Shown here piece after piece: positions 1-64,000 of a stretch of DNA of 64,000 nt. The translations under genes were made by a program, and so were the position numbers. Position 1 is the first letter of the stretch; every line of letters begins with the position of its first letter. A model generated the notes under the pieces. It ran no database searches, was not told the DNA's origin, and saw only the letters and a program-made list of their open reading frames with translations. The DNA is from Fibrobacter sp. Its GTDB lineage: Bacteria; Fibrobacterota; Fibrobacteria; Fibrobacterales; Fibrobacteraceae. The stretch lies in contig JAFVTX010000050.1 in NCBI GenBank assembly GCA_017503015.1, forward strand, positions 62,001 through 126,000, given 5' to 3'.

Positions 1-281
1 TCCACCACCTTCAGATGTCTGTTTTCGGCGTCCTGGTAGATGTGGTCCGCCACTCCGTGGGCCGAAAAGATGACTACGGAACCTTCGGGAACTTCGTCTA
101 CCTCATCAACGAAGATGACCCCCTTGGATTTTAGGGTTTCAACAACGTAGCGGTTGTGGACTATCTCGTGTCGCACGTAGATTGGGGAGCCGAATTTTTC
201 CAGGGCCTTTTCCACCACGTGGATGGCCCGGTCAACACCGGCGCAGAATCCGCGAGGGGTGGCAAGAATCAGTTTCTTCAT
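1..281 (-). CDS. ispH: 4-hydroxy-3-methylbut-2-enyl diphosphate reductase (IspH/LytB), N-terminal part
   Basis: Last enzyme of the MEP isoprenoid pathway; an iron-sulfur enzyme that makes IPP and DMAPP in the cytoplasm. Only the first 93 or so codons lie in the window; the gene continues past base 1. The protein starts [20 protein letters not shown], which carries the first cluster-binding Cys of the family (FCAGV), followed by the conserved substrate histidines in HEIVHN and FSAHGV. It sits 4 bases downstream of waaA on the same strand, so it probably belongs to the same operon. IspD, an earlier enzyme of the same pathway, is encoded separately near 51.4 kb. Confidence 0.95.
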
Positions 282-285
282 GTTT

Positions 286-1473
286 TTAGCCTTGTGCCTT
301 GAGCAGGTCTTTCAAAAAATCTACAAGTTTCTGGTATGATTCCGTAATTTTCAGCCGTTCCCGTTCCAAGAAGGACTGGACCATCCGGATGTCGGCTTTG
401 TTCCGGTCGGCAAAGCCTGCGGTGGTCTGGAGCTGAGTCAGCACTCCTTCGCGGACCAGGGTGCAGACGGTTTCCCTTTGCCCTCTGGAGTAAGGACCGA
501 CGCAGGTGGCCACGCCGTTCTGGAGAGGTTCCCAGAAGTCGTGGACCCCGAGGGTCAGGCTGAAGGAGCCTCCCACTACGGCAGACTTTGACATCTTCAA
601 GATTTCCGGGACAAGCCCGAACTTGGTGACCAGGGCGACGGCGCCCTTTTGAACCAGGGGCCACTCCGTTACAATCAGTTCCTGTTCCAGAAGAGCCTTG
701 CGGAAGGTTTCCACCTCTTCGAGCCTGCGGGGAACAAGCACTACGGATTCCTGGTGCTTGATGGAAGAAAGGATCATGCGGCTGAGGCTTGCCCATTCGG
801 CAAAGTGCATGGACAGGAATGCCGTATCTACGGTGGGGTTCTCGGGGGCGGTGATTTCTTTGCCGGACTTGGCCCAAGAGAGCAGTTTCCAGTCCCCGCC
901 GATAAAGGCCTTTGCAGGACAGGTTCCGTCGAAGGCAGACTGGATTCGGTTTGAATCGGCTCCGGTCTGCATGGCGGCGAACCCTACGGAACTGTAATCC
1001 AGGAAGGGCAGCGCCCTGTGGAACCTGCCGGAAACGATGGCTACGGAAGGCTTCAGCGAAAGCCGCCGCATGGCGGAGAGGTAGCCCGGCCAGAGTTCGT
1101 TTTCTCCCAGGATAAGACCGATAGGCTTTACCTTGGAGATGAACTTCGCCAGGGAGGAGGGCGTGTCGGCGGGGGCCAGGGCGGCTTCGATGTCCTTGCC
1201 CGAATTCTTTAGGAAATGGACAACTTCTGGCTTCTGCGTCGTGATGAGAATCTTTGGGCAGTTGGGCAGGTCCTGCTGCAGGAATCCGGCGAGGGAGAGG
1301 AGCATCCGGCATTCGCCGAGGCTTGCACCATGTAGCCAGAGGAACGGACCTTCGGGCCAGTCGCCGTCCAGCCTTTCTGAAATATGGAACCGGTTTTCGA
1401 TGGCGGGGACCTTTGCGGTGGCGCCAGCCACAATTCCTGCCACTTCGCGGACTATGCTGAATGCGTTGAACAT
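286..1473 (-). CDS. waaA: 3-deoxy-D-manno-octulosonic acid (Kdo) transferase
   Basis: Transfers Kdo from CMP-Kdo to lipid A at the inner membrane during lipopolysaccharide assembly. The 395-residue protein has the two-lobed glycosyltransferase layout of WaaA/KdtA: the N-terminal motif WLHGASLGE (around residue 46), the acidic motif GENELWPGY near residue 122, and a C-terminal lobe with [21 protein letters not shown], the usual sugar-nucleotide binding segment. An N-terminal hydrophobic stretch fits membrane anchoring. GGAG precedes the start. It lies between ispH and a membrane methyltransferase-like gene, with gaps of 4 and 0 bases. Implies a Gram-negative envelope with a Kdo-containing LPS. 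Confidence 0.9.
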
Positions 1474-2040
1474 CTACGCTCCAAAGAAAACTTTTCTACT
1501 GTACAACAGGAAAATTAACAAAATGACCCATAGCCAGGTAGAAAAATCCGCCCGTAGGGTTTGGAAAAAAGTTCTAGGTTGCGCGGTTGCCACAAAATTT
1601 CGTGGATTTGGAAAAAACGCCCAGGTTTTTGCACTCCATTCTATCCATTTTTCTTGAAAGGTGGTTTTCAGGAACTGGTCTTCTGCCTTCGATAGGGCGA
1701 ATTCTAGGGCGAAAAGGGTGGCAAAAAAAGGAATGGTCCAAAGGTCAAAACCAAGGTGAAAAATGATGGCTGCGCTGGCGATGAAACTGTTGGAAACGTA
1801 GAGCGGGTGCCGCATCAGGGAGTAAGCTCCGGTGGTGACTAGGGTGGGGGCAGCGTGGGTGTTTCCGCGGGTGTGTTCGCCGATGGTGCGCCTTGCAAAA
1901 ATCCGGAGCAGGATGCCTACGGCAAGGAGGATTGCCGCTACTATGGTGGGCCCATATTTTAGAGGGGATGGGGGCACGACGATAAGTCCGAGACCTAGCA
2001 CGCCCAGAATATAACCTCTCCACCTATAGAGACTTTTCAT
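1474..2040 (-). CDS. Isoprenylcysteine carboxyl methyltransferase-family membrane protein
   Basis: A 188-residue membrane protein of the ICMT/PEMT methyltransferase superfamily. Evidence is the GAYSLMRHPLYVSN segment (about residues 91-104), which matches the SAM-binding GPY-x-RHPxY signature of that superfamily, together with four or so hydrophobic segments and an R/H-rich turn. The substrate cannot be read from sequence; bacterial members of the family rarely have known substrates. Its start overlaps the end of the ABC exporter gene by 17 bases and its stop abuts the waaA start codon, so the three genes are surely co-transcribed. By context a role on a lipid or envelope component is likely, but that is inference. 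Confidence 0.75.
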   Translation of the reverse strand: MKSLYRWRGYILGVLGLGLIVVPPSPLKYGPTIVAAILLAVGILLRIFARRTIGEHTRGNTHAAPTLVTTGAYSLMRHPLYVSNSFIASAAIIFHLGFDLWTIPFFATLFALEFALSKAEDQFLKTTFQEKWIEWSAKTWAFFPNPRNFVATAQPRTFFQTLRADFSTWLWVILLIFLLYSRKVFFGA

Positions 2041-3592
2041 GGTCCAGGTCCACCAGCAGGAACTTACTTTCTAATGTTTCGGGAAGGCGGTCGTGGCTAG
2101 AAATCAGGAGCCACTTGCCCAGTTTTTCGCAGGCTTCCAGAAGCCTTTCCAGGATAGGAGCGCGGTCGTTCAGGGCGATGCCCGCCAGAGGTTCGTCCAG
2201 CAGTAAAATCTTGGAAGGGGAGGCTAACGCCCACAGCAGGGCCACCTTGGCCCGCTCTCCTCCGGAGAGGGACTCCTTGGAAAGCAACTTCTGGATTCGG
2301 GAGGCCTCTATGAAGTCGTGCAAAAGGGAAGAAGGGTCTCGTTCCAGCCTCTTTTTCAGGAGGTGTTTCGGCGGGAGCTCCAAATCCTGGGACATGAGGA
2401 AAATTCCGTCGGGACTTGCGCTTTCGGGGAGGCTCATTTCGCCTTGACTCCATTCTTCCAGATGGGCGATGAGCCGTAGTAGCGTAGTCTTGCCGGAACC
2501 GTTTTGCCCTTTCAGGAGCACAGGCTGTTTTGTGTTCCAACTGAGATTGAGGTTTCGATAGACCTGGGTTTCGGAACTTTCGCCGTCAAGACCTTTGTAC
2601 GAAAAATCTCCCTGACAAACGGTAAGATTGTCTCCTCTGGCAGAGGGTGCGGGTGCTTTTTCGGGGATGGTCTCGAACTTGAAAAGGTAGGCGCAGGCGC
2701 TTGCCAGAGCGCGAAATTCCGGCAGGGCACGGGAACATTCCTTGACCGGCTTGTAGCTCAGGAGTACGGCGGAACAGAACAGGATGAGCCCTTTGCTGTC
2801 CATCCATCCCTGTGCAATAAGGATGGCGCAGAAAGCGAGGACGAGCACCATGGACAGAACCGAGACGGATTCCATTACCAGGGAAAGGCCGTTCTTGCGT
2901 ATAGAAAAGCGCCTTGTATGTTCGCTGAGGTTTCGGGAGTCGCCCTGGAGTGTAGCCGAAAGAGCAGCCCTTTCTTGAGGGGCGCTCCAGGAGCGGAACA
3001 GTCGCCTGGTCATGTCGAAGTTGTTCCGGAATTTAGACTTTTCAAACAACAGGGATTCTTCTTCGGGACCCATGCGGTGGATTTTGCGCTGGAGGAGAGC
3101 TACCAGGGGCACGATAATCAAGAAAAGGAATAGGGTCAGGGGCCAGGAAATATAGAGCAGTACGGGAATGAAAACGAGGAGCTGCAAAATGGCCTGGGTC
3201 GCCTGGAAAAAGACGTTTCCGTTACTTTGGACGGTATGGATGGCGTCAAAGGCCATTTCTGTCTGGGTGTTGCCGTCTCGATTGTGGAAAAATCGGGGGG
3301 AGAGGTTTCGGAGTTTTCGGATAAACCAGCTCCGCAAGGTGGAACTGATGGAGAATATCCAGGTCTCGTTCTGCCGGACCTTGGCGAAGAGAAAAACAAG
3401 ACGGAGTGCCGTCAATAGGACCATCAGGGTCACCCATTCGGTCAAGGTAAAGGTGGATTCCTGGGAAAGTAAATCCATGAAGGAGCGGATGCCCCACAGC
3501 AGGGCGCCATCGGCGGCACTGGAGGCAATGGCCAGCGGCAGGAACCGCAAAATGCCTTTCAAAAGGGATTTTTTGAGCCACTTTTTCAACAT
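2024..3592 (-). CDS. ABC exporter half-transporter (fused permease and ATPase)
   Basis: A 522-residue type I exporter subunit, MsbA/CydD-like in layout: a membrane domain with about five hydrophobic segments in residues 1-290, then a nucleotide-binding domain. Visible motifs are Walker A GQNGSGKTT (362-370), Q-loop SQD (401-403), signature LSGGE (442-446), Walker B ILLLDEP (462-468) and the H-loop His500. It is shorter than MsbA (about 580), mainly through a compact ATPase domain. It heads the operon that continues into the ICMT-like gene, waaA and ispH, so export of a lipid or envelope precursor is plausible. It may act as a homodimer or pair with a half-transporter encoded elsewhere. The substrate is not known. 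Confidence 0.85.
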   Translation of the reverse strand: MLKKWLKKSLLKGILRFLPLAIASSAADGALLWGIRSFMDLLSQESTFTLTEWVTLMVLLTALRLVFLFAKVRQNETWIFSISSTLRSWFIRKLRNLSPRFFHNRDGNTQTEMAFDAIHTVQSNGNVFFQATQAILQLLVFIPVLLYISWPLTLFLFLIIVPLVALLQRKIHRMGPEEESLLFEKSKFRNNFDMTRRLFRSWSAPQERAALSATLQGDSRNLSEHTRRFSIRKNGLSLVMESVSVLSMVLVLAFCAILIAQGWMDSKGLILFCSAVLLSYKPVKECSRALPEFRALASACAYLFKFETIPEKAPAPSARGDNLTVCQGDFSYKGLDGESSETQVYRNLNLSWNTKQPVLLKGQNGSGKTTLLRLIAHLEEWSQGEMSLPESASPDGIFLMSQDLELPPKHLLKKRLERDPSSLLHDFIEASRIQKLLSKESLSGGERAKVALLWALASPSKILLLDEPLAGIALNDRAPILERLLEACEKLGKWLLISSHDRLPETLESKFLLVDLDHEKSL

Positions 3593-3628
3593 CTTCGTCG
3601 AAAATGTAAAAAATTTAGCCCCCCACCC

Positions 3629-3658
3629 TTTACAAAGAAATAAAGTTTCCTATATTTG
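3629..3658 (+). promoter_or_regulatory. Promoter of tRNA-Glu
   Basis: TTTACA at 3629-3634 and TATATTTG at 3651-3658, 16 bases apart, look like -35 and -10 elements. The -10 hexamer ends 14 bases before the mature tRNA, so the 5' leader would be about 7 bases. TATATTTG also precedes tRNA-Arg at 36885. Confidence 0.7.
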
Positions 3659-3670
3659 GCCTTACTTGAT

Positions 3671-3743
3671 GCCCCTATCGTCTAGTGGCCCAGGACTCGG
3701 GATTTTCATTCCCGCAACAGCGGTTCGAAACCGCTTGGGGGTA
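3671..3743 (+). tRNA. tRNA-Glu (anticodon TTC)
   Basis: Complete cloverleaf: acceptor GCCCCTA paired with TGGGGGT, D-arm GTCT...GGAC, anticodon stem CGGGA/TCCCG with loop TTTTCAT (TTC anticodon), T-arm AGCGG-TTCGAAA-CCGCT and discriminator A. CCA is not encoded. The first acceptor pair is a G-U wobble, as in the tRNA-Arg of this window. Confidence 0.95.
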
Positions 3744-3750
3744 TAAAAAA

Positions 3751-3778
3751 GATCAGCCGTTAGGTTGGTCTTTTTTTT
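3751..3778 (+). terminator. Rho-independent terminator after tRNA-Glu
   Basis: Hairpin GATCAGCC-GTTA-GGTTGGTC (8 bp including two G-U pairs) followed by eight T, 7 bases downstream of the tRNA. Confidence 0.85.
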
Positions 3779-3845
3779 ATACCTAGTGGGTTGGTTCCTT
3801 TTTTTGTTCAATGATGGTTTTGATAAAAATTCTATAATTCCCATC

Positions 3846-5312
3846 ATGATTTTCTCCCACAAGATTTTTTTACGCAGCTTGCTCGCCTTGGCCTTTGTGG
3901 CAGGGGCAGCTCATGCCGCAGTGAATATGCCGGTCCACAAGGAAGTGTTGGATAACGGCCTTACGGTCCTGTTGCACCCGAACTCTCAAGCTCCTACGGT
4001 GAGCTGCAGGCTCTTTTATGTGACGGGGTCCGTCCACGAAGTTCCGGGCAAGTCCGGACTTGCCCACATGTTGGAGCACGAGCTTTTCAAGGGCACGAAC
4101 AAGGTGGGCATTACCGACAGCGTTGCCGATGCCCGGTTCATGGCGGTACAGGATTCTCTGCAGGCCTTGATTCGCTCGGCGAAAATGACGGCCGACACTG
4201 CTGCGGTCAAGAAGCTCACGGCGGAACACGATTCCGTGGTGAACGAACACCGCAAGATTTTCGTGAAGGATGAACTGTGGAGCGCCTACCAGGCTGCAGG
4301 CGGCACAGGACTCAACGCCTTCACCTCTGACCTGATGACGGCTTACATCGTGACGCTCCCCAAGGACAAAATCGAACTGTTCATGTGGCTGGAAGCGGAC
4401 CGTATGCAGAACGCCGTACTGCGGGAGTTCTATTCGGAGCGTTCCGTGGTTCGCGAAGAACGTCGTATGCGTTACGACGACAAGCCTGCGGGTCGCTACA
4501 TCGAGACGTTGAACTCTATGATTTACGAGGCGTTTCCTTACCGAGTGCCCACCATCGGCTGGCCTAGTGACATTGACAACTTGACTCGGGAAATGGCGGC
4601 GGAACACTACCGCAAGTATTACAAGCCCCGTAACGCCATTCTCGTGCTGGCGGGGGATTTGGACACGACGGCTACCATGGAAATGGTGAAGAAGTATTTC
4701 TCGAATATCCCTGCAGGGGAGGCGTTCCCGCCTCTCACCATCCGTGATCCGGAACAGGCCGGAGAAAAGCGTTTGGTGGTCAAGCGCCCCGACGCTCCCA
4801 ACATGTACGACCTGGTTTTCAAGACGGCAGAAGTGGGCGACAAGAGCCTTTATGCTCTCGACATTATCGAAGGTGTACTGAACGGTCGTTCCGGCAGGCT
4901 TTACAGACGCCTGGTGGAGCAGGAAAAGCTGGCTGTCGGTATCCGCTCCAGTAACAGCCCCAACAAGTACGTTTCCGAATTCGGGGTTCATGTGAACCTG
5001 CGCCCCGATGCAGACGAAGCCAAGGTGGAGCAGATTGTCTGGGAAGAACTGGAAAAACTGAAGACCGAGCCTCTGAGTGCCCGCGACTTTGAAAAGGTCA
5101 AGAACCATTCCTATGCGGCCCTGGTCCGTAGTCTGACGGACATGGAGAACGTGGCCACAATGCTCGCCTGGTACGAAATGTACGGGGACTACAATATTTT
5201 CTTGAACTGGGCCGATGAACTTTCGAAGGTTACCGCCGCCGACGTTCAGGAAATTGCCCAGAAGACCTTTGTTCGGGAAAAATCCGTTTCGGGATTCTTG
5301 CTGAAAAAGTAA
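3846..5312 (+). CDS. Secreted M16-family zinc metallopeptidase
   Basis: A 488-residue insulinase-like (pitrilysin, M16) peptidase. A clear signal peptide (MIFSHKIFLRSLLALAFVAG, then AAHA) is followed by the inverted zinc motif HMLEH (His74, Glu77, His78) inside GLAHMLEHELFKGT, and by the second, inactive-type M16 domain in the C-terminal half. About 490 residues matches the one-chain two-domain bacterial class that works as a dimer. The protein should act in the periplasm or outside on peptides. The ATG at 3846 was chosen because it opens the signal peptide; TATAAT ends 7 bases upstream and there is no Shine-Dalgarno sequence, so the mRNA may be leaderless. Stand-alone gene between two terminators. 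Confidence 0.9.
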   Translation: MIFSHKIFLRSLLALAFVAGAAHAAVNMPVHKEVLDNGLTVLLHPNSQAPTVSCRLFYVTGSVHEVPGKSGLAHMLEHELFKGTNKVGITDSVADARFMAVQDSLQALIRSAKMTADTAAVKKLTAEHDSVVNEHRKIFVKDELWSAYQAAGGTGLNAFTSDLMTAYIVTLPKDKIELFMWLEADRMQNAVLREFYSERSVVREERRMRYDDKPAGRYIETLNSMIYEAFPYRVPTIGWPSDIDNLTREMAAEHYRKYYKPRNAILVLAGDLDTTATMEMVKKYFSNIPAGEAFPPLTIRDPEQAGEKRLVVKRPDAPNMYDLVFKTAEVGDKSLYALDIIEGVLNGRSGRLYRRLVEQEKLAVGIRSSNSPNKYVSEFGVHVNLRPDADEAKVEQIVWEELEKLKTEPLSARDFEKVKNHSYAALVRSLTDMENVATMLAWYEMYGDYNIFLNWADELSKVTAADVQEIAQKTFVREKSVSGFLLKK

Positions 5313-5365
5313 CGCATCCTTTTTGCAGGAACGACAGGTCCCTGCCGCATTTCTGAAAAGCAAAA

Positions 5366-5389
5366 CCCCGAGCACTTGCGTGCTCGGGG
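5366..5389. terminator. Bidirectional terminator between convergent genes
   Basis: Perfect 10-bp hairpin CCCCGAGCAC-TTGC-GTGCTCGGGG, flanked by AAAA on the left and TTTT shortly to the right, so it can end the M16 peptidase transcript (+) and the GH16 transcript (-). Confidence 0.85.
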
Positions 5390-5417
5390 AACTTTTGGAG
5401 GAGCAAAATTTTGTGCG

Positions 5418-6362
5418 TTATTCTTTTTTGACTCGTGAAATCAGCAGTTTGCACTTGCCGTCTTCAACTACGATGTTGTTGGCCGAGAGCATGACATTTT
5501 CCATTTCCCAGTTGCCCTTGCTCCAGTGCTTTGTATCAAGTGCGTCACCGTCGAAATCGTCTTGCCAGGACTTGGTGAAAGTCTTTGTTTCTGTGTCGTA
5601 ACTGTATACGCGGACATAGTCAATCTCTTGCGCTACGGGACCATCGGCCAGTTCAGCGCCTGTGAATTTTCCTGTCCAGGCGGCGCTTTTAGAAGCCCAC
5701 AGGTTGAAACGGAGGGATTGCTGGAGGGTCATGAATTCCACTTGGCCTTTATCCATGCCAATGACATCACGACGGATTTCTACGCTGTCTATTTCCCAGG
5801 AAATATATTCGGGAGTCCACACGAAGGCGAACAGGTGGAAGTCTTCGGTAGAATTGAATCCGAAACCGGTCTTGTATTCCGAGGTGATTTTGGGGTTCTT
5901 CTTGTCTTCGTCCGGCAGACGGGTAATCAAGTTGGACTGCCACATTCCCGGGTTGGTTCCGAGGACTTCGATGTCGATTTCGTTCCACGGTTCGCTACCA
6001 AGCAGATAAGACGGATCGTAGTAGAGGAACATGGAACTTACGGAACCGGAGATGGAAACCATCTTCATGCGGGCCTCGAAGCGCCCGTAGGTGAACTGAT
6101 CTTTGCCGGTGAGTTCTGCACCGTAATACTTGTAGTCGGCGAAGTCTTCGACTTCGGTGGCGGTGTTGTTTGGAATTGTATTTTCCACTTCTTTGCGGAA
6201 GGGTTCGAGTGGAGTGGAATCGGAACTGGGTGTTTCTTCCGATGCGGAGGATTCCACGGTCGGATCGGCACCTGGTTCTGTGGGATTACCACTGCTGCTA
6301 TCGTCGGAGCATGCGGCAAACAGGCCTAGCGCAATAATTGGAAGAATGAATTTCGTTTTCAT
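5418..6362 (-). CDS. GH16 beta-glucanase lipoprotein, circularly permuted (lichenase type)
   Basis: A 314-residue lipoprotein: signal peptide with lipobox FAAC (Cys18), a Ser/Glu/Pro-rich linker to about residue 60, then a GH16 jelly roll. The catalytic motif is E128-I-D-I-E132 within WNEIDIEVLG. The N-terminal GH16 strand block seen in Bacillus lichenases (W-x-D-x-FDG...W) occurs here at the C-terminus, SWQDDFDGDALDTKHW at 265-280. That is the circular permutation known from the F. succinogenes 1,3-1,4-beta-glucanase, which also shares YGxFEARMKM, SGxVSSMFLY and LRFNLW. Likely activity: cleavage of mixed-linkage beta-glucan at the cell surface. SD AGAGAGG and TATATT lie upstream. Unlike the F. 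succinogenes enzyme, the Ser-rich linker is at the N-terminus and the protein is lipid-anchored. Confidence 0.92.
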   Translation of the reverse strand: MKTKFILPIIALGLFAACSDDSSSGNPTEPGADPTVESSASEETPSSDSTPLEPFRKEVENTIPNNTATEVEDFADYKYYGAELTGKDQFTYGRFEARMKMVSISGSVSSMFLYYDPSYLLGSEPWNEIDIEVLGTNPGMWQSNLITRLPDEDKKNPKITSEYKTGFGFNSTEDFHLFAFVWTPEYISWEIDSVEIRRDVIGMDKGQVEFMTLQQSLRFNLWASKSAAWTGKFTGAELADGPVAQEIDYVRVYSYDTETKTFTKSWQDDFDGDALDTKHWSKGNWEMENVMLSANNIVVEDGKCKLLISRVKKE

Positions 6363-6473
6363 GGGATTACCTCTCTTTTTCCATAATATACAATCGTTTC
6401 AAGACCCTGGTTAGCACTCTGAATGTTGTTTTTACGAAACTGTATCGATTGTTTTTTTTTGAAAGGACAACAT

Positions 6474-6507
6474 CCCAGACGATTTTATTGAAATAAAATC
6501 GTCTGGG
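6474..6507 (-). terminator. Long perfect hairpin downstream of pilC
   Basis: Inverted repeat with 15-bp arms CCCAGACGATTTTAT and a TGAA loop, 31 bases past the pilC stop. On the minus strand a run of T (TTTCAAAAAAAAAAC region) does not follow directly, so it may be a terminator or a 3' stabiliser rather than a classical rho-independent site. Confidence 0.65.
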
Positions 6508-6537
6508 AAATGAGATGCAGAGTTGTTTTTGGATCGA

Positions 6538-7746
6538 TTAAGATGCGTTACTAACGGCATCGCCCATGCTGAACATCGGCATATACATGGCAACCAGCAG
6601 GCCACCGACGGCACCACCTAAGAATACGATGATCAATGGTTCCATCATGCCCACCACGGCATCCACGGCGGCATCCACTTCTTCGTCATAGAAGTCGGCA
6701 AGTTTCAAAAGCATGCCTCCCAGGTTACCGGTCTTTTCACCCACGCCAGTCATTTGTATAACCATAGGCGGGAAAATACCAACTTCAGTCATTGGCTCTG
6801 CAATGGATTTACCGCCTGCAATACCGATGGAAATCTTGTTGATAGACTTTTCCACTACCTTGTTGCTTACGGTGGAGGCCACCACCTTCAAGGAATCCAT
6901 AATGGACACACCGGCGTTCAAAAGGGTTCCCAGGGTGCGGGCAAAGCTTGCCGTTGTGGATTTGATTTGGAGGTCTCCCAGTTTAGGTACCTTCAACATA
7001 AAGCCGTCCCAAGCAAACTTGATACTTGGAACCCTCATGGCCAATTTGAATCCGACAATAAAGATGATCAAGCCGATAATCATAAATGCAATGTTGTTCC
7101 GTATGAAATCGGATATGCCCATTACCACCAGGGTTGGCCCAGGCAGTTCTGCTCCCAATGATTCAAATTGCTCGGCAAAAGTCGGCACCACGAATGTCAT
7201 AAGGGCTATCACCACTAAAATGCCGACGATGATGAGCATCACCGGGTAAGTCAAAGCTTTTTTCACCTTGCGCTTCAGGCGTTCCTGGTTTTCAAGAGTT
7301 TCGGCTAGACGGGCGAGAATGCCGTCCAAGATACCGCCGGCTTCGCCCGCAGCCACCATGTTGGTGTACAAGGGACCGAACACCTTTGGGTGCTGGGCTA
7401 AAGCGTCTGCCAAAGAGGAACCGCCGTTGATAGACTGGGTGACCTTGTGTATCACGTTTTTTAATTCAGGATTGTCGCATTGCTCTTCTAGTATAGTTAA
7501 GCACTGCAGCATAGGAAGGCCTGCCGAACTCATGGATGAGAACATTCGAGTGAACCTAGCGATGTCGGCGTGCTTGATTCCAGATCCGATTTTGATTTTA
7601 ATTTCGGCGGGCTTCTTTTTTAGACTGGTAATCACCAGTCTGCGACGCATGAGCATGGACTCGGCTTCGGCTTTGTCCTTAGCCTCAAGAGTCCCTTGGA
7701 AAACATTGCCCTGGGTATTTTGGGCTTTGTATAGGAATTCTGCCAT
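6538..7746 (-). CDS. pilC: Type IV pilus inner-membrane assembly protein PilC (GspF family)
   Basis: A 402-residue platform protein of the type IV pilus / type II secretion machine. It starts with the short cytoplasmic motif FLYKAQNTQGNVFQG, and contains the two duplicated T2SSF domains (about 66-190 and 270-390), each with the family signature (MFSSMSSAGLPML; FARTLGTLLNAGVSIMDSL), plus three membrane segments near 170, 220 and 375. It recruits the cytoplasmic ATPases to the pilus base. It lies 3 bases downstream of pilT on the same strand. The prepilin peptidase gene starts near 63.4 kb. Pilus-based adhesion to plant fibre would suit the organism. Confidence 0.93.
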   Translation of the reverse strand: MAEFLYKAQNTQGNVFQGTLEAKDKAEAESMLMRRRLVITSLKKKPAEIKIKIGSGIKHADIARFTRMFSSMSSAGLPMLQCLTILEEQCDNPELKNVIHKVTQSINGGSSLADALAQHPKVFGPLYTNMVAAGEAGGILDGILARLAETLENQERLKRKVKKALTYPVMLIIVGILVVIALMTFVVPTFAEQFESLGAELPGPTLVVMGISDFIRNNIAFMIIGLIIFIVGFKLAMRVPSIKFAWDGFMLKVPKLGDLQIKSTTASFARTLGTLLNAGVSIMDSLKVVASTVSNKVVEKSINKISIGIAGGKSIAEPMTEVGIFPPMVIQMTGVGEKTGNLGGMLLKLADFYDEEVDAAVDAVVGMMEPLIIVFLGGAVGGLLVAMYMPMFSMGDAVSNAS

Positions 7747-7749
7747 AGG

Positions 7750-8817
7750 TTACACACCTTCCTTCACGAACAGCTGTTCCAGCTGGTCGGGGCTTGGGGA
7801 ACGGGAAAGGGCTTCGAAACGGTCCACCTTGCGGTTCTTTACCAGTTCGCAGAGACACATGTTCATGGTGTTCATGCCGAACTTCTGGCCGATTTCAATC
7901 ATGGATTCAATCTGGTGTACCTTGTCTTCGCGAATTAGGGAACGGATACCGGGGGTCACGTTCATTATTTCGTAGGCCATGACGCGTCCGCCACCGATGC
8001 GGGGAACCAATGTCTGGCATATCACGCCCTGGAGCACAAAAGACAGCTGGGTGCGCACCGTTTGCTGCTCGCCTTTGGGAAAAGCGTCCACGATACGGTT
8101 GATGGTTTGCACGCAGGAGTTGGTGTGGAGTGTTGCGAAGGCCAAGTGGCCCGTTTCGGCAATGGTAAGGGCGGCACGGATGGTTTCAAGATCACGCATT
8201 TCGCCGATGAGCACCACGTCGGGGTCCTGACGGAGGGCCATCTTCAGTGCCTGGGAGAAACTGTTGGTGTCGCTGCCCACTTCGCGCTGGTTCACCATGC
8301 AACCCTGGTGCTTGTGCAAGAATTCGATAGGGTCTTCTACGGTGAGAATGTGGTCGTGACGTTCCTTGTTGATCTTGTCAATCATGGCAGCAAGGGTGGT
8401 GGACTTACCGGAACCAGTAGCACCGGTCACCAGTACCAGACCCGAAGGACGGGTGGTGAATTCGGCCAGGATTTTCGGGAGACCCAGTTCCTTGAATGTG
8501 CGGATATCAAGGGGGATAATACGGAGGGCGATGGCCACGCAGCCGCGCTGCAGGTAAGCATTGGCACGGAAACGGGCGAGGTTTGCAATACCGAAAGAGA
8601 AGTCACATTCCTTCTGCTGTTCGAAGGTCTTCTTCTGCATCTCGTTCATGAGACTGTAGGTCATGCGCATGGTCTCGTCCGGTTTCAGCTTGTCGGCCCC
8701 GATAGGGGTGAGTTTGCCGGAGATACGGAGTAGGGGAGGGGAACCTGCCGTGATATGCAAGTCGGAGGCTCCGCGTTTGACCATTTCAGAAAGAAGTTCT
8801 TGAATATTGTATGCCAT
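7750..8817 (-). CDS. pilT: Type IV pilus retraction ATPase PilT
   Basis: A 355-residue hexameric ATPase that powers pilus retraction. It shows the PilT opening (MAYNIQELLSEMVKRGASDL), Walker A GATGSGKST, the Asp box region LTVEDPIEF, Walker B VVLIGEMRDLETI and the PilT-specific AIRSLIRE-like motif (GIRSLIREDK). The ATG at 8817 was preferred over one 12 codons upstream because it gives the usual PilT N-terminus. It precedes pilC by 3 bases. PilB, the extension ATPase, is not in the window. Confidence 0.93.
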   Translation of the reverse strand: MAYNIQELLSEMVKRGASDLHITAGSPPLLRISGKLTPIGADKLKPDETMRMTYSLMNEMQKKTFEQQKECDFSFGIANLARFRANAYLQRGCVAIALRIIPLDIRTFKELGLPKILAEFTTRPSGLVLVTGATGSGKSTTLAAMIDKINKERHDHILTVEDPIEFLHKHQGCMVNQREVGSDTNSFSQALKMALRQDPDVVLIGEMRDLETIRAALTIAETGHLAFATLHTNSCVQTINRIVDAFPKGEQQTVRTQLSFVLQGVICQTLVPRIGGGRVMAYEIMNVTPGIRSLIREDKVHQIESMIEIGQKFGMNTMNMCLCELVKNRKVDRFEALSRSPSPDQLEQLFVKEGV

Positions 8818-8868
8818 ATTCAAGAATATAACTAAAAAGGAGCGAAATTTCATAAATTCTACAGCATA

Positions 8869-9384
8869 ATGCGTATTTCTACACTAAAATGGGCTTTGAT
8901 TCCCCTTGTTTTGCTTGGGGGAATCTACTTGTACCGTACTGTTGCCCTGGAACGGTCTTTTCGGGAAATCCCCAAGACGGTAGTGAACTTTGAGGCTTTG
9001 AAGGCCGATGGTAGCCGGACGGATTACGCAAGGGAGAAAGGAGAGATGACCCTTATCGTTTTGAGTGCCAGCTGGTGTCCTGGTTGCCTCATGGAAATTC
9101 CCATGCTTCAGAAATTCCATCGGGAATATGGCCCTAGGGGACTAAAAATCCTGATGATAGACGAAGACGATAACCTCAAGACCATGGCTCGGTTCAAGAA
9201 GGCTAAGGAAATGCCCTGGACCGTGGTCCACTGGAACTACGACGCCATGAACGCTCTCGGGAATCCGGGAGTCATTCCCGTAAGCTACCTGGTAGATAAA
9301 GAGGACAATATTGACAAGGTGTTCGTGGGTGACGCAAGCGAGTCGGAGCTACGACGGCGGATCGAGAAGTTATTAGGGGTGTGA
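8869..9384 (+). CDS. Membrane-anchored thioredoxin-like protein (TlpA type)
   Basis: A 171-residue protein with one N-terminal membrane anchor (residues 8-22) and a thioredoxin fold facing the periplasm. The redox site is Cys70-Pro-Gly-Cys73 in SASWCPGC, and the cis-Pro loop is GVIPVSYLVD. The short helix before the active site and the EIPML segment are typical of TlpA/ResA proteins, which reduce disulfides in exported proteins or in apocytochromes; the partner is not known here. It is divergent from pilT, 51 bases apart. Its TGA stop lies inside a 7-bp-period repeat. Confidence 0.82.
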   Translation: MRISTLKWALIPLVLLGGIYLYRTVALERSFREIPKTVVNFEALKADGSRTDYAREKGEMTLIVLSASWCPGCLMEIPMLQKFHREYGPRGLKILMIDEDDNLKTMARFKKAKEMPWTVVHWNYDAMNALGNPGVIPVSYLVDKEDNIDKVFVGDASESELRRRIEKLLGV

Positions 9385-9413
9385 GGTGCGAGGCTCGAGG
9401 AGTGATGATCACA
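9379..9413. repeat. 7-bp-period array, unit gtgtgag type
   Basis: Units GTGTGAG, GTGCGAG, GCTCGAG, GAGTGAT, GATCACA. The thioredoxin gene's TGA stop is inside the first unit. Confidence 0.65.
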
Positions 9414-9445
9414 AGAGGTGTTGTCCTCATTCCGGAATAATCGTC

Positions 9446-10396
9446 TTACGCAATCGGGCTGGGGAAAAGAATCACGTCTTTGATTTCTGCCTTGTTCAGG
9501 GCCAGCATAAAGAGCCGGTCCAGGCCCAGCGCCACGCCGGAGCAGGCGGGCATCCCCGATTCCAGCGCCTGCAAGAAGTTTTCGTCTATGGTTGGCAAAG
9601 GTTTGTTCATCCTACGACGGATTTCAAGGTCGGCCTCGAAACGCCTGCGCTGTTCCTTGGCATCGGTCAGTTCCGTATAGCCGTTGCAAAGTTCCACCTG
9701 ATCCACAAACAGTTCAAACCGGCGAGCCCAGGTGTGGCCGTCTTCGCCAACGTAGGTCTGGGCGAGAGCCGCCTGGGACTGGGGGTAATCCAGAATGAAC
9801 TCCGGACCGTTCTTTGCTAACGCCGGTTCTACGGCAAAGACCATCAGGTAGTCCCACCAGTCTTCCCGGGACATGTCTGTAGAGGCGGCTGGGAGGGGAA
9901 TGTCTTTGGACCTGCAGGCTGCGACGAAGTCTCCGTCGGTGGCGGTAAGGGGGTCCACGCCGGCGTAATTCCTGAAGGCATCAATCCAGCGGGTGCGGCG
10001 GGCGTTGAGGGGTTTCCCGAGAATCTCCGAGACCAGGGCTTCCACCTCGTCCATCAGCTGCTCCTGGGGCATGCCCACACGGTACCATTCCACCATGCTG
10101 AATTCGTTGTTGTGGTGTGCGCCGAATTCGTCCTTACGAAAGGACTTGGTAATCTGGAAGATGTCGCCGAACCCTGCCGAGAGTAGGCGTTTCATGTGGA
10201 ATTCTGGACTGGTCATCATGAAACGGTGGGGCGATTCAATCTCGAAGTAATCCAGCTGCGGGTCGGTGCCGCAAGCGTTGGACAGCACCGGCGTTTCCAC
10301 TTCCAAAACCCCGCGAGCTTCGAAGAAAGCACGAACCTTACGCATCAGGTCTTGACGCTTTATCCAGGTTTCACGGTTGCAGGTGGGAGAGAACAT
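9446..10396 (-). CDS. epmA: EF-P lysine ligase EpmA (PoxA/GenX, lysyl-tRNA synthetase paralogue)
   Basis: A 316-residue protein equal to the class II catalytic core of lysyl-tRNA synthetase without the anticodon-binding domain. Class II motifs are visible: motif 2 region FRKDEFGAHHNNEFSMVEWY and motif 3 GVALGLDRLFML near the C-terminus. In E. coli this enzyme attaches beta-lysine to a lysine of elongation factor P, which relieves ribosome stalling at proline runs. The partner aminomutase EpmB and EF-P itself are not in the window. The gene stands alone on the minus strand between repeat arrays. Full-length and typical for the family (about 325). Confidence 0.9.
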   Translation of the reverse strand: MFSPTCNRETWIKRQDLMRKVRAFFEARGVLEVETPVLSNACGTDPQLDYFEIESPHRFMMTSPEFHMKRLLSAGFGDIFQITKSFRKDEFGAHHNNEFSMVEWYRVGMPQEQLMDEVEALVSEILGKPLNARRTRWIDAFRNYAGVDPLTATDGDFVAACRSKDIPLPAASTDMSREDWWDYLMVFAVEPALAKNGPEFILDYPQSQAALAQTYVGEDGHTWARRFELFVDQVELCNGYTELTDAKEQRRRFEADLEIRRRMNKPLPTIDENFLQALESGMPACSGVALGLDRLFMLALNKAEIKDVILFPSPIA

Positions 10397-10398
10397 GG

Positions 10399-10440
10399 TG
10401 GGAAGGGGTTAGGATCTAGGGGATAGGTGTTAGGGCTGAT
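10399..10440. repeat. 7-bp-period array, unit nnnntag
   Basis: Units TGGGAAG, GGGTTAG, GATCTAG, GGGATAG, GTGTTAG, GGCTGAT, starting 3 bases upstream of the epmA start codon. The same unit class, in reverse complement, is found at 33825. Confidence 0.7.
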
Positions 10441-10458
10441 AGAAACAGGAAGTTTTAT

Positions 10459-10485
10459 GTAAAGTGTGTAATGTGAAATTAGTTG
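10459..10485. repeat. 7-bp-period array, unit gtgtaat type
   Basis: Units GTAAAGT, GTGTAAT, GTGAAAT, TAGTTGT. It shares the 15-mer GTGTAATGTGAAATT with the reverse complement of the array at 22335. It is followed by a small hairpin GCGCC-GAA-GGCGC at 10494-10506. Confidence 0.55.
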
Positions 10486-10516
10486 TCGATTAGGCGCCGA
10501 AGGCGCGATTATAAGA

Positions 10517-10551
10517 ACTCACTACTCACAACTCATTACTCATTATTCACC
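10517..10551. repeat. 7-bp-period array, unit actcatt, at the FISUMP gene 3' end
   Basis: Units ACTCACT, ACTCACA, ACTCATT, ACTCATT, ATTCACC. The FISUMP stop codon (10536-10538) and its last codons (VVNNE) lie inside the array. Confidence 0.7.
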
Positions 10552-11921
10552 ACGCAGCGGACCGACAGGGAGAATTTCTTATCTACAGAAATGTTTGAAA
10601 CTTCTTTATCTGTGCTGAACATGGAGCGTGCTACGCCTCGGCCGTCGCCGCCATCCTGGTTTGTCCAGAAATAGGCGCCTTCGCCGACGATGACCGAGAT
10701 GTTGTTCTTGTTGGCGTAGCCTCCGAACAGGGCGGTAAAGGCGTAGTTGTCGCTTCCGTTACTGCGGAGGCGTTCTGCGGCGGTGTTGGCACCACCGGCG
10801 TAAATCTCTAGCATTTTCCAGTCTTCGTCCGTAGAAAGTCTAGTTCCTTCGGGGCAGGCCTTTTGGGCGGCTTCTTGGGTGTAGAGGCGTCCATAGACCT
10901 TGCAGTTGTCGTCTTCGCGGTCATAGCACATGGAACCTTCTTCCATGGCAAAGTTCAGGTTCTGCACGAACCACTTTGTGCCGTTGATTTCCTTGACCTT
11001 GTAGGTCTGTCCGTCGCGGTTGTCTGTAAAGTACTCGAATACGGGGCAGCGGGTTTCAAATTCTTTCGAAGCCAAGATGGAATCTACCGCCGGTTGCCAA
11101 GCGGTGCAGAACCGGAACAGTTCGCCACCGGGCAGTTCCGTAGAATCGGCCTTGTGCTTGTCGGCCCAACGATTCACGTAGGCAATGTTTGGGATAGTCG
11201 AGTCTGCAATAGAAAGGGCCTTTGCGTTTGCCTGAATCAATTTGGAAAAATTTTCCGCTACGGTCATGGGGGATTTCCAGTAACCTTCCGTAAGGCCCGT
11301 GCGGATTTTTTCGTAGAGGGGAGAGGGCTTGGTGACGGTAATGGTGGTTTCGATGAAATGTTCGGGCTTGGTGGCGCAGGTCTGCTTGCGGGCTTCGTCA
11401 TTCAGGGAATCAGCCTGGGTCTCGCATTGCAACTTGCAGAATTCCTTGTCCTTGCCTTTCTTGGGGCAGGCCACCCATGTGGTGGTGTCCACCTGTTCCT
11501 TGACGGGCTTGGCAAAGGCTTTGGTCTTGAGGGCTGCCTTGACCACCTTGTCCAAAGCCTCCAGGGCGTTAGCGTTTCCGGCGGTTCCGTCCATGAGCAG
11601 GTAGCTTACCACTTCGCTACAGGCATTTATCGTCTTGGCGTTGGCGCAGACTTTTGCTCCGTAGCCGTAGGCAAACTGCGACGGGCACTGGGCAAAGGAT
11701 TCGTCGGGCATGGACTTGAAAATTTTCTCGAAGACGGCTACGGCGTCATTGGCATTCAACTTGCCGCAATAGATTTCTTCTATTTCGTTGTTCTTTACCA
11801 TTTTTTTAGCGGTGGCGATATCCTGGTTGTCTATCGCTTCGCGAAATGCCTCTTGGGCAAAAGCAGTTGTAACGCCCAGGGCAAGAACTCCTACACTTAA
11901 CAAGCCTCTAAGAATTTTCAT
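10536..11921 (-). CDS. Secreted FISUMP-domain protein
   Basis: A 461-residue exported protein. After a signal peptide (MKILRGLLSVGVLALGVTTA, then FA) comes a helical, Cys-rich region of about 280 residues without a recognisable fold. Residues 310-460 form the Fibrobacter succinogenes major paralogous domain: DGQTYKVKEINGTKWFVQNL, then YGRLYTQEAAQKACPEG with RLSTDEDW, and a C-terminal FSVRC-type ending (FSLSVRCVV). This domain is expanded in Fibrobacter and is found on cell-surface proteins; its molecular role is not known. SD AGAGGG and TATATT lie upstream of the start. The last residues VVNNE are encoded by a 7-bp repeat array. Confidence 0.88.
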   Translation of the reverse strand: MKILRGLLSVGVLALGVTTAFAQEAFREAIDNQDIATAKKMVKNNEIEEIYCGKLNANDAVAVFEKIFKSMPDESFAQCPSQFAYGYGAKVCANAKTINACSEVVSYLLMDGTAGNANALEALDKVVKAALKTKAFAKPVKEQVDTTTWVACPKKGKDKEFCKLQCETQADSLNDEARKQTCATKPEHFIETTITVTKPSPLYEKIRTGLTEGYWKSPMTVAENFSKLIQANAKALSIADSTIPNIAYVNRWADKHKADSTELPGGELFRFCTAWQPAVDSILASKEFETRCPVFEYFTDNRDGQTYKVKEINGTKWFVQNLNFAMEEGSMCYDREDDNCKVYGRLYTQEAAQKACPEGTRLSTDEDWKMLEIYAGGANTAAERLRSNGSDNYAFTALFGGYANKNNISVIVGEGAYFWTNQDGGDGRGVARSMFSTDKEVSNISVDKKFSLSVRCVVNNE

Positions 11922-11974
11922 TGTAACCCTCTTTTTTTGCGGTGTAAATATATAAAAGTTCCACCCTGATGATG

Positions 11975-12009
11975 CTAGTAACTAGTAACTAGTAACTCAG
12001 AACTATTAA
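11975..12009. repeat. 7-bp-period array, unit ctagtaa
   Basis: Units CTAGTAA three times, then CTCAGAA and CTATTAA, between the divergent FISUMP and sufS starts. The unit is the same as in the arrays at 27038 and 38457. Confidence 0.8.
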
Positions 12010-12028
12010 TTATACCAGCTCTGTTTTC

Positions 12029-12036
12029 TATATTTG
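12029..12036 (+). promoter_or_regulatory. -10 element TATATTTG of sufS
   Basis: The hexamer TATATT ends 7 bases before the sufS ATG, so transcription would begin at or next to the start codon. No Shine-Dalgarno sequence is present. Confidence 0.55.
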
Positions 12037-12041
12037 GGCCC

Positions 12042-13268
12042 ATGATTGATGCCGAAAAAATCCGTAGCGAATTTCCGATGCTTGTCGCAGGCGATAAGGA
12101 TGCAAAGCCCCTCGCCTTCTTGGACAGCACGGCCACCACGCAAAAGCCCGCATGCGTCATCGACGCGATGGACGACTTTTACCGCAAGCACTACAGTTCC
12201 GTAAAGCGCGGCGTATACCGCCTGAGCGCCCGCACCACCGAAGCATTCGAAGCCACCCGCAAGAATGTCGCAAAATTTATTAACGCCAAGACCGAAGACG
12301 AAATCGTGTTCACCCGCGGCACCACCGAAAGCATCAATCTGGTGGCGTGGAGTTACGGTCGCAAGTTCTTCGAGGCGGGCGACGAGATTCTGATTAGCGG
12401 TCTGGAGCACCACGCCAACATCGTGAGCTGGCAGCTGGTTGCCGAAATGAAGGGCGCCAAGATCAAGGTGATTCCCGTTTTGGACAACGGCGATTTGGAT
12501 TTGGCGGCACTTCCCGGACTTTTGAATGTGCGCACCAAGATGGTGGCAGTAGCGCACGTGAGCAATTCCGTCGGCACAGTGAACCCCATTGCAGAAATTA
12601 TCGCGACCGTTCGGGGCCTCGCCCCGCAGGCAAAGATTCTGATTGATGCCGCCCAGAGTTCCAGCCACATCAAGATTGACGTGCAAAAGCTGGACTGCGA
12701 CTTTCTCGCCTTCAGTGGACACAAGATGTATGGTCCCACCGGCGTGGGTGTGCTCTACGGCAAGTACGAAGTTTTGGATAGCATGCCTCCCTGGCACGGC
12801 GGTGGCGAGATGATCAAGAACGTGACTTTTGAAAAAACGACTTACGCCGATGTTCCCGCACGTTTCGAGGCAGGCACGCCTATGATCGCCGAAGTCATCG
12901 GGCTCGGCAAGGCCATTGAATGGATTAATGAAGTCGGCATCGAGAACATCCGCAAGCACGAAGAAGAAATTACGCAGTATGCGCTGGAACAGCTTGCGCA
13001 AATTCCGCAGGTGAAAATTTTCGGGAACCCGAAGGAACGGGGTGCCCTCATCAGCATCACGCTGGATGGCATCGCCGTCAGCGACGCCGCCATGATTCTC
13101 GACGAAGAAAACGTGGCAGTTCGCAGCGGGCACCACTGCGCCCAACCTGTGATGGACCGCTTCGGCGTCGACGCCACGCTTCGTTTGAGCTTCGGCGCGT
13201 ACACCCTGAAGCGCGACATCGACCGCTTTGTCGCAGGCATCAAGCGAGTTCTCCGACTCTTCGGTTAA
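12042..13268 (+). CDS. sufS: Cysteine desulfurase, SufS/CsdA class II
   Basis: A 408-residue PLP enzyme that removes sulfur from cysteine as an enzyme-bound persulfide. PLP Lys228 lies in SGHKMYGPTG and the catalytic Cys366 in RSGHHCAQP, the group II (SufS/CsdA) form. TRGTTESINLVA and the LEHHANIVSW histidines are standard cofactor-site motifs. In E. coli the paralogue CsdA passes sulfur through CsdE to CsdL/TcdA, and here tcdA follows 11 bases downstream, so a CsdA-like role in tRNA modification is possible besides iron-sulfur cluster assembly. No sufBCD or sufE is next to it. Confidence 0.92.
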   Translation: MIDAEKIRSEFPMLVAGDKDAKPLAFLDSTATTQKPACVIDAMDDFYRKHYSSVKRGVYRLSARTTEAFEATRKNVAKFINAKTEDEIVFTRGTTESINLVAWSYGRKFFEAGDEILISGLEHHANIVSWQLVAEMKGAKIKVIPVLDNGDLDLAALPGLLNVRTKMVAVAHVSNSVGTVNPIAEIIATVRGLAPQAKILIDAAQSSSHIKIDVQKLDCDFLAFSGHKMYGPTGVGVLYGKYEVLDSMPPWHGGGEMIKNVTFEKTTYADVPARFEAGTPMIAEVIGLGKAIEWINEVGIENIRKHEEEITQYALEQLAQIPQVKIFGNPKERGALISITLDGIAVSDAAMILDEENVAVRSGHHCAQPVMDRFGVDATLRLSFGAYTLKRDIDRFVAGIKRVLRLFG

Positions 13269-13279
13269 CCGGGACTCGT

Positions 13280-14113
13280 ATGGGAATCGAGAAAGGCATC
13301 TTTAACCGCACATCGCTCCTGCTCGGGGACGACGTGATGGGCGACATCTACCAGAAGCGCGTCATCATCTTCGGTCTCGGCGGTGTGGGCAGCTGGTGCG
13401 CCGAAAGCCTGGTGCGTTCCGGCATCAAGGAACTCGTGCTTGTCGATTCCGACCGCGTGTGCGTCACCAACGTGAACCGTCAACTGATGGCCACCACAAA
13501 GACCGTAGGCCAAGTCAAGGTCGAAGTCCTCAAGAACCGCCTGCTCGAAATCAACCCGCACGCCAACATTGTCGCGTTGCAGGACATCTATGAAGAAGCG
13601 AATACGGACAAATTCCAGCTGGACACCTTCGACTACATCATCGATGCCATCGATAGCCTCGAAAACAAGATGCAGCTGTTGTGGCACGCCACACGCACCA
13701 AGGCCACAGTCTTCTCTTCGATGGGCGCAGCCCTCAAGATGGACCCCACGCGAATCAAGGTCGCCGAATTTTGGAAGGTTGCCGGTTGCCCGCTCGCCCG
13801 CGCCCTGCGCGACAAGTTCAAGAAAAAGAAAATGGCGCTCAAGAAAAAAGTGCTGTGCGTCTACAGCGACGAACTCCTGAAAAACCGCGGCAAGAATTCT
13901 TCTTGCGGAACGGACGCCTGCATGTGCCCCAAGGTGCGCCACGAAAGGAGCGAAGCCGAACTCCAGAACGCAAGCCTGGTCGATCACGAATGGTGCAGCA
14001 GTAAGGCGCAAATCAACGGCACCATGGCACACTCCACCGCTATTTTTGGATTCATGATTGCGGGCCTCGTGATGCAGGACATCTACAAGAAGGCATTGGC
14101 TAGCGCGGAGTAA
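13280..14113 (+). CDS. tcdA: tRNA threonylcarbamoyladenosine dehydratase TcdA (CsdL)
   Basis: A 277-residue E1-like enzyme that uses ATP to cyclise t6A37 of tRNA to ct6A. The ThiF/MoeB-type nucleotide site is [20 protein letters not shown] near residue 29, followed by [26 protein letters not shown] and the [14 protein letters not shown] segment typical of TcdA rather than of ThiF. A C-terminal hydrophobic segment ([15 protein letters not shown]) fits the membrane-associated helix of the family. It is the second gene of sufS-tcdA-dtd, all of which concern tRNA or sulfur. Confidence 0.92.
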
Positions 14114-14114
14114 T

Positions 14115-14549
14115 ATGAAATTCCTAATTCAGCGTGTATTGAACGCCCAGGTGGATATCGAAGGGCTGACTGTCGGCAAGATCGGCAAGGGCTACATGAT
14201 CCTCATCGGCGTGGGCGAAGACGATACCCGCGAAATCGCCAACAGGCTCATCCACAAGATGCTTGCGCTGCGCATCTTCGCCGACGAAAACGGCAAGACG
14301 AATCTTTCCATCAAGGACGTAGGCGGCGAACTCCTGCTTGTTTCGCAGTTCACGCTTTACGCCAACTGCAACAAGGGAAACCGTCCGACTTTCAACGGTG
14401 CAGGCAACCCCACACTCGCAAACGAACTCTACGAATACATCATTGCCGAGTGCAAAAAAGAAATCCCCGTCGTACAGACAGGGAAATTCGGCGCCGATAT
14501 GCAGGTGAGCCTCGTAAACGACGGCCCCTTCACAATTATGCTAGAGTAG
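14115..14549 (+). CDS. dtd: D-aminoacyl-tRNA deacylase (DTD)
   Basis: A 144-residue dimeric enzyme that removes D-amino acids (and glycine from tRNA-Ala) from mischarged tRNA. Both signature blocks are present: SQFTLYA (about residues 77-83), which builds the active site, and the cross-subunit NDGPFT motif near the C-terminus. Starting one base after the tcdA stop, it is almost certainly translated from the same mRNA. Its 3' end converges on thiC, 42 bases away, with no clear terminator between them. Confidence 0.95.
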
Positions 14550-14591
14550 GAGCGCATCGACTTGGTGCGCAACTCTGCAGTATGTGCGTCC

Positions 14592-16280
<1,689 letters not shown>

Positions 16281-16326
16281 GTTTTTTCCACAATATAAAA
16301 TTTTATCTTTCGTATCGAGGACATTT

Positions 16327-16827
16327 ATGGATATCAAGAAGACAAACGCCGCACGAATCTTGGACCGCCAGAAGATCCAGTACGAGCTAATCCCTTACAA
16401 GGTGGATGAAAACGACTTGGGCGCCCAACATGTGGCGGACAGCCTGGGCGAAGACATCAACCAGGTTTTCAAGACAATCCTGGTCCATGGTGATAAAATC
16501 GGCTACCTGGTATGCGTCGTTCCAGGTAATTTGGAAGTGGATTTGAAAGGAGCCGCCAAGGTCAGCGGCAACAAGAAAATCGATACCGTCCCCTTGAAGG
16601 ACTTGACCCCGTTGACAGGCTACATCCGGGGTGGTTGCAGCCCTCTTGGACTCAAGAAGAATTTTCCCATCTTTATTCACGAAACCGCCCTGCAGTTTCC
16701 GTTTATTTATGTGAGTGCCGGTGAACGAGGCTTGCAGTTGAAGATTGCCCCGGCAGATTTGGTTAAGGCAACCCGCGGAACAGTGGGAGTGATTGCTCGC
16801 GTGCCTCCCACTGCGCCCGAAGACTGA
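16327..16827 (+). CDS. ybaK: Cys-tRNA(Pro)/Cys-tRNA(Cys) deacylase YbaK
   Basis: A 166-residue trans-editing protein that hydrolyses Cys wrongly attached to tRNA-Pro. It matches the YbaK/EbsC family along its whole length: KKTNAARILD at the start, YELIPYKVDENDLGAQHVADSLG, the conserved lysine region QVFKTILVHGD, and the GYIRGGCSPLGLKK signature. The ATG at 16327 was chosen over an upstream in-frame start because it gives the family N-terminus and is preceded by a GAGGA-like SD. It is divergent from thiC; the intergenic region holds the thiC riboswitch. It ends 1 base before an in-frame TTG of the next gene. Confidence 0.92.
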   Translation: MDIKKTNAARILDRQKIQYELIPYKVDENDLGAQHVADSLGEDINQVFKTILVHGDKIGYLVCVVPGNLEVDLKGAAKVSGNKKIDTVPLKDLTPLTGYIRGGCSPLGLKKNFPIFIHETALQFPFIYVSAGERGLQLKIAPADLVKATRGTVGVIARVPPTAPED

Positions 16828-16848
16828 TTGTTTGTTAATTTTAGAACG

Positions 16849-17493
16849 ATGGTCCTGTTTGCCAAATACATTGCCGGCTTTGCAATAGCCCTTGTTTGTA
16901 TGGGCTTGTGCTGTTGCACTTTCCCAGTTCGCACCGGTTACGACAGGAGTATCGGCGGTTACAAGTCTGCACCGAGTGAACACGCATCTACGGAGAAAAC
17001 CGGGGCGAAGTCCAGCACGGGAGCCTCCCCGAGCAGGGATCCATCGCACAAGAAAACCACCGCAGGGGCTACCAAACAGGCCGCCACCCAAAAGATGGCT
17101 CACGAAAATGCTCCCAAGCAAGCCTCCAACTCCTCCTTAGAAAAGCTAGCACAGTCCTGGATAGGTACCCGCTATCTCTATGGCGGCAGTTCCAGGTCCG
17201 GTACGGACTGCTCCGGCTATGTGATGCAACTTTACAAGGAACACTATGGAATAAGCTTGCCCCATAACGCAGGCCAGATGTACGATGATAGCCGTGGCAG
17301 TTCCGTGAGCCGGGGCAGCCTGCAGGAAGGGGACCTTGTATTTTTTGGCAGCTTCTGGAAAATTGACCACGTGGGAATTTATCTGAAAGGGGACCGCTTT
17401 ACCCACGCCAGCACCAGTAAGGGCGTGATGATATCCCCCATGAGCGACAACTACTGGCGACCCAAGTACCAGGGGGCGAGACGGTTTAGGTGA
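16849..17493 (+). CDS. NlpC/P60-family cell-wall peptidase, secreted, probable lipoprotein
   Basis: A 214-residue exported protein. A hydrophobic leader ends in LCCC, suggesting a lipidated Cys although the lipobox is not canonical. A Ser/Thr/Lys-rich low-complexity stretch of about 75 residues follows, then an NlpC/P60 domain with catalytic Cys in GTDCSGYV, His in IDHVGIYL and THAS. These enzymes cut gamma-D-Glu-diaminopimelate bonds in peptidoglycan stems. The ATG at 16849 is preferred; a TTG at 16828 abutting the ybaK stop is the alternative. Downstream is pheA, apparently unrelated and with its own promoter. Confidence 0.88.
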   Translation: MVLFAKYIAGFAIALVCMGLCCCTFPVRTGYDRSIGGYKSAPSEHASTEKTGAKSSTGASPSRDPSHKKTTAGATKQAATQKMAHENAPKQASNSSLEKLAQSWIGTRYLYGGSSRSGTDCSGYVMQLYKEHYGISLPHNAGQMYDDSRGSSVSRGSLQEGDLVFFGSFWKIDHVGIYLKGDRFTHASTSKGVMISPMSDNYWRPKYQGARRFR

Positions 17494-17504
17494 CAACCAA
17501 TTAC

Positions 17505-17513
17505 TATCTTTTG
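17505..17513 (+). promoter_or_regulatory. -10 element of pheA
   Basis: TATCTTTTG; the hexamer TATCTT ends 7 bases before the pheA ATG, with no SD in between, which suggests a leaderless mRNA. Confidence 0.5.
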
Positions 17514-17517
17514 CACC

Positions 17518-18381
17518 ATGAAAAAGATTGCATTCCAGGGTCGTCGCGGAGCCTATAGCGAAAGTGCCGCTTATCATTTGTTCGGAACAGACATCGAAGT
17601 GGTGCCTATGGACACCTTCGGTGAGATTTTCCAGAGCATCGAGACCGGCGCCGTGGACGGCGGTGCAATTCCTATCGAAAATTCTACGGCAGGTTCCATC
17701 TACGAAAATTACGACCTGCTTTACAAGTGGCGCCTGCCCATCGTGGCAGAGGTAAAGCTCCAAATTTCGCATACCCTGTGCGCCCTGCCCGGAGTGAAAC
17801 TTGCTGACCTGAAGAAGGTGCTGAGCCACCCCCAGGGACTTGCCCAGTGCAGCCGATTCTTCGGTCGCAATCCCGGTATCGAAAGTGTGGCCTTCTACGA
17901 CACCGCTGGTAGTGCCGAAGAGGTAGCCAAGCGCGGAGACAAGACTTTAGGTGCCATCGCCAGCGCCTATGCCGCCAAGTTCTACGGCCTGGACATTCTG
18001 GCCGAAGGAATCGAGAACCTGAAGGGCGTGAACTTCACCCGCTTTTACGCCATCCAGAAGGTGGCCGTCGATTTGCCCGAAGTCGGGTCCGGCGACACCC
18101 CCATCAAGACCACCCTACTCTTTATGCTGAACGATTCCGGAAAGTCCGGAGCGCTCCATGCGGCGCTTGGCTGTTTTGCCAAGCGGGACTTGAACCTGAC
18201 CCGCATCGAAAGCAGGCCCCATCCGGACAGGCCCTGGGAATACATCTTCCACCTGTCCTTCGAAGGGAACCCCAAGGACCCGCTGGTGGTAGAAGCCCTG
18301 AAGGAACTGCAGTCCTACTGCGATTTCGTATATCGCCTAGGCAGTTTCAAAGAAGGCTCCACCGAAAAGCTGAGCTACTAG
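17518..18381 (+). CDS. pheA: Prephenate dehydratase with ACT domain
   Basis: A 287-residue enzyme of phenylalanine biosynthesis that turns prephenate into phenylpyruvate. The dehydratase domain (1-180) opens with IAFQGRRGAYSE and contains the catalytic Thr-Arg-Phe motif in GVNFTRFYAIQK; the C-terminal ACT domain (about 197-280) has the Phe-binding ESRP motif (TRIESRPHPDRPWEY) and predicts feedback inhibition by phenylalanine. No chorismate mutase domain is fused. It is monocistronic and converges on maeB. Confidence 0.95.
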   Translation: MKKIAFQGRRGAYSESAAYHLFGTDIEVVPMDTFGEIFQSIETGAVDGGAIPIENSTAGSIYENYDLLYKWRLPIVAEVKLQISHTLCALPGVKLADLKKVLSHPQGLAQCSRFFGRNPGIESVAFYDTAGSAEEVAKRGDKTLGAIASAYAAKFYGLDILAEGIENLKGVNFTRFYAIQKVAVDLPEVGSGDTPIKTTLLFMLNDSGKSGALHAALGCFAKRDLNLTRIESRPHPDRPWEYIFHLSFEGNPKDPLVVEALKELQSYCDFVYRLGSFKEGSTEKLSY

Positions 18382-18431
18382 AGGTGTGAGTTCGCCCGCC
18401 ATGGCGGGCTTTGAGCAATGAGGTGTGAGTT
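18381..18431. repeat. Direct 12-bp repeat GAGGTGTGAGTT around a hairpin
   Basis: GAGGTGTGAGTT at 18381-18392 and again at 18420-18431. Between them lies CCCGCCATGGCGGG, a small hairpin, and a partial 7-bp-period run (TTTGAG, CAATGAG, GTGTGAG). It starts at the last base of the pheA stop codon. Confidence 0.65.
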
Positions 18432-18435
18432 TTTT

Positions 18436-18521
18436 GGGGAAAGTCTTCCCCTCGCCTCGGCCCTAGCCTCGGCTACCCCTTCTAGCGGGGCCTCAATCAC
18501 CGGCCCCGCAACGCCCCGCTT
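18436..18521. repeat. Two-hairpin dispersed element, copy 1
   Basis: Hairpin 1: GGGGAA-AGTC-TTCCCC (18436-18451). Spacer with CTCGC and CTACCCCTTCTA. Hairpin 2: GCGGGGCC, 9-base loop TCAATCACC, GGCCCCGC (18485-18509). Then AACGCCCCGCTT. The same layout with different but still paired stems is at 35015-35132. It lies 16 bases past the maeB stop. Confidence 0.7.
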
Positions 18522-18536
18522 ACAGCATTCTGGTCA

Positions 18537-20861
18537 TTACCAGATCCTGTCGTATTTTCTCTTGTCTTTCTCTTCGTCCTTCTTCTCTTGAACGATGGCG
18601 TCGATGACGGCGGCCACCGTCAGGTTGAAGATGTCGTGGACCGAAGCGTCGGAGTCGGTAAAGTGCACCGGCTTGTTCAGGCCCATCTGCACAGGACCGA
18701 TGGATTCGCCTACGCCCATTTCCAGGAGCATCTTGCAAGTCGTATTGGCCGAAGAAAGGCACGGGAAAATCAAGGTGTTCACCGTCTGACCCTTCAACTT
18801 GTTGAAGGGGTACTTGGAGTCCCGCAGTTCCTTGTCCAGGGCCACGTTCACCTGCATTTCACCGTCGAGCATATAGTCCGGGAACTGTTCGTGAATCATC
18901 TTCACCGCATCGCGGGCCTTGTTTGCCGTTCCGCGGGCGGCTTCCTTGTCAGATCCGAAGTTCGCGTAGCTGAGCATAGCCATCACGGGATCGTGGGCAA
19001 AGAACTTCACCGCGTCGTGGGTGAGCTTTGCGATATCCACCAGGGTTTCGGTATCGGGGTCGCGGTTCACCAGGGTGTCCGCCAGGAAGAAGGTCCCCTT
19101 GCGGGTGCTCAAGATGTGCATGGCGCCGAAGTGCTTGTAGTCTTCGCGGATGCCGATAATTTCCTTGGCCAGTTCGATAGTTTCGCTGTACTTGGAATAA
19201 CCACCGGTAATAAAGGCATCGGCGTCGCCCACCTTCACCATCATCATGCCAAAGTGGTTGGGCTCGAACATGTCGTCGCGGGCTTCTTCGAAGGTCACGC
19301 CGTTGCGACCGTTCTCGTCGGCATAGATTTCGGCATACTTGCGACGGCATTCGAATTCCTCGGGAGAGCGGGGGTTCACAATCTTGATGCCCGTGAGGTC
19401 GAGCTGTTCCTTATTCGCCATCATTTGGATGCGTTCGGCGTTACCCAGCAGAATCGGGTGAGCGACACCTTCGAGCTTCGCCTGCACGGCGGCCTTGAGC
19501 ATGTTGAGGTTGTCGCCTTCGGCGAACACCACGCGCTTCGGGTTACTGCGGGCCGTATCGCTGAACTGACGGATGAGCTTGTTGTCGTAGCCCATCATGT
19601 CGCGGAGCCTGTCGTAGTAGGCGTCCCAGTCGGTTATAGGCTTGCGGGCCACACCGCTTTCGATGGCGGCCTTGGCCACGGCAATAGAAACTTCGGTGAG
19701 CAGGCGGGGGTCAAGGGGCTTCGGAATCAGGTATTCCTTGCCGAAGGTAAAGCGCTGGGCGTTGTAGGCGATGTTCACCACGTCGGGCACGGGCTCGTGG
19801 GCAAGCTTTGCAATGGCACGCACCGCTGCATGCTTCATGTGTTCGTTGATGCAAGTGGCACGCACGTCCAGGGCCCCGCGGAAAATGTAGGGGAAACCGA
19901 TAACGTTGTTCACCTGGTTCGGGTAGTCGCTACGGCCCGTGGCAAAAATCAGGTCGCCACGGCTGGCCATAGCCTCTTCGTAGCTGATTTCGGGAGTGGG
20001 GTTCGCCAGCGCAAAGACGATGGGCTGGTCGGCCATACTGCGGACCATCTCCCGGGTCAAAATGTTCCCCTTCGAAAGCCCCACGAACACGTCGGCGCCC
20101 TTCATGGCGTCGGCGAGAGTCTCGATGTCGGTGCGGTCGGTGGCAAAGAAGGCCTTCGCCTCGGTGAGGCCCTTGCGGTCCTTGCGGATGACGCCCTTGC
20201 TGTCGCACATCACCAGGTTCTCTTTCTTGAGACCCAGGGAAAGATACAGGCGAGTGCAGGCGCAGGCGGCAGCGCCGGCACCGTTCACCACCATCTTCAC
20301 GTCGCGGATGCTCTTGCCCGCCACCTCGATAGCGTTCAGCAGGCCCGCCGAAGAAATGATGGCCGTGCCGTGCTGGTCGTCGTGCATCACGGGAATGTCC
20401 AGCTCCGCCTTGAGGGTGTCCTCGATCTCGAAGCATTCCGGAGCCTTGATATCTTCCAGGTTGATGCCGCCAAACGTTGGGGCGATTCCCTTCACGATCT
20501 CGATGAACTTCTTCGGGTCCTTCTCGTTGATTTCGATGTCAAAGACGTCGATGCCCGCGTAAATCTTGAAGAGAAGGGCCTTGCCTTCCATCACGGGCTT
20601 GCCTGCCAGGGCTCCGATATCGCCGAGGCCGAGAACCGCTGTGCCGTTAGAAATCACGGCGACGAGGTTGCCCTTGCCCGTGTATTCGTAAGCGAGGTTG
20701 TTGTCCTTCTCGATTTCGAGGCAGGGCACAGCCACGCCCGGAGTGTAAGCGAGGCCCAGATCCGTCTGGGTACTGTGGGGCTTGGTGGGCACAATTTCGA
20801 TCTTGCCGGGTTTGCCCATGGAATGGTATTCCAGCGCCTGTTCCTTCAAATCTTTGCTCAT
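18537..20861 (-). CDS. maeB: Malic enzyme with C-terminal phosphotransacetylase-like domain (MaeB type)
   Basis: A 774-residue two-domain protein. Residues 1-430 are a malic enzyme (oxidative decarboxylation of malate to pyruvate): [25 protein letters not shown], the [10 protein letters not shown] metal-site segment, and the nucleotide site [19 protein letters not shown]. Residues 430-774 resemble phosphate acetyltransferase (RVVFAEGD, then [17 protein letters not shown]); in MaeB this part is a regulatory site binding acetyl-CoA, not a working PTA. Length matches E. coli MaeB (759). SD AAGGAG precedes the start. In this anaerobe it would link C4 acids to pyruvate and reduce NADP. Confidence 0.95.
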
Positions 20862-20911
20862 CTTGACTCCTTTCCGCCGGATAAGCCTCGCGGAACTTCA
20901 ATTTTCGGCGC

Positions 20912-20919
20912 CAAAGATA
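20912..20919 (-). promoter_or_regulatory. -10 element TATCTTTG of maeB
   Basis: Reads TATCTTTG on the minus strand, about 50 bases upstream of the maeB start; the gene also has a good SD, so this one would have an ordinary leader. Confidence 0.5.
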
Positions 20920-20987
20920 GAAAAATTGTCCTTAATTGTAAAGATTTAGGCACAATAGGGGCGTGCCTAAAATTCCATACAGGCCAC

Positions 20988-21734
20988 CTACACTTTCAGC
21001 GTTTTCAGGTACGCCTTTTGCTCGGGGGTAATCCTGTAGCTTTCGATGGCCTTCTGGATAGCCTTGTTGTGGGTCCAGGGTTCCAATTTATGCTCCTGGA
21101 TATAAGGTATCGTAGCATCATATTGCTTGGCCAGGGCAGTGGCAAAATACCAAGCTACCATCATCTTCACGTAGTAATCTTCGCGGCGGACTGCCGCAAC
21201 CCACCGCAAGAACATAGGCTCAAAGTCCTCATCCAAAAACCAGGTCATCAGCATCTCGATTCCAAAACGCACAACATAAGTGTCGTCTTCTACCTGTTCG
21301 CCAGAAGCCAGCCGCCCGCGAATCCAGAGCTTTATGAATTCCAGCAGCTTCTTGCGGTTTTCCAAGCTTTTCCCTAACACTTTTGGCCGTAGCTGGTCAC
21401 AGGTAGCCCAGTTGTCTACATAGGGCAAAAAGTTTTCTACCTGCGCAATGCATTTGTCAAAGTCATTGATGCCCGACAGGATAAAGGAATGGACCTGGTT
21501 CTCGTCGTAATACCTGTGCGGGAGCCTATTCAGAAATTTGTCAATGTTCGGGTCTGCCGAAAAATTCTTGGCAATGAGTTTCAAGTCCGGAGTCCGCACG
21601 CCGATAACGGTGTCCGCAGGAATCGTAGGAATGAGCCTGCTGTGAAAGGCCTTGAACTTCAGGTCCCGTGCGTTGAACAGGGCGTCTTGAATCCGGCTTT
21701 CTACCGAAAACCCCTTGGCAGGCGTTCGCTTCAT
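20988..21734 (-). CDS. DNA alkylation repair protein, AlkD-like
   Basis: A 248-residue all-helical protein of the AlkD/AlkC HEAT-repeat DNA glycosylase superfamily. It has the N-terminal ARDLKFKAFHSRLIP and VIGVRTPDLKLIAK segments and repeated helical pairs, including LPYVDNWATCDQLRPKVLGK, where the W-x-x-x-D matches the DNA-facing Trp/Asp of the family, and the LMTWFLDEDFEPMF block. These enzymes remove bulky or cationic alkylated bases. Glycosylase activity itself is not proven by sequence, because some relatives act on other substrates. The small exported protein gene upstream may be in the same transcript, 6 bases apart. Confidence 0.82.
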   Translation of the reverse strand: MKRTPAKGFSVESRIQDALFNARDLKFKAFHSRLIPTIPADTVIGVRTPDLKLIAKNFSADPNIDKFLNRLPHRYYDENQVHSFILSGINDFDKCIAQVENFLPYVDNWATCDQLRPKVLGKSLENRKKLLEFIKLWIRGRLASGEQVEDDTYVVRFGIEMLMTWFLDEDFEPMFLRWVAAVRREDYYVKMMVAWYFATALAKQYDATIPYIQEHKLEPWTHNKAIQKAIESYRITPEQKAYLKTLKV

Positions 21735-21740
21735 AAGGGC

Positions 21741-22274
21741 CTACTTGGACTTTTTCTTTTTCAGGGTCCCGAGAGTGCCCTTGCTGTATTGACCTATGCA
21801 GGTGACGGCCTCGCGGGTGCAGGGCGACTTGGGGTCGTAAAAGACCTTGCGGTCATTCTTGAAAACTTCTTCGACAAGTTCTTTGCCGGGAGCGTTTGTG
21901 CCCTTCTGGTACTGGATGTCATAAAAAACGTCGGTGTCACGGGTGACCACCTTGATTTTCACGTCTACGACATAGGCTCCGTGCCGTCCCTTGAACTGGA
22001 ATCCGTAAGGGATTTCGGTCAGCTTGAAATGTTCCAGCTCAGGACCCACATATTCCAGATCGTCCCAATCTTCGCATTCCCCGTTGTCGCGGGCCTTGAA
22101 CCAGCCTTCAGGATCCCCTTCGTTGGCATCGTCCATGGCCACGTTCAAGGCGCTCAAGTAGCCGTCCCTGACTAGGGCCAATTCCTCTTTGGCTTCGTGG
22201 TAGGTATCCATGTCGCCATCGTAGGCAAAAGGCATAACGACGGCAAAGGCAATCAAAAAGGCAAACAAGCGCAT
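21741..22274 (-). CDS. Exported protein of unknown function
   Basis: A 177-residue protein that I do not recognise. It begins with a signal-peptide-like stretch (MRLFAFLIAFAVVMPFAYDG), is acidic in the first half (EDWDDLEYVGPELEHF), has three Cys residues (one in GECED, two in SPCTREAVTC) that could form disulfides, and ends in a basic LKKKKSK tail. The central part (FQFKGRHGAYVVDVKIKVV) looks beta-rich. An SD-like AGGAGAG lies upstream. A periplasmic or pilin-like role cannot be excluded, but nothing shows it. Confidence 0.6.
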   Translation of the reverse strand: MRLFAFLIAFAVVMPFAYDGDMDTYHEAKEELALVRDGYLSALNVAMDDANEGDPEGWFKARDNGECEDWDDLEYVGPELEHFKLTEIPYGFQFKGRHGAYVVDVKIKVVTRDTDVFYDIQYQKGTNAPGKELVEEVFKNDRKVFYDPKSPCTREAVTCIGQYSKGTLGTLKKKKSK

Positions 22275-22334
22275 TTATTCTCTCCTAAACATTAACAGTT
22301 CTAAACGCAAATTGTATAATTCAAAATTACAAAT

Positions 22335-22366
22335 TTCACATTACACATCACACATTCCACATTAAT
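22335..22366. repeat. 7-bp-period array, unit nncacat
   Basis: TTCACAT, TACACAT, CACACAT, TCCACAT, then TAATT, ending next to the helicase stop codon. The constant CACAT recurs exactly every 7 bases four times. Confidence 0.8.
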
Positions 22367-24985
22367 TTACGCTTCCCCGATTCGGGTCATCTTCAAGAGA
22401 GGCACGCCCGCTTCGCGGCTTTCGGCGAGGTTTATCTCGAAGTCGATACTCCAGTCGTTGAATTCCTCTTCGTCCTGGAGCATCTGCTGGATATGCATCA
22501 CGTCGCCTTCGTAGGTCACTATGGTGTGGGCGAGAGCGCGGCCTTCTACGTCCAGGCGGAACTTATGGTGTTCTGCCGTGTAGGCGGCCATGATTTCGGT
22601 AAGTGTATTCTCTGTCCAGGGCTTGCCTTCGCCGTCCACGAGCATCTGGCCCTCTTCCAGGTCGTCGGCAAGGCTGTCGAGAACTGCTGCAAAGTCCTGC
22701 TTGGAGAGGTTTCCCATAATCTGGAAGATGCGCTGGCGCACCATACCCAAGAAACGTTTCTTGTCGTAGGTGATGTCGGCGGCGGCCTTGTCGGCACCGA
22801 AGGCTTTTTCCGCTTCGTCTTCGGCGGCTCCCTCTTCCAGGCGTTTCTGGTAGTCTTCGGGGTGTGCCATTTTTTCCCACTCTTCCAAAAGGCTCGAGTC
22901 GGTGCGGCGGATCATGTCGCCCAGGTAGTCTTCCATTTCCCGGAGTTCGTCGTTCTTGTAGCCGTCGGGAACCGTCTGGCTCAAAACCTTATAGACGTAG
23001 TTCAGGTGGCGCAGCAGAATGGCTTCCATACGTTGCAGGCCATACTGCTTCACGTAGCCGCTAAAGGTGCTGAAGCTTTCGAACATCTCGCGGACAATGC
23101 TCTTGGGCTCCACGTTCACGTCCACCCACGGGTGGACTTCGGCAAAGGCGTTGTAGGTGTCGTAGATAAAGTCCCGCAGGGGCTTGGGGTATTCCACCTT
23201 CTCGATTTCTTCCATGCGCTGGTTGAATTCCATGCCCTGGGCCTTGAGTTCGTCAAGCCGTGCGTTCCGGGCCTTGTTCTGCTGGATGCGGAGTATGGCG
23301 TCGGGATTTTCTACGATGGATTCGCAAAGGGTGATTACATCCAGTGCGTATTCGGGACTTTCCCTGTCCAGTTTCGGCAAGGTATCCACCAGGTAAAGGG
23401 ATAGGGGCTGGTTCATGGCAAAGTCGTCTTGCAAATCCAAATTGACCCGCAAGTGGCTGTAGCCCTCGGCCACGGGCTTTATAAACTCTACGATTTTCTT
23501 TTCCACAAGGCTTCGGAACAGTTGGAAAGACCTGTGCTGCAGCTGCTTCTTGCTTGCGGCACTCTCGTGGCAGTCCTTGATCAGGTTTCGCATGGCCTTG
23601 CAGCCGTCGGTTTCCCGGCTCAAGATGTTCAGGAGCATGCCGTGATCCACATGGAAACTGGAGGTCAGCGGTTCGGGCTGGGCATCGATCAGGCGCTTGT
23701 AGGTGCTTTCGTCGAAGGGAACGTAGCCGTGCTCGGGCGGTTTTCTCTTCTGGAACTTCTTGCCGGTCTGGCGGCTCTTGGCTTCCAGTTTCAGGTTCTC
23801 GATGACATGTTCCGGTGCCTGAGCCACCACGTATCCGATGTTGTCAAAACCCTTTCGACCGGCCCGGCCTGCAATCTGGTGAAAGTCCCGAGCAGTGAGA
23901 ATCGCCGTCTTGTCGCCGCTGTATTTGCAAAGCTGAGTAAAAAGAACGGTGCGAATGGGAACGTTCACGCCTACGCCAAGAGTATCGGTGCCGCAGATGA
24001 CTTTCAGTAAACCCTGCTGGGCCAGCTTTTCGCAAAGAATGCGATACTTGGGCAAGAGCCCCGCATGATGCAGGCCAATTCCCTGCTTGAGCCAGCGTTT
24101 GACATCGGGGCCGTAGGGGCTAGAAAACCGCACTTCCTTGATGGCTTCGTTTATCTTGACTTTCTCTTCTTTGGTGCAGAGGTCAAGACTCATGAAATTC
24201 TGGGCGTTGCTTGCGGCAGCGGCCTGGGTGAAATGCACCACGTAGACGGGAGCCTTGCCCTCGTTCACCAGCTTTTGCACTTCGGTGGAAAGTTCCGTGG
24301 TGCTGTAGCTGAAGTCAAGCGGGACAGGTCTTTGCGAGGAACGAACCGTCACGGACTCCCTGCCGGTGTGTTTCGTCATTTCCCGCTCAAAAAATTCCGT
24401 CGCACCGACGGTGGCGCTCATCAGGAGAAACCTGCTCTGGGGTAGCGTCAGGAGCGGAATCTGCCAGGCCACCCCGCGTTCCCTGTCGGAATAGTAATGG
24501 AATTCGTCCATCACCACATCGGTGATGGTGAGCTTTTCGCCCTCGCTGAGGGCCATGTTGCTTAAAATTTCTGCCGTGCAGCAGAGTATAGGAGCGTCGT
24601 GATTGACGGTGGCATCTCCTGTAGAGAGCCCCACGTTCTCGGGTCCGAATTCCTTGCAGAGGGCCATCCATTTTTCGTTGACCAGGGCCTTGATGGGGCA
24701 GGTATAGACGCTTTTGCGCCCGTGAACGATGCTGTCAAAATGGAGCGCCAGGGCCACCATGGATTTTCCGGAACCCGTGGGCGTATTCAGGATAACGTTC
24801 TTGCCGTCTAAAAGTTCGAGGATGGCCTCTTCTTGGGCGGGGTACAGCGTGGTTCCGCGGGACTCCGACCATTCCATAAAAGCTTCCAAAATGTCTTCGG
24901 AAACAATCTTTGAACGGTCCCCGCCGCCTTTCTCGGCGAGTTTTGCAATGAAATCCTTGAGTGTAACCCTATTCTGCTCGGTCAT
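22367..24985 (-). CDS. Ski2-like DEAD/DEAH-box helicase
   Basis: An 872-residue superfamily 2 helicase. Motif [10 protein letters not shown] and TPTGSGKS (Walker A, near residue 72); Ia [29 protein letters not shown] region with [24 protein letters not shown] and [10 protein letters not shown]. The GLHHAG and AGRAGRKG forms are typical of the Ski2/Mtr4 class that unwinds RNA. The C-terminal 400 residues resemble the uncharacterised DUF3516-type extension found with such helicases in bacteria; I am less sure of that. On the minus strand, TATCTT ends 8 bases before the ATG, suggesting a leaderless mRNA. It is divergent from rmlA with only 29 bases between the start codons. Confidence 0.88.
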
Positions 24986-24993
24986 GGAGCCAA

Positions 24994-25007
24994 AAGATAA
25001 CTATTTT
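24994..25007. promoter_or_regulatory. Back-to-back -10 elements of the helicase and rmlA genes
   Basis: TATCTT on the minus strand at 24994-24999 and TATTTT on the plus strand at 25002-25007. Each ends 7-8 bases before its start codon. With a 29-base gap between start codons, each promoter's -35 region must lie inside the other gene. Confidence 0.5.
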
Positions 25008-25014
25008 AGTCCTT

Positions 25015-25902
25015 ATGAAAGGAATCGTACTTGCCGGAGGCTCCGGCACAAGACTCTACCCGCTGACCATGGTCACGAGTAAGCAGCTGTTGCCTGTTTA
25101 CGACAAGCCCATGATTTATTACCCGCTTTCCACCTTGATGCTTGCGGGTATTCGGGAAATTCTCATCATTTCTACTCCCACGGACTTGCCGAATTTTGAG
25201 CGGCTGCTTGGCGATGGATCGGCAATGGGACTCAAGCTTTCTTACAAGGTGCAGCCCAGCCCCGATGGTCTCGCTCAAGCGTTCATTCTCGGAGAAGAAT
25301 TCATCGGCAATGATTGCTGTGCCATGGTGCTGGGCGACAACATTTTTTATGGGAACGGATTTAGCCCTCTTTTGAGAGCGGCGGTGAAAAACGCCGAACA
25401 AAATGGCCGTGCCAGCGTGTTCGGCTACTATGTGGAAGACCCGGAACGTTTTGGCGTGGTGGAATTCGACGACGCAGGCAAGGTAATTTCTGTCGAAGAA
25501 AAACCCAAAGAACCCAAGAGCAACTATGCCATCACGGGTCTCTACTTCTACGATAACCGTGTTTCGGGATTTGCAAAGGCCCAAAAGCCCAGTGCCCGTG
25601 GGGAACTGGAAATTACGGACCTGAACAAGACCTACCTGGACAAGGGCGAACTGGACGTGAAGCTGCTGGGCCGCGGGTTTGCCTGGCTGGACACCGGGAC
25701 CATGGACAGCCTTATCGAAGCGGGCGAGTTCGTGAAGATGGTGGAAAACCGCCAAGGCATCCAGATTAGCGCCGTCGAAGAAATCGCCTACAGGAACGGT
25801 TGGATTACCAAGGAAAAGCTCCTGGAATCAGCCGCCAAGTATGGCAAGTCGCCTTACGGACAACATCTGCGCAAAGTTGCAGAAGGAAAGATTAAATACT
25901 AG
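25015..25902 (+). CDS. rmlA: Glucose-1-phosphate thymidylyltransferase
   Basis: A 295-residue nucleotidyltransferase that makes dTDP-glucose, first step of the dTDP-rhamnose route. The N-terminal [13 protein letters not shown] motif, [12 protein letters not shown] and the LGDNIFYG metal site match RmlA1/RfbA over the full length. First gene of rmlABC, with gaps of 2 and 67 bases to the next genes. rmlD, the last step to dTDP-L-rhamnose, is not in the window, so either it is elsewhere or the product is another dTDP-6-deoxy sugar. Confidence 0.97.
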
Positions 25903-25904
25903 CT

Positions 25905-27053
25905 ATGAAACGATCCATTGTCATTACCGGCGGTGCGGGCTTTATCGGGAGCCATGTAGTTCGCCTGTTCGTGAACAAATACCCGGAATACAAGATTATC
26001 AATCTTGACAAGCTTACCTATGCGGGCAACCTCGCAAATCTGAAAGACATCGAGAACAAGCCGAACTACAAGTTTGTGAAGATGGACATCTGCGACTTTG
26101 ACGCTTTCTACAAGCTCATGCTGGATGAAAAAGTCGACGGCATCATCCATCTTGCTGCCGAAAGCCATGTAGACCGCTCCATCAAGGACCCGTTCACCTT
26201 CGCGAAGACCAACGTGATGGGCACTTTGAGCCTGTTGCAGGCCGCGAAGCTCTACTGGGAAGCCCTGCCGGAAAAGTACGAAGGCAAACGCTTCTACCAC
26301 ATTTCGACGGATGAAGTTTACGGCGCCCTCAAGATGAATCACCCGGAAGGCATCACGCCGCCGTTCACCACGACGGCAAGCTCCAGCGAACATCACCTGG
26401 CCTACGGTGACGACTTCTTCTACGAGACGACCAAGTACACGCCGCACAGCCCGTATTCTGCATCCAAGGCGGGCTCCGACCACTTCGTGCGTGCATTCCA
26501 CGACACTTACGGCATGCCGACGATTGTCACGAACTGCAGCAACAACTACGGGCCCTACCAGTTCCCCGAAAAGCTGATTCCGCTCTTCATCAACAACATC
26601 CGCCACAAGAAGCCGCTGCCGGTTTACGGCAAGGGCGAGAACGTTCGCGACTGGCTCTTCGTGGAAGACCACGCCCGCGCTATCGACGTGATTTTCCATA
26701 ACGGGAAGATTGCCGAAACCTACAACATCGGCGGGTTCAACGAATGGAAGAACATTGACATCATCAAGGTCGTCATCAAGACCGTTGACAGGCTCCTTGG
26801 CCGCGCGGAAGGCGAGGATATGAACCTCATCACCTATGTGACGGACCGCCTGGGCCACGACGCCCGCTATGCCATCGATTCCACCAAGCTCCAGAAGGAA
26901 CTGGGCTGGGAACCCTCCCTCCAGTTCGAGGAAGGCATCGAGAAGACCGTGCGCTGGTACCTCGACAACCAGGAATGGCTGGACAACATCACCAGTGGCG
27001 ACTACGAGAAGTATTACGAAAAAATGTACGGAGAAAAAGTTACTAGTTACTAG
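25905..27053 (+). CDS. rmlB: dTDP-glucose 4,6-dehydratase
   Basis: A 382-residue short-chain dehydrogenase (extended SDR) that oxidises and dehydrates dTDP-glucose. It shows the Rossmann motif TGGAGFIGSH, the catalytic Tyr-x3-Lys in PYSASKAGSDHF, HISTDEVYG with the active-site TDE triad, and NCSNNYGPYQFPEK. It is about 25-30 residues longer than E. coli RmlB, because of an insert after the TDEVYG block (a NHPEGITPPFTT-like stretch). The last residues KVTSY and the TAG stop are encoded by a 7-bp repeat array, as in nuoM. Confidence 0.97.
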   Translation: MKRSIVITGGAGFIGSHVVRLFVNKYPEYKIINLDKLTYAGNLANLKDIENKPNYKFVKMDICDFDAFYKLMLDEKVDGIIHLAAESHVDRSIKDPFTFAKTNVMGTLSLLQAAKLYWEALPEKYEGKRFYHISTDEVYGALKMNHPEGITPPFTTTASSSEHHLAYGDDFFYETTKYTPHSPYSASKAGSDHFVRAFHDTYGMPTIVTNCSNNYGPYQFPEKLIPLFINNIRHKKPLPVYGKGENVRDWLFVEDHARAIDVIFHNGKIAETYNIGGFNEWKNIDIIKVVIKTVDRLLGRAEGEDMNLITYVTDRLGHDARYAIDSTKLQKELGWEPSLQFEEGIEKTVRWYLDNQEWLDNITSGDYEKYYEKMYGEKVTSY

Positions 27054-27115
27054 TTCTTAGTTACTAGCACCTTTAGTTGAATTTTCTAGTAACTAGTAAC
27101 TCTTAACTAGGAACT
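27038..27115. repeat. Inverted pair of 7-bp-period arrays (gttacta / ctagtaa)
   Basis: Left arm: GTTACTA twice, GTTCTTA, GTTACTA (27039-27066). Right arm: AGTAACT twice, CTTAACT, AGGAACT (27088-27115). A perfect 16-bp inverted repeat AGTTACTAGTTACTAG (27038-27053 with 27086-27101) could fold across a 32-base loop. The rmlB stop is the last TAG of the left arm. Confidence 0.85.
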
Positions 27116-27120
27116 CAAAA

Positions 27121-27684
27121 ATGTCCAAATTCAATTTCATCAAAACCTCTATCGAGGGCGTAACCATCATCGAGCCGACGGTCTTTGGCGACCAACGCGG
27201 CTACTTCATGGAAACCTACAACAAGGGCGAGTTCGATGCCGCAGGCCTCGACATGGTCTTTGTGCAGGACAATGAATCCCGCAGCAAGAAAGGTGTGCTC
27301 CGCGGGCTCCACTTCCAGAAGAAGAACCCGCAAGGCAAGCTCGTCCGCGTCATCGAAGGTGAAGTATTCGACGTGGCGGTAGACTTGCGCAAGGGAAGTC
27401 CCACCTTCGGCAAGTGGGAAGGCGTTACCCTTTCTGCCGAAAACAAGAAGCAGTTCTACATTCCCGAAGGCTTTGCACACGGTTTTGTGGTGCTCAGCGA
27501 GACTGCGACTTTCGTGTACAAGTGCACCCGCCTCTACGACCCGAAGGACGAAGGCGGCCTCATGTGGAACGATCCCGAAATCGGCATCAAGTGGCCGGTG
27601 GGCAACGGTTTCGAACCGCTTCTTAGCGAAAAGGACACCAAGAACCCAGCCTTGAAGGACTTGGGCTTTGCTTTTGAGTTTTAA
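27121..27684 (+). CDS. rmlC: dTDP-4-dehydrorhamnose 3,5-epimerase
   Basis: A 187-residue cupin that epimerises dTDP-4-keto-6-deoxyglucose. Full match to the family: GVTIIEPTVFGDQRGYF, the catalytic His in KGVLRGLHFQ, VRVIEGEVFDVAVDLR, FYIPEGFAHGFVVLSE and the Tyr region. No SD is visible (CTCAAAA precedes the ATG); the upstream 67 bases are taken up by the inverted repeat arrays, so expression probably depends on transcription from rmlA. Confidence 0.96.
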   Translation: MSKFNFIKTSIEGVTIIEPTVFGDQRGYFMETYNKGEFDAAGLDMVFVQDNESRSKKGVLRGLHFQKKNPQGKLVRVIEGEVFDVAVDLRKGSPTFGKWEGVTLSAENKKQFYIPEGFAHGFVVLSETATFVYKCTRLYDPKDEGGLMWNDPEIGIKWPVGNGFEPLLSEKDTKNPALKDLGFAFEF

Positions 27685-27726
27685 TCCGAAATCCGAGTCA
27701 ACTCTTTTTTTCTATCATTATATGCG

Positions 27727-28173
27727 ATGAAGAACATTCTAGTCGTTTGTACAGGCAACATCTGTCGCAGCCCTACGGGAGAGTACCTCCTGAAAAAGGA
27801 GCTGGGCGAAGGTTTTAACGTGATGAGTGCCGGGCTCGGTGCCCTGGTGGACCATCCGGCTCACGAACTCAGCCAAAAGATTGCCCTTGAGCATGGTGTG
27901 GATATGAGTGCCCACCACGCAAGGCAAATCAACATGGATATCCTCAAGTGGGCGGACCTGGTTTTGGTCATGGAAAACGGCCACAAGCAGGAGATTATCC
28001 GTAAGTACCCCTGGGCCGAGGGCAAGGTCTTCCGCTATGGCGAAAGCGTTCAAGTGGATATTCCGGACCCCTACCGTAGGCCCGAAAGTGCCTTTGTGCT
28101 GGCTTGGAATTTTATTTCAAAGTTGACCCCCTACTGGGTCAAGAAAATCAAGGAAAGTGAAGGGCAGGCGTAA
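27727..28173 (+). CDS. Low-molecular-weight protein tyrosine phosphatase (Wzb/Etp-like)
   Basis: A 148-residue phosphatase. The catalytic P-loop is CTGNICRS (Cys8 to Ser15) at the N-terminus and the general acid is Asp114 in DPYRRP. In polysaccharide loci such enzymes dephosphorylate the tyrosine kinase (Wzc) that controls chain export, and here the Wza-like exporter gene follows 13 bases downstream. No BY-kinase gene is in the window. TATCAT lies 8 bases before the ATG with no SD, suggesting a leaderless mRNA and a promoter separate from rmlABC. Confidence 0.9.
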   Translation: MKNILVVCTGNICRSPTGEYLLKKELGEGFNVMSAGLGALVDHPAHELSQKIALEHGVDMSAHHARQINMDILKWADLVLVMENGHKQEIIRKYPWAEGKVFRYGESVQVDIPDPYRRPESAFVLAWNFISKLTPYWVKKIKESEGQA

Positions 28174-28186
28174 GCCTGGAAAGAAT

Positions 28187-29326
28187 ATGAAGAAAATGAA
28201 GTGTTTGTTGTTGGCTTCTGCAGCTCTTATGCTGAACGGTTGCTTCTTTGCACCGCAGATGAGAATGTCTGAACCCAGTGATTCTTCGGAATACAACGGT
28301 ATTTCCGTGTATTTTCACTCCATCGACGAAGGGGATTTCGGTACCGACGTCAAGGCAGCCCCGAATGGGGACACCACAGCAAACTATGGCGATTTGGCCG
28401 ACCTAATCGTGGACTCCTTGCCCAAGTTGGAATACCGCATCGGTCCTCTGGACATGGTCCAGGTAGTGGTGTGGGAACACCCGGAACTGACCTCTCCTAT
28501 GGGCCAGTATCAGCCCGCTGGTCAAAAGGTGACCACCGATGGTAAACTGTTCTACCCCTATGCTGGTGAACTCCAGGCGGCAGGCCTTACGGCGCAGGAG
28601 CTCCGTCAGGAAATCACTAAACGCCTGTCCGACAAGATTCTGAACGACCCTCAGGTGGATGTTCGCGTTTCAGAATACAATAGCCTTAAGGCAGTTGTAT
28701 CTGGTGAAGTGAAAAATCCGGGATACGCCTTTTTCTCTGAAGCACCCATGACTATCCCCATGGCCATAGCTGAGGTCGGAGGCTTCAACCAGTACGCCGA
28801 CCCTGCCGGCATGCAGCTCCGTCGCGGCGACAAAGTCTACAAAATCAATTATTTGGAAGCGTTTAAGAAACAGCTCCCCTTAGACAAGATGCTGCTGAAA
28901 CCGGATGACCAGTTGTATGTTCCTGCCCTGAGCCAGACCCAGCGCGAAAACCGCGCCTACGTCATGGGCGAAGTCCAGAAGGTGGGCCTTGTTGATTTGG
29001 TGAACGGCAAGGTGAACCTTGTAGAAGCGTTGTCTGCAGCAGGCGGTCTCCAGGCATTGAATGCGTCTTCTCGCTCCATTTACGTCATCCGCAACACCTC
29101 TGACAAGCGCATTGATGTTTTCAACTTGAACGCCAAGAACGCCATGGCCTTGGCTATGGCGGAACGCTTTGATCTGGATGCCCATGATATCGTATATGTC
29201 GATGCTTCTGGCCTTGCCACATGGAACCGTTTCATCAGTTTGATTCTTCCGTCGGTTCAGACAGTCTACTATGGTCTGTTAGCTACGCATAACGCCTACG
29301 TTGTCAAGAACGACATTACCAAATAG
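28187..29326 (+). CDS. Polysaccharide export outer-membrane lipoprotein, Wza-like
   Basis: A 379-residue lipoprotein: signal peptide with lipobox LMLNGC, a low-complexity region of about 60 residues, a Poly_export domain (YRIGPLDMVQVVVWEHPEL, near residue 82) and two SLBB domains (VVSGEVKNPGYAFF; AYVMGEVQKVGLVDL). A hydrophobic stretch near the C-terminus (FISLILPSVQTVYYGLLAT) may be the amphipathic outer-membrane helix. It would form the periplasmic and outer-membrane channel for capsule or exopolysaccharide. The ATG at 28187 was chosen because it opens the signal peptide. It sits between the phosphatase and manC genes. Confidence 0.9.
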   Translation: MKKMKCLLLASAALMLNGCFFAPQMRMSEPSDSSEYNGISVYFHSIDEGDFGTDVKAAPNGDTTANYGDLADLIVDSLPKLEYRIGPLDMVQVVVWEHPELTSPMGQYQPAGQKVTTDGKLFYPYAGELQAAGLTAQELRQEITKRLSDKILNDPQVDVRVSEYNSLKAVVSGEVKNPGYAFFSEAPMTIPMAIAEVGGFNQYADPAGMQLRRGDKVYKINYLEAFKKQLPLDKMLLKPDDQLYVPALSQTQRENRAYVMGEVQKVGLVDLVNGKVNLVEALSAAGGLQALNASSRSIYVIRNTSDKRIDVFNLNAKNAMALAMAERFDLDAHDIVYVDASGLATWNRFISLILPSVQTVYYGLLATHNAYVVKNDITK

Positions 29327-29338
29327 GTTTGACTTGAT

Positions 29339-30718
29339 ATGATTAACTTGATTCTTTGCGGTGGAAGCGGAACTAGGCTTTGGCCTGTAAGCCGCTCGCT
29401 GATGCCCAAACAATTCGCTCCGCTTTTTGATGGGCAATCCCTGTTCCGTAAGACGGTCAAGACCAATTCTGCCGTCTGCAGTTCGCAGTTCATTGTTTCC
29501 AATGCCGACCAGTTCTTCTTAGCCAAGGACCAGTTGGAAGCCGAAGGCAAAAAGGGTTGCATGTTCCTGTTGGAGCCGGTAGGCCGCAATACGGCACCTG
29601 CTATTGCTCTAGCGTGTCTAACCCTCGACGCCAACGAAATCGTCCTGGTTTCTCCGTCGGATCACGTCATTCGTAAGAAGGACGAATACAAGAAGGTGCT
29701 ACTCCGGGCCGAAGAACTGGCTCAGGCCGGCAACCTAGTGACTTTCGGCATTACGCCTACCAGCCCCGAGACCGGCTACGGCTATATCGAAGCCGATGGC
29801 GAAGACGTAAAGCGCTTTGTGGAAAAACCAGACCTGGCCACTGCCGAAAAATACCTGCTGGCCGGGAACTTCTATTGGAACAGCGGTATCTTCTGCTTCA
29901 AGGTCAAGACTTTCTTGGACGAACTGAAGAAGTATTCTCCCGACATTTTGAATGCGGCAAAGATCGCGCTGACCCGCGCCAAAAAAGAAGATGGCGAACC
30001 TATCCGCATCGCGTTGGAAGACATGAAGGCCATTCCCAGCAACTCCATCGACTATGCCGTGATGGAAAAGTCCTCCAAGGTGAAGGTGGTTCCCAGCGAC
30101 ATCGGTTGGAGCGATCTGGGCAGTTTCGACAGCCTTTATGGCGAATATCCTCACGACGAGAACGGCAACAACGTGAACCCCCGTCACATTGCCGTTGGAA
30201 CAAAGGATTCCCTGGTGATGGGAAGCCAGCGGACCATCGCCACCATCGACCTGAACGACATGCTTATCGTGGATACTCCCGATGCCTTGCTGGTGGCGCC
30301 TCGTGCAAGCAGCCAAAAGGTGAAACAGGTTGTAGAAAAGCTGAAAGAAAAAGGCAGCGATTTGATAAGCGTCCCCCAGACGGTAAACCGTCCCTGGGGA
30401 ACCTACTCCGTGCTGGAATCTTCTGAAAGCTACAAGATGAAGCGTATTGTGGTAAAGCCCGGCAAGCGCCTTTCTCTGCAAAAGCATTTACATCGTTCGG
30501 AACACTGGGTTGTGGTGAGCGGAACAGCCACCTGTACCGTAGGCGACAAGGTGTTCTTGGTGCGCCCGAACGAATCCACCTATATTCCGGCAGGAACGGT
30601 ACACCGCCTGCAAAACGAGGGCAAGCTCCCGCTGGTCATCGTGGAAGTCCAGGTGGGCGAATACACCGGCGAAGACGATATCATCCGTATGGAAGACGAC
30701 TTCCACCGTTGTAGCTAG
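29339..30718 (+). CDS. manC: Mannose-1-phosphate guanylyltransferase / mannose-6-phosphate isomerase
   Basis: A 459-residue bifunctional enzyme. Residues 1-335 are the GDP-mannose pyrophosphorylase (LCGGSGTRLWPVSR, MPKQF, RNTAPAIAL, VSPSDHVI, FVEKPD); residues 345-459 are the type II phosphomannose isomerase cupin (NRPWGTYSVLE, KPGKRLSLQKHLHRSEHWVVVSG, VEVQVGEY). It supplies GDP-mannose for surface polysaccharide. It starts 12 bases after the wza-like gene and is likely the last gene of that operon. Confidence 0.95.
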   Translation: MINLILCGGSGTRLWPVSRSLMPKQFAPLFDGQSLFRKTVKTNSAVCSSQFIVSNADQFFLAKDQLEAEGKKGCMFLLEPVGRNTAPAIALACLTLDANEIVLVSPSDHVIRKKDEYKKVLLRAEELAQAGNLVTFGITPTSPETGYGYIEADGEDVKRFVEKPDLATAEKYLLAGNFYWNSGIFCFKVKTFLDELKKYSPDILNAAKIALTRAKKEDGEPIRIALEDMKAIPSNSIDYAVMEKSSKVKVVPSDIGWSDLGSFDSLYGEYPHDENGNNVNPRHIAVGTKDSLVMGSQRTIATIDLNDMLIVDTPDALLVAPRASSQKVKQVVEKLKEKGSDLISVPQTVNRPWGTYSVLESSESYKMKRIVVKPGKRLSLQKHLHRSEHWVVVSGTATCTVGDKVFLVRPNESTYIPAGTVHRLQNEGKLPLVIVEVQVGEYTGEDDIIRMEDDFHRCS

Positions 30719-30742
30719 ATTTTCACACAAAAAGGAGAAAAA

Positions 30743-31330
30743 ATGAAAAAATTCACTCTGCTTGCTGCTGTCGCCTTGTTTGCCTCTAGTGCTCTCGCTC
30801 AGGGCCTTGGCCTCGGCGCCCGTATTTCTTACCAGTCCGAAGCCATGATGGGCGACGACGCTGAGTTTTTTGCTGACGAAACCGTTTCTAGCGGTTTTGG
30901 TGGCGGTATCGACGTGTTGTACCATTTTAGCCCGATGGTTGGGCTACATTCGGGGGCACTTTTCCAGCTCAATGCTTATTCCTGGACCGTAAGTTCTGTT
31001 GATTATAGTTACCTGTTCTTGAACTTGCAGGTTCCTGTATTGGCGAGAATTAACTTTACTCCTGGATTCTTTGCTGAAGCGGGTTTAGACATGTCCATCA
31101 ACATGATGGCCTCTGCTTATGACGAAATTTCAGATGAATGGAATGACATAGACAAGTGGAACACCTTCCAGCTGGGTCTCACTGCCGGTGCGGGTTACAC
31201 TCTGTGGTTTGGTCTGGAATTCAGCGGACGCTTCAGCTACGGCTTGCTTGATCCCATTGATACAGACCCCACGCCCGATATCAAGCCTTTCCGCTTCCAG
31301 TTTGATGTTTCTTACTGGTTCAAGAAGTAG
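30743..31330 (+). CDS. Outer-membrane beta-barrel protein of the OmpA/PorT-like class
   Basis: A 195-residue exported protein with a clear signal peptide ending SSALA. The mature part alternates hydrophobic residues in about eight strands (for example LGLGARISYQSEA, GFGGGIDVLYHFS, TPGFFAEAGLDMSI) and ends in a C-terminal aromatic strand FDVSYWF, as outer-membrane barrels do. Function unknown; small barrels of this type are often porins or adhesins. A strong SD AAGGAG precedes the start and a terminator follows. It resembles the product at 50279 in architecture, with both ending in an aromatic strand. Confidence 0.75.
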   Translation: MKKFTLLAAVALFASSALAQGLGLGARISYQSEAMMGDDAEFFADETVSSGFGGGIDVLYHFSPMVGLHSGALFQLNAYSWTVSSVDYSYLFLNLQVPVLARINFTPGFFAEAGLDMSINMMASAYDEISDEWNDIDKWNTFQLGLTAGAGYTLWFGLEFSGRFSYGLLDPIDTDPTPDIKPFRFQFDVSYWFKK

Positions 31331-31355
31331 GGAAATTCCATCTCTTAAGCTTAGG

Positions 31356-31380
31356 CCACCTGTAAAACAGGTGGTTTTTT
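31356..31380 (+). terminator. Rho-independent terminator after the barrel gene
   Basis: CCACCTGT-AAA-ACAGGTGG (8 bp) followed by six T. Confidence 0.92.
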
Positions 31381-31443
31381 GTTTGATGTTTCCCATAAAT
31401 TCGTAAAAAAAGTTAATTTAAGTGTAATTCTCTGGAGGCAAAT

Positions 31444-33747
31444 ATGAAAAACAGGCGCTTTGCTTTTCTTGTGTTGGGCTTTGTGGCTGCTGGATTGTCC
31501 TATGTCCATGCGGACATTACGGGCAAGGTGGTGGACGAGTCCAAAACCCCCATTCACAATGCCGTTGTTAGCATAAAAGGTGCTTCGGCGGTTTTGCCTG
31601 CAGAACGGACTCTGTCCGGCACGGATGGAAAGTTCCTGTTCTCTGGAAAATACGGCTCGGGAGAGCCTTCGAACGTACACCCAATTGCACAATCCTTGAC
31701 AGGGAGGTCTGTCAAAGTTGAAATTTCAGATTTAAACGGTCGGATTCTGAAAAGGGGCACCGTAGAAAACGCCGTCAACTCAAGTCAAGAGGTAAAGGCG
31801 CTTATGTCTGGGTTGCCCCGCGGGATGTACCTGGTATTGGCCAATAACGATGGCAAGAGAAGCTTGCTTGGTAAAGTTAATGCAGAGACTGGTGATTCCC
31901 GATACACTCAAGTAAATATTTCCTCTTTGTCCAAGGCTTCTGCGGCAAGCCAGATTCTGGTTATCCGCAAGGCGGGTTTTTTGCCCGAGACATTGCAGGT
32001 GAGCGGTGACAAGGATTACGGCTCCATCACCTTGAAGAGGGATCCTATCGAGGAGCAGATTGACGCGATTATAGAATCCATGACAATGGATGAAATGATT
32101 GCCCAGATGACCCAGCCAGAAGTAGGCATGGGTTGTGGAACCTATGCCTGTGGTTCTGCTCTTGAAGGCGGTGGCGGTTATACATCTACATTCTATAAGT
32201 CGGCCTGGGCTGAAAATATTCCAGTGCTGTATGGCAAGGACAATGTTCATGGCATGGGCGATGTCTCTGGCGCGACGATTTTCCCCCATAACATCGGCCT
32301 TGGCGCCACCCGCGATTCCGCGTTGGTCCGTAAGATAGGCAAGGCGGTGGCTATAGAAATGTGGGCGGCCCACATTGACTATAACTTTGCGCCGGCGGTG
32401 ACGGTTCCCAGGAATGAAAAGTGGGGTAGAACTTACGAAGGTTTTGGCGAAAATCCGGAGTTGGTGGCAAGTATGGGAGCTGCCTATATCCGTGGCTTGC
32501 AGGGTGACCATTTTGATGCGGAGTGGCGTATTCCGGCAACGGCCAAGCACTTTATTGGTGACGGTGCTACAAATGGTGGTGTAGACCGCGGTAATGCCAC
32601 TTTGACGGACGAAGAAGTTAGAACTATCCTATTGCCTCCCTATATTGCGGCCGTTGAACAGGGTGTCCAAACGGTTATGGCCAGTTTTAACCAGATTAAT
32701 GGGGTGCACCAGCACGTGGATTCCCTACGGCTTACGGGAATCCTCAAGGTGGAACTTGGTTTTGACGGGTTTGTGATTGCGGACTGGGAAGGTATTGAAA
32801 ATTCAAGAACGCCGGGTGCCACGGACGCCACTAGTTATTCTGGCGGATCGTTAGGCTCTTCAAAAGATGCCGTCAAAAAGGCGATTAATGCGGGCATCGA
32901 TATGGCTATGGTTCCGAATTCTTCGGACGGATTTATAAGTAATATGAAATCCCTAGTTTCGTCCGGTGATATTTCTTTGGATAGGGTCAAGGATGCGGTG
33001 CGCCGCATATTGCGTGTGAAGATTCGAGGTGGACGTATCGCTAACCCTAATGGCCCATCAGCTTATGTGGGCAAATCGGAAAACATCGGTAGTGCAGAAC
33101 ATAGGGCCATTGCCCGCGAGGCGGTGCAGAAGAGTCTGGTGGTTTTGAAGAATGAAAAGGTTTTGCCCTTGTCTAAGACATCCAAGATTTACTTGACAGG
33201 CTCTGCTGCGACAAGTACAGGCATTCAGTGTGGTGGCTGGACACAGGGCTGGCAGGGATCCTCCTATTCTGTTTCTGGAGCAACTTCTATTCAGGGCGGC
33301 TTTGATCAGGTGGCAGATGGAGCGAGGGTTTCATCTGTCGCTGATGCAGAGACAATCGTGTATGCCATAGGTGAATCTCCCTATGCAGAATGGTACGGAG
33401 ACTTTAGTACTCTTTATTACAGTGGTAATATCTCCTTGAGCGGTTATAACATAAGTTATCATGCTAACCAAATCAACACATGGAAGGAATCGGGCAAAAA
33501 GGTGGTTGTAGTGTTCATTACGGGCCGCCCGCTTCCGGTTACCGAAATTATCGAGGCGGCAGATGCCTTTGTGGTGGCCTGGCTGCCTGGTAGTGAGGGT
33601 GCTGGCGTGGCAGATGTGCTGTTTGGCGACGTAAAACCCTCGGGCAAGTTGCCCCACACATGGCCCAAGTCCTTGGACCAGATTCCCATTAACGAGGGTG
33701 ATGGCAAAGAAGGCCTGTTCCCCTACGGATTTGGATTGACTTATTAA
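31444..33747 (+). CDS. Secreted GH3 beta-glucosidase with extra N-terminal domains
   Basis: A 767-residue exported glycosidase. After the signal peptide comes a carboxypeptidase-regulatory-like beta domain (DITGKVVDESKTPIHNAVVS, residues 24-78), then a segment (about 92-155: VKVEISDLNGRIL, GLPRGMYLVLANNDGK) that looks like the C-terminal sorting domains of type IX-secreted proteins. The GH3 catalytic barrel is about 205-540, with nucleophile Asp447 in VIADWEGI and the KHFIGDGATNGG substrate loop; the second GH3 domain ends at the stop. The likely activity is release of glucose from cello-oligosaccharides. SD TGGAGG precedes the ATG. No PA14 domain or FnIII tail is present. Confidence 0.92.
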   Translation: MKNRRFAFLVLGFVAAGLSYVHADITGKVVDESKTPIHNAVVSIKGASAVLPAERTLSGTDGKFLFSGKYGSGEPSNVHPIAQSLTGRSVKVEISDLNGRILKRGTVENAVNSSQEVKALMSGLPRGMYLVLANNDGKRSLLGKVNAETGDSRYTQVNISSLSKASAASQILVIRKAGFLPETLQVSGDKDYGSITLKRDPIEEQIDAIIESMTMDEMIAQMTQPEVGMGCGTYACGSALEGGGGYTSTFYKSAWAENIPVLYGKDNVHGMGDVSGATIFPHNIGLGATRDSALVRKIGKAVAIEMWAAHIDYNFAPAVTVPRNEKWGRTYEGFGENPELVASMGAAYIRGLQGDHFDAEWRIPATAKHFIGDGATNGGVDRGNATLTDEEVRTILLPPYIAAVEQGVQTVMASFNQINGVHQHVDSLRLTGILKVELGFDGFVIADWEGIENSRTPGATDATSYSGGSLGSSKDAVKKAINAGIDMAMVPNSSDGFISNMKSLVSSGDISLDRVKDAVRRILRVKIRGGRIANPNGPSAYVGKSENIGSAEHRAIAREAVQKSLVVLKNEKVLPLSKTSKIYLTGSAATSTGIQCGGWTQGWQGSSYSVSGATSIQGGFDQVADGARVSSVADAETIVYAIGESPYAEWYGDFSTLYYSGNISLSGYNISYHANQINTWKESGKKVVVVFITGRPLPVTEIIEAADAFVVAWLPGSEGAGVADVLFGDVKPSGKLPHTWPKSLDQIPINEGDGKEGLFPYGFGLTY

Positions 33748-33771
33748 TCCAGCCTGGCAAAAAGTATAAAA

Positions 33772-33798
33772 AAACGGGCCGCAAGGTCCGTTTCCTTT
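33772..33798 (+). terminator. Terminator after the GH3 gene
   Basis: AAACGGGCC-GCAA-GGTCCGTTT (9 bp with one G-T pair), followed by a T-rich tract. Confidence 0.8.
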
Positions 33799-33824
33799 TT
33801 GCGCCATCGGCGCCATTACTTTCT

Positions 33825-33859
33825 CTAGCCCCTAGATTCTAAATCCTAGCCCCTAGAAC
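33825..33859. repeat. 7-bp-period array, unit ctagnnn, overlapping the pheS stop
   Basis: CTAGCCC, CTAGATT, CTAAATC, CTAGCCC, CTAGAAC. The CTA of the last unit is the pheS stop codon on the minus strand. Twelve bases to the left is a small hairpin GCGCC-ATC-GGCGC (33801-33813). Confidence 0.78.
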
Positions 33860-34875
33860 TGACTCAGGAATCTCTGATCGTTGCTGGTCAGCAAGCCAAT
33901 CTCCGGAATCGCGTGGCGGAGCATCGCGATACGGTCGAGGCCGAAGCCGAATGCAAAGCCCGTGTACTTCTCGGAATCGATGCCGCAGTTCTTGAACACG
34001 TTCGGGTCCACGGAACCGCAACCGCCGATTTCCATCCAGCCGGTTCCCTTGCAGCGACGGCAGCCCTTGCCACCGCAGAACACGCAGCTCACGTCCATTT
34101 CGGCAGACGGCTCCGTGAACGGGAAGAAGCTCGGGCGGAAACGCGTCTTGACGCCTTCGCCGAACAGCTTGTTCATGAACACCTGCAGCACGCCCTTAAG
34201 GTCTGCAAAGCTGATGTTCTCGTCCACCACCAGGCCTTCGCACTGCTGGAACATCGGGGCGTGGGTTGCATCGTTGTCCACACGGAACACGTGACCCGGA
34301 GCAATCATGCGGAACGGCGGCTTGTGCGTTTCCATGTAGTGGATCTGCGTGCCGGAGGTATGCGTACGGAGCATCACCTTGTCGTCCACGTAGAACGTGT
34401 CCTGCATGTCGCGGCTCGGGTGGTCAGGAGGCGTATTGAGCGCCTCGAAGTTGTACCAGTCCGTCTCGATGTCGCGACCGAAGTCCACTTCGAAACCCAT
34501 CTGGCTAAAGAAGTCGATAATCTCTTCGCGCACGTCGTAGAGCGGGTGCGTCGAGCCCGCCGGGATGCCTGCACCCGGGAGCGTGGTATCTACAAAGCCG
34601 CTTTCCAGTTTCTTCTGGAGGGCAGCCTGGTTCGCGGTCTCGATAGCCTTGTCGATTGCCTCGGAGACGGCGACCTTAAGTTCGTTCACGAGCTTGCCGT
34701 AAGCCGGACGTTCCTCGGCGCTCAAGCTCCCCATCTGCTTCATGAGGTCGGTGACGGCACCCTTCTTGCCCAGGTACTTCACGCGGAGGTTGTTGACGGC
34801 TTCTTGGTTCGTAAGGTCGGTCTGCGCAAGTTCTGCGTCAAACGCCTGCTTCACATTGTTAATAGCTTCACTCAT
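33853..34875 (-). CDS. pheS: Phenylalanyl-tRNA synthetase alpha subunit
   Basis: A 340-residue class II synthetase subunit. It has the N-terminal coiled coil (1-85), motif 1 (GSTHPLYDVREEIIDFFSQMGFEV), the HTSGTQIHYME block, motif 2 MIAPGHVFRVDNDATHAPMF and motif 3 GFAFGFGLDRIAMLR. It charges tRNA-Phe as an alpha2-beta2 enzyme; pheT is not adjacent, which is less common. The upstream sequence holds a TATCTT ending 9 bases before the start and, before that, a 7-bp repeat array. Confidence 0.97.
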   Translation of the reverse strand: MSEAINNVKQAFDAELAQTDLTNQEAVNNLRVKYLGKKGAVTDLMKQMGSLSAEERPAYGKLVNELKVAVSEAIDKAIETANQAALQKKLESGFVDTTLPGAGIPAGSTHPLYDVREEIIDFFSQMGFEVDFGRDIETDWYNFEALNTPPDHPSRDMQDTFYVDDKVMLRTHTSGTQIHYMETHKPPFRMIAPGHVFRVDNDATHAPMFQQCEGLVVDENISFADLKGVLQVFMNKLFGEGVKTRFRPSFFPFTEPSAEMDVSCVFCGGKGCRRCKGTGWMEIGGCGSVDPNVFKNCGIDSEKYTGFAFGFGLDRIAMLRHAIPEIGLLTSNDQRFLSQF

Positions 34876-34896
34876 AGTGCGAGTAAAGATAGAAAT

Positions 34897-34924
34897 AGAC
34901 GAGAGACGAGAGACGAGAGGCGAG
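34897..34924. repeat. 7-bp-period array, unit gacgaga
   Basis: GACGAGA three times, then GGCGAGA, just upstream of pheS. It is followed by the small GC hairpins GCGC-GTA-GCGC (34946) and GGACC-GAA-GGTCC (34983). Confidence 0.8.
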
Positions 34925-35014
34925 AGAAATTTTTATGGTTTTTGCGCGTAGCGCCATTTTTCTCTTTTATCTTTCGTCTGTAGGACCGAAGGTCCGTTCT
35001 TTCGTCTAAAAAAA

Positions 35015-35132
35015 GGGGGAGGTCTCCCCCTCGCTTCTGCCCCATGTCATCCCCGCGAAGGCGGGGATCTCCTTGTGGCATCCGCTACCCCCTCTACGGG
35101 CGCTCAGGCGCCGCGCCCGTAACGCCTGGCTT
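35015..35132. repeat. Two-hairpin dispersed element, copy 2
   Basis: Hairpin 1: GGGGGA-GGTC-TCCCCC (35015-35030). An extra hairpin ATCCCCGC-GAAG-GCGGGGAT sits in the spacer. CTACCCCCTCTA leads into hairpin 2: ACGGGCGC, loop TCAGGCGCC, GCGCCCGT (35096-35120), then AACGCCTGGCTT. Compared with copy 1 both stems differ in sequence but stay paired. On the minus strand hairpin 1 is followed by seven T and can serve as a terminator. Confidence 0.72.
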
Positions 35133-35633
35133 TGACTTCCCAGTGAAATTCGTGCTCGTTATCTTGAACACGGTCACGGCGGCGGCCTGCGCGGGCGTGA
35201 ATTCGAACTTGTGCGGGGCCGCGTGCATTTGCTGCGTGGACCCTGCGGCCTGCCGTTCCATCAGGAGCGAGAGCCCGCGGCATTTCTCGGCGCTATCCTC
35301 GACGATTTCGGCCTTGCCCTGCCCGACGACGCTTGCATAGAAGCGCCCGCTCTTGCAATAAACATCTTCGTGAATCTCGATGCGGTTCTCGACACACATG
35401 CTGAACGCCACATTCGGATTCTTGCGGATACAGTCAAGCTTCTTGCCGACATGCGCGCAGTGGAAATACAATTCCAGGACGCCGCCCTCCAGGCTATATC
35501 CGAACGACAGCGGAATCACGTAGGGCATACCCGCATTGGCATCGTCCTCCATCGCGACATGGCAAGTCGTGCATTGCTCTATAATCTTCGCGATATTTTC
35601 GTCGCCTAAAACTTCTCTATCCTTGCGCCGCAT
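35094..35633 (-). CDS. NimA-like pyridoxamine-5'-phosphate-oxidase-fold flavoprotein
   Basis: A 179-residue protein of the split-barrel FMN-binding fold. It starts MRRKDREVLGDENIAKIIEQ and continues with PYVIPLSFGY and LYFHCAHVGKKLDCIRKNPNVAFSM, the hallmark of the nitroimidazole reductase (NimA/NimC-like) group. Members bind FMN and reduce small molecules; the natural substrate is unknown. Its last dozen residues (KPGVTGAAPERP) and its stop codon are encoded by copy 2 of the two-hairpin element, so the original C-terminus was probably replaced or extended by that element. Confidence 0.85.
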   Translation of the reverse strand: MRRKDREVLGDENIAKIIEQCTTCHVAMEDDANAGMPYVIPLSFGYSLEGGVLELYFHCAHVGKKLDCIRKNPNVAFSMCVENRIEIHEDVYCKSGRFYASVVGQGKAEIVEDSAEKCRGLSLLMERQAAGSTQQMHAAPHKFEFTPAQAAAVTVFKITSTNFTGKSKPGVTGAAPERP

Positions 35634-36010
35634 TATTCCCCTAGCAAAAGCAGAGATTATGTTCCCTTGAATATTGTATAATTAATATAACTTATTCAAA
35701 CTACATTCTCTCTTTCTCTTTTATAAAAGTTTGAAAATCTGAAGTTTTTGACCGCGTAAAGTACGCTTTATCCCCGTTTGGGGTGCTTTTAACTACACTC
35801 TTTTCCTTAAGGATGCCTTTCTCGGCTACACGATGTTTCCATCGCCTAAATAATTTTCATTTCTTTTGCCCTGTTACTTTCTCAATGATGTTGCTGTTGG
35901 ATTTAAAATGTAGTTGTCGTAGAATCATTTTCCTTTACAAAAAAAAGGCGTTTTTTGCCCTATCCGTTATAGGGAAGGGTAACAGATTTTTGATGAAGGA
36001 GCTTTTTTTC
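35634..36010. other. AT-rich gap without a recognised gene
   Basis: About 380 bases. I see a weak CCCC-GTTT-GGGG hairpin near 35775, a CCCTAT-CCGTT-ATAGGG hairpin near 35958, T-rich runs and no convincing reading frame. A 76-codon frame at 35783 has hydrophobic, low-complexity content and no SD. A small RNA is possible but nothing identifies one. Confidence 0.4.
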
Positions 36011-36016
36011 TAAATT
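36011..36016 (+). promoter_or_regulatory. -10 element TAAATT of mscS
   Basis: TAAATTG ends 7 bases before the mscS ATG. The same TAAATTG at the same spacing precedes rel on the minus strand (50186-50191). Confidence 0.45.
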
Positions 36017-36023
36017 GCCTTGT

Positions 36024-36872
36024 ATGGAAAAAAGCACAGAATTCTTCAATAATTGGATGAATATGCTAATGCAGCATTCCTTGCTGCAAAGGCTGATTTT
36101 GGCCTTGTTGATTCTTGGACTCGCCAAGTTGCTTCTGTTTGTTTTCAAGCGTATTATCGCCCATGCAGAGATTCGGGGCATGGATCCTGCGGCACGCCCC
36201 CTGGTCTATTCATTGGTGTCTTATACGATTTACGTGGTGACCCTCTTGCTGGTGCTCCATATTGCAGGGGTCAATACGGCGGGTCTTGTGGCTATGGTGG
36301 GTGCGGCAAGCCTTGCTATCGGTCTTGCCTTGAAGGACACCCTTTCAAACATTGCGGCAGGGCTTTTGCTCATGTTCATTCGGCCCTTTAAGGCGGGCCA
36401 TTACATCGAGTGCGGCTCCATCAAGGGGAAAATCAAGGGTATCGGACTATTCAATACGACTCTTGAAACGGTGGACGGTCTGTATGTCTCTGCTCCCAAC
36501 AGCTCCCTCTGGGGGCAGCCCATCGTGAACTACAGCAAGAACGTGAGCCGCCGTCTGGAACTGAAGGTGGGTATAGGCTACGGAGACTCTACGGACAAGG
36601 CCCTCGGAATTATGCGGGAACTGGTGGAAAACGAACCTCTGTTCCTGAGAAATCCCGTCCCGCAGTTCTTTGTGTCAGCCCTGGCGGACAGTTCCGTGGA
36701 GGTGGCTTTCCGGGCCTGGGTCAAGAATGCGGACTATTTCAACCTGCTTTGGAAATACACGGACGAAATCAAACGCCGCTTCGACGAAGAGGGGATAACC
36801 ATTCCTTTCCCGCAGAGGACTTGCCATATTCAGGGAATTAATGGCGGAAATGTGACCAGCGTCGAAAAGTAA
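36024..36872 (+). CDS. mscS: Small-conductance mechanosensitive channel MscS
   Basis: A 282-residue heptameric channel that opens on membrane tension during osmotic downshock. Three membrane helices (residues about 18-40, 60-80 and 85-115), the pore-lining third helix with Gly/Ala packing (GLVAMVGAASLAIGLALKDTLSNIAAGLLLM), and the beta domain (FKAGHYIECGSIKGKIKGIGLFNT, then PNSSLWGQPIVNYSKN) match MscS along the whole length (E. coli 286). The ATG at 36024 was chosen; an in-frame TTG nine bases upstream is less likely. Confidence 0.95.
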   Translation: MEKSTEFFNNWMNMLMQHSLLQRLILALLILGLAKLLLFVFKRIIAHAEIRGMDPAARPLVYSLVSYTIYVVTLLLVLHIAGVNTAGLVAMVGAASLAIGLALKDTLSNIAAGLLLMFIRPFKAGHYIECGSIKGKIKGIGLFNTTLETVDGLYVSAPNSSLWGQPIVNYSKNVSRRLELKVGIGYGDSTDKALGIMRELVENEPLFLRNPVPQFFVSALADSSVEVAFRAWVKNADYFNLLWKYTDEIKRRFDEEGITIPFPQRTCHIQGINGGNVTSVEK

Positions 36873-36884
36873 CGGAAATTTTTA

Positions 36885-36892
36885 TATATTTG
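36885..36892 (+). promoter_or_regulatory. -10 element TATATTTG of tRNA-Arg
   Basis: TATATTTG with the hexamer ending 12 bases before the mature tRNA; identical octamer to the one before tRNA-Glu. No clear -35. Confidence 0.6.
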
Positions 36893-36902
36893 TCCCGCTA
36901 TT

Positions 36903-36975
36903 GCCTGGATAGTTCAGCTGGATAGAACGGGTCCCTCCTAAGGATCAAACTCGCGTTCGAATCGCGATCCGGGTA
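36903..36975 (+). tRNA. tRNA-Arg (anticodon CCT)
   Basis: Acceptor GCCTGGA paired with TCCGGGT, D-arm GTTC...GAAC, anticodon stem GGTCC/GGATC with loop CTCCTAA (CCT), T-arm TCGCG-TTCGAAT-CGCGA, discriminator A, no encoded CCA. Reads AGG codons. First acceptor pair is G-U. Confidence 0.95.
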
Positions 36976-36978
36976 TAG

Positions 36979-37008
36979 AAAAGGCTCCGAGGAAACTCGG
37001 AGCCTTTT
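36979..37008. terminator. Bidirectional terminator between tRNA-Arg and nuoN
   Basis: AAAAGGCTCCGAG-GAAA-CTCGGAGCCTTTT, a 13-bp stem with A and T tracts on the flanks; it can end the tRNA (+) and the nuo operon (-). Confidence 0.93.
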
Positions 37009-37010
37009 GC

Positions 37011-38447
37011 TTATAAACCGCTGAATCCCATGAAGATGTTGTCGCTGAGGAAGGGGAGGAACCCGAGAACCACCACCGCGCAAGACAGCAAGATGATGAC
37101 GCCACGTTGCCTGCGGGTAAGGCGCAGGGGGTTCAGGTGTCCGTCGGGTTCATCGACCCAGGCGCTCTTGACCAGCTGCAGGTAGTAGAACAGGGCGAGT
37201 ACGTTGTTCAGCACTGCAAAGGCGATAAGCATGTAGTGCCCCGTGGTCGCCCCGCTGAAGAACAGGTGGAACTTGCCGAAGAACCCGGCAAGAGGCGGAA
37301 TGCCCGCCAGGCTGAACATGGAAATGGCAAGTGCAATGGCAAGGCTTGGGTTCTGCTTAGAAAGACCCCGCAGGGAGTCGAAAATCTCTTCTCGATGGTG
37401 ACTGATGATGCCGAACACGAAAAAGGCCAGGTAGTTGGACACCGCATACACGAACAGGTAGTAGATGATGGCGGTTTTCGCCATGGCGGCAGTACCGAGG
37501 AGGGCCACCATGATGTAGCCCGCCTGGGCAATGGAGCTATAGGCCATGAACCGGCGGAGCCTGTACTGCTTTAGCGCACCCAGGTTACCTACAAAGAGGG
37601 TGACGCCTGCAAGCAGGGCGATGAGGGGGGCGATTTGCTCCTGAACAGGGGCGAGAGGCCCATAGACCAGCACCACCAGGAACGCGATGGCGGTAGCCTT
37701 GGAAGTCACGGAAAGCACCGCCGTCACCGGCGTGGGTGCGCCTTCGTAAACGTCGGGAGCCCAGGTGTAGAAGGGGAACAGGGTGAGCTTGAATCCGATA
37801 CCGCAGAACAGGAACAGCACCGCAATCCACAAGAGCGGGGAAGTCCCGGCGGCCACGGCACTCTGGATGGCGTCGAAATGCAGGCTCCCGGCAAAACCGT
37901 AGAGGTAGCTGAAGCCGAACAGCTCGAAGGCGGTGGCCACGGACCCCATCAAGATGTACTTGGTGGCGGCCTCGGAACCTAGCTGGTCCCGCTTGTTCCA
38001 GGCGGTGAGGGCGTACATGGGGATGGTGGCGATTTCAAGACCCAAGAAGAAGGTGATGGTGTCGCAGGCGCTCACTACCGTCACGCCGCCGAAGGTGGCA
38101 AAGGCGATAGCCCCGATGAATTCCGCAATCTGGTGCATCTGGGGCTTGCCGGCGGCGGCATGCATAAAGTAGTCCTTGGAAAACCACATGCCTAGAATGG
38201 CGGAAACCACCAGTACTTCGCGCATGAACACGCCAAAGTCGTCTACACGCCAGTTGCAGATAAAGAAACGGCCCTCGCCTCCAGCTAGCGGGATAAAGTT
38301 CAGCAGCAGGAAGATGAGCAGGAACCCGATGTTGGCGATACGCCAGGGAACGTTGGATTTGGCATCGCAGAAAAGCCTGCTCCCGATGACAATGAAGGGG
38401 AACAGCAGCAATAGCAAGTCGGGGATGATAAAGTTAGGTATGGACAT
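37011..38447 (-). CDS. nuoN: Complex I subunit NuoN
   Basis: A 478-residue antiporter-like membrane subunit, last gene of the operon. About 14 membrane helices, with the conserved lysine region FKLTLFPFYTWAPDVYEGAPTPV in the middle, and YSSIAQAGYIMV and LSKQNPSLAIALAISMFSLAGIPPLAGF further on. Together with NuoL and NuoM it forms the proton-pumping arm. It is separated from nuoM by 117 bases filled with an inverted pair of 7-bp repeat arrays, the largest gap in the operon. Confidence 0.95.
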   Translation of the reverse strand: MSIPNFIIPDLLLLLFPFIVIGSRLFCDAKSNVPWRIANIGFLLIFLLLNFIPLAGGEGRFFICNWRVDDFGVFMREVLVVSAILGMWFSKDYFMHAAAGKPQMHQIAEFIGAIAFATFGGVTVVSACDTITFFLGLEIATIPMYALTAWNKRDQLGSEAATKYILMGSVATAFELFGFSYLYGFAGSLHFDAIQSAVAAGTSPLLWIAVLFLFCGIGFKLTLFPFYTWAPDVYEGAPTPVTAVLSVTSKATAIAFLVVLVYGPLAPVQEQIAPLIALLAGVTLFVGNLGALKQYRLRRFMAYSSIAQAGYIMVALLGTAAMAKTAIIYYLFVYAVSNYLAFFVFGIISHHREEIFDSLRGLSKQNPSLAIALAISMFSLAGIPPLAGFFGKFHLFFSGATTGHYMLIAFAVLNNVLALFYYLQLVKSAWVDEPDGHLNPLRLTRRQRGVIILLSCAVVVLGFLPFLSDNIFMGFSGL

Positions 38448-38456
38448 TTGAATTCT

Positions 38457-38585
38457 GAGTTAATAGTTATTAGTTACTAGTTACTAGAAACTACGTCTGT
38501 TTGTGAAAGCTTATTCATAAGTAAATAAAAAATCATCTGGGGTCCCTTGACTAATAACTTAGAACTAGTAACTAGTAACTTTTAG
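38457..38585. repeat. Inverted pair of 7-bp-period arrays between nuoN and nuoM
   Basis: Left: GAGTTAA, TAGTTAT, TAGTTAC twice, TAGAAAC, TACGTCT (38457-38498). Right: CTAATAA, CTTAGAA, CTAGTAA twice, CTTTTAG (38551-38585). The arms contain the same perfect 16-bp inverted repeat as the rmlB-rmlC gap (38472-38487 with 38565-38580). The nuoM stop codon is in the right arm. Confidence 0.85.
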
Positions 38586-40085
38586 TTTTTCAAATATAGG
38601 CGCGATGCTCAGGTCAAGCATGTCGGCAAAAGGCCCGGGGAAAATACCGATTAACAGCAGGCAGAAAACCAGCACCACGATGACCAGCTTTTCCCGGAAG
38701 CAACCGTCGGTAAGCGTCTGGAACTTGGCGGGCATGGGGCCGTGGAGCATGCGGTTGGCCGTCTGCAGGATATACACCGCCGTGGTGGTGATGGAAAGGA
38801 TGGCAAGGACGGTGACGATACGGGTGAGGGTAGAATCCTGCTGGAATGCCCCGATAAAGATGGTGCTTTCGGCAATGAACCCGCTGAAACCGGGCAGGCC
38901 AAGGCCCGCAAAGCCCGCAATCACAAAACCGACACCCAGGAAAGGCATCTTTTTCATGATGCCGCCCAATTCCGTGATGTCGCGGGTATGGGTGCGCTCA
39001 TAAATCATGCCAATGGTGGCGAAGAAGAGCCCCGTCAAGAACCCGTGGGAAATCATCTGGAGGCTAGCGCCCCGGAGTCCCACCGGCGTGAAAGCCGCAA
39101 GACCCAAGAAGATAAGGCCCAGGTGGCTGATGGAACTGTAGGCGGTAATGTATTTGAGGTCCTTGTGGCGTATGGCGATAAAGGGGCCAAGCACCACGTT
39201 GAAGATGAGCAGGGCCACCACGTAGGGGAGCCAAATCTTGGCGGCCTCAGGCATCAAGAACATGGCAAAGCGAAGACATCCGTAGGCGCCCATCTTCATC
39301 ATGACGCCTGCCGCCAGCATAGAAACGGCAGTAGGGGCTGCGGAGTGGCCGTCGGGGCTCCAGAAGTGGAAGGGGAACAGGGAAGAACTGACCGCAAAGC
39401 CCATGAACATCAGTGGGAATGCCCACATCTGGAAATCCATGGGGAGAGTCACCTTTGAAATTTCCATGAGGCTCCAGCTGCCCGTGCCGCTTTCGAAGTA
39501 GAGCCCGAACAGGGTGGCAAGAATCATGGAAGAACCGAAGGCGAGGGTCAAGGTCAGTTTTTTGCCGCCGTAATCCCTGCGGCCGCTTCCGTAGCAGGCG
39601 ATCATCAGGTACATGCACAGGGCTTCCATTTCGTAGAACACGAAGAACAGCACCAAATCGAAACTCATGTACACGCCATAGACGCTTGTGGCCAAAAGCT
39701 GGATCAGGGCGAAGAACACCTTCTGGTTACCCTTGATCTTGTAGCTTACCAGCACGCCTGCCCATACGATAAAGGCGGTAAGGGCAAGGAGCAGCATGTT
39801 GAGGCCGTCGGCCCCTACAATATAGTGGGCGTTGAAGGCGCTGAGCCAGGGAATGTCGGTAAAGAACCGTAGCGCAAAGGGTGCAGAGGCTGGGTCGGCG
39901 GGGGCTGCACCCAGGGCGAAAACGCGGTAGGTAAGCACGCATACAATAAGGAGCACAAAACTGACGGAAACCGTATGGACCGTCCGGAGCGCACGTTCGC
40001 AGGTGGAGGGAATCGGGATGCAGGCGAGCACCGTCAAAAGGGGAATGACCCAAATCAGATTGAATAGTAACGTTTCCATAAGCAC
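38565..40085 (-). CDS. nuoM: Complex I subunit NuoM
   Basis: A 506-residue antiporter-like membrane subunit. Family motifs: VGADGLNMLLLALTAF, the pump glutamate region FYEMEALCMYLMI, PFHFWSPDGHSAAPTAVSML with the conserved Lys helix after it, and YSSISHLGLIFLGLA. About 14 membrane helices. Its last residues, KVTSY, and the stop are encoded in a 7-bp repeat array, identical to the end of RmlB. Start abuts the nuoL stop. Confidence 0.96.
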   Translation of the reverse strand: MLMETLLFNLIWVIPLLTVLACIPIPSTCERALRTVHTVSVSFVLLIVCVLTYRVFALGAAPADPASAPFALRFFTDIPWLSAFNAHYIVGADGLNMLLLALTAFIVWAGVLVSYKIKGNQKVFFALIQLLATSVYGVYMSFDLVLFFVFYEMEALCMYLMIACYGSGRRDYGGKKLTLTLAFGSSMILATLFGLYFESGTGSWSLMEISKVTLPMDFQMWAFPLMFMGFAVSSSLFPFHFWSPDGHSAAPTAVSMLAAGVMMKMGAYGCLRFAMFLMPEAAKIWLPYVVALLIFNVVLGPFIAIRHKDLKYITAYSSISHLGLIFLGLAAFTPVGLRGASLQMISHGFLTGLFFATIGMIYERTHTRDITELGGIMKKMPFLGVGFVIAGFAGLGLPGFSGFIAESTIFIGAFQQDSTLTRIVTVLAILSITTTAVYILQTANRMLHGPMPAKFQTLTDGCFREKLVIVVLVFCLLLIGIFPGPFADMLDLSIAPIFEKLKVTSY

Positions 40086-42041
40086 CTACAGAGGTAGCCC
40101 TCCGATGAAGCGCCAGAGCAGAAGTCCGACGATAAGGGTTCCGAGGTAAAAGGGAAGGTAGCCCGCCTGGGCGGTGCGTACCAGGTCGCCCAGCTTGTGG
40201 GTGAACCAGACCGTAAAGGCGAGGATTCCTTCGATAATGTAGTCCTGGATAAAGCGGGCCGTGGCGGCCACACCTCCGAAAATGAACTGCCGCACCACGG
40301 CGTAGTAGATTTCGTCGAAGTAGAACTTGTGGTAGATGACCTTGTAAATGCGACTGCGGTTGGTATCGTCTAGCGCTTGGGCAATGTTGGATTTGGGCCG
40401 CCCGTAGAAGAACCAGGCGATGGCAAGGGCCACCACCGCAACGGCCACGGCTACCACGGGAATCCAGCTTGCGTGAGAAAGTTTTACCAAGGTGGGAACG
40501 TGAAGCTTGCCCACTACGAAGAATTTTTCGAAGATGCCCTTGCCCAAGAGACCGCTCAAGAGTGCCGGTACGGCAAGGACCACGATGGGAAGCGTCATGG
40601 CAAAGTCTTCGTGGACATGTCCCGCCTTGACGCCCTCGTGACGGGGCGCCCCGTGGAAGGCCAAGAAGAACAGCCTGAACATGTAGAAGGTGGTAAGCCC
40701 GCTGGTCAGGAGGGCTAGGCCGAACACCACGTAATGGTGACTCTGGAACGCCGCCAGAATGATTTCGTCCTTGGAGAAGAATCCGGAGAAGGGCGGAATG
40801 CCGGAAATGGCGAGAACGGAAATAAGGCAGCACCAGTAGGTCCAGGGCATTTTCTTGCGGAGGCCGCCCATGGCGTCCAAATCGTTGGTATGGACCTGAT
40901 GGATGAGAGAGCCCGCAATCAGGAACAGGCTGCACTTGAAGAAGGCGTGGGTAAAGATGTGGAAGGTGGAGGCTGTCCAGCCCGTTGCTACCACCACCTG
41001 GCCAATCTTGCAGACGCCCAGGGCAAACATCATGTAGCCCAGCTGCGAAAGAGTGGAGTAGGCTAGAATCCGCTTGATGTCTTTCTGGGTGCAGGCGATG
41101 ACCGCCGCAAAGACCATAGTGAAGGCTCCTACCACCATAATCAGCTTCAAGGTGTTGTCGCAGATGGCGAAGAAGGGGAAAAGCCTTGCCACCAGATAGA
41201 CACCCGCCACCACCATGGTGGCGCTGTGGATGATGGAACTGACCGGGGTCGGGCCTTCCATGGCGTTAGGCAACCAGATATGCATGGGGAACATGGCGGA
41301 TTTTCCCCAGCCGCCGGTGAAAATCATCACGGAGCCCAGCACCAGGGCCTCTGCCTTGGTAACGGTGCAAATCCCGAGATTGATGGTCTCGCCCTTGAAG
41401 GCGTGGAGGCTCAAGTCGTTCAGGGTAGAAAAGTCGAAGCTCCCTACCACGTAGCTTACCAGCACAATACCGAACAAGAAGAAACTGTCGGCAAAGCGGG
41501 TGAGGATAAAGGCCTGCTTGGAGGCGCTTACCGCCGAGGGCTTGTGGTACCAGAATCCGATGAGCAGGTAGCTGGACACGCCCACCAGTTCCCAGAAGAT
41601 GAACATCTGGAAAAGGTTGGTGGCGGCCACCAGGCCAAGCATGCTGAAGCTGAACAGGGAAAGCAGGCTGAAGAACCGCCCTGCGGAGGGATCTTCCCGC
41701 ATGTAGCCCACGCTGTAGATGTTCACCATGAAACTGATGAAGGTCACTACCACAAGCATCATCAGCGAAAGCGGGTCGATGAGCATGCCGATGGTGGCGG
41801 CGAGGTTTCCTGCAAAGGTGAGGAAGTCGTGCTGGAAAAGGACGGTCTTGTTCGGGGCAAAGTCCGAGGTGAAGTAATGCAGGGCCAAGGTGGCAGCACA
41901 CACGAAGGCAATGCCGTTACAGGCGATGGCGAGAGCCGCTGCCGCCTTGTGGCACTTGTTGCCCAGGAATAGTCCGTTCACCACGAAGGTGAGCAGGGGC
42001 AATGCCAGAATCAAATAACCGAGGGTCATATCGTTAATCAT
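40086..42041 (-). CDS. nuoL: Complex I subunit NuoL
   Basis: A 651-residue antiporter-like subunit with the long C-terminal lateral helix that spans the membrane arm. Motifs: IDPLSLMMLVVVTFISFMVNIYSVGYM, FWELVGVSSYLLIGFW, MFPMHIWLPNAMEGPTPVSSIIHSATMV, AYSTLSQLGYMMFALG, FFKCSLFLIAGSLIH and ISGIPPFSGFFSKDEI. The C-terminal helix region after residue 530 is complete. It overlaps nuoK by 8 bases. Confidence 0.97.
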   Translation of the reverse strand: MINDMTLGYLILALPLLTFVVNGLFLGNKCHKAAAALAIACNGIAFVCAATLALHYFTSDFAPNKTVLFQHDFLTFAGNLAATIGMLIDPLSLMMLVVVTFISFMVNIYSVGYMREDPSAGRFFSLLSLFSFSMLGLVAATNLFQMFIFWELVGVSSYLLIGFWYHKPSAVSASKQAFILTRFADSFFLFGIVLVSYVVGSFDFSTLNDLSLHAFKGETINLGICTVTKAEALVLGSVMIFTGGWGKSAMFPMHIWLPNAMEGPTPVSSIIHSATMVVAGVYLVARLFPFFAICDNTLKLIMVVGAFTMVFAAVIACTQKDIKRILAYSTLSQLGYMMFALGVCKIGQVVVATGWTASTFHIFTHAFFKCSLFLIAGSLIHQVHTNDLDAMGGLRKKMPWTYWCCLISVLAISGIPPFSGFFSKDEIILAAFQSHHYVVFGLALLTSGLTTFYMFRLFFLAFHGAPRHEGVKAGHVHEDFAMTLPIVVLAVPALLSGLLGKGIFEKFFVVGKLHVPTLVKLSHASWIPVVAVAVAVVALAIAWFFYGRPKSNIAQALDDTNRSRIYKVIYHKFYFDEIYYAVVRQFIFGGVAATARFIQDYIIEGILAFTVWFTHKLGDLVRTAQAGYLPFYLGTLIVGLLLWRFIGGLPL

Positions 42042-42339
42042 GCAAGTCCCTCAACTGGTCGGCGTCAAGGCTGTGGTGCCTGCGGTACATGGTGACGATA
42101 ATGGCAAGGGCGATTGCCATTTCGCAAGCGGTAACGGCGATGACGAAAATACTGAACAGGGCGCCCGCGGTAGAGTCCTGGGCGGTAAAGTAGGCAAAAG
42201 AGATAAAGTTGATGTTGGCGGCGTTCAGCATGAGCTCGATGGAAATGAGCATGCCGATTAGGTGGCGGCGACGCATCAGGCCCCAAACGCCAATGCCAAA
42301 GAGCAAGAAGGCGAGAATTAGGCAATTCATCAGGTTCAT
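42034..42339 (-). CDS. nuoK: Complex I subunit NuoK
   Basis: A 101-residue three-helix membrane subunit. GVWGLMRRRHLIGMLISIELMLNAANINF carries the conserved membrane glutamate (in IELML), and the third helix has AVTACEMAIALAIIV with the second glutamate. Both are thought to take part in proton transfer. Overlaps nuoJ by 4 bases (ATGA). Confidence 0.95.
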   Translation of the reverse strand: MNLMNCLILAFLLFGIGVWGLMRRRHLIGMLISIELMLNAANINFISFAYFTAQDSTAGALFSIFVIAVTACEMAIALAIIVTMYRRHHSLDADQLRDLHD

Positions 42340-42929
42340 TGCTTCACCTCCTTTTCCTTTTCCACCTCGTCCTTTGTCTTGCGGGCGATGGTGATGGCGC
42401 AGATAAGGGTCATCAGGAGCAAGACACTAACCACCTCGAAGGGGATGATAAAGCTATCCTGGGTGTAACCCAGAAGGCGCATGGCGAAATTCTGCAGGCT
42501 GGAATAGTCCGGAGCCGAAGCCACCGCACCGCTGGAAAGTTCCGGCATGGGCAGCAGGCACTTGACCATCACGAACACGAAGGCGATGGACAGGGCGAAG
42601 GCGGCAAAGACTCTCGGAATCTTGGTGGCAAAGGCGTCTTCGCCCAGGTGGCTGGTAAGCAAGATGGTAAACACCACGAAAATCACCACGCCGCCGATAT
42701 AGACCATCACCTGGGCGAGAGCGATAAATTCCGCATGCAACAGCAGGTAGAGGATGGCGGTAGTCACGAAGGAGAAAATCAGGAACACGGCGCTCTGCAA
42801 GATGTTCTTGACCGCAACGGTAAAGACCGCCGTCACGAGCATGACGATGGCCACGGCGTAAAAGGCGATGTCCATTCCCCCGTGGGGGAACGACAGCGCT
42901 AGTTCTGGAAGTTGAAGGCCTGGAAACAT
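42336..42929 (-). CDS. nuoJ: Complex I subunit NuoJ
   Basis: A 197-residue membrane subunit with five helices; FYAVAIVMLVTAVFTVAVKNILQSAVFLI and EFIALAQVMVYIGGVVIFVVF (with the pi-bulge helix of the family) are diagnostic. The C-terminus ends in a charged KTKDEVEKEKEVKQ tail. It starts one base into the nuoI stop. Confidence 0.93.
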   Translation of the reverse strand: MFPGLQLPELALSFPHGGMDIAFYAVAIVMLVTAVFTVAVKNILQSAVFLIFSFVTTAILYLLLHAEFIALAQVMVYIGGVVIFVVFTILLTSHLGEDAFATKIPRVFAAFALSIAFVFVMVKCLLPMPELSSGAVASAPDYSSLQNFAMRLLGYTQDSFIIPFEVVSVLLLMTLICAITIARKTKDEVEKEKEVKQ

Positions 42930-43402
42930 TATCCCTGTCCCTCCTTCTTGTTGAGAATCATTTCAAGGGTATTGGGGTCGGTAGTGGCCACCTCGAAATC
43001 CTGGTTCATGCGGATAGCCCCGAAGGGGCAGGCCTCTACGCAGAGCCCGCACTGGGTGCAGCTGGCAAAGTGATACACGTAACGGCCCAGCACCTTTTTA
43101 CCGGCGATGTTCTTGGTGGAAAGTACGTTGATGCTCCCGTTGGGGCAGGCGCGCTCGCACATGCCGCAAGAGGTGCAGTGGTTGTTGCCGTCGGCGTCTT
43201 CGATCATTTCCAGACGGCCGCGGTAGCGGGGGTGCATCTTGAGGGTTTTCCGGTTTTCGGGATACTGCTCGGTAACGATGCGTCTTGGGTCTATAAAATA
43301 CTTGAAGGTCACGGACAGCCCGCACAACAGGCTCCAGGGGCCCGTGATGCAGCGCTTCAGGTAACGCTTGATATACGGAATGAATGAACTACTCTCTTGC
43401 AT
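42929..43402 (-). CDS. nuoI: Complex I subunit NuoI (two 4Fe-4S clusters)
   Basis: A 157-residue ferredoxin-like subunit of the connecting arm. Cysteines 76, 79, 82 and 86 (CTSCGMCERACP) and 115, 118, 121 and 125 (CTQCGLCVEACP) bind the N6a and N6b clusters. In a complex without NuoEFG, NuoI and NuoBC are where an outside donor such as reduced ferredoxin could hand over electrons; that is inference from relatives of this type. Confidence 0.96.
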   Translation of the reverse strand: MQESSSFIPYIKRYLKRCITGPWSLLCGLSVTFKYFIDPRRIVTEQYPENRKTLKMHPRYRGRLEMIEDADGNNHCTSCGMCERACPNGSINVLSTKNIAGKKVLGRYVYHFASCTQCGLCVEACPFGAIRMNQDFEVATTDPNTLEMILNKKEGQG

Positions 43403-43411
43403 AAAACAATC

Positions 43412-44533
43412 CTAACCACTAATCGCTATCCACGCCGCCCCTGCCGTGAGCAGCACCAGGTTCACCGGCAACAGGAACTTCCATTCGAAATCCATGAGCT
43501 GGTCCACGCGGGGGCGCACAAAAGTCCAGCGTACCATCATGTAGCACCAGATCATGAAGAACACCTTCCCGAAGAACCACACCAGGCCAGGCACCATGTT
43601 CAGCACGTTATCTACGGGGGCAAAGCCGATGCAGGGTGCATGGAAGCCGCCCAAGAAACAGGTGGTGGCCAGAGCCGAGTTGGTGACCAGGGCGATGTAT
43701 TCGGCTAGGTAGAACATGGCAAAGGGTGTGCCGTTGTATTCCGTGTGGTAGCCGCCGGTGAGTTCCTGCTCCGCTTCGGCGATATCGAAGGGGGCGCGGT
43801 TCATTTCGGCGGTGCTGGAAATGAAGAACAGAATGAAGGCGATAAAGCCCAGTACGGGAATCTTGAAAATCCACCAGTCAAAAACCGTTCCCTGCTGGCT
43901 CATGGTAATGTCCATCAGGTTGGTAGATCCGGAAATCATCACCACGAACAGAAGGATCATGGCAAAGGAGATTTCGTAACTGATAATCTGGGCGCCGCTA
44001 CGCAAGGCTCCAAGCAGGGAGTACTTGTTGTTGCTGCTCCAGCCGCCAAGCAAAATGCCCAGCACGCCGAAACCGTTCACCGCGATAATCAGGGGAATGC
44101 CCATGGAAACGTCGGCCACCACTAGGTCCTTGCTGAAGGGAATCAGGGCGCAGACCATGAAGGGGGCAATCAGCACGATCATGGGTGCCGTGTAGAACAT
44201 CAGCTTGTCTGCACCACTGGGGGCATAGACTTCCTTGAAGAGCATCTTGAGCACGTCGGCGATGGTCTGCATAGTGCCGTGCCAGCCCAGGCGCATAGGG
44301 CCAAGACGGCACTGCACGTGGGCGCAGACCTTGCGTTCCATGTAGATGAGAATAGGGGCAGAACCGATGTTCACGGCGCAGACCGCGATGATGCAGATGA
44401 CGGCGTTAATCAAGAAGGCGACGACGCTGTCCAAAGTCTCGGACTGGAAGGCTACAGGCAGGTAGGCAGTCACCTGGGGAACCAGGTTCCTTACAAAATC
44501 GCCGATAGGATTGGTAACGGAAGGGACAAACAT
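43412..44533 (-). CDS. nuoH: Complex I subunit NuoH
   Basis: A 373-residue membrane subunit that closes the quinone chamber. Motifs: IYMERKVCAHVQCRLGPMRLG (first loop), QTIADVLKMLFKEVYAPSGADK, and the glutamate-rich loop TAEMNRAPFDIAEAEQELTGGYHTEY. Eight membrane helices. Only 3 bases separate it from nuoD, exactly where E. coli has nuoE, F and G. Confidence 0.96.
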   Translation of the reverse strand: MFVPSVTNPIGDFVRNLVPQVTAYLPVAFQSETLDSVVAFLINAVICIIAVCAVNIGSAPILIYMERKVCAHVQCRLGPMRLGWHGTMQTIADVLKMLFKEVYAPSGADKLMFYTAPMIVLIAPFMVCALIPFSKDLVVADVSMGIPLIIAVNGFGVLGILLGGWSSNNKYSLLGALRSGAQIISYEISFAMILLFVVMISGSTNLMDITMSQQGTVFDWWIFKIPVLGFIAFILFFISSTAEMNRAPFDIAEAEQELTGGYHTEYNGTPFAMFYLAEYIALVTNSALATTCFLGGFHAPCIGFAPVDNVLNMVPGLVWFFGKVFFMIWCYMMVRWTFVRPRVDQLMDFEWKFLLPVNLVLLTAGAAWIAISG

Positions 44534-44536
44534 AAA

Positions 44537-45676
44537 CTACCTGTCAATTTCGGGAATCACGGGGTCCAAGGTGGCTAGGATGGTCACCAGGTCCGAAATC
44601 TTGTGGCCCTGGACCATCTTGTTGAGGGCCGCGATGTGGGGGAAACTTGGACCGCGTGTGTGTATGCGGTAGGGCTTCTCGCCGGTAGTGGCGGCTACTA
44701 CGTAGGTGGCGTAGAGCCCCTTGGCGGTCTCGATTTCGCTGTAGTAGCGGCCCACCGGCAAACGCACCGGCTTTTCTTTGGAGCGCCAAGGCCCTTCGGT
44801 GGGGAACCGATCAATGCACTGCCGGAGGATTTTCATGGACTCGTGGATTTCGGCGATACGCACCGTGTAACGGTCGTAGCAGTCCCCGTTGTGGGTCACG
44901 GGAACTTCGAAATCGAAGGAGTCGTAGATGCTGTAGGGGTTCGCCCGGCGCACGTCAAAGTTCACGCCGCTGGCCCTGAGCACGGGACCGGAGCATCCGT
45001 AGGCGATGGCGTCTTCCTTGGAGAGGATGCCTATACCCTTGCTGCGTTCCAGAACAATGATGTTCTTGGAAAGGAACCGCTCGTAATCCTTCATGGTGTC
45101 ATCCATGTGGTCGAGGAAAGCCTTGACCCGCGGGATAAACGTGTCGGGCACGTCGTAACGACTTCCACCCGGCCTGAAGAAGTTGGTGGTGAGTCTGGAG
45201 CCCGTCACCTCTTCCAAGATGTCGTGGATCATCTCGCGTTCCTTGAAACCGTACAGCAGGCAGGTCTGTCCGCCCAGGTCGCCGCCAAAGCAGGCGAAGA
45301 ACACCAGGTGGCTCGCAATACGGCCCAGTTCCTGCAGCATCACGCGGATATATTCCGCCTTCTCGGGAACGCCGATGTTCATGCCTTTCTCGAGGGCGAT
45401 GACCACACCCAGGTTGTTCTGGATGGCGGTAAGGTAGTCCTGACGGTCGGAAAGGGCGATGTACTGCAGGTAACTCATGGATTCGGCCTGCTTTTCCATA
45501 CCGCGATGGATATAGCCGAAATGGGGCACCAGCTCTACGATGGTCTCGCCGTCCATGCGGAGGGCGAGGCGCAGGGCCCCGTGGGTACTGGGGTGCTGGG
45601 GACCCATGTTGATGAAAAATTCTTCGGTGTTGGTTTCACGCTGAATGCGGAATCCCGGAGGAAGCATTCCTGTCAT
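44537..45676 (-). CDS. nuoD: Complex I subunit NuoD (49-kDa type)
   Basis: A 379-residue hydrogenase-related subunit that lines the quinone site. It shows FFINMGPQHPSTHGALRL with the quinone-site His, VPHFGYIHRGMEKQ, GCSGPVLRASG and SFPHIAALNKMVQGHKISDLVTILATLDPVIPEIDR at the end. Not fused to NuoC, unlike E. coli; NuoC is instead fused to NuoB. Overlaps nuoBC by 4 bases. Confidence 0.96.
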   Translation of the reverse strand: MTGMLPPGFRIQRETNTEEFFINMGPQHPSTHGALRLALRMDGETIVELVPHFGYIHRGMEKQAESMSYLQYIALSDRQDYLTAIQNNLGVVIALEKGMNIGVPEKAEYIRVMLQELGRIASHLVFFACFGGDLGGQTCLLYGFKEREMIHDILEEVTGSRLTTNFFRPGGSRYDVPDTFIPRVKAFLDHMDDTMKDYERFLSKNIIVLERSKGIGILSKEDAIAYGCSGPVLRASGVNFDVRRANPYSIYDSFDFEVPVTHNGDCYDRYTVRIAEIHESMKILRQCIDRFPTEGPWRSKEKPVRLPVGRYYSEIETAKGLYATYVVAATTGEKPYRIHTRGPSFPHIAALNKMVQGHKISDLVTILATLDPVIPEIDR

Positions 45677-46932
45677 ACGGGCCTCCTGATCATTTCCGGG
45701 TGGGTAAAGTCCTTGCGCAGGGGGTAGCCTACGAAGTCGTCGTCCAAGAAGATTCGGCGCTGGTCGGGGTGGCCCACGAAGTCGATGCCGAACATGTCGT
45801 AAACTTCACGTTCCTTGAATTCCGCCGCCGGATACAGGTGGCTGATGCTGGGGGCGTGGGCAAGGAGCGCCGTGGCCCGCTGCTCTTCGGGAATGGAAAA
45901 GTCCTTTTTCAGTTGCAGGCAGAGGAACAGCTTGTGTCCGTGTTCCATGCTGCGGAACTGGGACACTACGTCAAAATGGTCGTCGTAGTCGATACCTACG
46001 ATGTCGATGAGGTAGTCCATCTTGAGGCTGGCCTCATCCTTGATGAATTCCACCATGGGCAGGTAGTCTTCGGGGGTGACCATCACTTCTAGCGGTCGGT
46101 CCGCCGGCATGGCGGCCACCACGTCTTCCACAGGGTCTTCGCTGTGGGTATGCACCGTTACCGCCGGGAATTTTTCCTTCAGCTTTGCGTAGATGTCGGA
46201 CTGGGTAAGCCCCATGCGCTTGAAGGGGACCCGCTCCACTTCGGGAAAGTCCTCTTTCTTGATGCGGATGGGCTTGAAACTGGACTTGTAGTCGGGATTT
46301 TCTTCCTTGAACTTGGCCCTGGCTTCTGCCATCTCCTCGTCTTTCATCTCTTCCAGGGCGGCCCAGGTCTTGGCGGCTTCGCGGTAGCGGTCCATGGTGG
46401 ACACGTCTTTGGGGGAACCCTCGTGCCAGGGGTTACGGCAGGTCTCCTTCAGGATTTTTTCACGAAGGGTCAAAAGCCCGTGGAAAAGGGCCTCGGGCCT
46501 GGGTGGGCATCCGGGGACGAACACGTCTACGGGAATCAGGTTCTGGGCGCCACGGACTACGGAGTAGTTGTCGTAGATGAAGGGCCCGCCGCTGATGGTG
46601 CAGGCGCCCATGGCGATGGCGTACTTGGGGCCAGGAATCTGCTCCCACAGCATCTGGATGGCAGGCGCCATGCGGCGGGTGATGGTTCCCGCCAAAATAA
46701 ACAGGTCCGCCTGTCTTGGAGAGCTGCGGAACACTTCACTTCCAAAGCGGGCGATGTCGTAGCGGGCCATGGAACTGCTCATCATCTCGATGGCGCAGCA
46801 GCTGGTGCCGTAGGTCAAGGGCCAAATGGAATTTGCACGGGCCCAGTTCACCACGTAGTCGATGGCGTTTACCACGTACTTACCGCCCGGAATAGGGTCC
46901 AGGATTTTTGGAGCGTAATTAATTATTCCCAT
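45673..46932 (-). CDS. Fused complex I subunits NuoB-NuoC
   Basis: A 419-residue single reading frame. Residues 1-165 are NuoB, with all four ligands of cluster N2: Cys45-Cys46 (GTSCCAIEMM), Cys111 (GACTISGG) and Cys142 (VPGCPPRPEAL). Residues 165-235 are a charged linker (EEMKDEEMAEARAKFKEE). Residues 236-419 are NuoC, with YLIDIVGIDY, FKEREVYDMFGI and the closing GYPLRKDF. No frameshift or stop divides them, so the fusion looks genuine. NuoB and NuoC touch each other in the assembled connecting arm, so fusion is structurally reasonable. Overlaps nuoA by 10 bases. Confidence 0.95.
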   Translation of the reverse strand: MGIINYAPKILDPIPGGKYVVNAIDYVVNWARANSIWPLTYGTSCCAIEMMSSSMARYDIARFGSEVFRSSPRQADLFILAGTITRRMAPAIQMLWEQIPGPKYAIAMGACTISGGPFIYDNYSVVRGAQNLIPVDVFVPGCPPRPEALFHGLLTLREKILKETCRNPWHEGSPKDVSTMDRYREAAKTWAALEEMKDEEMAEARAKFKEENPDYKSSFKPIRIKKEDFPEVERVPFKRMGLTQSDIYAKLKEKFPAVTVHTHSEDPVEDVVAAMPADRPLEVMVTPEDYLPMVEFIKDEASLKMDYLIDIVGIDYDDHFDVVSQFRSMEHGHKLFLCLQLKKDFSIPEEQRATALLAHAPSISHLYPAAEFKEREVYDMFGIDFVGHPDQRRIFLDDDFVGYPLRKDFTHPEMIRRPV

Positions 46933-47303
46933 TTCAGGATTCCTTTTTTCCAGGCGTAGGCGAGGCCGGAAACGAGAATGGCCATAAATATCACAAGGTC
47001 AATGATAACGACCGCAGGGGCGAGGGGCGTGTTCCCGGCCATGATTTCCTTGAAGTTCATGAGCACGGGATACAGGAACAAAGCTTCGATGTCGAATACC
47101 AGGAACAAGAGTGCGAACAGGTAGTAACCCACCTTGAACTGGATGCGGGCGTTTCCGATGGTCTGCATGCCGCATTCGTAGGGGGCCATCTTGTTCTTGG
47201 TGTTCTTGGTACGGTAGCCCAGCAGAAGCCCGGTGACGGTAGCCGCCGCCGCGATGAAGGCACCCAAGAAGAGGAAAAATGATAATATGATGTATTCGGA
47301 CAT
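46923..47303 (-). CDS. nuoA: Complex I subunit NuoA
   Basis: A 126-residue three-helix membrane subunit: LLGYRTKNTKNKMAPYECGMQ (the loop with the conserved Cys near the quinone site), ARIQFKVGYYLFALLFLVFDIEALFLYPV, then the third helix. First gene of the nuo operon. The 49 bases before its start are a 7-bp repeat array, so the promoter is probably further upstream, near 47360-47420; no SD is visible. Confidence 0.95.
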   Translation of the reverse strand: MSEYIILSFFLFLGAFIAAAATVTGLLLGYRTKNTKNKMAPYECGMQTIGNARIQFKVGYYLFALLFLVFDIEALFLYPVLMNFKEIMAGNTPLAPAVVIIDLVIFMAILVSGLAYAWKKGILKWE

Positions 47304-47308
47304 TTTTA

Positions 47309-47357
47309 GGTTCGGGGTTCGAGGTTCGAGGTGTGGGGTTCAAGGTAGGAGTAGAGA
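47309..47357. repeat. 7-bp-period array, unit ggttcga, upstream of nuoA
   Basis: GGTTCGG, GGTTCGA, GGTTCGA, GGTGTGG, GGTTCAA, GGTAGGA, GTAGAGA: seven units in phase starting 5 bases from the nuoA start codon. The longest array in the window. Confidence 0.85.
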
Positions 47358-47424
47358 GTCTTTGAAATAAGAGGCTTCAGACAAATCTTTTGGACCGAAA
47401 ACCTCAAAGCGAGTTTACGAGCGA

Positions 47425-47452
47425 CCTCATGCCTCATACCTCATACCTCTTA
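47425..47452. repeat. 7-bp-period array, unit cctcata, at a gene 3' end
   Basis: CCTCATG, CCTCATA, CCTCATA, CCTCTTA. The last three bases (TTA) are the stop codon of the minus-strand gene at 47450. Confidence 0.8.
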
Positions 47453-48037
47453 GTAGAAGTTCTGTAATTCCTGTATCGTTCCAAAAAGGGTGTTGCCTAT
47501 CTGGAACCGTTCAACGATATGCTTTACCAGCTCTCGGAATTCCTTGATGGTGGCAAGGGACATGGCCGAAAGCTTTTCCTGGATAGAACTGACGAATCCC
47601 TTGTCCACCGGTTGCGCTTTCATACCCTGCATGTTCATGCCCCAGTCGTGGAGCATCTTGTCGGTGTCGATTCGTGCGATGATATAGTGGGTGGTAGAAA
47701 GCAGTTCCCGCAGAAAGTGCACCAGGAAGATTTCTTCTTGCAGAATGCCCCAGCGCTTGTCCTTGGAATATAGCGTGGCCTCTTCGGCCTTGCCGTAAAA
47801 GATGGCGGCCTGGGCGTATTCCAGACAGGTGGTAATTAGGCGCTCGTAGTGCTTGATTTCTTGTTGCAGGTGGGCGAACCATTCTTCGTCAAACTTGCCT
47901 CCGGTGGTGCCGTTATAGTCGTTGGGCAACAGCGCCCTGAAGGCGTAATAGACCTCTTCGTAGTAACGGTTCCGCATGCGGCAGTTGAAGGCCCTGTTCT
48001 TCAGGGTGTAGTCGCTATGGTGCAGGGGTGTCATCAT
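47450..48037 (-). CDS. Unknown protein translationally coupled to rel
   Basis: A 195-residue soluble, mostly helical protein that I do not recognise. Features: MMTPLHHSDYTLKNRAFNCRM at the start, several His/Tyr-rich helices (RMRNRYYEEVYYAFRALLP; EIKHYERLITTCLEYAQAAIFYG), and a C-terminal helix with the repeated FRELVKHIVERFQIG pattern. No signal peptide or membrane segment. Its ATG overlaps the rel stop (ATGA at 48034-48037), so it is made from the rel mRNA. A role linked to the stringent response or to ribosomes is possible from context only. Confidence 0.6.
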   Translation of the reverse strand: MMTPLHHSDYTLKNRAFNCRMRNRYYEEVYYAFRALLPNDYNGTTGGKFDEEWFAHLQQEIKHYERLITTCLEYAQAAIFYGKAEEATLYSKDKRWGILQEEIFLVHFLRELLSTTHYIIARIDTDKMLHDWGMNMQGMKAQPVDKGFVSSIQEKLSAMSLATIKEFRELVKHIVERFQIGNTLFGTIQELQNFY

Positions 48038-50178
48038 GATTTTTTAACCTCCCGCACGCCGCTAATCTGCTGGATCTTGTAGGTGACGGAATCCACCTGC
48101 TCCTTGCGGAAGGCCTTGAATTCCATACGGATCCTGCCAGAGGACTGCTTGCTGACCACGCTCATCTGGTCCAGGAACAGGTTTTCGTCCTTGATGACCT
48201 TCAGCACGTCGAAGGTAATGTTCTTGCGGTTGTCCGTTTCCACGATCAGGTGGGTGGTGAAGGGCTCCGAAAGGTCCGGGCTCCATTGCACCGGAATCTG
48301 CTGCTCTACGGGGAAATCCTTGAGACAGGGGCACTTGAGGGAGTGCACCTCGATACCCACCTGTGGCCGCATGATTCCCACGATCTTGTCGCCGGGCACG
48401 GGCCCGCAGCAGCTGGCGAAATGCACCACCAGGTTGGTCTCCTGGCCGATTTCCAGGGGCATGTCGTCTTGGACGGGGCTCTTCTTGTCCTTGTTGAAGG
48501 TGGGGAAAAACCGGAGGGCCGAAACTTCCTTGGAAATGTTCTCGCCGCCGTTCAAGAAACGGTGGATGTCCTGCAGGGGGAGTTCTCCCTGGCCCAGCCG
48601 TTCGTAGAAGGTCTCGATGTTCGGTGTGCCGAAATGCTTTGCGGTACTTTCGTCCGAAGGATACTGGTCCTTTTCCATCTTGGAGACCCGCAGTTCACGG
48701 GTCCAGATTTCACGGCCCAGGTCCCGGGCTTGCTGCAGCATGCTGGTCTTCATCCACTTGCGCAGTTCCTGCTTGGCCTTGGTGGTGGTCACCATCTCCA
48801 GCCATTCCGGGCTGGGTTCCTGGGTGGGACTTTTCAGCACCTGGATGGTGGCCCCGTGGGGCACGGGCTTGTCCAGACTTACCACCTCGTCGTTGATGCG
48901 GGCCCCTATGCAGTGGAGTCCGAGCTCCGTATGCACAGCAAAGGCAAAGTCCAGCACGATAGCCCCGTCGGGCAGTTCGATGGAGTTCCCCTTGGGGGTG
49001 AACACCACGATTCCCTCGGGCTTCAGGTCCACCTTCAAAAAGTCCAGGTATTCGCGACTGTCCGAAATTTCGGACTGGAGCTTGACCATGTGGTCCAGCC
49101 AGGCCAGTTCTTCGCCTTCGTGCTGGGTTTCCAGCTTGTAGGCCCAGTGGGCGGCAAAGCCCTTCTCTGCCGTCAGGTCCATGTCCTTGGTGCGGATCTG
49201 GACCTCCACCATCTTGTTTTCGGGCCCGATGACCGTGGTATGGATACTCTGGTAAAGGTTCGGCTTCGGGGTGGCGATGTAGTCCTTGAAGCGGCTCTGG
49301 AGGGGCGGCCACAGGTTGTGGACATAGCCTAGGGCCAGGTAGCATTCAGGAATGGTATCCACGATAATGCGGATGGCGAAAATGTCGAAGATGTCCTCGA
49401 ATTCGCAACCCCGTGCAATCATCTTGTTGTAGATGCTGTAAATGTTCTTGGTGCGGCCCTGGATGGTGCAGTCGAAATCTTCTAGGGCGAGCTTGATCTG
49501 CAAGGGCCCGATGACGGACTGGATGTACTTTTCCCGGGCTTCCTTGTTCTCGATAAGGGCGTCCACCAGTTTCTGGTATTCTACCGGGTTCACGTACTTG
49601 AAGCTCAGGTCTTCAAGCTCCGTCTTGAGCTTGTACAGGCCGAACCGGTGGGTGAGGGGCACGTAGATGTCCAGGGTCTCCTGGGCGATAATCTTGCGTT
49701 TCTCGGGTTTCATGTACTGCATGGTCCGCATGTTGTGGATGCGGTCCGCAATCTTGATCATGATGACCCGGGGGTCTTTCGCCATGGCGGTAATGAGCTT
49801 GCGGTAGGTTTCCGCCTTGCGGGCGGTCTTGCTCTCTTGCTGGGCTGCGGTAATCTTGGTGACGGCGTCCACCATGAAGGCGGTATCGTCGCCGAATTTT
49901 TCAGAAATTTCGCTTAGGGTGTGGGGCGTGTCCTCTACTACGTCGTGGAGTAGCCCGGCAAGCACCGTGGCCTGGTCCTGTTTCAGGTCCGCAAGGATCT
50001 TGGCCACCTCGTAGGGGTGCTCGGTATAGGGCATGCCGCTCTTGCGGTACTGGCCGCTGTGGGCCTCTGCAATAAAGACAATGGCATTCTCCAGAATCTC
50101 GCGGTTCAGGGCGGGATTCTTCTTGATGAGCACGTCCACGATGTGCTTCTGGTTGGATGTCAACTCTTGCACTGCCAT
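48034..50178 (-). CDS. rel: Bifunctional (p)ppGpp synthetase/hydrolase (Rel/SpoT)
   Basis: A 714-residue stringent-response enzyme. Order of domains: HD hydrolase (HPYEVAKILADLKQDQATVL and AGLLHDVVEDT, near 45-80), synthetase (IQGRTKNIYSIYNKM; the SRFKDYIATPKPNLYQSIHT block), TGS (VVFTPKGNSIELPDGAIVLDFAFAVH), a zinc-finger/helical region (FASCCGPVPGDKIVG) and a C-terminal ACT domain. The RFKD form of the RxKD motif marks a two-way Rel/SpoT rather than a synthetase-only RelA (ExDD). TAAATT ends 7 bases before the ATG. Confidence 0.96.
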   Translation of the reverse strand: MAVQELTSNQKHIVDVLIKKNPALNREILENAIVFIAEAHSGQYRKSGMPYTEHPYEVAKILADLKQDQATVLAGLLHDVVEDTPHTLSEISEKFGDDTAFMVDAVTKITAAQQESKTARKAETYRKLITAMAKDPRVIMIKIADRIHNMRTMQYMKPEKRKIIAQETLDIYVPLTHRFGLYKLKTELEDLSFKYVNPVEYQKLVDALIENKEAREKYIQSVIGPLQIKLALEDFDCTIQGRTKNIYSIYNKMIARGCEFEDIFDIFAIRIIVDTIPECYLALGYVHNLWPPLQSRFKDYIATPKPNLYQSIHTTVIGPENKMVEVQIRTKDMDLTAEKGFAAHWAYKLETQHEGEELAWLDHMVKLQSEISDSREYLDFLKVDLKPEGIVVFTPKGNSIELPDGAIVLDFAFAVHTELGLHCIGARINDEVVSLDKPVPHGATIQVLKSPTQEPSPEWLEMVTTTKAKQELRKWMKTSMLQQARDLGREIWTRELRVSKMEKDQYPSDESTAKHFGTPNIETFYERLGQGELPLQDIHRFLNGGENISKEVSALRFFPTFNKDKKSPVQDDMPLEIGQETNLVVHFASCCGPVPGDKIVGIMRPQVGIEVHSLKCPCLKDFPVEQQIPVQWSPDLSEPFTTHLIVETDNRKNITFDVLKVIKDENLFLDQMSVVSKQSSGRIRMEFKAFRKEQVDSVTYKIQQISGVREVKKS

Positions 50179-50278
50179 TATCTACAATTTATTATAAAAT
50201 CAGGTAGAAAAACGGCAATTTTGGGAATATAAGCCAAAAATAAGGTTTTCTAAATAGAATAGCGGCCGGGATGCTAAA

Positions 50279-50965
50279 TTAGAATATCCAGTAGTTGGCG
50301 CCCAGCTTGAAAGACAGGTCTTTTGCACCGCTTAGGTCTATAAACTTGCCCTTGGAATCGGGATAGAGTTCGGTTAGCCCAAAGCCAATTCGCAGGTCTA
50401 CACCAAGCTTGTCCATGACATAATAGCCGCCGCCTACGGCAATGCCAAAACCAAAGGATGTCTGTTCCACCTTTTCGGGAATGGAGTGGGTTGTTGTCCC
50501 ACCAGATACCTTGTCCGCCACTTTGGCCTTGAGAGATACGTCACTGCTTAGGTTGAGTCCCAGCTGGGGGCCGATATAGGCATAAAATTTCGGGGTGGCA
50601 TTGGCCCTGACAAGCAATGGTATTTCCAAGTCCATCTGGCTAAATTCACGTTCGCCCAAATCGTCATCTTGGGAGTAGCTTGCATAGCGGAACAAAAGTT
50701 CCGGGGTGAAATGGATGGTGGGCGTAAGGACAATACGGCCAACGGCGCCACCTTCCAAGTTTATGCCGCCCGGATTTTCGTCGCTCTCGCCACCGGACCA
50801 GTCGTCTTCTAGGCCCCAGATCATGCCGTAACCGACCGCCAAACGGGCGCCTAGCCCAATTGCAGGGGCACTAGTTTTGGAACCGGCCTCTTCAGATTCT
50901 TGTGCCAAGGCGAGCACCCCTGCACATAGGACTGCCATTACGGATGTTAGAATTTTATTCATCAT
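50279..50965 (-). CDS. Outer-membrane beta-barrel protein (PorT-like)
   Basis: A 228-residue exported barrel: signal peptide MNKILTSVMAVLCAGVLALA, then eight or more amphipathic strands (IGLGARLAVGYGMIWG, GFGIAVGGGYYVMDK, LGVDLRIGFGLTELYP) and a C-terminal aromatic strand LSFKLGANYWIF. The start was placed at the first of two adjacent ATGs after SD GAGGAG (50965 or 50962). An internal loop (about 40-60) is rich in Asp and Gly. Function unknown, similar in style to the product at 30743. Stands alone between rel and ispD. Confidence 0.72.
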   Translation of the reverse strand: MMNKILTSVMAVLCAGVLALAQESEEAGSKTSAPAIGLGARLAVGYGMIWGLEDDWSGGESDENPGGINLEGGAVGRIVLTPTIHFTPELLFRYASYSQDDDLGEREFSQMDLEIPLLVRANATPKFYAYIGPQLGLNLSSDVSLKAKVADKVSGGTTTHSIPEKVEQTSFGFGIAVGGGYYVMDKLGVDLRIGFGLTELYPDSKGKFIDLSGAKDLSFKLGANYWIF

Positions 50966-51008
50966 TTTCTCCTCGCTTAAATTTTTGCTATTGAACGACA
51001 GGACGCGT

Positions 51009-53972
<2,964 letters not shown>

Positions 53973-53977
53973 CGAAT

Positions 53978-53998
53978 AGGGAGGGCATTGCCCTCCCT
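53978..53998. terminator. Bidirectional hairpin between icd and the OLD nuclease
   Basis: AGGGAGGGC-ATT-GCCCTCCCT, 9-bp stem; flanks are not strongly T-rich (TAATAATAT on the right). Confidence 0.8.
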
Positions 53999-54005
53999 AA
54001 TAATA

Positions 54006-55790
54006 TCAGCTGTCTGTTTCCTGACTACCTTCGATAATCCACTTACACAGTTCCAAGATTCCCTCGTAGTCAGGCAGGCTTTTGATGAAGTCTGGCGATT
54101 TGCTCCGTTCCACAAATCCGTTCCAGGCGCCTTCGTTTTTTGCCTTGATTCCCAGGTGCTCTTCGATAGCGCCGTGGGTCCACACCCAGATTCCCTGGCT
54201 CCGGAGTTTAGCGTGAATACTCTTGATGGGCCGCTCCGCCTCGGGCATGGACGCCATCATGGAATAGGCCATAGAAGCACTGATGTTGCTGTGCTTACTC
54301 ACGGGGAGGCCGTTGTTCAGGCGCAGGTGATGGTGGAACGCCAGTTCCCTAAACAGGTTCCTGCAGAACTTCACGTCAGGGTCGTTGGCTTCCAAGAATC
54401 CGTCCCGGGTAGCTGTGGTAAAGGCATAGTCCAAATCCACAATAGCCCGTACCGGCATGTCCATGGCGTTCAGCACCTGCATACTCTTGCGGGTGTTGCT
54501 CACGCCTCCCTGACGCACAAGGGCGCACTTGATAAGGGCAAAGGATTTCCCGGTAATGCGCTCAAACAGAGCCGGTAGAACCCGCCATTCTGTCTTGCCT
54601 TCGGTCAGCAACACATAGTCCGCAAACAAAAGTTCGTTACTGTTGCTCAAGCTGAACAGCATCTGCAGTTGGCTAGGAGCATCTTGCACCACCTGATGCA
54701 CCGCATCTTCGATTCGCTTGCGCATGAAGGTGCCCCGTTCCTTGTTCTTGCGGATCAGGAGGGAAGTGCTCACGTCTTCGCTGGTCACCATCTGAGCGCT
54801 GTGGGTGGCGAACACGATCTGGTAACCTTCGTTGGAGAGATTTTTCAGGGCCACACGCACCAGTTCTACCGCCTGGGGATGCAGGAACAGTTCCGGAGAA
54901 TCTATCAGGAGCATTGTCCGGCTCAGGTAGTGGTTGTTGTGGTGCTTCTTGATTTCGGAAAGGTAACGGACCAGGGCCATCTGGATGGCACGTTGGCTTC
55001 CAGCTCCCATGCGGTTGATGTCTCGTTCAAATCCGTCATCCTCGTCGATGACCTTCAGGCTTGCCGTTTTCAAGAAGGTCTCCAGTGTGGGAATGGGAAT
55101 ATCCAGTTCCACTCGCACGCTGGGGAATAGCGGCTGCAATTTCTCGTTGACTTCCCGGTCGAAGGACTTGATTTCTGCGGCCTGGTTTTCGCCACCTGGT
55201 GAAAGCAGGTCGTTGAACTTTCCCAAAATGTCGTTAAACTCACCACCAAAACGCCGTTCCAGGGGCTTAAAAATTTCATGAAGCAGTTTGGTAAAGGCCT
55301 TGTTTCCTTCAAAATCCCAGATGGCGATAGGTTCCGGGAACATGCGCTTAAAGGCGTGCTTGAAATCGTCACCCACCCGCATCCAGCCCTTGCGGCTTCC
55401 GTTCTGTCGTTGCGGGGGTACCAACGCCCACAGTTCAACATTCTCCGGAGGTATTCCCGGTACCCGCTGAATTTTTTTCACCCGCAAACTTTCGCCGTTC
55501 AGGAACGGCACAATCTCTTTAGCCTTCTCTTCCCCCAGACGGCTCAATACTGTTTCCGAGATGCCCTGAAAAAGACCTTCCACCTCCACCGGTTCGTTAC
55601 TGTCGTCAAAATAAGAGACATCTAGCGAAAAGGGGGATAGCAACCACCGGATTCCCATAAGGATATTGGTCTTACCGGCATTGTTGTAGCCTATCAGGGC
55701 GGTCATGTTGTTCAGGGGAAACGTCTGCCTGTGGATAGACCGCAGGTTGCAAATCGTAATCTCAGATAATCTTAACGGCTGGGGCTGCAT
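54006..55790 (-). CDS. OLD-family ATP-dependent nuclease (AAA ATPase + TOPRIM)
   Basis: A 594-residue OLD (overcoming lysogenization defect) family protein. N-terminal ABC-type ATPase with Walker A GYNNAGKTNI (34-43) and the LLIDSPELFLHPQ Walker B segment; His of the H-loop in FATHSAQMV. The C-terminal TOPRIM has LLTEGKTEWRVLPAL (catalytic Glu) and the metal pair in VDLDYAF. Walker B has Ser where the family usually has the second acidic residue (IEEPE/IDEPE). No UvrD-like GajB partner is adjacent, so it is not a Gabija pair; a class 1 OLD acting alone in phage defence or DNA repair is likely. The ATG at 55790 is preferred because TATATT ends 6 bases upstream; ATG 55805 and TTG 55817 are alternatives. 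Confidence 0.88.
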   Translation of the reverse strand: MQPQPLRLSEITICNLRSIHRQTFPLNNMTALIGYNNAGKTNILMGIRWLLSPFSLDVSYFDDSNEPVEVEGLFQGISETVLSRLGEEKAKEIVPFLNGESLRVKKIQRVPGIPPENVELWALVPPQRQNGSRKGWMRVGDDFKHAFKRMFPEPIAIWDFEGNKAFTKLLHEIFKPLERRFGGEFNDILGKFNDLLSPGGENQAAEIKSFDREVNEKLQPLFPSVRVELDIPIPTLETFLKTASLKVIDEDDGFERDINRMGAGSQRAIQMALVRYLSEIKKHHNNHYLSRTMLLIDSPELFLHPQAVELVRVALKNLSNEGYQIVFATHSAQMVTSEDVSTSLLIRKNKERGTFMRKRIEDAVHQVVQDAPSQLQMLFSLSNSNELLFADYVLLTEGKTEWRVLPALFERITGKSFALIKCALVRQGGVSNTRKSMQVLNAMDMPVRAIVDLDYAFTTATRDGFLEANDPDVKFCRNLFRELAFHHHLRLNNGLPVSKHSNISASMAYSMMASMPEAERPIKSIHAKLRSQGIWVWTHGAIEEHLGIKAKNEGAWNGFVERSKSPDFIKSLPDYEGILELCKWIIEGSQETDS

Positions 55791-55836
55791 ATCCTGAATA
55801 TACATTATTAGGGGCAAAAAATTCTACATTCTAGAT

Positions 55837-56280
55837 ATGATTTGCCCCTTCTGCAAGAACGACAACGACAAGGTGGTGGACAGCCGCGTCAGTGGCGACT
55901 CCATCCGCCGTCGTCGGGAATGTACCGCCTGCGGTCGCCGTTTTACCACCCGGGAATACATCGAAATCCAACCGCTTATCGTGGTCAAGCGTAACGGCGA
56001 CCGTGAACCCTTCCAGCGGGAAAAACTTCTGGCCGGTATCGCCAACTCCTGCAAAAAGCGTCCGGTGACCCAGGCCGCCATCGAAGAAATCGCCTCCACC
56101 ATCGAAAACAACCTGATTTCCAACGACAATCTGGAAGTGACCTACGACCAGATAGGCAACCTGGTCATGCAGGAACTAAAGAAACTGGACCCGGTGGCCT
56201 ATGTCCGGTTCGCTTCCGTCTATCGCGAGTTCAAGGAAGTTGGGGAATTCGTGGACCAGATCAAGACCCTGGACAAGTAA
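55837..56280 (+). CDS. nrdR: Transcriptional repressor NrdR
   Basis: A 147-residue ribonucleotide-reductase regulator. An N-terminal zinc ribbon (Cys3-x2-Cys6 in MICPFCKN and Cys29-x2-Cys32 in ECTACGRRF) is followed by an ATP-cone (PLIVVKRNGDREPFQREKLLAGI) that senses dATP/ATP. It binds NrdR boxes before nrd genes; none of those genes is in the window. Divergent from the OLD nuclease with a very short gap. TACATT ends 6 bases before the ATG. Confidence 0.97.
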   Translation: MICPFCKNDNDKVVDSRVSGDSIRRRRECTACGRRFTTREYIEIQPLIVVKRNGDREPFQREKLLAGIANSCKKRPVTQAAIEEIASTIENNLISNDNLEVTYDQIGNLVMQELKKLDPVAYVRFASVYREFKEVGEFVDQIKTLDK

Positions 56281-56288
56281 TAAAAAAA

Positions 56289-56306
56289 GCCTCGCTTAAG
56301 CGGGGC
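56289..56306. terminator. Bidirectional terminator between nrdR and tRNA-Val
   Basis: GCCTCGC-TTAA-GCGGGGC (7 bp, one T-G pair); A7 on the left becomes T7 for the minus-strand tRNA, TTT on the right for nrdR. Confidence 0.85.
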
Positions 56307-56313
56307 TTTCTCG

Positions 56314-56387
<74 letters not shown>

Positions 56388-56401
56388 AATAAGGTAGCCC
56401 A

Positions 56402-56430
56402 ATAGTAGAAACTTGCCCCCCTTTTGTCAA
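56402..56430 (-). promoter_or_regulatory. Promoter of tRNA-Val
   Basis: On the minus strand TTGACA (56425-56430) and TACTAT (56402-56407) are 17 bases apart, a near-consensus sigma-70 promoter; the expected start is about 8 bases before the tRNA. Confidence 0.85.
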
Positions 56431-56434
56431 GGGG

Positions 56435-56935
56435 TCAGCGGGCATCCGGGTCTACCCAATAGCGCAAACGGCCCGTAATGTGCAAATTGGGCAAGGTGTC
56501 GATACATTTTCCGGAGCGGCAGTCCGGGGTGTACAGGTCCAGGGTGGCGGTCCAGGTGGAGTCGTCCTTCTGGTCGAACCGCACAATGCTGCTATCGCCT
56601 AGGATGGGCGCCTGGGTCAGGGAGCCGTAGTTGAACCAGGAGTACTGCTGCACCACCGGGTTGTCGCCCAAAACGGGCCCGTTCACCATAATGGAAAATT
56701 GGTCTCCCCGTTTACTCTCTTTGGCCCTGGTCTTCACGAGAAAATACCTGTGGCTGTTCTTGATAAAGGGCACTTCCACGTCGGATTCCGCCAGTTCGAT
56801 GGTCCGTTCGTCTTCGTCGTTGATCCTGTACTTCAGGTAGCCGCCGCCATCCACCTCCCAGCCTTCGTTAATATCACCGCAGGCCATCAACAGAACGGCG
56901 GCGGCAAGGCAGGTTTTCAGGCGGAAAGGAATCAT
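56435..56935 (-). CDS. Small lipoprotein of unknown function
   Basis: A 166-residue exported lipoprotein: signal peptide with lipobox LLMACG (Cys19). The mature part is acidic and beta-rich (EGWEVDGGGYLKYRINDEDERTIEL; YLVKTR-like strands; a W-rich middle QQYSWFNYG) with a Cys pair in TPDCRSGKCID. I do not recognise a family; its size and layout recall gliding-type GldH lipoproteins of the Bacteroidota, but the similarity is weak. It is divergent from the phosphopantetheinyl transferase gene, 30 bases apart. Confidence 0.65.
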   Translation of the reverse strand: MIPFRLKTCLAAAVLLMACGDINEGWEVDGGGYLKYRINDEDERTIELAESDVEVPFIKNSHRYFLVKTRAKESKRGDQFSIMVNGPVLGDNPVVQQYSWFNYGSLTQAPILGDSSIVRFDQKDDSTWTATLDLYTPDCRSGKCIDTLPNLHITGRLRYWVDPDAR

Positions 56936-56953
56936 GCCCCTAAACTAGAAAAT

Positions 56954-56961
56954 TATCTTTG
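56954..56961 (+). promoter_or_regulatory. -10 element TATCTTTG of the PPTase gene
   Basis: TATCTTTGGGCT runs straight into the ATG; the hexamer ends 6 bases before the start codon, with no SD. Confidence 0.55.
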
Positions 56962-56965
56962 GGCT

Positions 56966-57529
56966 ATGGAAGGCGACTGGCAAACAGTTTCAACGCTGAA
57001 CGGTACGGTTTATCTGGCGGTTGTCCCGAAGGCCAATCACAGGGAGCATATTTTCAAAAAGCTTTCCCAGGCCCTCGGCCGTACCATTACCGCCCAGGAC
57101 CTAAAAACCAGGCCCGGTTCCACGCGACCCGAATTTCCGGAACTTTCCGTCGATGCCAACTGGACTCACTCCAAGGACGTCTGCGTGCTGGCCTATTCCA
57201 GGGAATGCCGCGTCGGCATAGACCTGGAATTTCATTCCAGGAACCGGCTCAAACTTGCGGACCGTTTCTATTCCGACGAAGAAGTTAAGAGAATCCACCA
57301 AATTGAACAGACCGAAGGCGAAAGTGCCGCCATCAGGCTCTTTTACGCCCTCTGGTGTCGCAAAGAAGCTTTTTTCAAGTGCCAAGGCGGGGACTTTTTC
57401 GAAGGAACACTACGCAGGTCCCTTCTCGAAACCCGCATAGAAAACGTCCAATTGACGGACTTGGATCCGGCACCCCTCGGCATCCAGGGAGAATGCTCCC
57501 TGTGCCTTGCCACCATGCCTTTGGGTTAG
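56966..57529 (+). CDS. 4'-Phosphopantetheinyl transferase (Sfp/AcpT-like)
   Basis: A 187-residue enzyme that moves phosphopantetheine from CoA to a carrier protein Ser. Metal and catalytic residues fit the superfamily: Asp86 and Glu88 in VGIDLEFHSRN, then W130-x2-K133-E134-x3-K138 in LWCRKEAFFKCQGG. The length is between AcpS and full Sfp types, closer to a reduced Sfp-like enzyme. Its target carrier protein is not obvious; no ACP or NRPS gene is nearby. It ends in a 4-base convergent overlap with the next gene. Confidence 0.85.
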   Translation: MEGDWQTVSTLNGTVYLAVVPKANHREHIFKKLSQALGRTITAQDLKTRPGSTRPEFPELSVDANWTHSKDVCVLAYSRECRVGIDLEFHSRNRLKLADRFYSDEEVKRIHQIEQTEGESAAIRLFYALWCRKEAFFKCQGGDFFEGTLRRSLLETRIENVQLTDLDPAPLGIQGECSLCLATMPLG

Positions 57530-57963
57530 TTCTTCACTTCGCCGTCAGGAGCTTTCCCATTCCCGTGGGGCACTTCCAGGGCGTACAAGGGCAGGGCCAC
57601 GTATTCTTCGTCGTCGATAATCAGGCGAATCATGTACTTGTCGGGCCGCTCTATCTTCAGGCGCTGCATGTTCAGAATCAAGTTCATGGCAGCCGTGTCA
57701 AATCCCTTCGCCACAGGCTCAAAAGAAACGTTGGATTCCATGCCGGGAACAATGGGGTGTCCACACACGTCCTCGATAGAAAGCACCAGCTTGTGCACTC
57801 CGGCCTCGGCCCGCTGGTAACGGATACGGAAGGCCGCCGCACACTGGGGAATCACCAGCGGGAACTGTGAAAAGATTCTGTCAAAAGAACCGAGAATGTT
57901 CAAGCGGCCGCCGGCCCCGTTGGCCGTCGCCGCGTCGCAAATAGAAGCAATTTCAACAATCAT
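57526..57963 (-). CDS. Conserved cytoplasmic protein of unknown function, DUF6941-like
   Basis: A 145-residue soluble protein starting MIVEIASICDAATANGAGGRL, then NILGSFDRIFSQFPLVIPQCAAAFRIRYQ and a closing IRLIIDDEEYVALPLYALEVP. The layout resembles a small family (DUF6941) of unknown role; I am not certain. No signal peptide. It lies one base downstream of the 1772-residue lipoprotein gene, so it is probably translated from the same mRNA, and its 3' end overlaps the convergent PPTase gene by 4 bases. Confidence 0.6.
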   Translation of the reverse strand: MIVEIASICDAATANGAGGRLNILGSFDRIFSQFPLVIPQCAAAFRIRYQRAEAGVHKLVLSIEDVCGHPIVPGMESNVSFEPVAKGFDTAAMNLILNMQRLKIERPDKYMIRLIIDDEEYVALPLYALEVPHGNGKAPDGEVKN

Positions 57964-57964
57964 A

Positions 57965-60900
57965 TTAAGGTTTGGTGTTGAAGGTCCAACTTTCAGAAAT
58001 ATTTTTCATGAATATGGGTCCGTTGTTTTGGCTTGCCGCTCCGGAACTTGTCCAGGAAATCATAGAAATATATACCATGCCATTTGTAGAAACTGCTATC
58101 TCCGGAGCAAATCCATAAAGATTGTACCCATGGCTAGCATAGAACGGACCCTTGAAATACGGGAGCTGGTTTTCGCCATAAGGATTCCAACGAATGCCAT
58201 CGTAGAAATAAGCGTGACAATGAGAGAATCCTCGACCGTTATCATCGATAATTGCATAAACCTTGCCGTTAAAGGAGGTTACCCTGATATTTGTTGGTAA
58301 CATACCCTCTTGAAGGTTTGTGCCATTATCTAACGACAAGCCCGAAAGGCTGACCGGTCCTTTCTTAACATAGGGCCCAGCCTTACCAACCACAGAAGAT
58401 CGATTGATATACCCAAGATACACCGTATTCCCGTTGGATGCAAGACTGATACTCCCCATTTCCTTGGATATTAGCGAAGGAGCAATCTTTTCGGAATACG
58501 AAGTATTATATATGGCATAATATGAATTGTACAAATAGGTGTTGTCCGTGAAGGTTATCAAGAATACTTTCGTGCTGGTAAACACTCCATTCACATCCCT
58601 TGCCGTGAGAGTGTTCGAAATGGATTTCTCCGTCCATTTTGATCCCGTCCAATAGCTGAAATAGGGATGATTTTCCTTAGCGTAGGTCACTACCGGATTA
58701 TTATTGTCGGTGTTATAGGTCAAATTCAGCGAAGTTGCACCGCTAATAGGCTGGCCTACTGCCGTCCAAGCCGAATTAACCGAAGCGGTCTTGTAAACAT
58801 AAAGTTTATTTGCCGTCGTAAGTATGGCCAAGAATACCGCAGAATTACTCTGATCGTTAATACTGGTCATTCGCATAGCCACTACAGAATCTTCAAGGGA
58901 GATGTTCGAAATGTTTGCCCAGCTTTGTCCGTTATAGTATTTTGTTACAATTGTATTTCCTGGGATTGCATAGGCAACAACTAAATTTGTACCGAAGGTG
59001 GTTATCGCAGGCGGTGTACGCACGGTAGATTTTTGCAAAACTGTATCACTTGCCGCGGCAAGATTTTTCCAAGCGCGTTGCACATACACCGTACGGCAGA
59101 ACATTTCAGCCTGGTGGCGGTTCATAAACGTCACATCAGGATTTGCAGAAGAACTATCCCTAAAGTCTAGGCACACACTTATGGTACCTTCGGAAGTGGG
59201 ACGTCTAAAGGCATCATTGAACTGAGCGATGTTCGTATCCAAAGAACCGTCGGCTTTGCCCTTGTAGAAAGTACTACCCACATTACTAAACCGCCAATAG
59301 TATTCCCTTAGATTGTCGTTTCCAAGCGTCCCTTTTACCGATTGGGCTCCACTCCACTCCGGAGAATAGTAATAGAGCGCTTCACCACTTTGCGCTTCGT
59401 CACCGCTCCAGGGATAAATTGTATCCACGGCCGTGATTTTTCCAATTGGGAGATTTGCAGATGTTAACACGTTCACATAAGTCGTGTCGCGGAACACGGC
59501 TTTGGTACTGCTTTCTTGGGCGGATACGACACAATATAGGTTCACGCCCAAATTGCTCATACTCTCTCTATACGAATAGAATCTACCCGTATACTTCAGA
59601 TGCACATCATCTTCCAACGATTGTTTTGTACTTGCATTGAAGCATTGCCAACTGTACCAATCGATTCCTTGCCATACACTATTGGTATCTGCATCCAATA
59701 GAATCACGTCTCCCTTTGCAACATACTTTACAGAGACATCCACAGAAATTGTCGGTATCTCCGTAGAATAAATTATTTTCATGGTTGACGTAGCAACATT
59801 CCCATCATCGTCAGTTGCTCGTGCCACACAAGAGAAGTTCGCCGTAGCAGTAGGTGCTGTCCACGTCGTATCAAAGGTAGAAACCGTTTTCCAATTACTG
59901 TTAATCGCCGCAGCATCACGACCGCAACTCCATTCCCGTTTTGCAATAAACCCTTTCTTGTCTTGGGCTGTGGCATTGAGAACTATTGCATAACCCTCTC
60001 GAACAATAGCCGAATCACGGGCGACTTTCACTGTAGGCGGATCCAATTCCACTACAAAGCGAGTGGTATCCTTTGCCGTAAGGTCGTCGTCGTCCTTCAC
60101 CTGCACAATGCAGAGGTAGAGGCTATACGGTTCCGATGGCATTATCGCTTGGTACGTTGCCTTGCCTGAAGTCAATTTGCTTAAGATGTTATTGTCACTA
60201 CCGGGTCCACAGCCCCACTCATAAGAAACAATCCGTCCTGGTAAAGTCGCTTCCGAAGAATCCTTAGCATTAGCATAGAGGCTGACCGTATCCTTAATAG
60301 AAACATTAAAGGATTCGTTCACGGTAACCGTAGGCGGTGCGCGGAAAACCTTATAAACGACAGTATCCAACGAATAGAGCAAAGGTTCCTCGGCGTCGGC
60401 GGCACGCATAACGCAATAGTAGTTTCCTGCCGTTTCTGGCATGGAAATTACCGGTGTCAGCGTATTGCCGCGACCTTGCCACAAGCTAACCCAGCTAGCC
60501 GGCTTTAAGTTATTCAAGTTGCGATCGCAAGCCAAATCCACATCTATGGGGCCGCCTAACGTATTTCCCGTAGTATACTTTACTTGTTCCTGGTCTTTAA
60601 TAGTGACATTCTTACTGTGAATATTCAAGCGAATTGTCGGAATGTCCTTGATGACGTTGAAAGTCATGGCAACGGAATCCTTCTGATTATCGTCATCAAC
60701 TGCAAAGACGTAGCACTTGTAATTTGCGGCTTCACTATTCGGCAATTGAATCTCCATGGAGTCCGTAACTGGATTTTCTAGCTTCGTAACAGCAAAGGCT
60801 GTGTAGGCACCCGTACCACAACGGTAGCCCACTTCCTTGACTCTTCCATACTTGTCCTTAGCCGTGTACTCGAACTTGTGCTTGGAATTCACCTTCTTGT

Positions 60901-63283
60901 CGATAGTTTCCTCGTTATCGTCCACAGTAATGGTCGGAGGATCCTTGATAACATTGACCTGCAAGGTGTCCGTAGCCGTCTTACCTTGGTTATTGGTTGC
61001 AACGACAACAATCCTTTTCGTTCCGGAGCTTGTCCAAGACTTCTGGGGATTCTGGGTGTTTTTAGGGAAACAGTTGTCAGTCTTATTACTACCGTCAAAG
61101 CACGTCCAGTCTAGCGATGTAATTGCACCACTTCCGTCATTAGGAATCACTTCTGTCACCAAGAAGATTTCGTCATTCAGGGAAATAGTCGTATCATAGA
61201 CCGGAGACGTAATGGTCACCATAGGCCCGTCACTATAGAATCCGAATCGCACCGTATTCGAAACAGCTCCGTTATCAGCCACAGCATGCATCGTATATCG
61301 AACGTTGGGGACAACATTTGCAGGGACATTTTCCTTCTTCAATTTAATCGTTGCAGTCCCGTTAGAAACATCGGTCTGACGGGGATTGTCTCCAGGAATA
61401 TTTGAAATCCAGGTCACCACAGAAACAGGAGGCTTGGCATCTACGTCAACCGCCACTTTAAAGGTTAATTCATCTGAGTTGCCAGCCATAGCAGAACTAG
61501 CGTTATTTACAGTAAGAGTCATATTTGTAGCAGAAACCACAAAGGTAAACGTCGTATCGCTGCGGTAACCAGCACTGTCTGTCGCCGCAAGTTTGAAGGT
61601 GTATGTACCGTCCGATAAGCCGACAAAATCTACGCTCCACGCATGGCTGGTCAAGTTAGAAAAGTGGCATGGGCTATCCTTCACCCCGCACGTATCCTTA
61701 CCAAGCACAGCCACCGCTGTCTTCACCTGGGAGCCATAGTCACTGAATCTTCCGGACGCGACGAAGGCTCGGACAGCAATTGTATCTTCAATGCCCTTGA
61801 CATTGTAGATGCGTGGTGGTGCAGGGTCTTTGAGCAAAATAAGAGGCAGCTCTTTCTCGTCACCTGCATTGATGTTTGGAGTCCTGGTGGTAACCTTTAC
61901 AAAGCCCCGGCCAGTTTCATCGGAGGCGGTCAGTTTGAACGTTCCGGCAGGCAGGTCAGACACCCTGAATTCTCCCTTGGCGTTGGTGCTAGCGGTATAA
62001 ATGTTACTAGTGTCGGCTGAATTGACCAAGGTTATCTTGATTCCAGAGTGGACGGACAGACCCTCGAACTTGGCGGTTCCTATAAAGTCACAAGTAGACT
62101 TGCTTGGACCCAGGTAAAAATAACGCGGTCGCTTACCCTTGCTGGTCTTGATTTTTTCGGCAACCACGGTGTCGTAGCCATCGGTCACCCACACGTCCCA
62201 AGAGAAATATCTGCCCGTAAAGCCCAATTTTTTCAGTTCATTCTCTCCGTTTTCGATAACGGCAAAACTTGTGGAAGTACTGTTCTTTAGCACCAAGTCG
62301 TAAACATTAGACAAGTTCAGATCGCTTTCCTGGTCGTCCGGTGTGGGAGCCACACGAACGTAATACCTCAATTGCTCTTCGTTATCCCTGTCGTGGCCCT
62401 CATAGAACAACCGGAAGGCTTCCACCGTATCACTTATCCTCTGTTGGTCGTCTGGGCCCAAGATTTTGATAGTAGGCAATTGGTTGAAATGTAAGAAAGC
62501 ACTGTCCTTCGTGGTGTTCTTGTCGTCGTCAGTGACAATAATGTAAATCTTCTGATTTCCAAGGCTGTCCGTAAGGGTTGAATCGTAGGGAATCGTAATT
62601 ATCAGGCTATCCGAGGTTTCACTCTTGGTATACTTCCAATCCTTCGCCTCGCGTTTACCCGCCGCATCCAAATCAACCTTGAAAGAGGTTATCGTACCAA
62701 ATGAATCTAGCGCAAGTATGGGGAACGTAACAGGACTCTTGGCCCTGGTCCAAAGAGTATCCTTAGGAACACCTAAATAAGGCGGCGTGTTGATGACTCT
62801 GATAAACTGGTCTTTGCCAGCAGTATCCGTCGCGCTATTTCCGTCAACCGCAACAAACAGGGGCGAATAAACCCCCTCCTTCATATAGACCCAAGACTGG
62901 GGGGTGGCGTTGTGCCCCGTAACCAGGGCCTTTTTCATCTGGTCCTTCCCCTTGCCGGTGGTGTCCTTTACAAGGCTGTCCAAAATCCACTGATACAGAT
63001 ATATCTTGTCGGAATTGTAACGCAAGAACCCCATCATATGAATGGTATCGCCTATGGTGACCGTAACAGTATCATTTACGATGACAGAATCAGGGTTAGG
63101 CAGGTTGATAATGGAGTCAGCAAAAGCATCAGGATTTTCAAAGGGCGTCTTATAGATAAACACTACGGAATGGTTATTCCGCAAATTCACATTTTCCTTG
63201 ATGGATGACTCTCTGGAACAATTCACCAGAGCCATCGTACACAAGATCAACCCAAACAATAAAAACAAAGTTTTTAACCGCAT
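57965..63283 (-). CDS. Very large multidomain surface lipoprotein (Ig/PKD-like repeats)
   Basis: A 1772-residue exported lipoprotein (lipobox ending at Cys22, ALVNC). Roughly: 60-390, divergent PKD-like strands (DTIHMMGFLRYNSDKIYLYQW; IIVTDDDKNT); 398-470, a carboxypeptidase-regulatory-like domain (IGTAKFEGLSVHSGIKITLV); 500-620, another beta domain; about 640-1290, six repeats of 93-107 residues each with one Cys pair (such as WxCF...C, RCGT...YKCYVFAVDDD, EWGCGPG...YLCIVQVKDDDD, EWSCGRD...FSCVARATDDDG); 1424-1772, a region with short W/Y repeats that may be a beta-propeller. DD(D) ends to the repeats suggest calcium binding. SD GAGGA precedes the start. A surface or adhesion role is likely; nothing identifies the ligand. 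Confidence 0.75.
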   Translation of the reverse strand: MRLKTLFLLFGLILCTMALVNCSRESSIKENVNLRNNHSVVFIYKTPFENPDAFADSIINLPNPDSVIVNDTVTVTIGDTIHMMGFLRYNSDKIYLYQWILDSLVKDTTGKGKDQMKKALVTGHNATPQSWVYMKEGVYSPLFVAVDGNSATDTAGKDQFIRVINTPPYLGVPKDTLWTRAKSPVTFPILALDSFGTITSFKVDLDAAGKREAKDWKYTKSETSDSLIITIPYDSTLTDSLGNQKIYIIVTDDDKNTTKDSAFLHFNQLPTIKILGPDDQQRISDTVEAFRLFYEGHDRDNEEQLRYYVRVAPTPDDQESDLNLSNVYDLVLKNSTSTSFAVIENGENELKKLGFTGRYFSWDVWVTDGYDTVVAEKIKTSKGKRPRYFYLGPSKSTCDFIGTAKFEGLSVHSGIKITLVNSADTSNIYTASTNAKGEFRVSDLPAGTFKLTASDETGRGFVKVTTRTPNINAGDEKELPLILLKDPAPPRIYNVKGIEDTIAVRAFVASGRFSDYGSQVKTAVAVLGKDTCGVKDSPCHFSNLTSHAWSVDFVGLSDGTYTFKLAATDSAGYRSDTTFTFVVSATNMTLTVNNASSAMAGNSDELTFKVAVDVDAKPPVSVVTWISNIPGDNPRQTDVSNGTATIKLKKENVPANVVPNVRYTMHAVADNGAVSNTVRFGFYSDGPMVTITSPVYDTTISLNDEIFLVTEVIPNDGSGAITSLDWTCFDGSNKTDNCFPKNTQNPQKSWTSSGTKRIVVVATNNQGKTATDTLQVNVIKDPPTITVDDNEETIDKKVNSKHKFEYTAKDKYGRVKEVGYRCGTGAYTAFAVTKLENPVTDSMEIQLPNSEAANYKCYVFAVDDDNQKDSVAMTFNVIKDIPTIRLNIHSKNVTIKDQEQVKYTTGNTLGGPIDVDLACDRNLNNLKPASWVSLWQGRGNTLTPVISMPETAGNYYCVMRAADAEEPLLYSLDTVVYKVFRAPPTVTVNESFNVSIKDTVSLYANAKDSSEATLPGRIVSYEWGCGPGSDNNILSKLTSGKATYQAIMPSEPYSLYLCIVQVKDDDDLTAKDTTRFVVELDPPTVKVARDSAIVREGYAIVLNATAQDKKGFIAKREWSCGRDAAAINSNWKTVSTFDTTWTAPTATANFSCVARATDDDGNVATSTMKIIYSTEIPTISVDVSVKYVAKGDVILLDADTNSVWQGIDWYSWQCFNASTKQSLEDDVHLKYTGRFYSYRESMSNLGVNLYCVVSAQESSTKAVFRDTTYVNVLTSANLPIGKITAVDTIYPWSGDEAQSGEALYYYSPEWSGAQSVKGTLGNDNLREYYWRFSNVGSTFYKGKADGSLDTNIAQFNDAFRRPTSEGTISVCLDFRDSSSANPDVTFMNRHQAEMFCRTVYVQRAWKNLAAASDTVLQKSTVRTPPAITTFGTNLVVAYAIPGNTIVTKYYNGQSWANISNISLEDSVVAMRMTSINDQSNSAVFLAILTTANKLYVYKTASVNSAWTAVGQPISGATSLNLTYNTDNNNPVVTYAKENHPYFSYWTGSKWTEKSISNTLTARDVNGVFTSTKVFLITFTDNTYLYNSYYAIYNTSYSEKIAPSLISKEMGSISLASNGNTVYLGYINRSSVVGKAGPYVKKGPVSLSGLSLDNGTNLQEGMLPTNIRVTSFNGKVYAIIDDNGRGFSHCHAYFYDGIRWNPYGENQLPYFKGPFYASHGYNLYGFAPEIAVSTNGMVYISMISWTSSGAASQNNGPIFMKNISESWTFNTKP

Positions 63284-63377
63284 TATTCAATCCTCTATAA
63301 TACGCTCTTCACGATATAAATTTATCTTTTTTTACGAAAAAGGGGTAATGGCGCCCTACGGATTTTTGGGAGTTTTT

Positions 63378-64000
63378 ATGGAAAATATTCCTCTTTGGTA
63401 CGGTTTGTTTCTTTTTTTCGCCTTGGGAGCTTGCGTAGGCAGTTTTTACAACGTGATTGTATACCGGATGCCCCGCGGGATATCGCTAATAAACCCGCCG
63501 TCCCATTGTCCTCTGTGCAAGAAAAGGATTCCCATCTACTACAACATGCCCATCGTGGGCTGGCTTTGGCTTCGGGGCAAAAGTGCCTGTTGTAAGCAAC
63601 CCATCAGCGTAATTTATCCTATCGGAGAATCTCTGTGTGGGCTTCTTGGCGCATTGGCTTTGTTTGCTGCCAATTGGAATGTGGGATGGACTGCGCCTGT
63701 TGCCAACTGGATTGACGCCCTAGCCATGTTTTGGCTGCTTTTGGGTATGTATCCTGTGTGCGCCATCGATATTCAGTACAAACTAATTCCCGATTCAATT
63801 TCGGTAGGGGGTATCGTGGTGGGCTTAGCCCTTTCTATGTTCCCTGGCGGAATTACTCCTTTTGAGAGCCTGCTAGGGGCAGTCGGTGCAGGAGGAGGCC
63901 TTTGGCTTTTGGGATTTGTAGCTTCAAAAATTTTGAAAAAAGACGCCATGGGCTTTGGCGATGTCAAACTGTTGGCGGGTTACGGAGCGCTGATGGGGCT
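63378..64000 (+). CDS. pilD: Prepilin peptidase PilD (A24), N-terminal part
   Basis: The first 207 codons of a membrane aspartic protease that cleaves and methylates type IV prepilins; the gene continues past the window end. N-terminal methyltransferase-linked domain: ACVGSFYNVIVYRMPRG and HCPLCKKRIPIYYNMPIVGWL. The protease Asp pair is visible in CAIDIQYKLIPD and MGFGDVKLLAG. The usual second zinc-site C-x2-C reads SACCKQPIS here. It fits with pilT and pilC near 6.5-8.8 kb. SD GGGAG, start ATG 63378. Confidence 0.93.
   Translation, partial: MENIPLWYGLFLFFALGACVGSFYNVIVYRMPRGISLINPPSHCPLCKKRIPIYYNMPIVGWLWLRGKSACCKQPISVIYPIGESLCGLLGALALFAANWNVGWTAPVANWIDALAMFWLLLGMYPVCAIDIQYKLIPDSISVGGIVVGLALSMFPGGITPFESLLGAVGAGGGLWLLGFVASKILKKDAMGFGDVKLLAGYGALMG

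Follow-up and report, generated by a model that had tools for sequence, protein, structure and literature searches.

A P2 Old relative nearly universal in Fibrobacter carries a family-wide Walker B serine that suggests an ATP-sensing switch

The rumen bacterium Fibrobacter and the family to which it belongs almost universally carry a chromosomal gene for a relative of the phage P2 Old nuclease. In all 92 gene-bearing genomes of that family (f1, for which we infer the name Fibrobacteraceae), the position of the catalytic Walker B glutamate is occupied by a serine (Ser303). This family-wide serine suggests that the protein senses ATP as a switch and does not consume it as a motor would. Standalone OLDs are the least understood OLD proteins, and a figure cited in PMC13261556 puts them in 0.45% of bacterial genomes. 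A targeted literature search returned no published account of the Fibrobacter OLD family or of its Walker B serine. The family combines a near-core OLD gene in cellulose-degrading bacteria with a naturally occurring exchange, the same in every copy, of the very residue that is expected to drive hydrolysis, and it can be regarded as a natural experiment on ATP hydrolysis versus binding alone as the control of OLD nucleases, which also informs the question of whether standalone OLDs act outside phage defense.

The OLD gene and its Walker B motif

The gene lies in a window of 64,000 nucleotides, which is the whole stretch of Fibrobacter sp. DNA that was analyzed, and occupies positions 54006..55805 on the minus strand. 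It encodes 599 residues from its ATG, and an alternative in-frame TTG start at 55817 would give an ORF at 54006-55817 on the same strand with 603 residues. The architecture of an N-terminal ABC-type ATPase and a C-terminal Toprim domain is present, as evidenced by PF13175 and PF20469 (profile matches AAA_15 and OLD-like_TOPRIM, Pfam/NCBIfam) and by a fold match of residues 12-596 to the OLD structure 6p74 from Thermus scotoductus (Ts OLD). The translation reads Walker A GYNNAGKT and Walker B LLIDSPELFLHP followed by the Toprim domain, and the conserved Walker A stretch GYNNAGKTN comprises residues 39-47 with Lys45 (55665..55691, minus strand). The Toprim nuclease half extends from about residue 393 to the end (54006..54629, minus strand; PF20469 at residues 393-459) and carries E402, E406, D457, D459, E548, and K556. 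An AlphaFold2 model of the protein (pLDDT 84.4, pTM 0.78) has the OLD fold, and its top Foldseek match is 6p74 (E 1.5e-20), with 463 residues aligned, a Z of 17.9, and an rmsd of 6.3.

Over its whole length, the PADLOC Old model gives 743 bits for the window protein versus 712 for P2 Old itself. Among phage proteins, the best match is P2 Old (32.8% identity over 97%, E 9e-83). In the neighbor clusters of 70 stretches, the gene has no constant partner, in agreement with the standalone arrangement (no helicase, reverse transcriptase, or AriB partner) that characterizes Class 1 OLDs, and in the window no UvrD/PcrA/Rep-like helicase adjoins it as GajB does in Gabija, the neighbors there being genes for isocitrate dehydrogenase and NrdR. 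Six of the seven P2 Toprim active-site residues are kept. The set of ATPase residues is incomplete at the Walker B glutamate, and this bears on activity and not on membership in Class 1, because that class is defined by gene context. Judged by its sequence, the Fibrobacter protein is a P2-Old-type Class 1 OLD with an ATPase head and a predicted Toprim nuclease. An earlier note on this DNA had described a standalone OLD-family protein, and the full-length similarity to P2 Old together with the lone-gene context now places it in Class 1 and with the P2 type.

The same note had pointed to a serine in place of the usual catalytic glutamate, and the Walker B sequence LLIDSPELFLHPQ is confirmed in the translation, with the core Asp302-Ser303-Pro-Glu-Leu (residues 302-306) aligning at 54888..54902 on the minus strand. 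All 94 copies, i.e., 92 from f1 and two from the sister family f2, were compared for Walker B and neighbors. Both f2 genomes have a glutamate at the catalytic position, where Walker B reads Glu-Glu, P2 Old and all of 25 relatives from viral contigs (17 distinct sequences) read Asp-Glu, and six out of six distant plasmid and phage relatives keep the catalytic glutamate as Asp-Glu or Glu-Glu. A DNA-level scan of 2.9 million viral contigs detected five stretches with DSPEL-type matches, none of them within an ATPase, and 102 stretches with the Asp-Glu form, whatever the gene. Among P2 Old, the viral contigs, f2, and the six distant relatives, a serine at this position was thus never found outside f1, so that the substitution is as unusual as had been supposed and serine is not common among other OLDs. 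Over the 94 copies, the codons at this site are TCG (44), TCT (28), TCA (10), TCC (9), and AGT (1), and the remaining two are GAG for the glutamates of f2. The diversity of serine codons indicates that synonymous positions drift while the residue stays.

Inheritance and genomic neighborhood

In f1, 92 of the 111 genomes carry the gene at full or almost full length, a count made from the genome listing without the weak matches. Within the genus, 75 of 80 genomes and 38 of 40 high-quality genomes carry it, and it is also present in the two f2 genomes listed. None of the 12 genomes of genus g4 has it, nor does the sole genome of g2, and it is also missing from the two genus genomes G009 and G010 (96% and 99% complete). 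Two genomes contain extra N-terminal old fragments of 43-54 residues beside the full gene, at C2:64905-65033 in G029 (L174) and at C65:1121-1282 in G030 (L147), the latter some 1.2 kb upstream of the complete gene.

A gene tree built from 109 distinct sequences unites the 91 from the family in a single clade (support 0.998) and recovers every multi-member genus (g1, g5, g6, g10, and g11) as monophyletic, with a support of only 0.698 in the case of g1. This pattern is as expected of vertical descent, as far as a gene tree can indicate. Relative to the window copy, the median dN/dS is 0.060 for the whole gene (50 computable pairs), 0.064 for the ATPase part (47 pairs), and 0.056 for the Toprim part (45 pairs), values that have to be read with dS near saturation (median 2.0) and with 41 of 91 pairs unusable for the full-length ratio. 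By these ratios, the gene is under purifying selection, with both domains retained. Decay to a pseudogene was considered and rejected, since the copies have open reading frames, selection constrains both halves, and several different codons encode the serine. The copy L098 has a stop inside the aligned stretch, and a single stop was flagged in a few other copies.

The neighbors of the gene differ between clades, and there is no constant partner. The commonest neighbor within the genus is a convergent gene for a monomeric isocitrate dehydrogenase (cluster c1, 30 members over 70 stretches), which in the window is located at 51747..53972 on the plus strand (PF03971, 1203.5 bits), and the window neighbors are metabolic genes. 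Near-universal vertical inheritance and housekeeping neighbors do not favor a mobile defense gene, and by analogy the near-core inheritance resembles that of Cran1 more than that of a mobile defense island. The protein may have a housekeeping role in genome maintenance or the cell cycle, as in the case of Cran1, with nucleotide binding being only structural. The presence of the gene in 38 of the 40 high-quality genus genomes, its metabolic neighbors, and the purifying selection speak for such a role, for which Cran1 is reported as a precedent of an essential non-defense OLD gene (PMC12796447). However, two of these 40 genomes and the whole of g4 (12 genomes) do without the gene, which is thus dispensable, and we consider a housekeeping function quite improbable.

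On its other side, the gene is flanked by the divergent nrdR (55837..56280, plus strand; TIGR00244, 177 bits with a cut-off of 124.65). The distance between the nrdR start and the OLD ATG at 55805 is 31 bp (46 bp with Met6 as the first residue), and the earlier statement that fewer than 50 bases separate the two genes is therefore correct for the window. From this proximity, it had been proposed that the pairing could tie a nuclease to the nucleotide level, i.e., that nrdR and the OLD gene are a dATP-tied regulatory pair. The two genes adjoin each other in 13 of the 94 genomes, however, and all 13 belong to one subclade at an identity of at least 88%. The gap is 31-39 bp in nine of them and 112-371 bp in the other four (L005, L011, L012, and L013). 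The window contains no NrdR-box-like site that a pattern scan would recognize, the consensus used being what we take to be the NrdR box. This absence has little weight, as the pattern gave 14 matches genome-wide and the reversed-pattern control also gave 14. Conserved synteny, and with it a conserved nrdR-linked unit to which nrdR would belong, had to be rejected on the grounds of the rare adjacency and the variable gap, and a regulatory pair is in our opinion extremely improbable. Further along the window, nrdR is followed immediately by a tRNA-Val (gac) gene on the other strand (56313-56387), and a DUF6941 gene (57526-57963) adjoins the gene of a 1772-residue protein (57965-63283) with PKD-type and carboxypeptidase-regulatory-like matches, some of which are below the Pfam cut-offs.

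ATP binding, hydrolysis, and the nuclease

The remaining machinery of the protein is largely preserved. Across the family, Walker A, Asp302, the D-loop histidine (His309), and the H-loop histidine (His335) are kept, and the equivalents of P2 H306, H332, E398, E402, D453, D455, E543, and K550 are conserved in all of 70 distinct sequences. The P2 K37 equivalent is kept in 69 of these 70, the remaining copy being truncated, and the D299 equivalent is an aspartate but a glutamate in the two f2 proteins. At the position of P2 D541, the 70 sequences have alanine, serine, or threonine (Ala546 in the window protein), and several viral relatives also have serine or alanine there. The description of the TOPRIM residues as intact consequently applies to six of them (E398, E402, D453, D455, E543, and K550) and has to be corrected for D541. 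In P2 Old, the mutated ATPase and Toprim residues are each reported to be required to kill recBC cells, with a partial effect of D541A, and E300 is absent from the P2 Old mutants named there (PMC7049728).

With P2 Old as the closest characterized homolog, the protein may be a host-protective guard that senses RecBCD inhibition and cuts tRNA or DNA in abortive infection, with Ser303 tuning the ATPase rather than killing it. The host genome contains adjacent RecC- and RecB-like genes that are nearly full length, with scores below the curated cut-offs. Cleavage of tRNA by P2 OLD has reportedly been described by Govande et al. in 2025. According to PMC13261556, P2 Old senses RecBC inhibition and cleaves a host tRNA. 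A correlation between the OLD gene and RecBCD gave no signal among the 167 phylum genomes, as RecC homologs are present in 152 of them, with or without the OLD gene, and their presence is therefore uninformative about an association. The near-core presence (92/111), the vertical inheritance, and the housekeeping neighbors differ from what is typical of mobile defense genes. Moreover, P2 Old ATPase mutants lose killing. A guard function is unlikely in our assessment.

We tentatively prefer the explanation that the ATPase head binds ATP, hydrolyzes it poorly or not at all, and works as a switch by which nucleotide gates an intact Toprim nuclease. The ABC-type head would still bind ATP via the kept residues Lys45, Asp302 (Mg), His309, and His335. 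As the Walker B general base is lost and the ATP-binding residues are kept, the head should close on ATP, which would be held with slow or no turnover. Nucleotide occupancy would then hold the C-terminal Toprim nuclease in check in the manner of a static gate. Once the nucleotide level falls, or some trigger opens the heads, the nuclease would be released to cut nucleic acid, which may be RNA or DNA.

There are precedents for individual elements of this switch. GajA is reported to be without ATPase activity, with a nuclease that is inhibited by bound nucleotide including AMP-PNP (PMC8136825), and in CFTR/ABCC7 a Walker B glutamate is reported to be replaced by serine (PMC7756269). Other OLD proteins point in different directions. 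For Cran1, replacement of either Walker B glutamate by alanine is reported to change nothing, both in vitro and in vivo (PMC12796447), which indicates that the motif is dispensable in some OLDs and that the serine might matter less. Ts OLD hydrolyzes ATP at a reported 0.44 per min at its optimum, and its ATPase mutants are described as leaving the in vitro nuclease activity unchanged (PMC7049728), a result that speaks against simple gating in Class 1 OLDs. P2 Old depends on its ATPase residues for killing, so that the Fibrobacter protein may work in an altogether different way from P2 Old. For YbjD, a Walker A mutant is reported to retain the anti-phage phenotype (PMC13261556).

A counterpoint to a locked switch comes from a second substitution, as Asp164 could restore hydrolysis. 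In a column comparison of the 91 distinct family sequences with 18 sequences from outside (16 phage, 2 f2), 82 columns proved to be conserved within each of the two groups. The residues match in 78 of these columns but not in the other four (A164D, E254D, E303S, and S319A), and the only radical changes among the four are E303S and A164D. Position 164 is an aspartate in 91/91 distinct family sequences versus an alanine in 18/18 sequences outside, and of the six distant OLDs, five have alanine and the sixth has proline. In the AlphaFold2 model, residue 164 follows the strand 160-162 and precedes the long arm helix 168-201. In Ts OLD, a dimerization domain is inserted between beta8 and beta9, the Q-loop His140 is essential, and residues 143-148 are disordered. 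The model would accordingly place residue 164 where Ts OLD has its essential His140, just before the disordered residues, and Asp164 probably lies at, or a few residues from, the Q-loop position, with AIWDFEG (residues 161-167; 55305..55325, minus strand) as the putative Q-loop stretch by topology. When the OLD family profile was aligned with the SMC of the same genome by hhalign, the alignment was restricted to the P-loop (residues 11-56), and the Q-loop assignment is therefore based on the order of strand and helix and on the description of Ts OLD. If the assignment is correct, a relocated carboxylate is conceivable, with Asp164 polarizing the attacking water in a rewired center and the protein still being an ATPase. 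That the two radical changes are A164D and E303S would fit this idea. However, a single branch of the tree carries both changes, which makes their coupling one event, and an aspartate is shorter than a glutamate. A general base in the Q-loop is not known to us from any ABC-type enzyme. A relocated carboxylate has a rather low probability in our assessment.

More speculatively, and with considerable doubt, the family may have domesticated a P2-Old-like nuclease by removing the Walker B carboxylate and installing one at the Q-loop, which would result in a slow-timer ATPase or an ATP-locked sensor over an RNA- or DNA-cutting Toprim domain in normal physiology.

Comparison with known systems

P2 Old is likewise encoded by one gene, belongs to the same length class, and shares nearly all functional residues with the Fibrobacter OLD, but it has E300, an alanine, and D541 where the Fibrobacter protein has Ser303, Asp164, and Ala546, and it is carried on a prophage, whereas the Fibrobacter gene is chromosomal and near-core in its family. 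Ts OLD (6p74) has the same ATPase-Toprim architecture and is the best Foldseek match, but its Walker B motif is E-E, it has the Q-loop His140, and it hydrolyzes ATP. GajA, the Class 2 OLD of Gabija, shares the OLD fold, and its head is reported to be non-hydrolyzing and to regulate the Toprim nuclease. However, its Walker B motif is also E-E, and it is paired with GajB, whereas the Fibrobacter OLD is without a constant partner. Cran1, a Class 5 OLD of the Sulfolobales, is similarly a conserved chromosomal OLD that is apparently not antiviral, but it is described as keeping both Walker B acidic residues and as pairing with a membrane-protein gene (PMC12796447). The degenerate site of CFTR NBD1 is reported to have the same replacement of the catalytic Walker B glutamate by a serine (PMC7756269). 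CFTR, however, is an ion channel in which a degenerate site is combined with a normal one, whereas in a homodimeric OLD both sites would be degenerate.

Follow-up and report, generated by a model that had tools for sequence, protein, structure and literature searches.

A hypervariable lipoprotein of Fibrobacter read as a surface recognition rod with a conserved base and a recombining stalk and tip

Our analysis of a 64,000-nucleotide stretch of Fibrobacter DNA (the window) centers on a 1772-residue lipoprotein encoded on the reverse strand at 57965..63283, with orthologues in Fibrobacteraceae genomes. The reading that we favor, with moderate confidence, is an outer-membrane, surface-exposed recognition rod with a conserved base and a recombining stalk and tip. 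A conserved base, a Cys-stapled stalk, and a variable tip at a fixed locus suggest the pattern of a surface protein pressed to vary. According to our working model, about twelve Ig/PKD-type domains would form a rod that projects from the outer membrane, held there by its lipid anchor; the Cys pairs, one in each of six PKD domains, would stiffen it, and the propeller at its tip would bind something, perhaps a glycan. New stalk and tip alleles would arrive from other Fibrobacter cells by homologous recombination within the conserved flanks and base, with phage, predators, or changing ligands possibly favoring them. The neighboring DUF6941 protein would be translated after the rod and work independently.

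Domain architecture of the lipoprotein

The 1772-residue lipoprotein frame reported in a sequence-only reading of this DNA is real, with a signal peptide and lipobox at residues 1–22 (63218..63283, reverse strand) and Cys22 followed by Ser. The lipobox Cys is kept in 31/31 orthologues and, in a second set, in 49/49 of the sequences reaching that position, and Ser occupies position +2 in all rod orthologues; under the E. coli sorting rule, Ser at this position is no block to outer-membrane sorting. From the N-terminus, the lipid anchor is followed by three PKD-like domains, a carboxypeptidase-like domain, two Ig-like domains, six Cys-paired PKD domains, a linking domain X, and the propeller, all borders being approximate. 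The base (residues 22–487, 61823..63220, reverse strand) comprises the three PKD-like domains (residues ~60–392), of which N1 scores against R4 and N2 against R2 of the Cys-paired repeats, and a carboxypeptidase-regulatory-like domain (residues 393–487). The latter is matched by Pfam CarboxypepD_reg at 413–478 with an E-value of 7e-7, slightly below the Pfam cut-off, and the base also matches SpaA at 24.4 bits against a cut-off of 23.1. This domain had been said to flank the Cys-paired repeats; it is present, but two Ig-like domains intervene (residues 488–686, 61226..61822, reverse strand). This pair is highly variable and weakly matched by Big_13 and Y_Y_Y in Pfam; Big_13 is matched there in 8/17 orthologues, and identity drops at this point. 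Searches of the whole rod protein against PDB chain sequences gave chance-level matches only, NCBIfam and PHROGs searches returned nothing usable, and promoter and terminator scans stayed at chance level. DNA repeats within the gene are short.

Six Cys-paired PKD domains, R1–R6, span residues 687–1277 (59453..61225, reverse strand). The earlier description of six Cys-paired repeats of about 93–107 residues, all with a DDD/DDE-type end, holds for the repeats themselves, which are 94–102 residues long with two Cys apiece (728/738, 822/857, 919/957, 1025/1058, 1120/1152, and 1214/1251), but the DDD motif, with which PKD domains commonly end, occurs in R2, R4, and R5 and not in the others. Scores of repeat against repeat exceed those of shuffled controls, up to z 9.8, with several pairs well beyond the shuffles. 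Pfam assigns the repeats to the K319L-like PKD family (PF22352; 40.1 bits against a curated cut-off of 27), which is matched in 16/17 orthologues at E-values up to 0.001. The stalk domains resemble K319L-like PKD proteins in exceeding the family cut-off; what sets the rod apart is that each repeat regularly carries a Cys pair and that the alleles recombine.

The sequence-only reading had named orthologues lacking the Cys pairs as evidence that would count against it; the five pairs from 822/857 to 1214/1251 are kept in 50/50 sequences, and in the first repeat Cys728 is found in 50/50 and Cys738 in 44/50. This positional retention over 50 sequences is not chance. Domain X (residues 1278–1402, 59078..59452, reverse strand) holds a further pair, Cys1371/1396, of which both members are present in 24/50 sequences and both absent in 26/50, the pattern expected of a disulfide. 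The modelled R5 and R6 place their Cys on apparent strands C (as W.C) and F, with strand letters read from order; the canonical Ig disulfide joins strands B and F. Oxidation of the Cys to disulfides in the rod is likely. It is not certain, since the host genome encodes a DsbA-like CPYC lipoprotein (G000:C65, locus L166, 1213–1992) while no DsbB or VKOR match was found in it. The host being an anaerobe, the route by which such a DsbA-like protein would be reoxidized is puzzling.

What lies at the tip of the rod? Residues 1076–1772 were modelled from 40 sequences with a mean pLDDT of 88.6, and the last ~365 residues, containing ~27 strands, form a propeller (residues 1403–1772, 57968..59077, reverse strand, supported by the model, the fold search, and allele comparisons). 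The possible C-terminal beta-propeller of the sequence-only reading is therefore supported, and a high-confidence prediction assigns its fold to the seven-bladed type. The best structural matches were Photorhabdus PLL-type lectins and BP39L; VIA-align gave Z scores of 26–28 to PLL4, PLL, PHL, and BP39L over ~300 residues, with an rmsd near 3 Å. YncE ties with these PLL-type lectins, sialidase-type and WD40 propellers follow closely, and the top match in a plain Foldseek search is the LGI1 propeller, so the fold match is not specific; likewise, the propeller fold alone is no proof of binding, because the scores of YncE and WD40 propellers are nearly equal to those of the lectins. The likeness to PLL-type lectins lies in the fold of the tip; the two differ in sequence (8–13% identity, no profile match) and in context, the lectins being soluble, whereas the rod propeller is a domain ending a rod. 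A propeller profile search of PDB sequences recovered no PLL lectin at E-values up to 1, and a Pfam search with the propeller found no lectin family at E-values up to 0.1. In PLL-type lectins, Trp residues line the sugar sites between blades; three tryptophans (Trp1455, Trp1550, and Trp1699) are kept among propeller sequences. Perhaps the propeller binds sugar, a possibility that we take as a lead only.

Mosaic alleles and probable exposure at the cell surface

Comparison of the window with locus L083 (UBA4223) delimits a block at 58183..61813 (reverse strand, borders approximate) of 56–72% identity between flanks mostly at 92–99%. Across pilD and the initial 1.4 kb, identity is mostly 96–99%, with one bin at 84%; in bins along the gene it is mostly 96–100% up to nucleotide 1440, falls to 56–72% over ~3.6 kb, and is back at 92–98% in DUF6941 and beyond. 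By domain, the two proteins hardly differ in the base (residues 22–487), on which purifying selection is strong, with a dN/dS of 0.02–0.06 over residues 22–392. Beyond it dN/dS is mostly saturated, so that the variable block allows no positive-selection reading. The same profile emerges across five relatives, in which most of the stalk and tip has a median nucleotide identity of 62–65% against flank medians of 91–96%, and hardly any flank bin is at 75% or less. Two other stretches of the genome, of 12 kb and 20 kb, are mostly 85–97% identical where they match, some short segments being lower.

The segments that differ change from pair to pair. L081 and L083 share 92–100% identity in 300-nucleotide bins only at nucleotides 2400–4200, with 72–89% on either side within the gene; L111 and L122 differ most in R1–R2; and between L088 and L113 the propeller holds most of the differences. 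Between the near-complete assemblies G003 and G067, identity is 96% in DUF6941, 78–97% in most domains, and 51% in the propeller body. The propeller body is the rod's most variable part, with few positions fixed, and clustering of 49 sequences at 60% amino-acid identity yielded 24 propeller-body types against 6 base types. Locus L076 has the window allele (core median 99.5%) next to a pilD that is mostly at ~82%, a combination pointing to allele transfer, and in a PHI-type compatibility test 0/500 permutations fell at or below the observed value for both sets tried. By these comparisons, stalk and propeller segments have been exchanged repeatedly between strains, while the base is conserved. 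In nearly all genomes of the family the propeller profile has a single match, and outside the family it has weak partial matches only; one match per genome implies no obvious silent cassettes and, given that no within-genome cassette reservoir was seen, exchange between strains is probably the source of new alleles. In several relatives the flank holding pilD (63284–64000) is, at 73–88% identity, less conserved than the opposite one, as though exchanges had carried it along.

Could the variation be neutral drift, under loose constraint, in a scaffold or spacer that faces the periplasm from the outer membrane? We regard this as unlikely, even though outer-membrane lipoproteins, including ones of this sort, can face inward and the divergence of the propeller body would fit such drift. 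It leaves unexplained the sharp borders, the blocks of 98–100% identity between otherwise diverged alleles, and the sharing of the window allele by L076, and it sits badly with purifying selection on the base. Moreover, an Ig/PKD-type domain is roughly 4 nm long, and twelve or more of them, if extended, would exceed a normal periplasm. We therefore infer that the rod lies at the cell surface, an assignment for which mosaic hypervariability is stronger support than the arguments of the sequence-only reading. The adhesin or surface rod proposed there survives, with good support, as a long rod bearing Cys pairs, a lipid anchor, and a binding-type tip, but its link to a pilus system does not. A counterpoint to the surface rod is that a whole clade lives without the protein and that many of the sequences are MAGs.

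Distribution of the rod and its neighboring genes

Rod orthologues were found in 62 genomes of the genus and in 13 genomes from five further genera of the family; the rod is restricted to Fibrobacteraceae. Among cultured strains, Fibrobacter intestinalis ATCC 43854 has it, at locus L123. Nine rod-less genomes examined retain pilD and DUF6941. They form one clade within the genus with a support of 1.0 in a tree built from pilD and DUF6941 only, in which some same-genus tips were mislabelled "outgenus", and given this monophyly a single loss is the simplest account. In L157 (G130) and L159 (G118), which represent two genera, a gene of 369–444 codons precedes the rod gene, and an HrpA-like helicase follows the latter in G130; the rod of both loci matches the profile without residues ~1160–1258, and one PKD domain may be missing. 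We found no paper on the Fibrobacter rod protein.

Fibrobacter degrades cellulose by contact (PMC6851124), and a large lipoprotein ending in a lectin-like fold might be an adhesion factor of its cellulolytic apparatus. That role seems doubtful to us for the rod: an entire Fibrobacter clade does without it, no carbohydrate-binding module family was matched, no type IX C-terminal sorting domain was detected (Por_Secre_tail, E-values up to 1), and hypervariability is unexpected in a protein that binds an invariant crystal.

The 145-residue frame that the sequence-only reading placed one base after the rod stop was confirmed at 57526..57963 (reverse strand). It encodes a DUF6941 protein (PF22091; 99.4 bits against a curated cut-off of 27, E-value 2e-28), predicted to be a beta-sandwich (pLDDT 74), in which no signal peptide was seen. 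Its fold search returned common beta-sandwich matches only, with the Wzt carbohydrate-binding domain at Z 9.9 and many others tied; no match was found among PDB chain sequences, it was not found among viral contigs, and no paper mentioning DUF6941 was found. In most orthologues the rod stop and the DUF6941 start overlap as TAATG, and in genera g1, g17 (G076), g19, and g41 the two genes are adjacent, with a divergent pilD next to the rod. The latter gene, a prepilin peptidase (PF06750, PF01478) at 63378..63998 on the forward strand, runs off the window.

Such an arrangement could suggest that the rod and DUF6941 are obligate partners in an attachment system linked to type IV pili, and the sequence-only reading had described the small protein as a co-translated partner. 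We consider a system of this kind improbable. Whether the neighbor is kept with the rod, a check named in that reading, gave a divided answer, as the two are adjacent in the four genera above but unlinked in g21 and g22. DUF6941 occurs in 98/121 genomes of the phylum, other families included, and hardly varies while the rod does; its sequence also shows no signal peptide. Because the rod-less Fibrobacter clade keeps it and two genera have it unlinked, DUF6941 is not an obligate partner of the rod and is independent. Of the pilus genes invoked earlier, pilD does lie next door, but no other was found adjoining the rod, and the proposed link depends on this divergently oriented gene for a general prepilin peptidase. 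Still less probable is that the mosaic is an artefact of chimeric MAG assembly: many loci do come from metagenome bins, but alleles and blocks recur in independent studies (the window with UBA4375; L081 with L083), near-complete assemblies of few contigs, G003, G005, G010, G030, and G067 among them, show mosaics too, and the flanks are contiguous with the gene.

Several other features of the region deserve mention. A 4'-phosphopantetheinyl transferase gene (56981–57529, forward strand), also seen in L063, L065, and L162, lies between DUF6941 and a small lipoprotein gene; like the rod, it is missing from the locus in the rod-less clade. The small lipoprotein (56435–56935, reverse strand; C..IN.GW...GGGY.KY.IN) has no Pfam match and is kept at the locus in several genera, most rod-less genomes included. 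An OLD-like AAA ATPase with a TOPRIM domain is encoded at 54006–55817 (reverse strand), and its upstream half is at 77–81% identity in L079, L081, and L116 and at 83–99% in most other relatives, a possible recombined segment. Farther away lies an NADH:quinone oxidoreductase operon (38565–47303, reverse strand), in which the frame at 45673–46932 joins 20 kDa and 30 kDa subunit domains. A ~90-base stretch at ~18430–18535 matches many places in every relative and might be an RNA element or a repeat scattered through the genome; no tRNA was found there by ARAGORN.

Relation to known systems and significance

Archaeal surface-layer proteins combine beta-propeller and PKD domains on the cell surface, and the rod may resemble them in this combination. 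The closest known kind is VARTIG, the hypervariable Ig-domain protein of Thermococcales (PMC8416519). Like VARTIG, the rod is a large, probably extracellular protein of Ig type in which the distal part recombines at the locus, between species in the case of VARTIG, while the proximal part is conserved. Unlike the rod, which is usually present in one copy per genome, VARTIG has a gene set that changes, and additional small genes there carry spare C-terminal domains; no spare-domain genes of this type were found in the family, where the propeller profile matches once per genome. The rod differs further in its propeller tip, its lipid anchor, and its bacterial hosts. A looser parallel exists in Borrelia, in which surface lipoprotein loci that interact with the host are reported to be diversified by recombination and selection (PMC11389397). 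Those loci likewise vary through recombination, but the proteins are unrelated to the rod and the partner is an animal host.

With the rod, the group of hypervariable Ig-type surface proteins gains a bacterial example. Fibrobacter is a key fiber degrader in herbivore guts, and, to our knowledge, little has been established about what its strains recognize or what attacks them. As a phage receptor, a ligand-specific adhesin, or a predator-escape protein, the rod is a candidate that can be tested directly, and the swapping of stalk and tip alleles at one conserved locus provides a marker for strain typing. More tentatively, we speculate that the rod could be a dedicated Fibrobacteraceae recognition system with interchangeable tips and stalks, in which the allele would set the phage, predator, neighbor, or glycan that a cell meets. 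If the rod is indeed such a recognition module, its alleles would act like the strain-defining surface structures found elsewhere.
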